The translations under genes were made by a program, and so were the position numbers. From Clostridia bacterium (lineage in GTDB: Bacteria > Bacillota > Clostridia > Oscillospirales > Acutalibacteraceae), in the NCBI GenBank assembly GCA_017621885.1, contig JAGASD010000034.1, forward strand, positions 1 through 42,504: DNA of 42,504 bases, given 5' to 3'. This document shows positions 1 through 42,504 of the stretch, in pieces (within the stretch, counting starts at the first letter, position 1; each line of letters begins with the position of its first letter). The notes below the pieces were generated by a model. It saw nothing but the letters and a program-made list of their open reading frames with translations. It was not told the origin of the DNA and did no database searches.

Positions 1-45
1 CAACCTGTCTATATTGAATATTTGTATTGTTTTTCATAATATCAT

Positions 46-324
46 TTAACCTTTCGTATTCTTAACAAATGTGTCGTATGTAAATCTTGCCCCAAGCCTG
101 AAGCCTGATATAAAGCTATCAGCATTACTTGATGTTGAAAATTCAATGTAAGCACTGACATAGTTTTGGAACGGCTCCTTATCCTCTCCGGTAAGTTTTG
201 CTGTGAGCTGTTCTTCTTTCTCTGCAAGATTACTCAGTTTCTTCTTGAGTTTAGGTGTTAATTCGGAATTGACCTCTTGCGGCTCAATGTTACCGTAATA
301 AAAGTCTTCAATAAATGTTAACAT
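46..324 (-). CDS. DUF6809-like small protein
   Basis: A 92-residue soluble protein of unknown function. The N-terminus (LTFIEDFYYGNI) and the C-terminal stretch FISGFRLGARF, separated by a Lys/Glu-rich helical middle (about residues 22-50), match the pattern I know from DUF6809 proteins of Firmicutes mobile regions: a short FYxGNI motif, then a helical part, then a GFRLGAR motif. The start is set by an AGGAG sequence eight bases upstream of the ATG on the minus strand. There is no signal peptide or membrane segment. It sits alone at the window edge in an accessory strip. A role in mobile-element biology is only a guess from where such genes usually occur. Confidence 0.7.
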   Translation of the reverse strand: MLTFIEDFYYGNIEPQEVNSELTPKLKKKLSNLAEKEEQLTAKLTGEDKEPFQNYVSAYIEFSTSSNADSFISGFRLGARFTYDTFVKNTKG

Positions 325-432
325 TATTTCATCTCCTCATTTATACTATGAAGAGGTCTTTTGGTATGAAAAGAATGTGTATGATGGTGCCGTGAAAAAT
401 CTGTTTTAGGTAATCCGTTATAATAATTCATA

Positions 433-473
433 CCAAACAAAAAGACTTGCTACGGCAAGTCTTTTTTGTTTGG
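433..473. terminator. Strong bidirectional hairpin terminator
   Basis: Arms CCAAACAAAAAGACTTGC (433-450) and its complement (455-473) form a long stem around a TACG loop. A-rich and T-rich sides let it work on either strand. It lies upstream of the DUF6809-like gene and immediately before the hairpin array. Confidence 0.75.
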
Positions 474-477
474 TGGA

Positions 478-655
478 ATGAAGCGTTCCCTTACGGGAAC
501 ATTAAGCAGCCTTCGGCTATGAAGATGCTTACGCAATGAAGTGTGCTGTAGCACGATAAGGAACGCTTCGCTTCATACGAGCAAACGCGAGTGATTCATA
601 GGGCAAAAGCCCTGCCTCATATTTGCGAAGCAAATGCTTCATTTACAAGACGTAA
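478..655. repeat. Array of small hairpins with self-complementary linkers
   Basis: Short palindromes follow one another at 17-23-base steps: GTTCCC/GGGAAC (485-500), AGCC/GGCT (508-518), TGC/GCA (526-535), GTGC/GCAC (543-554), then GGGC/GCCC (601-612), ATTTGC/GCAAAT (621-635) and TTAC/GTAA (643-655). Two units around 561-593 are weak. In the first half they are separated by ATGAAG-type linkers (478, 501, 519, 536, 556). In the second half they are separated by CTTCAT-type linkers (571, 594, 615, 637), which are the exact or near complement. The whole element can therefore fold into one long ladder whose rungs are linkers and whose branches are hairpins. The last hairpin overlaps the -35 box of the downstream gene. 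Function unknown. Confidence 0.75.
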
Positions 656-670
656 GGTTTATGGTATACT
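642..670 (+). promoter_or_regulatory. Promoter of the four-helix-bundle gene
   Basis: TTTACA (642-647), a 17-base spacer and TATACT (665-670) with an upstream TGn form a sigma-A promoter with extended -10. The -35 box lies inside the terminal hairpin (643-655) of the array, so cruciform extrusion or protein binding there could affect transcription (inference). Confidence 0.6.
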
Positions 671-692
671 AAACATGAAAGCAGGTGCTATT

Positions 693-1046
693 ATGCGTGA
701 TGATAAATTATCTGTTCAATCAATGGACTTTGCCGTTTTAATAATAAATTTAGTCAAAGAACTCAAGCTCAAAAAAGAAAACATTATTTCTAATCAAATC
801 GGCAGAAGCGGTACTTCCATTGGTGCAAATATTCGCGAAGCACAATATGCTCATGGAAAAGCAGACTTTATTTCAAAGCTTCAAATTGCTCTTAAAGAAG
901 CCAATGAAACAGGTTATTGGCTTGAACTTTTATATAAAACAAACTATATTGATAGAATTGCCTATAATAATCTTAATTCTACTTGTACAAGTATTAGGGT
1001 AATGCTGATATCTTCAATCAACACCGCAAAGGAGCACAGCAAATGA
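693..1046 (+). CDS. Four-helix-bundle protein (TIGR02436 / S23-Avd-like)
   Basis: A 117-residue all-helical protein. The motifs FAVLIINLVKELK, IGRSGTSIGANIREAQ and EANETGYWLELLYK are hallmarks of the family that includes the 23S rRNA intervening-sequence protein and the Avd accessory protein of diversity-generating retroelements. The family forms pentameric basic rings that bind nucleic acid. No reverse transcriptase and no 23S rRNA gene lie nearby, so this is a stand-alone member with unknown target. The start at 693 is chosen because AGGTG lies five bases upstream; an in-frame start at 591 would fall inside the hairpin array. Its stop overlaps the next gene's start (ATGA), implying translational coupling. 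Association with the upstream hairpin array suggests the array could be its ligand (inference). Confidence 0.85.
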   Translation: MRDDKLSVQSMDFAVLIINLVKELKLKKENIISNQIGRSGTSIGANIREAQYAHGKADFISKLQIALKEANETGYWLELLYKTNYIDRIAYNNLNSTCTSIRVMLISSINTAKEHSK

Positions 1047-1438
1047 GTATTGCTAAACTGATATACGAAGATAATTATTTAATAATTAAAAACTTTACGT
1101 TTCACCAAAATGACATTTATTATAACACTTCATTTGATTTGAAAATACGTTCAGGCTCTTTTAGTGGTGTTGCTCCTTGCGAATACGATATAGAAGAATT
1201 TCGAAGGTTTGTTCGGGAACTTTTAGAAATGTACAATTTTAATAAGCAAATTGTAATGTTGAATGATATATGTTATGGCAGTAATGTGAAATTTGAAGCA
1301 GATAAAACCGGTCATATAAATGTTTCCGGAGAAATTTTCGGCAAAGCAATGGAACATAGTTTAAAATTTTCTTTTATGGTTGATCAATCTGTTTTAAACC
1401 AATTCATCTCAGAATTGCAAGATATAATTGATATGTAA
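1043..1438 (+). CDS. WapI-family-like immunity protein
   Basis: A 131-residue soluble protein, alternating beta strands with a short helix. The pattern CEYDIEEFRRFVRELLEMY, then GSNVKFEADKTGHINVSGEIFG, then LKFSFMVDQSVLNQFISEL resembles WapI-family/DUF6228-type immunity proteins (strand-rich, ending in a D-Q-x-x-L helix). Such proteins neutralise contact-dependent or polymorphic toxins, but no toxin gene is visible here, so it is either an orphan or a reused fold. It starts inside the stop codon of the four-helix-bundle gene (ATGA overlap), so the two are probably co-translated. Function assignment is tentative. Confidence 0.6.
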   Translation: MSIAKLIYEDNYLIIKNFTFHQNDIYYNTSFDLKIRSGSFSGVAPCEYDIEEFRRFVRELLEMYNFNKQIVMLNDICYGSNVKFEADKTGHINVSGEIFGKAMEHSLKFSFMVDQSVLNQFISELQDIIDM

Positions 1439-1459
1439 ATTGTCGTAAAAGTCAAGAAA

Positions 1460-1493
1460 AGCAGATATCCAAAAGGGTGTCTGTTTTTCTTTT
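1460..1493 (+). terminator. Hairpin terminator, repeat copy 1
   Basis: Arms AGCAGATATCC (1460-1470) and GGGTGTCTGTT (1475-1485) around AAAA, followed by a T-rich tail. It ends the four-helix-bundle/WapI transcript. It is the most diverged of three copies of the same hairpin in the first 4.8 kb. Confidence 0.7.
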
Positions 1494-1510
1494 GTTTGAA
1501 TAGTGAATAT

Positions 1511-1586
1511 GATGGATTCGAACCACCGAAGTAAAAACAATGGGCAGATTTAGTGCTTTTTTATCGCTAAGTCTGCCGCCCTTTTT
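1511..1586 (-). pseudogene. Fragment resembling the 3' half of tRNA-Tyr; also a terminator-like hairpin
   Basis: Read on the minus strand, 1527-1511 is a complete T-arm (stem GGTGG / CCATC around TTCGAAT). It is preceded by a variable-region-like stretch ending ACTTCGGT, and before that by GGCAGACT...TAAATCTGCC, which matches a tRNA-Tyr anticodon arm (GCAGACTGTAAATCTGC) but with about 17 extra bases where the anticodon would be. No D-arm or acceptor stem is visible, so it cannot be a working tRNA. On the plus strand the same bases make a stem GGGCAGATTTAG / CTAAGTCTGCC followed by CCCTTTTTATT, a plausible terminator. It could be an integration scar, since elements often carry tRNA 3' pieces, or a coincidence in a terminator. 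Confidence 0.45.
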
Positions 1587-1858
1587 ATTATTGCAATATA
1601 ACTCTTCAAGATATTGTGGTATAATCAGTTCGATAAATAAGAATTTGTGAAGCTACCAGTTGTCAGTCTCCAGCTACCAGCATTGGAACAACAGCTTTAT
1701 TCTTCTTAATTTGTTTAAACAAAACTAAAAGTATTTAGAACGACTCAATTTCTGTTTCGAAAACCGGCATCTGGCGACTGGTGACCGGCGACTATTTAAT
1801 TTTATTTATACAAATTCCAATTTATCGAACTGATATTATTTTTGAAAGAGGTGCTGCT
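1587..1858. other. Intergenic stretch with imperfect inverted repeats
   Basis: No gene is supported. Two related GC-richer tracts, 1651-1681 (ACCAG and CCAG motifs) and 1766-1793 (CTGGCGACTGGTGACC-like), are imperfect reverse complements. They flank an AT-rich middle with the 14-base palindrome TTTGTTTAAACAAA (1710-1723). It could be a small decayed MITE-like element, but no clear target-site duplication was seen. Confidence 0.35.
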
Positions 1859-2734
1859 ATGCGAAAATTCATATTAGGAACGGATTGGTGGGACGATTGT
1901 GACGATGCTGTGGCAATTCGTTTGTTAACGCGTGCACACAAGGCAAAGGAAATTAACCTGCTTGGCATAATTATAAATGCGTGTATGGAGCACAGCGTTA
2001 CCTCGCTTGAAGGTTTTCTTAACTCGGATGAGGTTTATGACATTCCTATCGCAATAGACCTTGATGCAACTGATTTTGGCGGGGATCCGCCTTATCAGAA
2101 ACGTCTTTCGTTGTTTGCGAAAAAGTATTACAGCAATGCCGATGCAGAAGATGCCGTAAAGCTTTAAGTTCTTGCAAACACGGATTCCCGAATTGAGTTG
2201 ATTGAAATAGGATATCCGCAGGCTTTAACTGCACTATTGCAAAGCAAACCGGACGATATAAGCGAACTTGACGGTGTTGAGCTTTTAAAAAACAAAGTCT
2301 CAAAAATATGGATGATGGCAGGGAAATGGGATAAAAAACCAAATATAGAAAACAACTTTGCCCGAAATGAACGCTCAAGAGTGGCTGCAAACATATTTTG
2401 TGATATTTGCCCCGTTCCCATAACCTTTCTCGGATGGGAAGCGGGAGAAAGTGTCATCACCGGTGGTAATTTAGATAAAAACGATCCGCTTTATCTTGTA
2501 CTTTGTGATCACGGGTCTTCTGACGGCCGTTCCTCGTGGGACCCCATGCTGTGTTTGTTGGCGTTAATAGGCGATGAAGAAAAAGCGGGATACTCCGTTG
2601 TTCGTGGGAAAGGCAGTGTTGATGCTGCAACAGGTGAAAATTGTTTTATTTCCAATCCGAACGGGTTACATTCCTATGTTGTAAAAGAAAAAGAAGATTC
2701 ATATTACGCCGATGCTATAAATAAATTGATATAA
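1859..2734 (+). pseudogene. Nucleoside hydrolase-like gene with one in-frame TAA stop
   Basis: Begins at ATG 1859 with AGAGGTG six bases upstream. The N-terminus GTDWWDDCDDAVAIRLL is a variant of the DxDxGxDDAxA calcium-binding motif of inosine-uridine nucleoside hydrolases, which split the N-glycosidic bond of nucleosides. After residue 102 the frame hits TAA (2165-2167) and then continues, in the same frame with no shift, through another 189 codons (VLANTDSRIELIEIGYPQAL...). The second part carries GRSSWDPMLCLLAL, equivalent to the family's C-terminal HDPxA motif with Trp in place of His. Total length of about 291 residues is near the family norm. One base change to TAA explains the break. 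Recent inactivation, sequencing error or ochre read-through are all possible; the rest of the frame is undamaged. Confidence 0.8.
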
Positions 2735-2771
2735 GCAACCGGCAGCTAAATGGTTCGTAACAGCAAAAAAG

Positions 2772-2804
2772 AGCAGACATCCAAAAGGGTGTCTGCTTTG
2801 TTTT
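2772..2804 (+). terminator. Hairpin terminator, repeat copy 2
   Basis: Arms AGCAGACATCC (2772-2782) and GGGTGTCTGCT (2787-2797) around AAAA, followed by TTGTTTTG. It lies after the broken nucleoside hydrolase gene. The 26-base stem-loop is identical to copy 3 at 4759-4784. Confidence 0.75.
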
Positions 2805-2920
2805 GTATCATTCATAAAAAATGGATTTTATAATTAATTGTGTTTTATATAAATGAATCAATTATTGATAATCAAGAATACGTATCAGTATGCGGTAACA
2901 CAAAAACTTGCATTTTGCTA

Positions 2921-2958
2921 TTGATGTTTTGTTGAAAAAAGTGTATACTATTTTCAAC
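2921..2958 (+). promoter_or_regulatory. Promoter and operator-like inverted repeat of the toxin-antitoxin pair
   Basis: TTGATG (2921-2926), a 17-base spacer and TATACT (2944-2949) form the promoter. A perfect inverted repeat, GTTGAAAA (2931-2938) and TTTTCAAC (2951-2958), separated by 12 bases, encloses the -10 box. AbiEi-type antitoxins are known to repress their own promoter through inverted repeats, so this is the likely autoregulatory operator (inference from position and symmetry). Confidence 0.65.
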
Positions 2959-2969
2959 GAGGTGAGTTT

Positions 2970-3578
2970 ATGGAACGACCTGCTATTTTATCACAAATAA
3001 AAAATGATATTCAAAGTGCAGAGGTTGGTACAGTTTTTGTACCGATTGATTTTGTTCTGCTTACAGATAAAAAAACCGCAAGCGTATGTTTGACACGTTT
3101 AGAATCCGAAAACATTGTTAAAAAAGTAATGCGTGGTGTTTACTACAAACCCGAGTACAATGATTTTCTCGGTGAGTTTGTTGCACCGGAGCCTGATGCA
3201 GTTGCTCGTGCACTCGCCCGCAACTTCGGTTGGACTATCGTTCCCTGCGGAGATACTGCATTAAATCTGCTTGGGCTTTCAACACAGATTCCTGCCGCTT
3301 GGGTCTATGTTAGTGACGGCACATATAAAGAATACACCTACGAGCAGACTGCAATAAAATTCAAAAGGACAACAAACAAGGAAATATCCAAGCTCTCATA
3401 CAAAACCGCACTTGTGGTACAAGCTCTGAAGGCTCTCGGTAAAGATAATGTTGACGATGCGATTTTAACAAAACTCAAAAACAATCTTACTGACAGTGAA
3501 AAGCAGGCGCTTCTCACCGAAGCAAAAGCGGTCACTTCTTGGATATATGAGTATATCAAACTGATTTGCAGGAGTTAA
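2970..3578 (+). CDS. AbiEi-like antitoxin / DUF6088 regulator
   Basis: A 202-residue soluble protein, antitoxin half of a type IV-like AbiE pair. The N-terminal ~65 residues (FVPIDFVLLTDKKTASVCLTRLE, then GVYYKP) look like the winged-helix domain of DUF6088/AbiEi proteins, which binds DNA and represses the operon. The C-terminal part is the helical antitoxin domain. The start is preceded by GAGGTG, and a promoter with a symmetric operator lies just upstream. Its 3' end contains the AGGAG ribosome site for the toxin gene, which starts three bases after its stop, so the two are surely co-expressed. AbiE systems act in phage abortive infection and plasmid stability; activity of this one is not shown by sequence. 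Confidence 0.85.
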   Translation: MERPAILSQIKNDIQSAEVGTVFVPIDFVLLTDKKTASVCLTRLESENIVKKVMRGVYYKPEYNDFLGEFVAPEPDAVARALARNFGWTIVPCGDTALNLLGLSTQIPAAWVYVSDGTYKEYTYEQTAIKFKRTTNKEISKLSYKTALVVQALKALGKDNVDDAILTKLKNNLTDSEKQALLTEAKAVTSWIYEYIKLICRS

Positions 3579-3581
3579 ATT

Positions 3582-4586
3582 ATGCGTAACATTGCTACTA
3601 TAAATGAAAAAGACCGCAAGGCTCTGTTTCAGAACACTGCGGCTAAAATGGGTCTTACAAATGCAATTATTGAAAAGGATTTTTGGGTGTGCTTTATGCT
3701 CGATTATCTTTTTCACCGCTCAGAGTGGAAAGATAACATTGCCTTCAAGGGTGGTACAAGTCTTTCAAAATCCTACGGTCTGATTGAGCGTTTTTCCGAA
3801 GATATTGACCTTATTCTTGATTGGCGAGTAATCGGTTTTGAACTCAACGAGCCTTGGGAAGAACGCAGCAACACAAAGCAGGATATTTTTAATAAAGAGG
3901 CAAATCGCCGCACAGAAGAATTTTTGAGAAACACTTTTATGCCGGCAATTATTGAAGATTTGCAGAAAGAGCTCAGCATATCGGTTAATTGCTACATAGA
4001 TGAAACTGACCCGCAGACAGTAGTTTTCGCATACAACCGAAGCTTTGAGGATAACTCAATTCTTCCTGTAATCCGTCTTGAAATAGGTGCTCTCGCTGCT
4101 TGGACACCTGCCGAAGAAAGACCTATTACACCTTATGCCGCTGTTCAGTATCCGAAGGTTTTTACTCAGCCGACAACGGATGTCCTGACCGTTCTTCCGA
4201 AACGAACATTTTGGGAAAAGGTTACAATTCTTCACCGTGAGGCATTCCGCCCTGAAGATAAAGCTTTCCCGTCAAGATACTCCCGTCATTATTATGATTT
4301 GTACTGTATGATGAATTCACCCGTTAAGGATGAAGCACTTGCCGATATTGAACTGCTTAACAAGGTAGTACAGTTTAAAGAAAAGTTTTACCGTTGCCCT
4401 TGGGCAAGATATGACGAGGCAAAAGTCGGTACACTTCGCTTAATGCCACCAGAAAGGAATCTTCAGGCTCTTAAAGACGACTACGAGCATATGCAGAATA
4501 TGATTTTCGGGGATAAACCTGAGTTTGAGGTTATTCTTAAAGGTATTGAGCAGTTGGAAAAAGAGATTAACACAGTTATTGCGTAA
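3582..4586 (+). CDS. AbiEii/AbiGii-family nucleotidyltransferase toxin
   Basis: A 334-residue cytoplasmic nucleotidyltransferase-fold protein. The catalytic signature is intact: GGTSLSK at residues 57-63, then SEDIDL with D74 and D76 as the metal-binding acidic pair. Further family motifs include the C-terminal RYSRHYYDLYCM block, typical of AbiEii toxins. Members transfer nucleotides (reported onto tRNA acceptor ends in related toxins) and stop growth unless held by the antitoxin. The gene follows its antitoxin by three bases, with AGGAG eight bases upstream of ATG. Length is in the usual range (about 290-340), and no damage is visible, so the module is probably functional. Confidence 0.9.
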   Translation: MRNIATINEKDRKALFQNTAAKMGLTNAIIEKDFWVCFMLDYLFHRSEWKDNIAFKGGTSLSKSYGLIERFSEDIDLILDWRVIGFELNEPWEERSNTKQDIFNKEANRRTEEFLRNTFMPAIIEDLQKELSISVNCYIDETDPQTVVFAYNRSFEDNSILPVIRLEIGALAAWTPAEERPITPYAAVQYPKVFTQPTTDVLTVLPKRTFWEKVTILHREAFRPEDKAFPSRYSRHYYDLYCMMNSPVKDEALADIELLNKVVQFKEKFYRCPWARYDEAKVGTLRLMPPERNLQALKDDYEHMQNMIFGDKPEFEVILKGIEQLEKEINTVIA

Positions 4587-4599
4587 ACGGAGGATAAAT

Positions 4600-4689
4600 A
4601 TGAATAGAATTGATATTATTAATAAAATAGGTGACAAATATCATATAGGAAATACAGAAACAGGTGAATTTAGTTACATAGTTTTGTAG
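4600..4689 (+). CDS. 29-residue orphan frame after the toxin
   Basis: A short frame (starts MNRIDIINKIGDKYHIG, ends FSYIVL) with an excellent ribosome site (GGAGG, six bases before ATG), 13 bases after the toxin stop. No recognisable domain. It could be a genuine micro-protein in the operon, or the surviving 5' end of a third gene cut away by the neighbouring terminator hairpins. I favour a remnant, but the strong ribosome site argues that it is translated. Confidence 0.4.
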   Translation: MNRIDIINKIGDKYHIGNTETGEFSYIVL

Positions 4690-4723
4690 TTGAAAAATAA
4701 TGCAGTATACATAAATGAAACAA

Positions 4724-4747
4724 GGCAGAGAGCTTTTGCTCTCTGCC
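4724..4747. terminator. Perfect 10-bp hairpin
   Basis: GGCAGAGAGC (4724-4733), TTTT loop, GCTCTCTGCC (4738-4747). It lacks a T tail on the plus strand and sits twelve bases before the next hairpin, so the two form a tandem stop between convergent genes. Confidence 0.6.
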
Positions 4748-4758
4748 CCGTACAAAAG

Positions 4759-4792
4759 AGCAGACATCCAAAAGGGTGTCTGCTTTTCCTTT
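4759..4792. terminator. Hairpin terminator, repeat copy 3
   Basis: Arms AGCAGACATCC (4759-4769) and GGGTGTCTGCT (4774-4784) around AAAA, then TTTCCTTTTC. The A-rich left flank (AAAAG) would serve the phosphohexomutase transcript coming from the other strand, so it is probably bidirectional. Confidence 0.75.
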
Positions 4793-6202
4793 TCATATAT
4801 TTAAAAAATCTTTAAAAGCTTTTATGTACGTTGTTGCTTTTTCTTTGTCGGCTGCCTCTGCAAAAATTCTGAGAAGAGGTTCCGTGCCTGAAAATCTGCA
4901 GATGACAAAGCTTCCGTCCTTGAAATAAATCTTACATCCGTCTTCGTAATTTACTCTTTCAATTTCTGTATCAAATAAGGGTAATTTTTTATCTTCAAAA
5001 ACAATTTTTTCAATTACGGGTTTGTAGCAAGGTTCAAAATGCAGATTATCCTCAATCATCTCATAATGGCCGAATTCTGCTTCAAGCTCATCCATTATTT
5101 CTGCAGGGCTTTTGCCGATTACGCTGACCATTTCTGCAAAAAGTGACGCGGCATAAACGGAGTCCTTGCCGTGAATATGTCCCCTAACTGTAAGACCGCC
5201 TGAGCTTTCACCGCCGAGAACTGCGTCAACCTCATCAATTTTCGATGAAATATATTTAAAGCCTACGGGCACCTCATAGCATTTTTCTCCGAAGCTTTCC
5301 GCAATTTTGTCAAGCATATGAGTTGTTGCAAGATTCCTTACAACTCCGCCTTTCCAGCCCTTGAATTTCACAAGGTAGTAATAAAGCATACAGAGAATTT
5401 CATTTGCATTGATGTATCTGCCTGTTTTGTCAATAACGCCGAGTCTGTCTCCGTCTCCGTCCATTGCAATGCCGAGGTCATATGCATCTTTTACAACTGT
5501 ATGACGCAGCTTGATAAGAGTTTCCTCTGTAGGGGCAGGCATTCTTCCGCCGAAATAAGCATCCTTATTATCGTTTATTGCATCAATTGTACAACGTGCC
5601 GTATAGAAAATAACATTCAACGGATATGCACCCGAACCGTGCATTGTGTCAAAAAGCACACGAAGGCCTCTTTCTCTCAGGGCATTCATATCAAGCAGGC
5701 CGATAATATCATCAAGAAAATCATTAAAAGGATTTTTTCTGTAAATAATCTTACCTGTTGCCACCGCTTTATCAAAATCCATAAAAGAAACTTCGCTTGT
5801 CTCTTCAATAAGCTTTTCAAGCTTCTCGGTTGTTTCAAGGGGCGCATCCCTGCCCTCATCCACAATAAGCTTGATACCATTGTAATTTGCGGGGTTGTGA
5901 CTTGCGGTGATTTCTATACCGTAATGAAGCTTTTGCTTCATAACCGTATGCATAATGAGGGGGGTGGGTGCCGAACGGTTCAAAAACCAAACTTCCATTC
6001 CGCCCTCAGCCAGAGTTTCCGCTACCCATTTGGCTGCATTTTCTGAAAGGAAACGTCTGTCGTAACCGATAATAACAGGCTTATCCGTCTTATTTTCTGA
6101 CTTTGCAAGATTAAGAATACCTGCTGCTACAAGTCGGATATTAGCTTGCGTAAAATCCTCCCCGATAACGGCTCTCCATCCGCCTGTACCGAATTTAATC
6201 AT
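4793..6202 (-). CDS. Phosphohexomutase (phosphoglucomutase/phosphomannomutase family)
   Basis: A 469-residue cytoplasmic enzyme that moves a phosphate between C1 and C6 of a hexose phosphate, feeding nucleotide-sugar and polysaccharide synthesis. All four family loops are seen: the phosphoserine loop TASHNP (Ser about 101), the metal-binding DGDGDRLG, the sugar-binding GGESSGG, and the C-terminal phosphate-binding RFSGTEPLLR. The N-terminus KFGTGGWRA is standard. I start at ATG 6202, because AGGTG lies six bases upstream; a GTG nine bases further out has no spacing for a ribosome site. Glucose versus mannose preference cannot be told from the sequence. It is monocistronic, converging on the toxin-antitoxin region. 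Confidence 0.92.
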   Translation of the reverse strand: MIKFGTGGWRAVIGEDFTQANIRLVAAGILNLAKSENKTDKPVIIGYDRRFLSENAAKWVAETLAEGGMEVWFLNRSAPTPLIMHTVMKQKLHYGIEITASHNPANYNGIKLIVDEGRDAPLETTEKLEKLIEETSEVSFMDFDKAVATGKIIYRKNPFNDFLDDIIGLLDMNALRERGLRVLFDTMHGSGAYPLNVIFYTARCTIDAINDNKDAYFGGRMPAPTEETLIKLRHTVVKDAYDLGIAMDGDGDRLGVIDKTGRYINANEILCMLYYYLVKFKGWKGGVVRNLATTHMLDKIAESFGEKCYEVPVGFKYISSKIDEVDAVLGGESSGGLTVRGHIHGKDSVYAASLFAEMVSVIGKSPAEIMDELEAEFGHYEMIEDNLHFEPCYKPVIEKIVFEDKKLPLFDTEIERVNYEDGCKIYFKDGSFVICRFSGTEPLLRIFAEAADKEKATTYIKAFKDFLNI

Positions 6203-6236
6203 ATGTATCACCTGTGAATAAAATTTTTGAAATATT

Positions 6237-6265
6237 ATTTTAGCACAGTAACGCTGTTATATCAA
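6237..6265 (-). promoter_or_regulatory. Phosphohexomutase promoter
   Basis: On the minus strand TTGATA (6265-6260), a 17-base spacer and TAAAAT (6242-6237), placed 35 bases before the gene start. Confidence 0.55.
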
Positions 6266-6278
6266 GACGACATGAAAA

Positions 6279-6320
6279 TTTTTAAGCTTTCAGTACTGAA
6301 ATTTTTTAAGCTTTCAGTAC
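6279..6320. repeat. Direct repeat pair ending in TCAGTAC
   Basis: TTTTTAAGCTTTCAGTAC occurs at 6279-6296 and 6303-6320 (24-base period, identical over 18 bases). The first copy extends into the perfect 14-base palindrome TTTCAGTACTGAAA (6288-6301). It lies between the divergent phosphohexomutase and TetR promoters and has the look of regulator binding sites. Confidence 0.6.
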
Positions 6321-6423
6321 GTTGATTTGCCGGGAAAGTGAAGAAATAAAAATAACCAAATAACACAAGCGTTAAGTGCGAGAAGCTGAAGCATTTTTTG
6401 ACAAATTTTTAACGAAAAAGATA

Positions 6424-6469
6424 TTGACAAACGCTAGTACGTGTGCTAAACTGTGACTAGTACGTGTGC
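6424..6469 (+). promoter_or_regulatory. TetR-gene promoter with two operator-like direct repeats
   Basis: TTGACA (6424-6429), a 17-base spacer and TAAACT (6447-6452). The 13-base sequence CTAGTACGTGTGC appears at 6434-6446, filling the spacer, and again at 6457-6469, around the expected transcription start (23-base period, about two helix turns). A repressor bound there would block RNA polymerase, as expected for TetR autoregulation (inference). Confidence 0.7.
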
Positions 6470-6506
6470 AATATTTGGATAAAACGGAAATATCAGGATG
6501 GTGTTT

Positions 6507-7178
6507 ATGACTAAAATAATAAAAAAAGAGAGTACAAAAGAGAAGATACTTCACGTGTCAATGCATCTTTTTCTTGAAAAGGGCTACAGTAAAACAACAG
6601 TAAAAATGGTTTGTGACGAGCTGCAAATAAGTAAGGGTAATTTTACTTTTTACTTTCCTGCAAAGGAAGATGTCCTTGCTGAGCTTGTCAGTATGCTTTG
6701 TGTGTTTCAGCAAAAGTTAATTGACTATGAAGCAAACAGAGGCTTTGATTTAATAATGTCAATCTGCATTGAGCTTATGACTGTTGCAGCCGCGTGCGAG
6801 GAAAACGATGCGGCAAGGGATTTTTTCATTTCGGCTTTCCAAAGTCCTGTTTGTCTTGAGTGTTTGCGTAACAACCACGTTGAACGAGCAAAAAATATAT
6901 TTGCAGAGCAGTGCAAGGATTGGACGGATTTGCAGTTTGTTGAAGCAGAAATACTTGTTCAGGGTATTGATTACGCAACGATAATTTCCGATACTGCCCG
7001 GGTTCCTCTTAAAACACGTATTTCCGGTGCTTTAAATCAAATATTGAGTATATATAATGTTCCTGAAGAGATCCGAAAAGAAAAAATTCAGCAAGTTATT
7101 TCTATGGATTGCAGAGAACTCGGCAAGCGTGTTCTGACGGAGTTTAAAGCTTACGTTGAGAAACTGAGCGCAGAATAA
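6507..7178 (+). CDS. TetR/AcrR-family transcriptional regulator
   Basis: A 223-residue regulator. The N-terminal domain (residues ~8-55) is a canonical TetR DNA-binding domain: KEKILHVSMHLFLEKGYSKT, then the helix-turn-helix TTVKMVCDELQISKGNFTFYF and the KEDVL capping motif. The C-terminal ligand-binding part is helical and not recognisable. I start at ATG 6507 rather than 6498, because AGGA sits eight bases before 6507 and directly abuts 6498. Repeats containing GTAC surround its promoter and a related TTAGTAC lies before the next gene. The downstream giant surface-protein genes run in the same direction, 59 bases away, so it is the likely controller of both itself and them (inference). No ligand can be predicted. 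Confidence 0.92.
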   Translation: MTKIIKKESTKEKILHVSMHLFLEKGYSKTTVKMVCDELQISKGNFTFYFPAKEDVLAELVSMLCVFQQKLIDYEANRGFDLIMSICIELMTVAAACEENDAARDFFISAFQSPVCLECLRNNHVERAKNIFAEQCKDWTDLQFVEAEILVQGIDYATIISDTARVPLKTRISGALNQILSIYNVPEEIRKEKIQQVISMDCRELGKRVLTEFKAYVEKLSAE

Positions 7179-7179
7179 T

Positions 7180-7207
7180 TTTACAGTAAATTAGTACATT
7201 TTAAACT
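7180..7207 (+). promoter_or_regulatory. Possible promoter of the giant-gene pair
   Basis: TTTACA (7180-7185), a 16-base spacer and TAAACT (7202-7207, same -10 as the TetR promoter) with TTAGTAC (7191-7197) in the spacer, mirroring the CTAGTAC in the TetR promoter spacer. Weak -35; offered as a candidate only. Confidence 0.35.
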
Positions 7208-7237
7208 ATATAGACTGTCTTTAACGGAGGTGTTCGG

Positions 7238-10200
7238 ATGAACAACAAATTAAAGGTAAAAATTAAAGGGATGAGCAAAAAAACAATCTGCAGCATATTA
7301 TCGCTTGCGGTTGTGCTCAGCAGTATAAGCATAGGGCTGATTATGGCGTCATCGGCTAACTATATTTCAATGCCGTCGTTATCAGAGTACCACGTTATGC
7401 CCGCATCAATGTCAAACGACTCTTCATTGTTTACAACGTTTGATAATGCAGAAAGGTATTTCTACCCCAGACCTAGCGACAGTATAATAGAGGTGCGAGA
7501 CAGAAAGCCCGGTGTAACAGGTCTCGGCGCGGTGAGAGTTTCGTGGAGAGGTAATTATATGTCTTCCGGATACGGATATATTACTTCGGTTCTGATTAAC
7601 GGCGGTCCGAACTACGGTCTTCTTGACACAAATCAGTTTGAAAGCAGAATGCTTGCATACGGCTCGCCACGTGAGGAAATGAAGCGTCAGCTGACTTACA
7701 GTGAAAATCCGAAATACCTTGGTCAGAGAGATAGCGGTTGGGAAAAATACGGAAAGGCTGCAATTGACCTTAACAGCAACGTTATTATTTCGGATATTAT
7801 GGTTCTTACACGTGATGCAAAAATTCCTGTACAGACAAGTATTTCAACCGGCGTGGAAGATGACATACCCTATCTTAACGTTAATTTTTCAGAGAAGCTC
7901 CGCGTAAGCGCGGCTGATACGGTTAATGCTGAGGTGCTTCAGACATTAAAATTGAGAATTGTTCTTGTTCCGCGAAAGAATCAGTCAGCCGTTCCTACAG
8001 TTGTAACAGCAAGAGCAGTAGAGTTTTCAGGCAGTTCGATTAAGTTTGAAATAGACAATACTGATGAAAACAAAAAGCTTCATAAAGAAATTTCCGGCGA
8101 CAGTACACGCAAGGGCTTTGGGTTTATTGCAGAGGATGAAGCTGCAGGTATTAAGTGGGTCGGATATGAAGACGTTCTTGATGAAGAATGGAAGATTATT
8201 TACGTAAGCGATATCAGCGAATACGCATCTTATCCCGTTCAGACAACAGCAGGTGTTATTGACGGCTACAGCGTATCTCTTCCTCTTACGGATATGGCAG
8301 GTAATCAGATTTCACTTTACGGTAACCGGGATTTAAGAAAAAGTAATTATACTTTTGATGCCGTTAATCCGGTTGCATCTGTGGTACAGATGAGCGGTTC
8401 ATCAATCAAGGTTGAAGGCACTCAGGCAAATCCCGAAACCGGTGATTGGCCGGAGGATATCGAAAGATCAGTCTTGTTCTCAGGGTTGGGTGACACGGTT
8501 GATGCCGATATCGTTATGAGCGAAAATGTAAAGCTCGCTCAGGGCAGTTTGTCTGACGTCAAATTGGAATGGAGTATAAAGGATGCTGAAGGTAATCCCA
8601 TAACTACAAAGCTTCTTTCGATTGATAATCACCGTTCAACGGTCAATTCCGATATTGTTTCAAAGCTTAATTTTGAAGGCTTTACCATAACAAAGGATAT
8701 GCAGATAAACGGTGTGCAGATTAAGCCCGTAAGAATCATAAATGTTTCATATATCAGCGATATGACGGGTAACAGAATGGAAGCGGATACAGAGGATGAG
8801 AAGTTTTTTGCACCTGTTATCAGCCATCAGACCTTCCTTGATACCAAAGGACCCACGGTTAATATTGCTGAAGACGGCATTTTCAAGGTGAATGATTCGA
8901 AATATACACCTGCCTCTGAGGATGAGGTTTATTTCATTATCGGTCTTGATATTTCTGACAGCAAGGTTACCGGTGAAGGCGGTGCCGTAACGTACGGCTC
9001 AGGAATTACCGCTGATATACCCAGCTACGTTAAGCTTGCAAGTTATGAAGGAGCTCCGAATGTAAGCTATCAGTATGAAATGTCACAAAAACCCGATTAT
9101 ATAAACGGTGATTTGGCGCAATCAGGCACAATAGGTGCTGAGTCAGCCGTCTCAGAGTTTAAAGTTCCTGCAGAAGGTGTTTTCTATATGCATCTTAAAA
9201 TGTACCCTCAGGCAGGTACGGAAATAAGCGATGAGCAGGGAATTACGGCACAGTTTATGCTTAAAGATGCAAAAGGCAACGAAAGCAATATAGGTGTTCC
9301 CATTGTGGAGCTTGGTCTTGACGATAAGGCTCCCGAAATAACAAGTCTTTTTGTTAAAGATCTTGAGACTCTTACAGTTACCGCACAGGCAAAGGACGCG
9401 AACAAAATAAGCCGTTTTGAATATCAGTGGACAGAAAACGGTGTTGCGCCCGCGGAAAATAAATGGACTATGCTCGATCTGACCGATAAGGTTCCCAACG
9501 AGCCGAACTTCGATATAAGCTACGGAGAAGACGTTGCGGATGCGTATTTTGATAAAACGTTGCATATCAACGTTTTTGACGGCAAGGAAAACAAGGTTTC
9601 AGACAGTATCAGAGTAACCGCAGACTTTGAAAAGAGAAATCCGCAGTATAAAGTGAACAGTACTGTTGATGTTCCGTCTGCGTCGCATTCAATCACGGTT
9701 CAGCCGCCCTTTACAAAACAGACAGGAGCAACGGGCGGATATACAAGAGCTACAGTTGTAAGCGGTGACAAAACCTATGTAAGAAATATAAAGCTTGAAG
9801 GCGCACAGACAGCAGAGCTTTTTGATGCGTCTGCCGAGTGGTACGAGGTTACCGTTGCAGACGGAAAATACACTTCCGTAAAAGCGGGCGTAACTCCGGC
9901 GTTTGATTATTATGGCTACATAACCGTTGATTTTGCAGCAAGCTCATCTGACTTGACTCCCGTTGAGGGTGGCGAGGTTGTACCTTCGGGTGATGCACAT
10001 TTTTCAACAGCTCAGGGAGTTATAATTAAAAACGCTCCCGCAAGAAACGATGTTCACTCCGTTGAGCTTGGCAAAGTATATGCCGCTGATGAATCGGAAA
10101 TGGCAGCGGTAACAGCCAACGGCAATACTTATTTTGAAGCAAACAATACCCTTAACGGTATAAGATATACCTTCACACTCAACAACGCTCTTGTTCCCGA

Positions 10201-13200
10201 ATGGGAAAGAGTAAACGTAGATTTTGCCAACAGCTATGCAGTACTTCTTAAAACTGATGCAAACGGCAATCTGGATACTGCAGAAGAAATAAGCGAAAGA
10301 TATTCCCTTGGTTCAAGTTCAAACCAGAGCTTTACTCTTACCGAAAAGGATAAGAACGGCAAGCTTTACGAAACGGGTGCATATATCGTAAAGGTTTTTG
10401 TTGCCCAGAAGAATGGAGGCACACAGGAATTTATTCTCGGTGATTACATTGTTCTTGATAATTCCGTGCTTCCCGAGGTTTTCGGTGTTCGTGAATATAC
10501 CAGAACAGTTGCGGTAACTTATCAGGATTCATATAACGGACCTATTGTTGAAACCATAGCCGCAGAGGACGGTGAGGTGCTTGAAACAATCAATATCTCC
10601 GTTGCAAAGCCCGATAAGTATGACAACGTTTCAGAGCTTGAAACAATCAGAAAGGACGGTAATCCCGTTTATGTGCTTGAGCACCAGAATGCAATTCCGA
10701 ACGGAACATCATATCCTTCCTATATAAGAACTAATATTGTTGCACAGTATGAGGGAGTAAACGTTCTCGGTAAGGATATAGGAAAGGTAAAGGGTATCCG
10801 TTACTGGAACAAGGCTCAGCCGGGTGATTATGAATCGCTTGAATATTCAGTGAATTATGCAACAGACACTCAGGCTGAGGTTTATATCTCTAACTATTTC
10901 GGTTGGTACTATGACCGTAATGAAAACAATGTTGTTACTGCCGAAGAGCTTGCACAGACAGATGTAAGTGAGTTCAGAACAGCTTTGGGCTCTAATACAA
11001 TCTGCTATCAGCTCATTATGGAAAACGGTAAGGAGTCGCCTGTTTATACATTTGAAATCAATCTTTACGACCATCAGGTTGATATGGCTCTTGAATATGA
11101 ATTCGGGCCCTCGATTGAAATCTATGACAGCGGATATAATTATGATGAAAACGGCGACTATTACAATTATGAGACAAAAAAACAATTAGCTCAGTATGTT
11201 GATGTTTATGTAACGGATGCTTATTCTCCCGTGGGCGGTCTCAGACTTTATCATTCAAAGTACAATGATTCCTACAACACCTGGGAGCGTACCGAAATTA
11301 CAGACACAGAAAGCCCCATAAGATTAACCTTGAGTTCTGATGGATATGAGGGTAGCGATTCAACAAGAAATGATATTACGGGTACTCCTGAATGTATGGA
11401 ATTCATAACCCTTGTTGATGCTGTTGGTACTGCTGTAACGGCGTATCCCATTCTATCCTATGCCGAAAATACAGAGGATAACCTTTATCCGTACGGTATT
11501 AGCTCTGAAATCGGAACAATGACCGTTAACTATTACGATAACAGTTATTCAACAGTAGGAACAGACGATAACATAACCCATAAGCTCGTTTTCAATAAAG
11601 AAAGCGGAAAATCAGTAGTAGAGTCTGTTGACAGTATATCTGTTCAGATTGACGATAATTCACCCGTTACGCTGAACACGTCAGGAGAAAATGATATTAT
11701 TTACGGTGCGAACAGTGCCGGTATTGTAAAATTCACTAACGGCTATTTCAGCGTAGGTGATATATCTTATGCCTACAGAGATATGGTTGAATTTGTCTTC
11801 CCGTATGACCCTGCAATTGAGAACGGTGCAACGGTTAATCATACCGTAACCGTTTGCGGTTATCTCGACGACGAAGAGGTTTATAACAAAGCCTTTAACG
11901 TATCTGCTGAAAATACTGCACCTACTCTCACTCTTAACGCTCCGTATATCGGAGAAAACAGAGTTTTTGCAAACGCGTATCTTACAAAAACTCCTTATGA
12001 ATTGGAGTATTATAATTACTCAACAAGTATTTATGAATCGTTTTATGCCGATGGTGATTACACCGTTGAGGTATATGATAAATACGGAAGGCGCTACGAT
12101 CTGCCGTTGACGGTTTCGGGACTTCCCGAGGATCCGGTTGTAACGTTTTCTGAAACGGCTCCCACAACGGAACCCGTAACAATAACAGTTACGACTAAGG
12201 CAGGAACACTTGCCGTATCCAACGAAATTCCCGAAGGCTGGAGTGCTCAGGGAGACGGTACTTCGAAGATTGTCATAACAGCAACCCAAAATGCTGAAAA
12301 TACGTATGTTGATTGTTTTGATGCTAACGGTGAATATATTTCATACGTTGGTTTGGCAGTTAATAATATTTATCCGAGCGAAATTGTTCCTGAAATTCAG
12401 TGGCAGTATAACAAACACAAAGTAAACCCCAAAGATAATACATATGTTGGTGAAATAACAGCAGTTCTTGTTGATAAAAACGGAACAGAGGTTATTGATC
12501 CGAAAACAGGTGTTGCGCCAAGCTTTGTATTCGTTCCCGACGGCGTTACGGAATACACATTCAGCGGTTATACAAATATCGCAGGTGCAACGGGTCCCGA
12601 TATTAAAGCCGAACTTCCCGTAAAGCTTATTTCAGGTGAAACAGCAACAACCGAAAGTGATACGTATTCACCTGATATTGCAATAACAGGGTTTGCAACG
12701 TACAGCACAAGCACACAGCCGATTGAGGCAGTATACGTCAAATCAGATAAAACAAGACCCGAGGATGCAAATATTGTTTCAGCTGATTATTCAGAAATTT
12801 ATGGTGAAAAGGTCTATGATAACATTGACCTCCTTTTAAGAGAAATCGGTTGGGCAGACAGCTACGTTCTGAATGTGAATGTTCTTGATGAAAATTCGGT
12901 TAAGCTTTTCATTACCCGGGATGTATATGCTCCCGTGCCCGATTACAATTATGGCAAAAGTGATACTGTTGACGGTGTAAGTCTTGTTGGCAGAACGCTT
13001 GAAATCAGCAAAAACACATCATTTGCTCTTCACGCTGTTGATAAAAAAGGCAATGCTTCTTCCGTTCAGTTTAACGTAACAACACTCGGTGCTTCTGCGC
13101 CTGAACCGAATATTGTTCAGGTTCTTACAAAAACAGGCGATGAAGTCAGAGTTTATGTTCTTCCGCCCAATATGGAGGGTGTTACAAATCTTACAATAAC

Positions 13201-14710
13201 CGGTGACGGAGCAAAAACCGAAACTGATACAGCCTCAATTTTCTATGGCTATCAGTATATGTCATATACCGATAATAAAAAGGTTGTTATTGCTTATTCG
13301 TATGACCACGCAGGAGCAACTCATAAAGGAAATATTGAGCTCGATATTATTCAGATTGATAAATCAGTTCCTTCGGTTCAAAAAACGAAGTGGTCTTCAA
13401 ATTACGATGAAAACGGTAATCGTATGACAAATCAGGATATAAGCGTACAGCTGCAGCTTAATAAGGCAATCAGTGATATTTATCCCGTTGATGCCGACGG
13501 TGTGAGAATTCCCACACCCTATGGTGTAACCATTTCGTATCTTGAGGACAGAGTCACGGTTGTTTATGAGATGGATGCTCCCGAAATAACTCTTAAAGCA
13601 GTTTCAGCGGTGAACCGTTCACTTGTAGGATATATTAATCTTCCTGAAATAAAAACGATTGATAAAATCCCTGCTGATGTAACAGCGGTTACAGAATATG
13701 CTGAAAACCGCAGAAATGCCGTGATTACTTTTAATTCAAGTGAGGATGTAATTCTTCAGTCAAGCGGTGAAAAGTGTACTCAATTTACCGAAAAAGTAAC
13801 AAAAGACGGTATATTGACTTACAAATTTGCAGACCTTGCAGGTAATGTAACTGAAGTAAAGGTTGAAATAAAAGAGCTTGTAACAGAAGATCTCACACTT
13901 GTTCTTGCAACCGAAAAGAGTGATGCTTCAATAATCAACCCCGAAACCTATGACGTTGATGTCGGAGATGTTCTTTATGCAAAAACAAACCGTGCTTCAA
14001 CCGTTACGGTAAACGGTGAGGATGCACAGAGCATACCTGCAAATACCTGGGCGGCTATTGAAATCAAAGAGGATTCCGAAGGCCTTTATCCGATAATCAA
14101 GGCAAATGATAATTACGGAAATACTGCCATAGTTCAGCTTCTGCGTATTCCGTTAAAGGACAGAAATGCCCCCGATGTTATCGTTAAAAAGAATCTTATT
14201 TCAGCTTCAATTGATTCAACCAAGGCACAGATTGATTCTATTATCAGAGAAAATATTATGGTTTCCGATGATGTTACTCCTTCGGATAAGCTTAATGTGA
14301 AATTTGATTATAACCTCGGCAGTACAGGTGGAAAATATCTTGTAACCTGCACCGTTTCCGACGAAAACGGTAACGAAACTCAAAGGATGTTCTGGATAAG
14401 AATTTATGACGGTAAGGAAATGACCGTTCGTGTCAACGGAAAAATCGTTGAAAGAGAAGAAACGGTTATGGTTTCCGCAGGCGAACAGAAAATTGATGTT
14501 TCATTCACGGGTGAGCCTTACAAGGTTGTTTATAAGCCGGGTATTAAGACCGTAGGTCAGATGAAAACAGGCTCTACCTATGTAACACAGGGCTACACCG
14601 AGGAGAAAGAAAACACCTTCGCTCTTGATTTTAACGAATCGGGATATTACAGCTTCCTTGTCACAACACAGAGTAACGAAACCTTCCGTTTCGTGCTTTA
14701 TGTGGAATAA
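7238..14710 (+). CDS. Giant secreted multi-domain surface protein A
   Basis: A 2,490-residue exported protein. Residues ~1-40 are a signal peptide (basic KVKIKGMSKK, then a hydrophobic core ending near MASSA). The rest is almost wholly beta-rich and reads as a string of Ig-like/bacterial Ig modules with recurring D-x-A-GN phrases (LTDMAGNQ, VDKKGNAS, FADLAGNVTE, VSDENGNETQ), typical of surface and adhesive proteins. Residues 1226-1237 (DRNENNVVTAEE) fit an EF-hand calcium loop. No catalytic motif, LPxTG, SLH, choline-binding or dockerin module was found, and the C-terminus ends in plain beta structure, so attachment is unexplained; it may bind the neighbouring giant. GGAGGTG precedes the ATG. 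It is probably co-transcribed with the next gene (33-base gap). Function unknown. Confidence 0.85.
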   Translation: MNNKLKVKIKGMSKKTICSILSLAVVLSSISIGLIMASSANYISMPSLSEYHVMPASMSNDSSLFTTFDNAERYFYPRPSDSIIEVRDRKPGVTGLGAVRVSWRGNYMSSGYGYITSVLINGGPNYGLLDTNQFESRMLAYGSPREEMKRQLTYSENPKYLGQRDSGWEKYGKAAIDLNSNVIISDIMVLTRDAKIPVQTSISTGVEDDIPYLNVNFSEKLRVSAADTVNAEVLQTLKLRIVLVPRKNQSAVPTVVTARAVEFSGSSIKFEIDNTDENKKLHKEISGDSTRKGFGFIAEDEAAGIKWVGYEDVLDEEWKIIYVSDISEYASYPVQTTAGVIDGYSVSLPLTDMAGNQISLYGNRDLRKSNYTFDAVNPVASVVQMSGSSIKVEGTQANPETGDWPEDIERSVLFSGLGDTVDADIVMSENVKLAQGSLSDVKLEWSIKDAEGNPITTKLLSIDNHRSTVNSDIVSKLNFEGFTITKDMQINGVQIKPVRIINVSYISDMTGNRMEADTEDEKFFAPVISHQTFLDTKGPTVNIAEDGIFKVNDSKYTPASEDEVYFIIGLDISDSKVTGEGGAVTYGSGITADIPSYVKLASYEGAPNVSYQYEMSQKPDYINGDLAQSGTIGAESAVSEFKVPAEGVFYMHLKMYPQAGTEISDEQGITAQFMLKDAKGNESNIGVPIVELGLDDKAPEITSLFVKDLETLTVTAQAKDANKISRFEYQWTENGVAPAENKWTMLDLTDKVPNEPNFDISYGEDVADAYFDKTLHINVFDGKENKVSDSIRVTADFEKRNPQYKVNSTVDVPSASHSITVQPPFTKQTGATGGYTRATVVSGDKTYVRNIKLEGAQTAELFDASAEWYEVTVADGKYTSVKAGVTPAFDYYGYITVDFAASSSDLTPVEGGEVVPSGDAHFSTAQGVIIKNAPARNDVHSVELGKVYAADESEMAAVTANGNTYFEANNTLNGIRYTFTLNNALVPEWERVNVDFANSYAVLLKTDANGNLDTAEEISERYSLGSSSNQSFTLTEKDKNGKLYETGAYIVKVFVAQKNGGTQEFILGDYIVLDNSVLPEVFGVREYTRTVAVTYQDSYNGPIVETIAAEDGEVLETINISVAKPDKYDNVSELETIRKDGNPVYVLEHQNAIPNGTSYPSYIRTNIVAQYEGVNVLGKDIGKVKGIRYWNKAQPGDYESLEYSVNYATDTQAEVYISNYFGWYYDRNENNVVTAEELAQTDVSEFRTALGSNTICYQLIMENGKESPVYTFEINLYDHQVDMALEYEFGPSIEIYDSGYNYDENGDYYNYETKKQLAQYVDVYVTDAYSPVGGLRLYHSKYNDSYNTWERTEITDTESPIRLTLSSDGYEGSDSTRNDITGTPECMEFITLVDAVGTAVTAYPILSYAENTEDNLYPYGISSEIGTMTVNYYDNSYSTVGTDDNITHKLVFNKESGKSVVESVDSISVQIDDNSPVTLNTSGENDIIYGANSAGIVKFTNGYFSVGDISYAYRDMVEFVFPYDPAIENGATVNHTVTVCGYLDDEEVYNKAFNVSAENTAPTLTLNAPYIGENRVFANAYLTKTPYELEYYNYSTSIYESFYADGDYTVEVYDKYGRRYDLPLTVSGLPEDPVVTFSETAPTTEPVTITVTTKAGTLAVSNEIPEGWSAQGDGTSKIVITATQNAENTYVDCFDANGEYISYVGLAVNNIYPSEIVPEIQWQYNKHKVNPKDNTYVGEITAVLVDKNGTEVIDPKTGVAPSFVFVPDGVTEYTFSGYTNIAGATGPDIKAELPVKLISGETATTESDTYSPDIAITGFATYSTSTQPIEAVYVKSDKTRPEDANIVSADYSEIYGEKVYDNIDLLLREIGWADSYVLNVNVLDENSVKLFITRDVYAPVPDYNYGKSDTVDGVSLVGRTLEISKNTSFALHAVDKKGNASSVQFNVTTLGASAPEPNIVQVLTKTGDEVRVYVLPPNMEGVTNLTITGDGAKTETDTASIFYGYQYMSYTDNKKVVIAYSYDHAGATHKGNIELDIIQIDKSVPSVQKTKWSSNYDENGNRMTNQDISVQLQLNKAISDIYPVDADGVRIPTPYGVTISYLEDRVTVVYEMDAPEITLKAVSAVNRSLVGYINLPEIKTIDKIPADVTAVTEYAENRRNAVITFNSSEDVILQSSGEKCTQFTEKVTKDGILTYKFADLAGNVTEVKVEIKELVTEDLTLVLATEKSDASIINPETYDVDVGDVLYAKTNRASTVTVNGEDAQSIPANTWAAIEIKEDSEGLYPIIKANDNYGNTAIVQLLRIPLKDRNAPDVIVKKNLISASIDSTKAQIDSIIRENIMVSDDVTPSDKLNVKFDYNLGSTGGKYLVTCTVSDENGNETQRMFWIRIYDGKEMTVRVNGKIVEREETVMVSAGEQKIDVSFTGEPYKVVYKPGIKTVGQMKTGSTYVTQGYTEEKENTFALDFNESGYYSFLVTTQSNETFRFVLYVE

Positions 14711-14743
14711 GGATAGCCAACATTAGTAAAGGAGACAGATATT

Positions 14744-17700
14744 ATGAAATTCAAATTTAAAAAGATATTGTCGTCGATACTGGTTGCGGTTATGCTTGTG
14801 ACAAGTATAACCACCGTGGCTTATGCTGCGGGCTCGGGTGAAAATAATCCTGAAAAGCTTGAGCTTTCGGATGAATATATCAAGGTGACCGTTTCCGGTG
14901 AAAACGGAGGCTTCCTTATTGATACACTGGAAGGCGATAAGCTTGAAAAGGCAGATAATAATAAGTTCCTTCTTTATCCTGCAGAAGAATATGACACTTC
15001 ATACACATCCATCCGTGTTACAAGAAAAAACGGTGATGTTGAGGATTACATATTCGGCAGAAAATACGGTTTTCTCTGGCTTGAGGGCAGAGATATAAGT
15101 ATCGCAAAAGAGGGTAACTCCATTGTTGCTACCTGGAGCGTTAAAGACATCACTGTTGAGCAGAGCCTGACTCTGCTCGACGAGATGGCTTCGCAGCACG
15201 GAATGGTGGGCATAAGCTATAAAGTTTCTACAACATCTGATGACGTGGAAAACGTAAAGCTTCGTATTATGCTTGATACTGCGCTGGGATATCAGGATTA
15301 CGGAACGTATCAGGTGCCTAACTCGCTTAATGAGTACGTTACCGTGAGCGGCGAAAAGATTATTAAAACAAACGGCGGCATAGATTATAACGGTACAATG
15401 TTTGCCATTGACAATGCAAAGTCTCCGAACATCAGTGCCTATACCACTGATGCGGCAGTCGGAAGCGAAAAGGTTATGCCTTATCAGATTGCATTCGGTC
15501 ATTGGAACAATCTTGCTTCAAGTGTTTTCGATTTCGTTCCCAACGGGGAGCTTGATTTCACAAATCCTTACAATATTGATTATATGACTGCCGACAGTGC
15601 GTACGCGCTTTATTATGATATGGGTGCCATCGCACAGAACGGTGAAGCATCAATAGGTACATATTACGGCGTTTTCTCAAATTCAACCGTAAGCAAGGAA
15701 GAGGGCGTAGCAATTAATTTTACTACTCTTCCCGCAAATATGCAGTTCAATGAAGACAAAACAGCATATCTTCCCCAGGTTGGCGATAAAGAAGGCGACG
15801 TAAAGCTGCAGATGACGGTTGAGAATATAAGCGGTTCGGATATTTCCGGTGCAACTGTTGTTATCAAGTCAAAAAACGGTGTTGTTCCTTACAGCAACTG
15901 GCAGCTCGGTCTTTCTTACGGAAGTGAAGATGACTACACAACAACTATTAGCGATTTTGTTGCAGGAGAAGAAGCACTTTTAGACATTTATTACAACATT
16001 TCACCTATTCGGGTAAGTGAATACAGACGCTTTGAGGTGCTCGTATATAAAGGTGAGCAAAATGAAGCGAATCTTCTCGGCAGTCGGGAATTTTATCTGT
16101 TCTGCCCGGGTGAGCTTGGCGAAGTGGTAGCATTTAACAGTCTTGACCCGCAGGTAATTTACAGTGAGGGCACACGACAATTGTTCCTTTCGGGCAATAA
16201 CTTTTCACTTATGGCAGATCCTACTGCGTATGCAACGGTTTTAAGGCCTGTTGCAGGCGGCAGCGACGTGGTTATTCCGTCGAAGGATGTCAGCGTAGAT
16301 CCGGGAACAAATACAATGTACATTATTGTTGAACAGGAAATGATTCCGGGTGGATATCAGGTTGTTTTTGATTGGAACGAAGCAGGTAAGGAAGATACTA
16401 CCTCGCAGCTTCTGCAGTTCCAGGTTTCAAGCAAGCCCGAGGTTATGTCACCTATATACGGACTTGTTACCGTTGAAAAGGATGACGGCTTTAACGAACG
16501 TAACCCCAAATACAAAGTCGGTATCTATGAAACCGAAGAAGATTATAAATCTAAAATGAAAGACCCTGATAATCAGGTTTATCTTGAAATCAGAGGTAAT
16601 TTCGGTGTCCGTTATGACGACAACGGAAATCCCGTTGAGCTAAAGGCAACCTCTGTTGCCGATGTGGAAGGCAGAATTACGAACACCATCAATATCAGTA
16701 ATTGTATTGATATTGAGGATGGTTATCTTGCTGTTCTTGTGAATAATCCGGGTACGGATGAACAAACCATCGATGTCAACATTGACGGTAAGGTTTATAC
16801 AACCAACAGCAGAACGAAGGTCTGGAACGGTGTTTGCGCTGTTACGTCATTTGAAAACGGTGAATTAAGCGAGCTTATTCAGTATAAAGCCGACGGCTCA
16901 ACGGCTACGGATATTGAAAACAGTGTTACTAACACAAATGCAATAACGCTTCTCTGGCCCGGTGCGGCAAGCGAAGCACAGACTCTCGCAGGTGTTGTTT
17001 TTGAATTCAGATATTGTCAGTTCGGTATGATGGCAACTGAATACGGAACAGTTACTGATTCTACTCCAAAGAGAAGAGTTATTTCCTTCGGCGGAGAAAT
17101 GTCCCCGAATTTCCTGCTTCCTAAGAACTATGACCATTCCCGCACGCAGACTTCTCCCTTAGATGTGGTTCAGTATGCGCTTGCAAGAAAAAACTATACC
17201 GCTTCACAGCTTCGTGAGGTACGTGCAAGCCTTTCTAAGGATCAGAGAGCTTGGGAAATTGCACAGAGAGGAACTCTTAATCTCAATGTTAGCAATATAC
17301 TTTTCGGCGGCGGCTTTATAGGGTTTAATACTTCGATTGAGGTTGGTATTCCCGAGTATTTCAAAGGAATTCCCAGCATTGGTGGCGTTCTTGACCTCAA
17401 GATACTTCCTGCTGCAGGCCATTGGGAGGTCGGTGTTGAAGGCCAGGCAAGCTTCTTAACCGTTATTAAGGTTGAAGCAGCACTTACTCTTATGAAGGTT
17501 GACGGCATATCTCCCGGTGTTGATAAGATTTATTTCTACTGTGAAGGCAACTACCCCGGTATCAATGTTGACGGTGTGGGTGTTTTCTGGGTCAGAGGTA
17601 TGGGCGGCGGTCTGGACGGTATGTACAGATCCCTTTACGTGCAATCAAAGGTTCCGCCTATAAGCCTTTTGTTATCGGGCAAATTTGCACTGTTCAGTGT

Positions 17701-20700
17701 TTTTGAAACAAGAGCCGATTTAACTATCGGAGCACAAGGCTTTGAAGTTATGCTTTCTGAACTCGGAATAGCAGGTGTTGAACTGATTGAAAAAATCGGC
17801 ATATCAGCCTACTGGTATCCCGAATTTAAATTCAGAGGCTCAATAAATGTTGATATTCTCGATATTATTTTAGGTGCTGGTTACGTTGTTATAGAAGAAG
17901 ACCAAAGGAATGATTCAATATTCTGGGAGGGCTTTGTAACAGCAAGAGTCCAAACGCCTGATCTACCGTTGATTGGCAGTATAACCATTGGGCAGGCAGA
18001 TCTGGGTCTTAATAAAAATAAGATATGGGGCGCCCTGCATGTTATCGGTATTGATATGGGTGTTACATACTATTGGGGCGGCGACGTTGATTTCGGCTTC
18101 GGAAAGTACGATGCCCCTGAGCCCACTTACCCCATTGCAGCATTTTCAACCCGTGTAGGTAAAAATGCACAGACAGGACAGATTCTTTATATGAGCGCAG
18201 GTACTAATGCCGTGCTTGCCGCTGAAGCAGTTGTTGCTCCGGAGTACTTTGATGAAGCCACAGTTACTGATGAATCTAAGGTTGTAAGTGCTGTTGACCG
18301 TATGAGTCACACAATTCAGCTTGGCGGCTATAAGGGTCACAGAGATATGGCTCTTACCGTGACCTATGAGGCGGAAAGCCTTGAAAAAGCTCAGGCTATT
18401 GCTTATGGCGATAAATACGGCAATTCGGGTATCAGACTTACTGCGGCTGATGACGGCAGCGAATATAAGCTCAAGTGGATTGATAATTCCGTTGACGCAG
18501 ATAAACAGGCTGATGCAAACGCGCTTCTTTCCTACAACGAGGAAACAAAGCAGGCTCACGCAACAATCTCATTCACAGATAAGGATTCATATTCTCACAA
18601 CTGGAACCTTACGGCAAACGCATCTGCTGACCTTGCTCTTTATGAAATGGAGCACATGGCAGGTCTTGACAGTGTGGACTATACCTGTGATGAAGATAAT
18701 ATGACAGTTAACTGGCAGGGCAGTCTTCTTGAGGATATTGATAACCTTGCAGTTTATGCAATCGGTGAAGATGAAGAGGTTTATACACTTTATCAGACAC
18801 AGGATACTGCAGTTATTGCAGGCGGTATGGCAAATGCAACCAAGGGAAGTGCAACGTTTGAAATTCCTGCAGAGCTCCCAAGCGGAAGCTATACAATCAA
18901 GGCTGTTGCAAGCAGCGAAAAAAACAGCATAAACGATATTGCAGAGGCACAGGAAAAATTTACCTACGTAAATCCCAATCAGCCGGCAGACCCTGAAATA
19001 AAAGGAGTTAAGCTCGGTGGCGATTACAGCATTGATGTAAACGTCGGAGCAAAGGATGGTTACGAGGGATACGTTGCAACCGTTTATGAAAAGCAGACTG
19101 AAAACGGTGAAACAAGCTGGGTTAAAACTGAGCTTGGCAATCAGTGGATTGAACCCGATGAAAACGGCAAGCTTCCCGAAACAATCGTTGCAGGTGGCCG
19201 CTATACAAATACGGTCTATACCGATGCAGAGGGCAACGTTATTTCTGCATCCGAAGCTGAAGGCGCAAAGGATGTAACCGAAACAACAGAGGAAATCGGA
19301 CTTGAGGCAGGCAAAACCTACCGAGTGGGAATTGTTGCACACAAGACTGATGCTCAGGGTAATACACTTTTCTCCGAAGAGGTGTTTACCGATGAAATTG
19401 AAATGAAGGCTCCTGTTGCTCCGAAGATAAATATCAGAGCACAGAAGGCAAAATTAATTGAGGATATATCAATGGTATCGGCAACGGTTGATACTGTAAC
19501 CGAAAGCAAGGTAATAATTGACGTTTCTTCCGATATGCCTGTCAGCGGTACTTGGTCACTTGATGACGGAGCAGAAAAAGGCGAATTGAAAGCTGAAAAT
19601 TCCGCTCAGATTAGCCTTGGCGGCGAGACCGGTCTTGCGGAAGGTGAGCATATGCTCACAATTCACGGAGAAAACGAAAACGGCGATGCTTTTGCGAAAA
19701 ACTATCGCTTCAAGGTTGATACAACCGCACCCAGACTTCAGTTCAGTTCACCTCATAACGGAGCGTTCTTTACCGAAACAATTACCGTTGCGGGCTTGAG
19801 CGAACCTAAGGCTACTGTTTATATTTATCTTGACAATATGCTTTGCAGGAGTGTTGAGGTTGATTCAAACGGTGAATTTAAAGCTGATGTTGCTGCTGAT
19901 ACCTCAAAGCTTGAGCAGACCGTTTCCGTTTACGCTAAGGATTTGGCAGGTAACGAAACAAGGGTTTATGAGATGCAGCTTACAAACTCCATTATCGGAG
20001 AATACGGTTCGGAATTTGCAATTTTCCTTGACGGAACGAACTATACCAATAAAACCATTCCTGCAGGGGCAGGCGGATTACTTGAATTGCGTGCTGTTTC
20101 GGGTGACAGAAGCATAGTTATTCCTGCAAACAGCATTATCGGCAGACAGGCAGAATGGTCGGTAACAACCGTTGAGGGTACGGCAAGCATCAGTAATATG
20201 CAGCTTGTAACCGACAGCGCTGTTAACGGTATGCTTTCCGTTGAGCTTGATAAGCAGAATATTGCAGCTGTTCTTGGCGGTAATAAATCATCTGAAAACA
20301 ACTTTTATAAAATTATTCTTCCCGAAAACGGAGTTGGCTTTACTGTTAACGCGCAGGGCAAAACAACCGTGAAGCACGGGTCGGATTTCAGCTTTACCGT
20401 TGATGTTGCTGAGGGCTACAGCGAGACTGAAGATTTTGCCGTAAGGGTAAACGGTCTCGAAATCGAAGAGGTAAACGGTGTTTATACAATCAGCAACATA
20501 ACCAATCGGAAGACGGTTACGGTTGAAGGTGTTGCGGACATTACTGCGCCGGAAGCTGAAATTCAGCTCAGCACCAATTCGTTTAACAGCTTCCTGAACA
20601 CAATAACATTTGACCTTTTCTTTAAAGAAACGCAGAAGGCAACCGTAACTGCAACTGACAGCGGCAGCGGTGTTAAGAGCATTTATTATCTCGTTTCTGA

Positions 20701-22378
20701 CAAGGCGTTGACTATTGATGAAGTCAAAGCTGCTGAGTGGACGGATTACGATAGCCCTGTAAACCTTAACCCCGATATGAAGGCTGTTGTTTACGTTAAG
20801 TCTGTTGATAACGCAGGTAATATTTCATATATCAGCTCTGACGGTCTTGTGCTCGACAGCACCGTACCTGTAATTATCGGTATTGAGGACGGCAAAACCT
20901 ACTACGGAGAGCTTACCGTTACTGCACAGGATGAATATCTTGACAAGGTGCTTCTTGACGGTGAATCGGTTAAGCTTGAAAACGGTAGCTTCACAATTCA
21001 GCCTGACAACAGTGAGCACACTGTTGAGGTTACCGATAAGGCGGGCAATATTGTGAGCTATACTGTAAGCGTATTTGAAACCTTTGAGGTTAAGTTTATA
21101 GTTGATAATGAGGTTTACAAAACCGTAACCGTTAATTACGGTGAAGACCTTGAAGCGGATAAATTCCCTGCTATCCCCGAAAAAGAGGGTCACACTGAGA
21201 CTTCTCCTGTATGGGATACAGACAGCCTTAAAAATATCAAGGAAGACAAGGTTGTAAGAGCTGTGTATACGCCCGATATGTGTACGGTTGTGCTTCCCGA
21301 TAATCCAATCGGCTTCAAAGTAGTTACAGAGCAAAGCACCGAGGTTCCTTACGGTCAGCCTTTCAGCTTTACAGTTGAAGCTCTTGAGGGCTACTCTAAG
21401 ACTGATAAGTTCAAGGTTTCCGTAAACTCAATAGAGCTTTCTGATATCAATGACGTTTATACGGTTGTTCAGGTACAGTCGGATATTGTGATTACAGTTG
21501 ATGGAATTGCTGATACAACAGCGCCCGAAACAGAGGTTAAGGTTAAGGACAATATCTGGAACAGCTTCCTGAATACAGTCACCTTCAACCATTTCTTCAA
21601 GGAAACACAGAATGTCAGGATAAACGCAGCCGATAAAGGAAGCGGCGTGAATAAGGTTTACTATTACCTTTCCGACAGAGCGTTGAATCTTGATGACGTA
21701 AAGGCTGCTGAATGGGTTGAATATACTGATAGCGTAAAGCTTGATCCCGAGCAGATTGTTGTTGTATATGTTAAGGCTGTAGATAATGCAGGTAACGTGT
21801 CATACGTAAGCTCTGACGGACTTGTGTTTGACAATACGTCTCCCGTAATCACCGGTATTGAGGATGGCGGAGTTTACGAAGGTGAAGTAACCGCAACCGT
21901 TGACGACGACAACGTAGGCAGAATTACAGTTGACGGAAAGATTGTTTACGATGCGGAGATTGATGATGAGTCAATGGGCAGACAGTTTACGGTTAAGCCC
22001 GCCGAAGGCGAGCAGATTATTATCGTTGCCGACAAAGCAGGTAACGAAATCATAGTAACCGTTACAGTTAATAAACAGTATAATTACAACGAGCTTATTG
22101 CCAAGCTTGACAGCTTCGATAAAGATCGTGTAACAGTCTTCTGGGAAAAGGATATAGAGGATCTTATCAGTCAGATAAACAATCGTCTTGAAAGACCCGG
22201 TTTATCCTATGAAGAACGGACGGCTCTTGAAGAGGGTAAGGCACAAGCAGAAGAGCTTATTGAAATTATCCACAATCCGGCTGAATATATTTCTATACGT
22301 TTCTTCTGGTTGATTTTCGATTTTATTCACTGGATTTTCACCAGCGTTGCTTTTCCGTTACCGGAAACAGCCCGTTAA
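14744..22378 (+). CDS. Giant secreted multi-domain surface protein B with tandem 325-residue module
   Basis: A 2,544-residue exported protein. Signal peptide at residues 1-28 (cleavage near AYA-AG). Residues ~40-320 form an all-beta domain (FGRKYGFLWLEG, SLTLLDEM, IMLDTALGYQDYGTY) that may be a sugar-enzyme-like supersandwich without visible catalytic residues. Residues ~480-570 look like an IPT/TIG domain. Residues ~846-1123 are an unusual Gly- and aromatic-rich, strand-dense domain. Ig-like modules follow. A 325-residue module is then repeated in exact register (LPENGVGF at 20318 and LPDNPIGF at 21293; NSFLNT at 20585 and 21560). The last ~100 residues are helical (NELIAKLDSFDKD...) and end in a hydrophobic stretch RFFWLIFDFIHWIFTSVAF that might insert in the membrane. 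No LPxTG. Ribosome site AAGGAG precedes the ATG. Confidence 0.85.
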   Translation: MKFKFKKILSSILVAVMLVTSITTVAYAAGSGENNPEKLELSDEYIKVTVSGENGGFLIDTLEGDKLEKADNNKFLLYPAEEYDTSYTSIRVTRKNGDVEDYIFGRKYGFLWLEGRDISIAKEGNSIVATWSVKDITVEQSLTLLDEMASQHGMVGISYKVSTTSDDVENVKLRIMLDTALGYQDYGTYQVPNSLNEYVTVSGEKIIKTNGGIDYNGTMFAIDNAKSPNISAYTTDAAVGSEKVMPYQIAFGHWNNLASSVFDFVPNGELDFTNPYNIDYMTADSAYALYYDMGAIAQNGEASIGTYYGVFSNSTVSKEEGVAINFTTLPANMQFNEDKTAYLPQVGDKEGDVKLQMTVENISGSDISGATVVIKSKNGVVPYSNWQLGLSYGSEDDYTTTISDFVAGEEALLDIYYNISPIRVSEYRRFEVLVYKGEQNEANLLGSREFYLFCPGELGEVVAFNSLDPQVIYSEGTRQLFLSGNNFSLMADPTAYATVLRPVAGGSDVVIPSKDVSVDPGTNTMYIIVEQEMIPGGYQVVFDWNEAGKEDTTSQLLQFQVSSKPEVMSPIYGLVTVEKDDGFNERNPKYKVGIYETEEDYKSKMKDPDNQVYLEIRGNFGVRYDDNGNPVELKATSVADVEGRITNTINISNCIDIEDGYLAVLVNNPGTDEQTIDVNIDGKVYTTNSRTKVWNGVCAVTSFENGELSELIQYKADGSTATDIENSVTNTNAITLLWPGAASEAQTLAGVVFEFRYCQFGMMATEYGTVTDSTPKRRVISFGGEMSPNFLLPKNYDHSRTQTSPLDVVQYALARKNYTASQLREVRASLSKDQRAWEIAQRGTLNLNVSNILFGGGFIGFNTSIEVGIPEYFKGIPSIGGVLDLKILPAAGHWEVGVEGQASFLTVIKVEAALTLMKVDGISPGVDKIYFYCEGNYPGINVDGVGVFWVRGMGGGLDGMYRSLYVQSKVPPISLLLSGKFALFSVFETRADLTIGAQGFEVMLSELGIAGVELIEKIGISAYWYPEFKFRGSINVDILDIILGAGYVVIEEDQRNDSIFWEGFVTARVQTPDLPLIGSITIGQADLGLNKNKIWGALHVIGIDMGVTYYWGGDVDFGFGKYDAPEPTYPIAAFSTRVGKNAQTGQILYMSAGTNAVLAAEAVVAPEYFDEATVTDESKVVSAVDRMSHTIQLGGYKGHRDMALTVTYEAESLEKAQAIAYGDKYGNSGIRLTAADDGSEYKLKWIDNSVDADKQADANALLSYNEETKQAHATISFTDKDSYSHNWNLTANASADLALYEMEHMAGLDSVDYTCDEDNMTVNWQGSLLEDIDNLAVYAIGEDEEVYTLYQTQDTAVIAGGMANATKGSATFEIPAELPSGSYTIKAVASSEKNSINDIAEAQEKFTYVNPNQPADPEIKGVKLGGDYSIDVNVGAKDGYEGYVATVYEKQTENGETSWVKTELGNQWIEPDENGKLPETIVAGGRYTNTVYTDAEGNVISASEAEGAKDVTETTEEIGLEAGKTYRVGIVAHKTDAQGNTLFSEEVFTDEIEMKAPVAPKINIRAQKAKLIEDISMVSATVDTVTESKVIIDVSSDMPVSGTWSLDDGAEKGELKAENSAQISLGGETGLAEGEHMLTIHGENENGDAFAKNYRFKVDTTAPRLQFSSPHNGAFFTETITVAGLSEPKATVYIYLDNMLCRSVEVDSNGEFKADVAADTSKLEQTVSVYAKDLAGNETRVYEMQLTNSIIGEYGSEFAIFLDGTNYTNKTIPAGAGGLLELRAVSGDRSIVIPANSIIGRQAEWSVTTVEGTASISNMQLVTDSAVNGMLSVELDKQNIAAVLGGNKSSENNFYKIILPENGVGFTVNAQGKTTVKHGSDFSFTVDVAEGYSETEDFAVRVNGLEIEEVNGVYTISNITNRKTVTVEGVADITAPEAEIQLSTNSFNSFLNTITFDLFFKETQKATVTATDSGSGVKSIYYLVSDKALTIDEVKAAEWTDYDSPVNLNPDMKAVVYVKSVDNAGNISYISSDGLVLDSTVPVIIGIEDGKTYYGELTVTAQDEYLDKVLLDGESVKLENGSFTIQPDNSEHTVEVTDKAGNIVSYTVSVFETFEVKFIVDNEVYKTVTVNYGEDLEADKFPAIPEKEGHTETSPVWDTDSLKNIKEDKVVRAVYTPDMCTVVLPDNPIGFKVVTEQSTEVPYGQPFSFTVEALEGYSKTDKFKVSVNSIELSDINDVYTVVQVQSDIVITVDGIADTTAPETEVKVKDNIWNSFLNTVTFNHFFKETQNVRINAADKGSGVNKVYYYLSDRALNLDDVKAAEWVEYTDSVKLDPEQIVVVYVKAVDNAGNVSYVSSDGLVFDNTSPVITGIEDGGVYEGEVTATVDDDNVGRITVDGKIVYDAEIDDESMGRQFTVKPAEGEQIIIVADKAGNEIIVTVTVNKQYNYNELIAKLDSFDKDRVTVFWEKDIEDLISQINNRLERPGLSYEERTALEEGKAQAEELIEIIHNPAEYISIRFFWLIFDFIHWIFTSVAFPLPETAR

Positions 22379-22413
22379 TAAGCTTTAAACTGATTTTAAT
22401 CAATATAACGGAA

Positions 22414-22455
22414 GGTGCTGTAAAAAACGCAAGTTTTTTACAGCACCATTTTAAT
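22414..22455 (+). terminator. Terminator of the giant-gene transcript
   Basis: A perfect 15-bp stem GGTGCTGTAAAAAAC (22414-22428) with its complement (22433-22447) around GCAA, followed by ATTTTAATT. It separates the giant-protein transcript from the GH95 operon. Confidence 0.85.
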
Positions 22456-22500
22456 TAAAAAAATGTAATACAAGACCGAGAGTATGCAAAAAATAATTTG

Positions 22501-22529
22501 TTGAATTGTACGAAACATCGTGATATAAT
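22501..22529 (+). promoter_or_regulatory. Promoter of the GH95 operon
   Basis: TTGAAT (22501-22506), a 17-base spacer and TATAAT (22524-22529) with a TGA directly before it (extended -10, GTGATATAAT). No operator or catabolite-repression site is obvious around it. Confidence 0.65.
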
Positions 22530-22588
22530 TACAAGGTATATACAAAAGGCAAATTTGTCTTAAAATGTGTCAGAAACGGTGATAACTT

Positions 22589-24922
22589 ATGTCAACAAAG
22601 CTTTGGTACAATGAATTTAAAGATGATTGGATGAGGGCGTTGCCTTTGGGTAACGGCAGAGTGGGTGCTATGGTATTCGGTGACCCCCATTGCGAAAAAA
22701 TTGAAATAAATGAGGAGTCTCTCTGGAGCGGACGTCAGATTCAGGAGAATTATCACGCATCTCCCGAGGCTCTTGCTGAAATACGCAGGCTCATTTTTGA
22801 AGAAAAGCTTCACGAGGCGGCAGACCTTGCACGTGCAACGTTCTTGTCTGACCCTCCCGTAGTGCGTTCTTATGAAAGCTTCGGTGAAATTTTTATCGAT
22901 TTTCTTGATAAATCACCTTATACGGAATATCGCAAGGAGCTTGAATTGTCAGAGGCAGTTTCCCGTGTTTTTTGGAGAAAAAGCGGTGCTTCTTTTGAAA
23001 GCGAATGCTTTGTGAGCCAGGGGCAGGACGCATTTGTTTACAAGGTAAAAACCGACGGAAAGCCTTTTTCCTGCAACGTTACAATGAAAAGAAAGCAGGA
23101 TGCTTACACAGGCTGTATAAGTAATGATACCGTTATTATGAACGGCCGCACAACCTACGCAACACATCACCACACAGGCGAAGGCGGTGAGGGTCTTTCC
23201 TTCGGCAGTAAGCTCCGCGTTGTTACAGATGGTATTTTGTCAAACGATAAGACCAATGTGACTGTTTGCGATGCAACATACGTAATTGTTTACGGTGCTT
23301 TTGCAACAAATTACAACGTGAATAAATTTGATGTTGATGAAAGTATTGATTACAGAGAGCTTTTAAATAAATGTATTGAAAAAACTGTATCAAAGGATTA
23401 TGAGGAAATTAAAAAAGAGCATATTGAAAACCATAAAAACTGGTTCAGCTCTGTTGAATTTCACCTTGATTCCGAGGACTTTTCTCATCTTCCCACTGAT
23501 GAACGTCTTGATGAATTCTGGGACGGAGCAGCAGATTTTGATCTTATAACGCTTTATTATAATTTCGGAAGATATCTGCTTATTGAAAGCTCGGGCAAAA
23601 ATGCAAGTCTTCCCGCAAATCTTCAGGGAATCTGGTGCCACGATTTCACTCCCCCCTGGGGAAGCGATTTCCATACGAATATAAATCTCCAGATGAACTA
23701 CTGGCCGTCGGAATCTGCAAATATGAAAGAAACCTTCAAGCCCTTTGTTCATTTTATGAAGATGATAAGCGGTTTTGGCTCTGAAACAGCAAAGAAGCTT
23801 TTCGGAGCAAGGGGATGGGTAGTGAATCATACGGTTGATGCATTCGGCCGTACGGGTGTTCACGACAGCGTTGATTGCGGCTTTTTCCCCATGGCAGGTC
23901 CTTGGCTTTGCCTCAATCTTTGGGAGCATTATGAGTATACAAACGATAAAAAATATCTTGAGGAAATATATCCTATTTTAAAAGGCTCTTGCGAATTTGT
24001 TTGTGATTATCTTGTTGAGGATGACAGAGGATACCTTGTAACGTCACCCTCGAATTCACCTGAAAATGAATTTTACTTTATTGATTCAGAGGGCAAAAAG
24101 CAGGAGAGTATGTTCACATACGCTGCAGCAATTGACTTCCAGATTATTGAGGCACTTTTCACAAGAACTGCACACGCAAGCAAGGTTCTTGGCATTGATG
24201 CCGATTTTACGAAAGGTCTTTTTGATGTTTTGAAAAGACTTCCGCCCATAAAAATAAGCGAACGCTACGGCACAATTCAGGAATGGGTAAAGGATTATGA
24301 GGAGACTGAGCCCGGTCACCGCCATATTTCACAGCTTTTTGCTCTTTATCCCGGTGATGCAATAAATGAAACCGACAGCAGGATTTTTGATGCTGCCCGT
24401 AAGACAATTGCAAGGCGCATTGAAAACGGCGGTGGAGAAACAGGCTGGTCAAGAGCCTGGACAATTTGTTTCTATGCAAGACTCAAGGACGGTAACAACG
24501 CAGGCTTCCATTTAGATTATCTTTTGAAAGAATGCACCGCCTACAACCTCTTTGATATTCATCCGCCCTTCCAGATTGACGGTAACTTCGGGGGTGTTGC
24601 AGGTGTCACAGAGATGCTTATTCAGAGTCATCTCGGCAGTCCCGATAACAGAATTGTTGAGCTTTTGCCTGCTCTTCCTGAGACCTGGAAAAACGGATAT
24701 ATAAAGGGTGTCCGTGCAAGAGGCAATTTCGTATTTGATATTTTCTGGAAAGACGGTATTCTTACGGAGGTTAACGTTAAATCCGAGGATGAAAGAAAAT
24801 TGTCTTTGAAAATAAATCTTAACGGAAAAAAACTTGAAACCGAAAAAGAATATGCCTTGAACGGAGCTTTTGTTGAAATGAATTTCAAAGAAGGCGAAAC
24901 AGTAAATCTTAAATTTATATAA
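22589..24922 (+). CDS. GH95-family glycoside hydrolase (alpha-L-fucosidase type)
   Basis: A 777-residue enzyme with the full GH95 layout. The N-terminal beta domain begins LWYNEFKDDWMRALPLGNGRVGAMVFG and IEINEESLWSG. An (alpha/alpha)6 barrel follows, with NINLQMNYWPSE (N364, N366), SPSNSPENEF (E492) and FQIDGNFGG (D664). These are the positions I expect to correspond to the Asn pair and acidic catalytic residues described for the bifidobacterial alpha-1,2-fucosidase. Length is usual. There is no signal peptide, so it acts inside the cell on imported oligosaccharides. Some GH95 members remove L-galactose rather than L-fucose. It heads a four-gene operon with two lipoproteins and a PHP enzyme, with no sugar transporter beside it. 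Confidence 0.92.
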   Translation: MSTKLWYNEFKDDWMRALPLGNGRVGAMVFGDPHCEKIEINEESLWSGRQIQENYHASPEALAEIRRLIFEEKLHEAADLARATFLSDPPVVRSYESFGEIFIDFLDKSPYTEYRKELELSEAVSRVFWRKSGASFESECFVSQGQDAFVYKVKTDGKPFSCNVTMKRKQDAYTGCISNDTVIMNGRTTYATHHHTGEGGEGLSFGSKLRVVTDGILSNDKTNVTVCDATYVIVYGAFATNYNVNKFDVDESIDYRELLNKCIEKTVSKDYEEIKKEHIENHKNWFSSVEFHLDSEDFSHLPTDERLDEFWDGAADFDLITLYYNFGRYLLIESSGKNASLPANLQGIWCHDFTPPWGSDFHTNINLQMNYWPSESANMKETFKPFVHFMKMISGFGSETAKKLFGARGWVVNHTVDAFGRTGVHDSVDCGFFPMAGPWLCLNLWEHYEYTNDKKYLEEIYPILKGSCEFVCDYLVEDDRGYLVTSPSNSPENEFYFIDSEGKKQESMFTYAAAIDFQIIEALFTRTAHASKVLGIDADFTKGLFDVLKRLPPIKISERYGTIQEWVKDYEETEPGHRHISQLFALYPGDAINETDSRIFDAARKTIARRIENGGGETGWSRAWTICFYARLKDGNNAGFHLDYLLKECTAYNLFDIHPPFQIDGNFGGVAGVTEMLIQSHLGSPDNRIVELLPALPETWKNGYIKGVRARGNFVFDIFWKDGILTEVNVKSEDERKLSLKINLNGKKLETEKEYALNGAFVEMNFKEGETVNLKFI

Positions 24923-24948
24923 AACACGTAAAAGGTGGTATTAATAAG

Positions 24949-25542
24949 ATGAAAAAAATATGTATTCTTATGTCCCTTGTTGCTATATGCACGCTCTTGT
25001 TTTCGGCTTGTGACAAAAACGAGGGTGATGACACAACAAAAAATGCAGAAACAACTGCGGTAAGCACATCTGCGGAAGAAACAACCCTTACTGCAGAACA
25101 AGCCGCATCCTTGGAAAAGGAAGCTGAATATGCAAAAAAATGTGTTGAAACTCTTCTGCTTTCAAAGGATGCCGATGAAATCAGAAAAGTTATAAGAAAC
25201 GGCACTGATGAATATATTCAGGATGTGATTACAGGCTTTCCGTATGACGATTACGCCGTGAAGGTAACAAGGCTCGGTGAACATAAAGAAAACATTATAT
25301 ATTACGTAGAGGTTGAAAGAGCTGCAACATCTGAAAGCGAAGAGTATTATTATTCAGGCATACAGATTTTTACCCCCGTAGAAAACGGACTTCTCATTGA
25401 GCTCGATGGTACCGTTGAAGATGAGGTTGTAGCAAAATTCCATTGCAGAAGCTGCGGCGGAAGCGGTTCAAAGGGATTTGATGAGGTTCATAAGGTGGAA
25501 TATAAATGTCCTGTTTGTAACGGTATTGGCTTCGTTTTCTGA
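24949..25542 (+). CDS. Lipoprotein with C-terminal DnaJ-like CxxCxGxG pair
   Basis: A 197-residue exported lipoprotein. Residues 1-21 are a lipoprotein signal with lipobox FSAC (Cys21). A Thr/Glu/Ala-rich linker and helix follow (to about residue 75), then a small alpha/beta domain (about 80-160). The last 35 residues hold CRSCGGSG (Cys166, Cys169) and CPVCNGIG (Cys187, Cys190), two motifs of the kind that bind zinc in the cysteine-rich domain of DnaJ. The family itself is not recognised. It follows the GH95 gene by 26 bases and precedes the PHP gene by 14, so the three are co-transcribed. Two exposed Cys pairs outside the cell might bind metal or be oxidised; either would be unusual. Confidence 0.85.
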   Translation: MKKICILMSLVAICTLLFSACDKNEGDDTTKNAETTAVSTSAEETTLTAEQAASLEKEAEYAKKCVETLLLSKDADEIRKVIRNGTDEYIQDVITGFPYDDYAVKVTRLGEHKENIIYYVEVERAATSESEEYYYSGIQIFTPVENGLLIELDGTVEDEVVAKFHCRSCGGSGSKGFDEVHKVEYKCPVCNGIGFVF

Positions 25543-25556
25543 TGGGGTGATTTGCT

Positions 25557-26258
25557 ATGTTAATTGATATGCATACACACTCCTCCGGAATCAGCGGCTG
25601 CTGTCAGCTTAACGCTTTTGAAATAGTTGAAGCGGCAAAAGAAGCGGGACTTGACGGTATAATTCTGACTAATCATTATGATTCTGAGGGGCATCAGGAT
25701 TATGGCTCCAAGGCTGATTACGTTGAAAATTACATAAAAGAATATTATGAAGCTAAAGCTTGCGGCGAAAGGGTGGGGCTGAAGGTCTTTTTCGGTATTG
25801 AGGTAACGGCTGAATTTATGGAGAGAATACATCTTCTTGTTTACGGTGTAGCGGAGGATTTTTTAAGAAATAATCCCGAGCTTTACAATCTTTCCTTAAA
25901 GGAGCTTTATGAGCTTGTGCACAAAAACGGCGGTGTGCTTGTGCAGGCGCATCCGTTCAGACACAATTGTCCGGTACTTGATACTGATTATCTTGATGCG
26001 CTTGAGATAAATTGCCACCCGCTATATAAAACCACCCATTATGAGGATGTTAAGGCAGGGGCTTTGAAGGGCGGTGTGATGCTCACTTGCGGCAGTGATT
26101 ATCACGGGGATACCTACAGAGCCTTTTGCGGAGTTTGTTTTCCTGAGGACGTCAGAACAATTGAGGATATATCACAATATATAAAAAACAGTTCTCAGAT
26201 AACCTTAAAAGTTCATGAGGTGGACGGAATATCTGAAAACAGGGTTTACAATAAATAA
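25557..26258 (+). CDS. PHP-domain metal-dependent phosphoesterase
   Basis: A 233-residue cytoplasmic protein of the PHP superfamily. It carries the metal-binding motifs in order: MHTHSSG (His6, His8), LTNHYD (about residue 40), FFGIEVTAE, VQAHPFRH (about 125) and GSDYHGD (about 180). Such proteins hydrolyse phosphoesters using a di- or tri-metal centre; small stand-alone members act on nucleotides or sugar phosphates. The substrate is unknown here. The ribosome site is GGGGTGA-like, just before ATG. Fourteen bases after the Cys-motif lipoprotein and 15 before the dipeptidase, it is part of the same operon, but no pathway link is evident. Confidence 0.85.
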   Translation: MLIDMHTHSSGISGCCQLNAFEIVEAAKEAGLDGIILTNHYDSEGHQDYGSKADYVENYIKEYYEAKACGERVGLKVFFGIEVTAEFMERIHLLVYGVAEDFLRNNPELYNLSLKELYELVHKNGGVLVQAHPFRHNCPVLDTDYLDALEINCHPLYKTTHYEDVKAGALKGGVMLTCGSDYHGDTYRAFCGVCFPEDVRTIEDISQYIKNSSQITLKVHEVDGISENRVYNK

Positions 26259-26273
26259 AAAAGGAAGGGTTTT

Positions 26274-27119
26274 ATGAAAAGAACGATATCACTTTTGTTG
26301 GTGGCTTTTTTGCTTTTTTCTTTAACAGCCTGCGGTAAAAAGGCAAATGAAAAAGAAGAGAAAACAACTACTGCCGTTTCAGAATCAACAACATTAAAGG
26401 CTGTAACAACACAGACTGCAACCGAAATAATTGAAACCGTGCCTGCACCGCCCGAAAGTGATAGTGAATTTGTCAGAATAAAGGATTATATTCCGACAAT
26501 CCGAGTGGATTTGGCTTATGCATCGGAGAATAATTTTACTAAACAGACAATATATGACTTTGAAGATGCTTATTTAAGATACGGTACGGTAAAAAAGCTT
26601 AAAATTGCCCAGGAGAAGCTCCTTGAAAAGGGTTACGGTATTCTTATATGGGATGCATTCAGGCCCGTATATGCTCAGGAAAAACTGTGGGAGGTATGTC
26701 CGGATTCAACGTTTGTGGCAAATCCCAAAACAGGCTATAGCTCCCATAGCAGAGGAAATACCGTTGATATTACCCTTGTGAATATAAAAACAGGCAAATT
26801 GGTAGAAATGCCCACTGATTTTGATGCTTTCGGTCCTGAGGCAGACCGAGAGTATTCTGATTGTACGGAAAAAGCAGGTGAAAATGCCCGAACACTTGAA
26901 GATATAATGGAGGAGTGCGGCTTCATCCCATACGAAAAAGAATGGTGGCATTATTCGGATATTGAAAGCTATGAGGTTTCAAAGGATTTTCACCCTCCCG
27001 AAAAAGTTGCAGAAACAAAGGCTTCTACAACTGACGTTACGTCAGATAACGTTGTTGAAACTGAAATTGTTACAAAAATAGTAGTTGTAGAAACTGTAAT
27101 TGAAACAATCGGAAAATAA
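26274..27119 (+). CDS. VanX-like D-Ala-D-Ala dipeptidase lipoprotein (M15D)
   Basis: A 281-residue exported lipoprotein: signal with lipobox LTAC (Cys20), Thr/Ala-rich linker (about 25-60), then a complete VanX/DdpX-type zinc dipeptidase domain. The motifs are intact: DAFRPVYAQ (the substrate-positioning Arg), SSHSRGNTVD (zinc ligands His158 and Asp165) and EWWH (catalytic Glu223, zinc ligand His226). The spacings 158-165 and 223-226 equal those of VanX (116-123, 181-184). Classic VanX is cytoplasmic and supports vancomycin resistance. Here the enzyme is anchored outside and there is no vanA/vanH, so peptide recycling from peptidoglycan is more likely than resistance. Last gene of the GH95 operon; a Thr/Val-rich tail follows the domain. 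Confidence 0.9.
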   Translation: MKRTISLLLVAFLLFSLTACGKKANEKEEKTTTAVSESTTLKAVTTQTATEIIETVPAPPESDSEFVRIKDYIPTIRVDLAYASENNFTKQTIYDFEDAYLRYGTVKKLKIAQEKLLEKGYGILIWDAFRPVYAQEKLWEVCPDSTFVANPKTGYSSHSRGNTVDITLVNIKTGKLVEMPTDFDAFGPEADREYSDCTEKAGENARTLEDIMEECGFIPYEKEWWHYSDIESYEVSKDFHPPEKVAETKASTTDVTSDNVVETEIVTKIVVVETVIETIGK

Positions 27120-27125
27120 AAAATA

Positions 27126-27164
27126 AAAACTGTTTGCAGACGTGTGCTGTAAACAGTTTTTTGC
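27126..27164. terminator. Bidirectional terminator between dipeptidase and rsmA
   Basis: AAAACTGTTT (27126-27135) pairs with AAACAGTTTT (27151-27160), with an inner GCA/TGC. Poly-A on the left and poly-T on the right allow it to serve both convergent transcripts. Confidence 0.85.
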
Positions 27165-27165
27165 T

Positions 27166-28017
27166 TTATAAAAGTATTTCCGAAAGCTTTGCGAAATCCT
27201 CCATTGTCATTTTTTCTGCACGGATTGTCCGTTCAAGCCCTGCTTGTACCAACGCATCCGCAACAACGTCCTTTTTAAGTCCGAGCCCCGAGCTTATGGC
27301 GTTTTCTGCGGTTTTTCTTCTTTGTAAAAATGCCGCCTTAACAACCTTGAAGAAGTTCTCTTCACTCTTAACCTCAACAAGGGGAGTTTTTCTCACGGTA
27401 AGCTGAATAACCTCACTGTTTACCTTGGGCGGCGGCAGGAAGGAGTCGCGGGGCACAAAGAAAAGCTTTTCGCTTTGGGCATAGTAATTAACCGCAACAG
27501 TAACAGCGCCACCGTCACGGCTGCCGACCTCTGCACAAAGTCTGTCAGCGGCTTCCTTTTGCACCATAACGGTAATTGTTTTAATAGGCAAACGGCTTTC
27601 TAAAAGAAGCATAATTATGGGCGAGGTGATGTAGTAAGGTAGATTTGCACAAACAACAATATCCATACCCTTGCATTTTTCTTCAATAATGCTTTTCAAA
27701 TCAGCCTTCATAATATCCTGATTTATGATTTCAACATTATTGAATTCAGAAAGTGTTTCGCCGAGCACGGGTAAAAGACGTTCATCCAATTCAAAGCTCA
27801 GCACCTTGCCCGCCCTTTTTGCAAGCTCTGCCGTGAGCACGCCGACACCGGGACCTATTTCTATTGCACAGGTGTTTTCGTCAAGGCCTGCTGCCTCTGC
27901 CATTGCAGGGCAAACAGAAGGGTCCACAAGAAAGTTTTGCCCGAGTCCCTTGTTGAAGGTAACACCGTGCTTTGACATAACGGCTCTTATAACGTTTATA
28001 TCGGAAAGATTTTTCAT
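27166..28017 (-). CDS. rsmA: 16S rRNA dimethyladenosine transferase RsmA (KsgA)
   Basis: A 283-residue S-adenosylmethionine-dependent enzyme that dimethylates the two adjacent adenosines (1518/1519) in the 3' hairpin of 16S rRNA, late in small-subunit assembly. Seen: GQNFLVDPSV at the N-terminus, motif I IEIGPGVGVLT, the acidic FELDERL, and the adenine-binding NLPYYITSP. The C-terminal helical domain is complete. Of two adjacent ATG codons I take the inner one (28017), which lies five bases from GGAGG; the outer would be only two bases away. Single gene, transcribed divergently from the GH78 gene. Confidence 0.95.
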   Translation of the reverse strand: MKNLSDINVIRAVMSKHGVTFNKGLGQNFLVDPSVCPAMAEAAGLDENTCAIEIGPGVGVLTAELAKRAGKVLSFELDERLLPVLGETLSEFNNVEIINQDIMKADLKSIIEEKCKGMDIVVCANLPYYITSPIIMLLLESRLPIKTITVMVQKEAADRLCAEVGSRDGGAVTVAVNYYAQSEKLFFVPRDSFLPPPKVNSEVIQLTVRKTPLVEVKSEENFFKVVKAAFLQRRKTAENAISSGLGLKKDVVADALVQAGLERTIRAEKMTMEDFAKLSEILL

Positions 28018-28035
28018 CATTGCCTCCGAAAAGTA

Positions 28036-28064
28036 TTGAAAATGAATTTAAAGTAAGATATTAT
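28036..28064 (+). promoter_or_regulatory. GH78 gene promoter
   Basis: TTGAAA (28036-28041), a 17-base spacer and TATTAT (28059-28064). It interleaves with the rsmA promoter on the other strand, so the two polymerases cannot bind together. Confidence 0.5.
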
Positions 28065-28065
28065 A

Positions 28066-28094
28066 ATTATATATTTTAGAAAATTATATGTCAA
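28066..28094 (-). promoter_or_regulatory. rsmA promoter
   Basis: On the minus strand a perfect consensus: TTGACA (28094-28089), 17-base spacer, TATAAT (28071-28066). Confidence 0.75.
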
Positions 28095-28113
28095 CTCTGA
28101 AAGGAGCAGCAAT

Positions 28114-30315
28114 ATGAAAACTATAAAGGATGCAAAGTTTATAAGACAAAATGCAGATTTCGGGGATGTCCGCCCCGTGTTCAATAAGGTTATCTGGGTT
28201 GATAAGCCCGTGCTTAAAGCAACCCTGTATTGCTCAGCTTTAGGCTATTATGAAGCATATTTCAACAATGAAAGAGTGGGTAAATTTATTTTTGCCCCCG
28301 GTTGGACAAGCTACGGCAAGCGCATACAGTATCAGCAATATGACGTAACATACCTTCTGGAAGAGTGTAATACACTTGACGTTGCTCTCGGTAACGGTAG
28401 AAGGTATCACGGCAACCCCCACGAGCATTATGAAAGTATAACGGACAGAGAAGAGGCTTTAATCGCTGCACTTCTTATTGAATATGAAGACGGTACGGAG
28501 GATTTTATCCCCACCGATGCAACCTGGGAATGCAGAAAAAGCAACATTCTTTATTCTCACGTTTATAACGGTGAAACTGTGGATTTCACTGTTAATACCG
28601 ATGAAAAATTCCCCGTAAAAGAGCTTAATGACATCAGCACGGAAATCCTTGTCCCTCAGGAGGGTGAAGAGGTTCGCGAAATGGCTCGTATAGGCGTTTT
28701 AGAGGTTATCAAAACCCCCAAAGGTGAGCTTGTGCTTGACTTCGGTCAGAATTTAACGGGCTACGTTGAATGGAAGGTTCCCGCAGAAAAAGGCAAGGAA
28801 TTCAGGCTTTATCATGCAGAAATGCTTGATAAGGACGGCAATTTCTATATCGATAATATGCGTAGTGCAAAGGTTGAAATTAAAGTCACCTCCGACGGGA
28901 ACGAAAGAACTTACAAGCCCCATTTTACATATCAGGGCTTCCGCTATGTTAAGCTTGAGGGCTTTGAGGCTGAAATTAATCCTGACGACTTTACGGCGAT
29001 TGTTGTTTTCTCAAATATGAAAAGAACAGGCTATTTTGCCTGCGGTCACGACCTTTTGCAACAGCTTTATGAGAATATTATTTGGGGCCAGCGCGGCAAT
29101 TTCCTTGATATTCCCACAGACTGTAACCAGCGCGACGAGCGTCTTGGTTGGACGGGTGATGCTCAGGTATTTGCGCGCACGGCATCAATTAACTACCGCA
29201 CAAAGAAATTCTTTAAAAAATGGATGTACGACGTTGCTCTTGATCAGAGGGAAAACGGTGCAATTACTGACGTTGTTCCGGATTTGCACAAATGGGATTC
29301 CTGCGGCTCTTCTGCCTGGGCGGACGTTGGCGTAATTGTACCTTATTGGGTTTACAGAACCTACGGTGACACTGAAATTATAAAAGACCAGTTTGAGTCA
29401 ATGAAAAAATGGATTCTCTTTATGGAAGCAAACGGTAGTGAAAGAGGTCTTTTTGATAAACATGATTGCCATTTCGGTGATTGGCTCTCACTTGATGCAG
29501 GTGATGAAGCAACGGGTGGTATGACCGACAAAAACCTTATCGGCTCCGCATATCTTATTTATTCCAACCGCTTGTTTATTGAAATGGGCAAGGTTATCGG
29601 CGAGGATATGAGCTATTTTGAAGAGCTTTATGACTTGTCAATCAAGGCTTACAGAAAAAAATATCTTAATAGCGGTAAGCCTGAGCACGAAACACAGACC
29701 GCAAACGTTCTTGCAATTTATTTTGATATTACCGATGATGTTGAGCGTGAGGGCTCGAAGCTTGTAAAGGATATTGAGGAATGCGGACATCTTAAAACCG
29801 GCTTTGTGGGTACACCGTATCTTCTCCACGCCCTTACAAAAATCGGCAGAAGTGATATTGCTTACAAGCTTCTTCTCAAAGAAACCTTCCCCTCGTGGTT
29901 GTTCCCTGTAACAAGGGGCGCAACAACAATGTGGGAGCGTTGGGACGGTATGAAGGTTGACGGTACCTTTGCCACACCTGAAATGAACTCCTTCAACCAT
30001 TATGCCTATGGCTCTGTTGGTGATTGGCTTTACACAACCGTTGCAGGTATTGACAGCGATTTCAACGAGCCTGCATATAAGCACATTATTTTCAGACCGT
30101 TACCCAATAAAGAATTAGGCTATGCAAAGGCCCGCATTCTTACGGAAAACGGTGAAATAGTTTCTTCGTGGGAATATACAGGCAACGGCAACGAATGTAA
30201 ATTCTCATTTACAATACCTGCCGGCTCTTATGCAACACTTTACCTTGATAATGAAGAATATGAATTTGAAAGCGGTACGTATAACACTGTTTTTGAATAT
30301 CCGTCAGAAGATTAA
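28114..30315 (+). CDS. GH78-family alpha-L-rhamnosidase-type enzyme
   Basis: A 733-residue enzyme with the usual GH78 order: N-terminal beta domains (ATLYCSALGYYEAYFNNERVG, GWTSYGKRIQYQ, VALGNGRRYHG), a linker with LDFGQNLTGYVEW, then the (alpha/alpha)6 barrel. The barrel holds the acidic signature DCNQRDERLGWTGDAQ (D336, D341, E342, D349), in the region known to carry the general acid, and a C-terminal beta domain. There is no signal peptide, so it works in the cytoplasm on imported rhamnosides. The ribosome site AAGGAG precedes the ATG. It stands alone between its own promoter and a terminator. Rhamnosidase is the family's main activity, but the substrate could be a related glycan. Confidence 0.92.
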   Translation: MKTIKDAKFIRQNADFGDVRPVFNKVIWVDKPVLKATLYCSALGYYEAYFNNERVGKFIFAPGWTSYGKRIQYQQYDVTYLLEECNTLDVALGNGRRYHGNPHEHYESITDREEALIAALLIEYEDGTEDFIPTDATWECRKSNILYSHVYNGETVDFTVNTDEKFPVKELNDISTEILVPQEGEEVREMARIGVLEVIKTPKGELVLDFGQNLTGYVEWKVPAEKGKEFRLYHAEMLDKDGNFYIDNMRSAKVEIKVTSDGNERTYKPHFTYQGFRYVKLEGFEAEINPDDFTAIVVFSNMKRTGYFACGHDLLQQLYENIIWGQRGNFLDIPTDCNQRDERLGWTGDAQVFARTASINYRTKKFFKKWMYDVALDQRENGAITDVVPDLHKWDSCGSSAWADVGVIVPYWVYRTYGDTEIIKDQFESMKKWILFMEANGSERGLFDKHDCHFGDWLSLDAGDEATGGMTDKNLIGSAYLIYSNRLFIEMGKVIGEDMSYFEELYDLSIKAYRKKYLNSGKPEHETQTANVLAIYFDITDDVEREGSKLVKDIEECGHLKTGFVGTPYLLHALTKIGRSDIAYKLLLKETFPSWLFPVTRGATTMWERWDGMKVDGTFATPEMNSFNHYAYGSVGDWLYTTVAGIDSDFNEPAYKHIIFRPLPNKELGYAKARILTENGEIVSSWEYTGNGNECKFSFTIPAGSYATLYLDNEEYEFESGTYNTVFEYPSED

Positions 30316-30325
30316 TGCTGAAGCA

Positions 30326-30366
30326 CCTTCCACCCTATATGGTGTGGAAGGAGCTTTTTCTTTTTC
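30326..30366 (+). terminator. GH78 gene terminator
   Basis: CCTTCCAC (30326-30333) pairs with GTGGAAGG (30344-30351), followed by AGCTTTTTCTTTTT. Confidence 0.8.
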
Positions 30367-30385
30367 AAAATATTGTGTCTAAATA

Positions 30386-30414
30386 TTGACATCGTGTTTA
30401 AAAGACGATATTAT
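30386..30414 (+). promoter_or_regulatory. Promoter of the O-acylation cassette
   Basis: TTGACA (30386-30391), a 17-base spacer and TATTAT (30409-30414). The first gene starts 65 bases downstream, and no other promoter is needed for the following three genes. Confidence 0.7.
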
Positions 30415-30479
30415 TATGGTATCGTTATTTACGGCAAAATTCGGCAATATCCGATGTGTTTTTGAGGGGTCTTGATAAA

Positions 30480-31454
30480 GTGGCAAAATTTGGCTTGGAC
30501 AGATTGATTTTTATCGCTGTCAGCATTGTTGTGATAGCATTGATTATCACTTTCGGTGAAAAAAACAACAAAAATGAATCGGAAACAACTACTTCGGTTT
30601 CCGCAACAATTGTAACTACAACAGCTCCGGTTTCTTCAACAACCGAGGCTTTAACAGAAACTGAGCCTTCAACAGGTGAAACGGATACTACTGAGCCTGT
30701 TGAAACAGCTCCCGTAGAGCGCCGCACGCCTAACGTTCACTTTTTCGTACCTGAGTCCCCAAGGGTTGATGAATCATATTTTGATGACGTTGTCTTTGTC
30801 GGTGACTCGGTGAGCCTTCGTCTTACATACTACAATATGGCAAACGAGTGCTTTGGCGATGCGGTTTTCCTTACATCAGGAAGCCTTGGTGTTACCAATT
30901 CACAGTGGGGCTTATATGAGCCCAAGGCAGTGCATCCCTCTTATCAGGGTCAGAAGGTTACTGTTGCTGACGGTATTCAGAAATGCGGCAAGAAAAAAGT
31001 TTACATTATGCTCGGCATAAACGATATGGCTTATTATACCAGACCTGATTTGTTTGCGCAGTTTAAATCCCTTACAGACTCAATTTTAGAAAAATCTCCT
31101 GATGTTACCTTTTATATTCAGTCAGTTACACCAATGACAGGTAACAAAAACGGCACAACTAATGATGAGATTAACGAGTACAACGCGCTTATTTCGCAGT
31201 ATTGTTGCCAGAAGGGCTGGTATTTTGTGGATGTTGCGTCTGTTTTAAGAGATGAAAACGGACTTTTACCCAGAAAATATTGCAGTGACCCTGACGGAAT
31301 GGGTATACACTTTACCGATGCGGCTTGTGAGGTGTGGAAGGAGTATCTTTACACACATGTACCTGCTGAAGCGTTAGAAACAACTGCTCCGTCTACAACA
31401 GCCCAAACAACAAAAGCGGCAACAACCACTAAATCAACAACAAAAAATTCTTGA
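30480..31454 (+). CDS. Membrane-anchored SGNH/GDSL hydrolase or acyltransferase
   Basis: A 324-residue protein. An N-terminal transmembrane helix (about residues 8-26) is followed by a Thr/Ser/Glu-rich stalk (to about 85) that places an SGNH domain outside the cell. The catalytic set is present: FVGDSVS (Ser110), GINDM (Asn181), and DGMGIH (Asp272, His277). A Thr-rich tail ends the protein. SGNH proteins in this context act as O-acetyltransferases or esterases of surface polysaccharide. I choose GTG 30480 (GAGGGG about ten bases upstream); the frame is open to a GTG at 30456, which has no ribosome site. First gene of a cassette with DUF4358, MBOAT and DHHW proteins. Confidence 0.85.
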   Translation: MAKFGLDRLIFIAVSIVVIALIITFGEKNNKNESETTTSVSATIVTTTAPVSSTTEALTETEPSTGETDTTEPVETAPVERRTPNVHFFVPESPRVDESYFDDVVFVGDSVSLRLTYYNMANECFGDAVFLTSGSLGVTNSQWGLYEPKAVHPSYQGQKVTVADGIQKCGKKKVYIMLGINDMAYYTRPDLFAQFKSLTDSILEKSPDVTFYIQSVTPMTGNKNGTTNDEINEYNALISQYCCQKGWYFVDVASVLRDENGLLPRKYCSDPDGMGIHFTDAACEVWKEYLYTHVPAEALETTAPSTTAQTTKAATTTKSTTKNS

Positions 31455-31469
31455 AAAGGGGAATAAAAA

Positions 31470-31961
31470 ATGATTAAAAAAATTACAGCAATTTTGATGG
31501 TTGCAATTATGATATTAAGCTTTGCATCCTGCGGCGGTGCAGGGGATAGCGGTGAAAAAGCAGAAGCACCCAAAACAATTGACCTTCAGGCAATAAAAGC
31601 AGAAATGATTACACAGTTTAATATTGATTCACCCATTGACCTTGATAACGATAAGCTTCTTAATCAGTATGGTATCACTGCTGAGTCCGTTAAATCATCA
31701 GGCAGCTTCATTGTTCTTACAGGTATTTTCCCTGCAGAAATTGTTATGATTGAAGCAGTTGATGAAAATGCTGCTAAGGAAATTAAAGACAAGCTTCAGG
31801 CAAGACTTGATGATTTAAAGGTGCAGTCACAGAGCTATGACGCTGAAAGCTATTCAATTGCTCAGAATTGCAGTATTTTTACAAATGGTAATTATGTAGC
31901 AATGTTCTTCTCAGAGCACGGCGCAGAAATGGAAAATCTTTATTTAAAATATTTTGAGTGA
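31470..31961 (+). CDS. DUF4358-family lipoprotein
   Basis: A 163-residue lipoprotein: signal to lipobox FASC (Cys21), then a small alpha/beta domain. The phrases LNQYGITAESV, SGSFIVLTGIFPAEIVMIEA and AAKEIKDKLQARLDDLK, followed by NGNYVAMFFSE, match DUF4358, a Firmicutes domain often found beside MBOAT and DHHW genes. Its job is unknown; as an extracellular lipoprotein it may support the O-acylation machine. Fifteen bases separate it from the SGNH gene, and the MBOAT gene begins 52 bases after it. Confidence 0.85.
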   Translation: MIKKITAILMVAIMILSFASCGGAGDSGEKAEAPKTIDLQAIKAEMITQFNIDSPIDLDNDKLLNQYGITAESVKSSGSFIVLTGIFPAEIVMIEAVDENAAKEIKDKLQARLDDLKVQSQSYDAESYSIAQNCSIFTNGNYVAMFFSEHGAEMENLYLKYFE

Positions 31962-32013
31962 TAAATCTTTGCGGCAGGTTAAACCTTGCCGCAAGTCTTT
32001 TGTGGAGTAAAGT

Positions 32014-33408
32014 ATGGTATTTTCTAGCCTCATATTTATATTCATATATTTGTGCATTGTTTTGCCGATATATTATATTTTACCGCGCAAGGCGAAAAAC
32101 CTGTTTCTTTTTGCGGTAAGCCTTGTTTTTTACGGCTATGGTGAGCCGGTGTTTATAATACTTATGATAATTTCCGTTACGCTCAATTACCTTTTCGGTA
32201 TTCTGCTGGAAAAACATCGTGATAACAAGAAAAAAGCAAAGCTGCTTCTTGCGGTAAACGTTATAATAAATCTTGCGATGCTCGGCTTTTTTAAATATGC
32301 GGTATTCGCTGTGGACACCGTAAAGCTTATTCCCGCGCTTTCACACCTAAACACACCGCAGATTCCTTTGCCTATAGGCATTTCCTTTTATACCTTCCAG
32401 TCAATGTCATACACAATTGATGTTTACAGAGGTCAGTGCAAGGCGCAGAAAAATTACGTTGCCCTCGGCACGTATGTTGCACTTTTTCCGCAGCTTATTG
32501 CAGGACCCATTGTAAGGTATATTGACGTTGCGGAACAGCTTGAAAAAAGAAGAGAAACTCTCCAAAAATTCACAAACGGCGTAAAGCTGTTTATGGTGGG
32601 TATGGCAAAAAAAGTGCTTATTGCCAACCAGATGGGTGAATTGTGGGCTCAGCTTAAAACCGCAGAAGGCAACGGTGTTGTTGGCGCGTGGGTAGGTATA
32701 ATTGCCTTTACCCTGCAGATATATTTCGATTTTTCGGGGTACAGCGATATGGCGCGGGGTCTCGGCAATATGCTGGGCTTTGACTTTGTCAAAAACTTTG
32801 ATTATCCCTATATTTCAAAAAGCATTACTGAATTCTGGAGACGCTGGCATATCTCTTTAAGCACATGGTTTAAAGAATATGTGTATATCCCCCTCGGAGG
32901 TAACCGCAAAGGAAAAAGCAGAATGGTATTTAACCTTTTTGCAGTGTGGTTTTTAACGGGTCTCTGGCACGGTGCTTCGTGGAATTTCGTTTTGTGGGGA
33001 TTATATTTCTTTGTGATTCTTATATTTGAAAAGTCCGTTTTATTAAAGGTGCTTGATAAAATTCCGTCGGTATTTTCTCACCTTTACGCATTGTTCTTTA
33101 TAGTGCTTGGTTGGGTGATTTTCGACTTTACCGATATGGGCGCAATGGGTCAATATATTGTATCAATGTTCTCACCGCAAAACGGACTCATCGGTGAAGG
33201 TGCAAGGGTGCTTGTTCTTTCCTATTTACCCCTTATGGCGGTGGGCGGCTTTGCTTGTACGCCCCTTTGCAGAAAAGCTATTGAAAAAGTATTTTCAGTA
33301 AAATGCGGATGGATTCTTGAAACAGCTGCGGTAATTGCGGTGCTTGCTCTTTGCATTGCATCCCTTGTAAGCTCAAGCTACAATCCGTTTTTATATTTCC
33401 GTTTTTAA
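32014..33408 (+). CDS. MBOAT-family membrane O-acyltransferase (AlgI/DltB-like)
   Basis: A 464-residue polytopic membrane protein, with around ten or more hydrophobic segments. It moves an acyl group, usually acetyl, from the cytoplasm across the membrane for attachment to a surface polymer. Family landmarks are intact: PIGISFYTFQSMSYTID, FPQLIAGPIVRY, FSGYSDMARGLG, WRRWHISLSTWFKEYVYIPLGGNR (His279), and LTGLWHGASWNF with the invariant His319. It is the core of the cassette: SGNH protein and DUF4358 lipoprotein before it, DHHW protein 12 bases after. The donor is presumably acetyl-CoA or another acyl source (known for relatives, not shown here). Confidence 0.93.
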   Translation: MVFSSLIFIFIYLCIVLPIYYILPRKAKNLFLFAVSLVFYGYGEPVFIILMIISVTLNYLFGILLEKHRDNKKKAKLLLAVNVIINLAMLGFFKYAVFAVDTVKLIPALSHLNTPQIPLPIGISFYTFQSMSYTIDVYRGQCKAQKNYVALGTYVALFPQLIAGPIVRYIDVAEQLEKRRETLQKFTNGVKLFMVGMAKKVLIANQMGELWAQLKTAEGNGVVGAWVGIIAFTLQIYFDFSGYSDMARGLGNMLGFDFVKNFDYPYISKSITEFWRRWHISLSTWFKEYVYIPLGGNRKGKSRMVFNLFAVWFLTGLWHGASWNFVLWGLYFFVILIFEKSVLLKVLDKIPSVFSHLYALFFIVLGWVIFDFTDMGAMGQYIVSMFSPQNGLIGEGARVLVLSYLPLMAVGGFACTPLCRKAIEKVFSVKCGWILETAAVIAVLALCIASLVSSSYNPFLYFRF

Positions 33409-33420
33409 GGAGGGTTTATT

Positions 33421-34542
33421 TTGAAAAATATTAAAAAATATATGCCCTCAATAGCATTTTTACTTGCAATTTTCATATTCTTCGGTGCGTTTTTATTTGC
33501 ACCCAAAAAAGAGTTTTCGGAGAACGAAAAAAGAATACTCTCAAAAGCACCCGAGATTTCTTTTGAAAATCTTGCAAACGGTAAGCTGACAAAGGATTTT
33601 GAAACGTATGTGTCTGACCACTTCCCCTTGAGGGATTTCTTTGTGGGAGTGCAGTCATATTTTGATTTGCTTTGCGGAAGAAACGGTGCAGCAGAGGTTT
33701 ATTACTGTAAGGACGGTTATTTAATAAGCGCTCCCGCAGACGTGAGCGTTGAAACGACCGAAAGCAATGTAAAAGCGTTCAAGACTTTTGCTGAAAAAAA
33801 CAAACTTGACGCCACAATGATTGTTGTGCCGTCGGCAGGCTACGTAATGGAGAAAGTTCTCCCTTCAAATCACAAGAATTTTATAGATGATGAAATTATA
33901 AATACCGCTAAAGAAAATTGCGGAAACATAACCTTCATTGACCTGCGTGAGGATTTTGAGAATATTAAAAATGATGTTCAGCTTTATTACAAAACTGACC
34001 ATCACCTTACCTCTGCAGGAGCTTATGAAATGTATAAGGCTTTTGCAGAAAGTAAAGGCTTCAGCACCTCTGCAGAATATGATATTGAAACAGTTGAAGG
34101 CTTTTACGGCACTGCATATTCAAAGGGCGGGTTCTGGTTAAGCAATCCTGACAGCATTGAGCTGTGGCACAACAAAAAGCTTGATGTTAAGGTTGAAATA
34201 ATTGAAACGGGTAAAGAAACGGTAACAAATGACTCTGTGTTTTTCAAAAATCAGCTTGAAAATGCAGACAAATATCCTGTTTTTCTTGACGGGAACCACA
34301 GTCTTGTGAAAATCACAAACCCTGATGCAAAGGGCGGTAAGCTTCTTGTTTTAAAGGACTCCTTTGCCCATTGCTTTACGGGTTTTTTAGCGGAGCAGTA
34401 CAGCGAAATTTATATGGTTGATATGCGTTACTACCGTACCTCTTTAACCGAGCTTGTAACAGAAAACAGCATCTCCGAGGTGCTGTACCTCTACGGCACA
34501 GATAACCTTGGCACAGATACAAACTCCGTGTGGCTTCAGTAA
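33421..34542 (+). CDS. DHHW-family (AlgX/AlgJ-like) exported O-acetyltransferase partner
   Basis: A 373-residue protein with one N-terminal membrane anchor (about residues 8-27) and an extracellular SGNH-like domain. The motifs are YKTDHHLT (Asp193, His194, His195) and LLVLKDSFAHCF (Lys312, Asp313, Ser314). The N-terminal ENEKRILSKAPEISFE is the typical DHHW opening. Proteins of this type take the acyl group exported by the MBOAT partner and place it on the polysaccharide. The start is a TTG at 33421, with GGAGGG about eight bases upstream; the first ATG is seven codons later and lacks a ribosome site. Last gene of the cassette. Confidence 0.88.
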   Translation: MKNIKKYMPSIAFLLAIFIFFGAFLFAPKKEFSENEKRILSKAPEISFENLANGKLTKDFETYVSDHFPLRDFFVGVQSYFDLLCGRNGAAEVYYCKDGYLISAPADVSVETTESNVKAFKTFAEKNKLDATMIVVPSAGYVMEKVLPSNHKNFIDDEIINTAKENCGNITFIDLREDFENIKNDVQLYYKTDHHLTSAGAYEMYKAFAESKGFSTSAEYDIETVEGFYGTAYSKGGFWLSNPDSIELWHNKKLDVKVEIIETGKETVTNDSVFFKNQLENADKYPVFLDGNHSLVKITNPDAKGGKLLVLKDSFAHCFTGFLAEQYSEIYMVDMRYYRTSLTELVTENSISEVLYLYGTDNLGTDTNSVWLQ

Positions 34543-34714
34543 AATATGAATATTATAAGTATATTTAAACCCTTCCTCTGTATAAGTTCGCCGGAATAGT
34601 GTAACGGTTGTGGCAAAATATAATGTTTACCGCATAGCAGCCGATTTAATCGTTTGAATATATATGCGTAACCACAAGTGAAGACTTCCTTGACTGATTC
34701 CTCACTCTTTATTA

Positions 34715-34748
34715 AAAAACCGCCTGACATTTCGTCAGACGGTTTTTA
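34715..34748. terminator. Bidirectional terminator between the cassette and glyA
   Basis: AAAAACCG-C-CTGAC (34715-34728) pairs with GTCAG-A-CGGTTTTT (34734-34747); one internal mismatch. A- and T-rich flanks serve both strands. The 170 bases before it, after the DHHW stop, hold nothing recognisable. Confidence 0.85.
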
Positions 34749-34751
34749 TCA

Positions 34752-36008
34752 TTATACATTATAAAGCGGATATTTGTTGCAGATTGCGGCAACCTTTTCT
34801 TTAATAAGCTCTGCGCTGTTTTCAAAATCAGTTGCTGTGAGTTTAATAAATTCTGCAATATCAATCATATCCTGTGCCTCAAAGCCGCGTGAAGTAACTG
34901 CGGCAGTACCGATTCTTATGCCGCTTGTAACAAAGGGCTTTTCGGGGTCACCGGGGATAGCATTTTTGTTAACGGTAATGTGAACCTCATCAAGGCGTCT
35001 TTCAAGCTCCTTACCTGTAATGCCGAGGCTTCTGAGGTCAAGAAGGAGAAGGTGGTTATCGGAACCGCCCGATACCATATCAACACCCTGAGCAGCAAGT
35101 CCGTTTTCAAGAGCCTTGCAGTTTGAAATAACCTTTTTGCCGTATTCCTTGAATTCGGGTTTAAGTGCCTCTCCGAAGCAGATTGCCTTTGCGGCGATGA
35201 TGTGCATAAGAGGACCGCCCTGAATGCCGGGGAAAATTGCCTTATTGACCTTTTTGGCGATTTCTTCATCATTTGTAAGAATAAGACCGCCACGGGGTCC
35301 GCGGAGAGTTTTGTGTGTTGTAGAAGTAACAACGTGTGCATAGGGTACGGGTGAGGGATGTCTGTCAGCAGCAACAAGACCTGCTATGTGAGCCATATCA
35401 ACCATAAAGAGAGCGTTTACTGAATCTGCAATTTCACGGATTCTTTTGAAATCAATAATACGCGAGTAAGCAGAAGCACCTGCAACAATAAGCTTGGGGT
35501 TGCATTCCTTAGCTTTCTTTTCAAGGGCGTCATAATCAAGGTAACCGTTTTCGTCAACGCCGTAGCTTTCAAAGTTGAAATATGAACCGCTTACGTTAAC
35601 GGGTGAGCCGTGAGTAAGATGTCCGCCGTCTGCAAGACTCATACCGAGCACTGTGTCACCGGGCTGAAGGAGAGCAAAGTAAACCGCAAAGTTTGCCTGA
35701 GAGCCTGAATGGGGCTGAACGTTGGCAAATTCACAGCCGAAAAGCTTTTTTGCACGTTCAATTGCAAGAGTTTCGGCAATATCAACGTATTCGCAGCCGC
35801 CGTAATATCTGCGGGAAGGATAACCCTCTGCGTATTTGTTTGTAAGAATACTGCCGCTTGCCGCCATAACTGCGGCTGACGTGTAGTTTTCACTTGCAAT
35901 AAGCTCAATGTTTCTGCTCTGACGGGTAAACTCAAGGTCAAGCGCCTCAAAAAGCTCTGCGTCAGCAGCTTTAAGGAGTTCAAAATCCTTTTCAATATAT
36001 GAATTCAT
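34752..36008 (-). CDS. glyA: Serine hydroxymethyltransferase
   Basis: A 418-residue PLP enzyme, soluble and homomeric, that interconverts serine and glycine with tetrahydrofolate and supplies one-carbon units. Seen: [16 protein letters not shown], the [20 protein letters not shown] block, [11 protein letters not shown], and the PLP lysine in [14 protein letters not shown] (Lys233). Full length, no oddities. GGAGG precedes the ATG on the minus strand, and a good promoter lies 32 bases upstream. It is divergent from the nadABC operon and ends at a shared terminator with the O-acylation cassette. Confidence 0.97.
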
Positions 36009-36039
36009 ACTAAAACCTCCGTAGAGTAATGTTGGAATT

Positions 36040-36068
36040 ATAATACAACAAAACCTTGCTCATTTCAA
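36040..36068 (-). promoter_or_regulatory. glyA promoter
   Basis: On the minus strand TTGAAA (36068-36063), 17-base spacer, TATTAT (36045-36040). No glycine riboswitch is visible; the leader is too short. Confidence 0.65.
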
Positions 36069-36160
36069 TAAAAACGGCAGAAGTTATTTTTTTAACGTAA
36101 AACTTTGGAACAATAACCATAAATATTGTCTTTCGGGGTAAAATTTTTGAATTTTTTATA

Positions 36161-36188
36161 TTGCCAATCCGCAAAATAGTGATATAAT
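36161..36188 (+). promoter_or_regulatory. nadABC promoter
   Basis: TTGCCA (36161-36166), a 16-base spacer and TATAAT (36183-36188) preceded by TGA (extended -10, again GTGATATAAT). No clear NiaR-type operator was seen. Confidence 0.65.
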
Positions 36189-36218
36189 TACTATGAGTTA
36201 TTCTGAAAAGGTGATTTT

Positions 36219-37136
36219 ATGAATACTGTTGAGCTTAAAGCAAAAATATGTGAAGCAAAAAAAGAAACGGGCACGGTTATTCTTGCTCACACATACCAGG
36301 ATCCCGACATTATTGATATTGCCGATATTACAGGTGACAGCTTTTTCTTGAGTAAGAAAGCCGCTGAAATAAAGGCAAAAAGGGTTGTTATGTGCGGAGT
36401 GCGTTTTATGGCTGAAAGCGTAAAAATTCTTTCGCCCGAAACCGAAACAATTCTTCCCGTTCCCTCTGCAACCTGCCCTATGGCAGAGCAGATTTTGCCC
36501 GAAAGAGTAAGAGAATATAAAAAAGAAAATCCCGATTCACAGGTGGTGGCATATATTAACACAACAGCCGCCTTAAAAGCAGAGTGTGACGTTTGCGTTA
36601 CAAGCTCATCCGCAATAAAAATTGTGGATAAACTGGAAGCTGATGAAATTCTTTTTATTCCCGATCAGCATTTGGGCTCTTACGTAAAGGAAAAATTGCC
36701 TCATAAAAATATAGTGCTGTGGGACGGCTTTTGTCCCGTGCATGCACAGCTTACGGCAGAGGATGTGATTGCCTGCAAGAATAAGTATCCTGATGCAGTT
36801 TTTGCAGTGCATCCCGAATCACCTGCTGAGGTGGTCAAGCTTGCCGATATGGTGGGCGCAACCAGCGAAATTATAAATTACGCAAAAGCGCAAAAGGGCA
36901 GGGTTATTATCGGTACGGAGCGCGGTGTGGTTGACTACCTTTCAACCCACGAGGAAAACGGCGAGCGTTTTATTCAGCTTGCTCCCGAAAAGCTTTGCTG
37001 TGAGGATATGAAAAAGATTTCTCTTGATGATATTTATAAAGCAATAAAGGGAGAAGGCGGAGAAGAGATTGTTCTTCCCGAGGATTTGCGAAAGAAAGCT
37101 CTTGTGAGCATTAACAGAATGTTGGAATTGGGGTAA
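36219..37136 (+). CDS. nadA: Quinolinate synthase A
   Basis: A 305-residue iron-sulfur enzyme that condenses iminoaspartate with dihydroxyacetone phosphate to quinolinate in de novo NAD synthesis. It has the three-fold repeated layout of the family: VILAHTYQDPDIIDIAD, then RFMAESVKIL, then AYINTTAALKAECDVC, HLGSYV, HPESP, IGTERG. Likely [4Fe-4S] ligands are Cys86 (ATCPMAEQ), Cys172 (GFCPVH) and Cys260 or 261 (KLCCEDM), whose spacing agrees with the short NadA type. AAGGTG precedes the ATG. First gene of nadABC, with nadB four bases downstream. Confidence 0.97.
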   Translation: MNTVELKAKICEAKKETGTVILAHTYQDPDIIDIADITGDSFFLSKKAAEIKAKRVVMCGVRFMAESVKILSPETETILPVPSATCPMAEQILPERVREYKKENPDSQVVAYINTTAALKAECDVCVTSSSAIKIVDKLEADEILFIPDQHLGSYVKEKLPHKNIVLWDGFCPVHAQLTAEDVIACKNKYPDAVFAVHPESPAEVVKLADMVGATSEIINYAKAQKGRVIIGTERGVVDYLSTHEENGERFIQLAPEKLCCEDMKKISLDDIYKAIKGEGGEEIVLPEDLRKKALVSINRMLELG

Positions 37137-37140
37137 TAAA

Positions 37141-38613
37141 ATGAACCTTTCCGAATTAAAAAGACAATACAGTGTTATTATTGTGGGAAGCGGTATTGCA
37201 GGGCTTTACGCTGCGTTGAATTTTCCCGAAGACGTGGATATTCTTATGCTTTCCAAAAAAGAGCGTCATCAATCAAACAGCTCCCTTGCTCAGGGCGGTG
37301 TGGCTTGTGTGCTTGACCTTGAGGATGACAGCTACGAGCTTCATATTGAAGATACCCTCATAGCAGGCGGCAGGGAAAATGACCTTGATGCGGTCACCTG
37401 TCTTGTTGAAGAGGGCCCCGGTGACGTGCTTAAAACAATTGAATACGGGGTTGAATATGACCGTTATGAAAACGGTGAGCTTATAAAAACCCTTGAAGGA
37501 GGTCACTGCCGCAGAAGGATTGTTCATCACAAGGACACTTCGGGCAAGGAAATGGTGGATAAGCTTGTTCTGGCTGTGGAAAAGCTCCCCAACGTTACCC
37601 TTGCAGATGAAACGATGGTAACCTCCATGAGCCGCATAAAAAATGGCTTTAAAATTGAAATAATGAGCGGTAATGAGTTCAGAACGGTTTATGCAGATTA
37701 CTGTCTTCTGGCATCGGGCGGTATCGGACGGGTGTATAAATACACAACGAATCCGTCTGTTGCCACGGGCGACGGCATACGTCTTGCTTATGAAATGGGT
37801 GCCGCAATTAAAAATCTTAGTTATGTTCAGTTTCACCCCACAGCCTTTAACGGTGCAAACCGCGAGCAGTTTCTTATAAGTGAAGCGGTGCGCGGTGAGG
37901 GTGCATTTCTTCTCAATTGCAATAAAGAGCGTTTTATGGACAGATATGATTCCCGTCTTGAGCTTGCCCCCCGTGACGTGGTTTCCCGTTCGGTTATTAT
38001 GGAATCAAGGCGACTGGGCAGCAATAATTTTTATCTTGATATCCGCCACAAGGGCGAGGATTTTATCAAACACAGATTCCCGGGTATTTACGCGGGCTGT
38101 CTCAAGCAGGGGGTTGACATTTCAAAGGATCTGATTCCTGTTTTTCCCTGTCAGCATTACCTTATGGGCGGTATTGAGGTTGACCTTAATGCAAGAACAA
38201 CTCTCCCGAGGCTTTATGCGGCGGGTGAATGTGCCTGCACGGGTGTTCACGGCAAAAACAGACTTGCAAGCAACTCACTGCTTGAAGCACTTGTTTTCGG
38301 AAGAAGAGCCGCCGAGGACATTACCATGTGCATTAAGGCAGACTCCTTTAAAGCAAGTGTTCCCGAAAGCGATCCCGTTATCAACAGAAACGGTGCTCCG
38401 TTACCTAAGGGCACGCGTACTGAAATTCGTGATACATTGCAAAGAGCTTATTTCGTTATTCCCGATGAGGGGGCTATACCTCAGGCAAAAAAACGGATAG
38501 AAGCAATACTTAACAGATTGAAAAACGGCAAGTTTGCCGTTACGGCAGATTATTGCGAGGCGTTGTCCCTTGCAACGGTTGCATATATAATATTGAAGGA
38601 GGTAGACAGATGA
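37141..38613 (+). CDS. nadB: L-aspartate oxidase
   Basis: A 490-residue flavoprotein that oxidises L-aspartate to iminoaspartate, the NadA substrate. Features: FAD-binding VIIVGSGIAGLYAAL (about residues 13-27), SNSSLAQGGVACV, the HHKDTSGKEM and HPTAF substrate region, SEAVRGEGAFL with the active-site arginine, and the AAGECACTGVHGKNRLASNSLLEA block, which ends the FAD domain. The C-terminal helical domain is slightly short compared with long-type NadB but complete in motifs. Four bases after nadA; its stop overlaps the nadC start as ATGA. Confidence 0.96.
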   Translation: MNLSELKRQYSVIIVGSGIAGLYAALNFPEDVDILMLSKKERHQSNSSLAQGGVACVLDLEDDSYELHIEDTLIAGGRENDLDAVTCLVEEGPGDVLKTIEYGVEYDRYENGELIKTLEGGHCRRRIVHHKDTSGKEMVDKLVLAVEKLPNVTLADETMVTSMSRIKNGFKIEIMSGNEFRTVYADYCLLASGGIGRVYKYTTNPSVATGDGIRLAYEMGAAIKNLSYVQFHPTAFNGANREQFLISEAVRGEGAFLLNCNKERFMDRYDSRLELAPRDVVSRSVIMESRRLGSNNFYLDIRHKGEDFIKHRFPGIYAGCLKQGVDISKDLIPVFPCQHYLMGGIEVDLNARTTLPRLYAAGECACTGVHGKNRLASNSLLEALVFGRRAAEDITMCIKADSFKASVPESDPVINRNGAPLPKGTRTEIRDTLQRAYFVIPDEGAIPQAKKRIEAILNRLKNGKFAVTADYCEALSLATVAYIILKEVDR

Positions 38614-39446
38614 TTTTGCCCCAATTCTATGTGGATGATTTAATCAAAAATGCCATAAAAGAGGACATAAACTATATTGACGTGGCAACAGATTATCTTT
38701 TGGATGAAAACGAAGTTAGCGAGGCTGTTTTTATTGCAAAGGCTGACGGTGTTCTTTGCGGAATAGATGTGGCTATGCGCGTGTTCCGTCTTCTTGACGA
38801 AAGCTTTACCTGCATTCTTCACAAAAAAGACGGCGACGAAATCAAAAAAGGTGATTTGATTGCAGAGCTTAAAGGTAAAACGGTAAGGCTTTTAAAGGGC
38901 GAAAGAACAGCACTCAACCTTATTCAGCACATGAGCGGCATTGCAACTCTCACAAACGCGTGTGTGAAAGAAACTGTGGGCACAAAGGCAACAATTGCCG
39001 ATACAAGAAAGACTCTTCCGGGACTTCGCTCATTGCAGAAATACGCAGTAACCTGCGGAGGCGGAAGAAACCACAGATACAACCTCTCGGATTGTGCGAT
39101 GCTTAAAGATAATCATATTGATGCAAAGGGAGGAATTACTCCTGCAGTCAAGGCTCTCCGTGAAAAAATCGGACATACTGTAAAAATCGAGGTTGAAACG
39201 AGAACCCTTGACGAGGTAAAAGAAGCCCTTGAAGCCGGTGCAGACATTATTATGCTTGATAATATGTCAAACGAAATAATGGCAGAGGCTGTTAAATTGG
39301 TTGATTCAAGAGCATTGCTTGAGGCTTCGGGCAACCTTACAAAAGAAAGATTGCACAGTGTTGCGCAGTTAGGTGTGGACATTCTTTCAATCGGTGCGCT
39401 CACCCATTCGGTTGAAGCATTCGACATTTCAATGAGAATGAAATAA
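38610..39446 (+). CDS. nadC: Quinolinate phosphoribosyltransferase
   Basis: A 278-residue enzyme turning quinolinate and PRPP into nicotinate mononucleotide, the third step of de novo NAD synthesis. Motifs: GERTALNLIQHMSGIATLT, ADTRKTLPGLRSLQKYAVTCGGGRNHR, LKDNHI, IEVETRTLDE and IMLDNM. Start chosen at ATG 38610, seven to eight bases after AAGGAGG and overlapping the nadB stop (ATGA). The frame is open further upstream, but only via a TTG without a ribosome site. The operon is complete for aspartate to NaMN, so the organism can probably make NAD from aspartate. Confidence 0.96.
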   Translation: MILPQFYVDDLIKNAIKEDINYIDVATDYLLDENEVSEAVFIAKADGVLCGIDVAMRVFRLLDESFTCILHKKDGDEIKKGDLIAELKGKTVRLLKGERTALNLIQHMSGIATLTNACVKETVGTKATIADTRKTLPGLRSLQKYAVTCGGGRNHRYNLSDCAMLKDNHIDAKGGITPAVKALREKIGHTVKIEVETRTLDEVKEALEAGADIIMLDNMSNEIMAEAVKLVDSRALLEASGNLTKERLHSVAQLGVDILSIGALTHSVEAFDISMRMK

Positions 39447-39470
39447 TTGTGGAAATTTACAGAAAAATGT

Positions 39471-39478
39471 GATATAAT
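39471..39478 (+). promoter_or_regulatory. Extended -10 promoter of the TagF-GT4 gene
   Basis: TGATATAAT with TATAAT at 39473-39478, 38 bases before the gene. The -35 is poor (TTGTGG at a 19-base spacing, 39448-39453), which the TGn element may offset. Confidence 0.5.
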
Positions 39479-39516
39479 CACTCAGTTAATTTATTTTTGG
39501 AGGAGAAAAGGAAGTT

Positions 39517-41946
39517 ATGATAGCAAAGTTTATAAAACTTTTTAAAAAATCATCATTTTTCAAATGGTTAAAATTCACTTTGCCTAAACTCAGATATACT
39601 CATTATTTTAAAAATCTTAAAATTGATGAAAAGGCAATTTTGCTTGAATCACAGCATGGCACGGAAATCAGCGGCAATATGTTTTACCTCATAAAAGAGC
39701 TTGCGACAAATAAGGAATATGATTCTTATAAAATTTACGTAAGCTGCCGTGTGGGTACAAAGGCTAAATTCGGGGAAATGTTGGAAAAATATAACATTGA
39801 AAGAGCAGAGCTTTTAGTGTTGTCAACCTTCAAGTATATGAAGGTTCTTGCTTCTGCAAAATACCTTTTCAACGATAATACGTTTTTACCCTTCTACCTT
39901 AAAAAAGAAGGTCAGGTTTACCTCAACACATGGCACGGAACACCTCTTAAAACGTTAGGTAAGGGCATTAAAAACGCAATGCACGGTATAGGAAATGCCC
40001 AGAAAAATTTTATTTGCGCAGATTATCTTCTTTATCCCAATACATATACCATGGAGCATATGGTTGAGGATTATATGCTTGAAAATGTGGCTCTCGGTGA
40101 ATGTGTTCTTGCGGGCTATCCCAGAAACACTGCATTTTTTAACAAAAACAGAGGGCAGGAAATAATTGAGGAGCTTGAGCTTCAGGGTAAGAGGATTTAT
40201 GCTTATATGCCCACGTGGAGAGGCTCTGTCGGTAATATTGATGCTAAGGCAAACGCATATTTCCAATATTATCTTTATGAGCTTGATAAAATACTCGGTG
40301 AGGATGAAATTGTTTTCCTTAACCTTCACCCCATTGCTAAAAAGGACGTTGATTTCAACACCTTCAAGCATATCCGTAATTTCCCCTCAGAATATGAAAC
40401 TTATGATTTCCTTAACTGTGCGGAATGTCTTGTAACTGACTATTCAAGTGTTTTCTATGATTATGCCGTTACAGGCAAGAAAATAATCCTCTTCACCTTT
40501 GACGAGGAAGAGTATTTTGCAGATCGCGGTGTTTATAAGCCCTTGTCATCATTGCCCTTCACAAAGGTTAAAACTGTTGAGGATTTACTCAGTGAAATGC
40601 GTTCCCCCAAAAATTATGATGATAAAGCGTTTCTTGAAGAATATTGCTCCTATGATTGTCCCGAGGCAGCAAAGGCATTACTCGATTTCACAATTTTGGG
40701 GAAAAAATCAGATAAGGTTAAAGAGGTTCCCTTTAAAGGAAACGGCAAAAAGAACATTCTTATGTATCTTGGCGCTCTTGACCAGAATGGTATTACAACG
40801 TCGGGAATAAATCTTCTTAACAATCTTGATACAACAGAATACAACTATTTTGTTTCCTTCCCTGCTGAAAAGGGTAAGCTTCATCAGGATACAATTGCAA
40901 ACCTTCCCGAAGGTGTTAACTATATTCCCGTTCAGGGTGTTTTCAACCTCAGCTATATAAAAAAGAAAATGTGGTTGAAGTTCAATAAACGTAAATTCCC
41001 CTTTGCACCTATGATGGCATCAATGAAAAAAGAGTGGCAGTACGAAATTGCCAGAATTTACGGCGGTGCACCCTTTGACAGCGCAATTCAGTTTAACGGC
41101 TATGAAACAAAAATGATTCTTTTGTTCTCACAGTTTAAGTGTAACACCTGCATTTACGTGCACAGTGATATGGTTAAAGAAAGAGAACTCAAGGGAAATC
41201 AGAGAAAATCAGTTCTTAAATATGCTTATAAGCATTATGATAACGTTGCTCTCGTTACCGAGGATATCAAAGAGTCAACTGCAACGTTTGTAAGCAAAAC
41301 GGATAATTTCAAAATTGCACACAATATTATTGCTTTTGATGAAATTGTTAAAAGAGGTAACGGAGAAATCAAGTTTGATGAAGACGTTACACAGAGCAAC
41401 AAGGAGCTTGATGAAATAAAAGCAATTCTCGACAGCGATGCAAAGGTCATAATCAGTGTCGGCAGATTCTCTCCCGAAAAAGACCATAAGAGAATGATTG
41501 ATGTTTTCAATAAAGTGTGGCAGGAAAACAATAACACGTACTTTATTATCATCGGCGGTATTCAGCGTGACGGCATTTATGATGAGCTTTGCGAATACGT
41601 AAAAACTCTTCCCTGCAGCAACAACGTTATCCTTATTCTTTCAATGACAAATCCGCTTCCCATTGTTAAAAAATGCGACGGCTTTATCCTTGCATCACAT
41701 TACGAGGGCTTCGGACTTGTGCTTGTAGAAGGTGATATACTGGGACTTCCCGTTGTTTCAACGGATATTACGGGACCCAGAACCTTTATGCAGAAGAATA
41801 ACGGTACTCTTGTTGAAAATACCCACGCAGGCGTGGAAAAAGGCTTTAAGATGCTCATTAACGGTGAAATCCCGATGCTTACTTCTGACTATGCTGAATA
41901 TAACAAAAACGCAATAGCAGAGTTTAAGGCTATAATTGAACAGTAA
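39517..41946 (+). CDS. CDP-glycerol glycerophosphotransferase / GT4 glycosyltransferase fusion
   Basis: An 809-residue protein with two transferase domains. Residues ~35-390 are a TagF/TagB-like glycerophosphotransferase (ESQHGTEISGNMFYL, LNTWHGTPLKTLGK with His140, MPTWRGS, VTDYSSVFYDYA), which adds glycerol-phosphate from CDP-glycerol to a membrane-linked acceptor. Residues ~405-809 are a GT-B, GT4-type glycosyltransferase (ISVGRFSPEKDHKRMIDVF, ASHYEGFGLVLVEGDILGLPVVSTDITGP). No transmembrane helix; the basic, aromatic N-terminus (FIKLFKKSSFFKWLKF) could bind the membrane surface. It likely builds a teichoic-acid-like polymer carrying a sugar substituent. GGAGG and AAGGAAG precede the ATG. 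It stands alone, with no other polymer genes beside it. Confidence 0.9.
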   Translation: MIAKFIKLFKKSSFFKWLKFTLPKLRYTHYFKNLKIDEKAILLESQHGTEISGNMFYLIKELATNKEYDSYKIYVSCRVGTKAKFGEMLEKYNIERAELLVLSTFKYMKVLASAKYLFNDNTFLPFYLKKEGQVYLNTWHGTPLKTLGKGIKNAMHGIGNAQKNFICADYLLYPNTYTMEHMVEDYMLENVALGECVLAGYPRNTAFFNKNRGQEIIEELELQGKRIYAYMPTWRGSVGNIDAKANAYFQYYLYELDKILGEDEIVFLNLHPIAKKDVDFNTFKHIRNFPSEYETYDFLNCAECLVTDYSSVFYDYAVTGKKIILFTFDEEEYFADRGVYKPLSSLPFTKVKTVEDLLSEMRSPKNYDDKAFLEEYCSYDCPEAAKALLDFTILGKKSDKVKEVPFKGNGKKNILMYLGALDQNGITTSGINLLNNLDTTEYNYFVSFPAEKGKLHQDTIANLPEGVNYIPVQGVFNLSYIKKKMWLKFNKRKFPFAPMMASMKKEWQYEIARIYGGAPFDSAIQFNGYETKMILLFSQFKCNTCIYVHSDMVKERELKGNQRKSVLKYAYKHYDNVALVTEDIKESTATFVSKTDNFKIAHNIIAFDEIVKRGNGEIKFDEDVTQSNKELDEIKAILDSDAKVIISVGRFSPEKDHKRMIDVFNKVWQENNNTYFIIIGGIQRDGIYDELCEYVKTLPCSNNVILILSMTNPLPIVKKCDGFILASHYEGFGLVLVEGDILGLPVVSTDITGPRTFMQKNNGTLVENTHAGVEKGFKMLINGEIPMLTSDYAEYNKNAIAEFKAIIEQ

Positions 41947-41948
41947 TA

Positions 41949-41983
41949 AAAAACGGCGGACTCGCAAGAGTCTGCCGTTTTTA
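41949..41983 (+). terminator. TagF-GT4 gene terminator
   Basis: AAAACGGCGGACTC (41950-41963), GCAA loop, GAGTCTGCCGTTTT (41968-41981), ending in T5. Short AAATGCAAAAT-type direct repeats follow (41983-42016). Confidence 0.9.
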
Positions 41984-42043
41984 AATGCAAAATGCAAAAT
42001 TTAAAATGCAAAATTTCGGGGCGCAAAGTGATTGATTAGAACG

Positions 42044-42098
42044 AAAAAGCGGTTACTATTTCTACCTCTCTGGTTTAAGAGAGGGGGACCGCCTTTTT
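42044..42098. terminator. Two-tier hairpin with poly-T
   Basis: Outer pairing AAAAAGCGGT (42044-42053) with ACCGC-C-TTTTT (42088-42098); inner hairpin CCTCTC (42065-42070) with GAGAGG (42079-42084). It looks like a terminator or the end of a small RNA; no gene lies directly before it. Confidence 0.6.
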
Positions 42099-42162
42099 AT
42101 AAATTTTCCTTTCACAATATGTACCAAACGCGCCTAAAATTATATTAAAAAACGTAGTCTGA

Positions 42163-42243
42163 CGGAGCGGTGGAGAGTTCCCGACACGACCATAGGCGTG
42201 TCGTTGAATCGTAAGATTCAATTGTAACAATCTCACCGTACCG
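42163..42243. other. Three-way-junction-like structured element
   Basis: The ends pair (CGG-AG-CGGTG-G-AGA, 42163-42176, with TCTCACCG-TA-CCG, 42231-42243; one bulge, one mismatch and a G-U). They enclose two abutting perfect 7-bp hairpins, CGACACG/CGTGTCG (42182-42203) and TTGAATC/GATTCAA (42204-42221). It could be a structured RNA or a DNA element; strand is undecided and I do not recognise a known RNA family. Confidence 0.5.
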
Positions 42244-42257
42244 ATAAAAAAGAATAA

Positions 42258-42437
42258 GAAATAATCAAAAGACGAAAACCGTTATCTACAAATGAAAAAT
42301 TAAACAAATATGTTGTTGAAATGCGAAAAAAACAAACTGATGAAGAGACAAAGGATATTAAATATGTCACATATATAATAAACAACGTTTGTGATGCTCG
42401 TCAAAGAGACTTGACTATTGCTCCCGAATATCGTTGA
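42258..42437 (+). pseudogene. Orphan reading frame, probably a gene remnant
   Basis: The frame is open from 42258 to TGA at 42435-42437. Its only ATG is at 42321, giving 38 residues (MRKKQTDEETKDIKYV...NNVCDARQRDLTIAPEYR). The sequence before the ATG also reads as protein-like, charged coding sequence (KRRKPLSTNEKLNKYVVE), but no start codon or ribosome site precedes it, so the 5' end seems lost. No family recognised. It lies between the junction element and the second hairpin array. Confidence 0.35.
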
Positions 42438-42460
42438 TTGATAACAGAGAATTTATGTCA

Positions 42461-42504
42461 ATGGAAGCGTTGCTTCCACGATGCGCTTTTATGCGCATCG
42501 GGAA
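42461..42504. repeat. Start of a second hairpin array, cut by the window edge
   Basis: TGGAAGC/GCTTCCA (42462-42478) is followed at once by the perfect 8-bp hairpin CGATGCGC/GCGCATCG (42479-42500). The opening bases (ATGGAAGCGTT) resemble the opening of the first array (ATGAAGCGTT at 478). The rest is outside the window. Confidence 0.5.

Follow-up and report, generated by a model that had tools for sequence, protein, structure and literature searches.

Giant proteins rich in Ig-like modules are already known from Clostridia (PMC3723904), and surface layers (S-layers) made of Ig-like arrays are known as well (PMC10120038). HycP of Clostridium cellulolyticum, a protein of ~250 kDa with many Ig-like (HYR) modules, a CBM3 and no known function, is described there as present in two close strains only, and its inactivation left the binding of cells to cellulose unaffected (PMC3723904). 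The locus considered here lies in a window of 42,504 nucleotides, the whole stretch of DNA that was analysed, and encodes two giant exported proteins, A and B. Like HycP, A is giant and Ig-like, but it has no CBM3 match (Pfam) and is paired with B. The HPI S-layer of Deinococcus (PMC10120038) likewise consists of Ig-like surface arrays, whereas A and B form a patchy two-protein cassette with adjoining regulators. SLH- and dockerin-bearing surface proteins of Clostridia resemble many relatives of B, whereas B of the window has neither module. A literature search of titles and abstract openings returned no description of such a giant A-B pair. We suggest that A and B are probably an undescribed two-part surface apparatus, found as a pair in many Clostridia.

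The ORF listing gave the frames, lengths and strand of A and B and the 33-base gap between them exactly as a sequence-only reading of the window had reported. That reading had also placed a TetR gene ahead of A, which was confirmed and ends 59 bases before A. A purine run of the ribosome-binding type precedes the start codon of A and that of B. A scan of positions 6150-7300 for a terminator-like hairpin found none; with the hairpin that follows B, this makes tetR-A-B read as one unit, and the promoter-like site listed in Table 1 is probably its start. The N-termini of A and B are signal-like, with a basic stretch plus a hydrophobic segment whose hydropathy over 19 residues peaks at 2.42 in A (residue 17) and at 2.25 in B (residue 8), and each protein is present as a single copy in its genome. 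Selection on the frames, hitherto argued from their intactness, was also borne out. Against three relatives (L035-L037), dN/dS lay between 0.096 and 0.104 in B and between 0.139 and 0.148 in A, or ~0.10 and ~0.14. Such low values mark the two frames as more than chance and indicate that A and B are both under purifying selection in the clade of the window.

Table 1. Coordinates of the features of the tetR-A-B locus in the window.
Feature	Position	Strand	Remarks
Sigma-70-like promoter, TTGACA-17-TAAACT	6424..6452	+	Upstream of tetR; 10/12 matches
Operator-like imperfect palindrome	6434..6450	.	Between -35 and -10, overlaps -10
tetR	6498..7178	+	226 aa, TetR-family regulator; PF00440 42.8 bits (cut-off 24)
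Protein A gene	7238..14710	+	2490 aa, exported; read as anchor-free Ig-like arm
A C-terminal 890 residues	12038..14707	+	Best-kept part among relatives; GYYTxxVxTQxRxxYRxxxYV-type motif at end
Protein B gene	14744..22378	+	2544 aa, exported; read as anchored partner
B N-terminal domain (Bn)	14837..15763	+	Predicted galactose-mutarotase-like supersandwich
B linker region (Bi)	15764..17200	+	Conserved; no family match over cut-off
B middle domain (Bm)	17201..18160	+	Gly-rich, hydrophobic; no known family found
Big_6 bacterial Ig domain in B	19751..19972	+	28.9 bits (cut-off 27.6)
OmpL47-type domain in B, best stretch	21602..21811	+	72.1 bits (cut-off 40)
C-terminal helical-looking stretch and hydrophobic tail of B	22061..22375	+	Clade-specific candidate attachment module
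Terminator-like hairpin, 15 pairs	22414..22447	+	3' of B, closes the unit

Comparison of loci establishes the pairing of A and B. Loci were scored with profiles of Bn, Bi, Bm and the C-terminal 890 residues of A. A protein B with both Bn and Bm was found in 38 distinct loci, of which 37, including the window, could be read upstream; in the remaining one (L086), B starts 134 bases from the contig end. In all 37, a relative of A, or its cut end, lies directly 5' of B on the same strand, with gaps of -116 to +83 bases as the genes were picked. This count includes one A taken from tblastn (L039), one weak A (L091, 34 bits) and six cut by a contig end (L039, L052, L055, L081, L082, L098). In the public assemblies, B is interrupted in L085 and L087, and A in L093. 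L046-L048 are near copies; L044 and L045 duplicated the records of L042 and L040, respectively, and were not counted. Genome-wide matches agreed with the locus maps. Above 140 bits, a line of our own choice, 18 A matches were listed from 16 of 391 class genomes, and all 16 also matched the B profile. Among genomes lacking a B match, the highest-scoring A match reached 100 bits (G615), and three genomes with a B match fell below the line (G813, 110 bits; G912, 99 bits; G878, 96 bits). The A profile touches 155 of the 391 genomes through short Ig-like pieces, and such rows were excluded from the co-occurrence. Thus, the proposal that A and B form a unit held up: independent occurrence of the whole proteins was sought and not found in 37 of 37 loci and 16 of 16 genomes. 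Single B domains do occur without A, namely Bn in four proteins (L059, L094, L095, L096) and Bm in one protein (L099) and one contig-cut piece (L058). Two loci call for separate mention. The A of L041 (L041:3472-7236) has just 1254 aa and no N-terminal half, despite 3.4 kb of upstream DNA with other genes, and is either a shortened A or a misassembly. One genome (G610) carries two A-B cassettes on distant branches of the B tree (L080, L089); in one of them no regulator was recognised, and the other has a divergent TetR.

The cassette has a patchy distribution. In a search of 200 family genomes, A matched its own genome only, whereas B matched 39, through its C-terminal third except in its own genome and in one with an N-terminal match (G194). 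The C-terminal part of B with the OmpL47-type domain is among the regions matched by other genomes of the family. Two genomes of the same genus gave no match. Residues 1-1252 of B matched 17 of 394 order genomes and, in a named collection, eight loci: three 'Clostridia bacterium' assemblies from goat gut (86-87% identity) and one from water deer, one Lachnospiraceae and two Oscillospiraceae assemblies (one of the latter from goat), and the isolate Pseudoflavonifractor sp. An44. A profile built from nine core sequences of B matched 33 of 391 class genomes from many families, several of them by single B domains only. Regions of 21 of these 33 were read, namely of the own genome, An44 and 19 others. 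Within the sensitivity of the scans, no relative of the B core or of Bn turned up in phage, plasmid and viral collections.

The attachment modules, as the comparison places them, lie on B. SLH repeats end B in 18 of the 38 loci, according to an HMM built from five of those B proteins; Pfam confirmed all three that were tested (L050, L054, L083). B of L046 ends in a type I dockerin (Dockerin_1, 42.4 bits), and its near copy L047 has one by reading. In four loci (L038, L040, L041, L043), B ends in a hydrophobic segment with a basic end (hydropathy 2.03-2.62), and that of L040 additionally has an FctA domain. B of the window has neither SLH nor dockerin (Pfam; SLH HMM) and ends, like that of L035-L037, in a stretch that looks helical, with a hydrophobic tail (hydropathy 0.81-1.55). 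By reading, no recognisable anchor was found on B of L055, L085 and L090; the B ends not listed here are truncated at a contig or locus end or by a frame break. On a tree of 35 B cores, from which the near copies L036, L047 and L048 were omitted, the 26 loci with a known anchor require at least three changes of anchor kind, the minimum possible for four kinds. A count of 12 changes was discarded because it had taken cut ends as a kind. Anchor exchange among lineages is thus real yet infrequent.

On A, no comparable module was detected. The SLH HMM (E ≤1) matched none of 36 A proteins, and in a search of the same 36 ends for a transmembrane-like segment, the 19-residue hydropathy of the last 150 residues never exceeded 1.44. 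The sequence-only reading had cast B as the anchor and A as its partner, and the exchanged attachment modules, present on B and absent from A, support this assignment. The hydrophobic C-terminus on which it had relied is real but stays below the usual transmembrane hydropathy: the 19-residue maximum in the last 60 residues is 1.55, against 2.03-2.62 in the four relatives named above. The window B closes with LPETAR, in which LPETA follows the hydrophobic stretch and a single Arg comes after it, so the order of a sortase signal (LPXTG-type motif, hydrophobic segment, basic tail) was not found there. Because the motif stands after the hydrophobic stretch and is absent in L035-L037, it is not a usual sortase signal. 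A profile of the tail, run against 150 genomes of the family, found two further proteins in a genome of another genus (G148; 120.5 and 101.8 bits) and weaker matches in three more genomes (≤30.5 bits). The two G148 proteins (L115:1-2628 and L116:739-2691) are unrelated to B elsewhere and carry the tail at their ends; one has a signal-like start, and the start of the other is lost at a contig end. The tail is thus a C-terminal module shared by proteins that otherwise differ, and in the clade of the window it is a candidate for an undescribed surface attachment signal.

A itself is highly variable from lineage to lineage. Pfam and NCBIfam gave no match over cut-off on A of the window; among the Ig-like families, only Big_6, in B, passed its cut-off there. 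Pfam Bact_surface_Ig-like was matched by 13 of 20 aligned A members, the window not among them (E ≤0.1, best 3e-9).

The stretch ahead of A could be read in 31 loci. A regulator lies there in 23 of them, and the other eight showed no recognisable one. The kinds differ: TetR in eight loci (L088 and L089 just below the Pfam cut-off), LytTR/GHKL in eight (L040 and L046 by Pfam, the rest by grouping, L050 via its kinase alone), LuxR-type in five (L043 and L083 by grouping only) and other two-component regulators in two (L087 by grouping, L097 by Pfam). Ten proteins and the window TetR were checked against Pfam, the remainder being assigned by sequence grouping, which placed the regulator of the An44 copy with the LytTR type. 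A search for the tetR-A-B triplet in other genomes thus did not sustain the TetR gene as a fixed third member of the system, since 15 loci have another regulator in its place. Among 188 neighbouring ORFs of the 38 loci, the groups present in at least three loci were regulators or kinases and one subtilase/SLH group. Response regulators recur in nine loci (seven LytTR-type by grouping, plus L087 and L097), GHKL-type kinases in eight, TetR in six (a second TetR type in two more), LuxR-type in five, the subtilase/SLH group in four and a kinase-like group in three. For 20 labelled loci, the B tree requires at least seven changes of regulator kind, where the minimum possible is three. With seven changes against three for the anchor, the control circuit has been exchanged repeatedly and the anchor a few times. 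The comparison thus shows A-B cores that are kept, with exchange of the regulator between lineages being more frequent than that of the attachment module.

At the tetR promoter, the aligned -35 box is TTGACA in the window and L035-L037 and TTGATA in L038; the window TetR is 64-68% identical to that of L035-L037 and 49% to that of L038. The palindrome has the form TTAGCAT-GTGCTAA, with a second partial copy at 6457-6473 of the window, and aligns in the window and L035-L038, which are five of the eight loci with a TetR gene. A degenerate pattern of it occurs once in the own genome, at the tetR promoter site, and once each in the L037 and L038 genomes, at tetR promoters by our reckoning; it did not match in the L035 genome, where the copy differs. 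The reversed control pattern occurred twice in the own genome and in none of the other three, so the argument for the palindrome is one of position, not of count.

The Ig-like composition and the SLH anchors raise the possibility that A and B make up a surface layer or coat of tiled Ig-like arrays, in which B would be the anchored lattice protein and A would form a second layer. S-layers are built by Ig-like arrays in bacteria and archaea (PMC10120038), and 18 of the 38 B proteins bear SLH repeats. On the other hand, the patchy spread, with 17 of 394 order genomes and neither of two same-genus genomes matched, and the regulators beside most copies are unlike a constitutive coat, and A varies strongly among lineages. 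We consider a coat unlikely.

B could be divided into conserved and variable parts. When 22 B proteins were aligned, the mean column majority of 50-residue blocks was 0.37-0.70 over positions 51-1850 and ≤0.35 beyond 1850. The nine-member B core gave no Pfam match over cut-off, and PDB sequence searches with A, B, the B core, Bn and Bm gave no significant match. The GxGGG motif of Bm may resemble DUF6603 (PF20248); among the Pfam matches of 32 middle domains at E ≤1, DUF6603 was absent. A model of the B core (1183 residues, nine sequences) had a mean pLDDT of 39.4, too low for use. The sequence-only reading had recognised no enzyme, sortase signal, SLH or dockerin module; family searches likewise found no enzyme, SLH or dockerin family in A and B of the window, while the Big_6 and OmpL47-type domains nearer the C-terminus of B had gone unnamed. 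The equivalog model for OmpL47 of Leptospira scored 35.9 bits against a cut-off of 250, and the domain model alone passed.

Bn gave a model of moderate confidence (mean pLDDT 60.9) with a supersandwich beta fold of the galactose-mutarotase-like type. Its structural likenesses are the N-terminal domains of GH94 phosphorylases and GalM, at 4-14% identity across the structural alignments, and they include non-sugar proteins, namely the YidC periplasmic domain and a chloroplast NDH subunit. In GH94 and related phosphorylases, a catalytic (alpha/alpha)6 domain follows the supersandwich, and galactose mutarotase enzymes have catalytic His/Glu residues. Bn differs from these systems in that no catalytic family follows it: no glycosidase family passed its cut-off in B or in the nine core sequences. 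It was also seen near the start of unpaired exported-type proteins, the four mentioned above, which makes it part of a wider uncharacterised domain family.

The likeness to GH94 phosphorylases suggests another use, in which Bn would be a sugar-binding or sugar-processing module that supplies the enzymes of the nearby GH95 and rhamnosidase genes. A GH95 gene (PF22124, 514.6 bits) and a rhamnosidase gene do lie downstream of B, and one of the B proteins tested (L046) carries a dockerin. However, a terminator-like hairpin and promoter-like sites stand between B and GH95, no GH95 relative appeared on the other maps of one set of loci, glycosidases are absent among the neighbour groups of at least three loci, and no catalytic domain was found in B. 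This makes a role in polysaccharide use as improbable as a coat, and the GH95 and rhamnosidase genes were rejected as parts of the system, being separated by the hairpin and not recurrent beside other A-B pairs. The genes at 22589-30315, 3' of B, encode GH95, a lipoprotein-like protein, a PHP domain, an M15 peptidase, an rRNA adenine dimethylase and an alpha-L-rhamnosidase; none is among the recurring A-B neighbours of other loci. Upstream of tetR-A-B, DUF6088 and AbiEii genes adjoin (2970-4586) as a type IV toxin-antitoxin-like pair.

A and B might also be independent Ig-like surface proteins that are transcribed together and inherited together through linkage only. An interaction between them is itself inferred, and the short Ig-like pieces of A and the C-terminal modules of B are widespread on their own. 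Divergence of A and of B was correlated over 28 loci (Mantel r 0.948, 0 of 2000 permutations; L036, L039, L047, L048, L052, L081, L085, L086, L093 and L098 omitted), which is weak as support because it is expected anyway for linked genes, and the nearest neighbours of A and B agreed in just 16 of the 28. Independence is nevertheless difficult to reconcile with the way A and B stay adjacent and in the same order in all 37 loci, across many families, while other neighbours change, and with an A that has no anchor of its own; we judge it distinctly unlikely. A large secreted effector or toxin-like complex against other cells is very improbable: two giant exported subunits, an uncharacterised middle domain and regulation would fit it, but no toxin or enzyme family matched and B bears surface anchors.

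A steady pair, differing anchors on one partner and differing genetic switches together make a two-part surface apparatus probable. Our preferred reading, which we hold at somewhat better than even, is that A and B together make up a single surface apparatus of Clostridia, produced conditionally, in which B anchors A. B would be laid down at the surface through whichever anchor the lineage has, and secreted A would dock on it, probably via the conserved parts of both, the C-terminal 890 residues of A and the N-terminal 1140 residues of B. A would then be a long Ig-like arm standing on an anchored B base, with Bn as a possible glycan-facing element of that base. As the mutarotase-like fold predicted for Bn hints at such a role, the likeliest use would be adhesion to a glycan-rich surface, such as plant fibre, mucus or another cell. 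The pair would be made only when its regulator permits. In the window, TetR probably represses its own promoter, and hence A and B, via the palindrome beside and over the -10 box, and a ligand would release the repression. The sequence-only reading was largely right in outline, apart from TetR as a member of the unit. A bolder form is less likely than not: a new giant two-subunit surface organelle, in which an anchored B base, with a middle domain of no known family, captures and displays the secreted Ig-like A, as a non-covalent counterpart of a pilus with exchanged attachment and control and, in one clade, an undescribed C-terminal tail.

If A and B assemble, they would form an undescribed surface structure of ~5,000 residues per unit in many Clostridia, with B domains that lie outside the coverage of the family library searched. 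The giant unnamed proteins of goat and water deer gut genomes and of Pseudoflavonifractor sp. An44 would thereby gain a meaning. The changed anchors may serve as a natural experiment on the requirements of the core, and the palindrome of the tetR promoter would be a direct handle on the timing of production. Among the neighbours, a gene for a subtilase carrying three SLH repeats (by Pfam in L084) begins 4 bases 3' of B in the branch of L082, L083 and L084, and a gene of L053 was grouped with it. The subtilase of L082-L084 may process the A-B pair.
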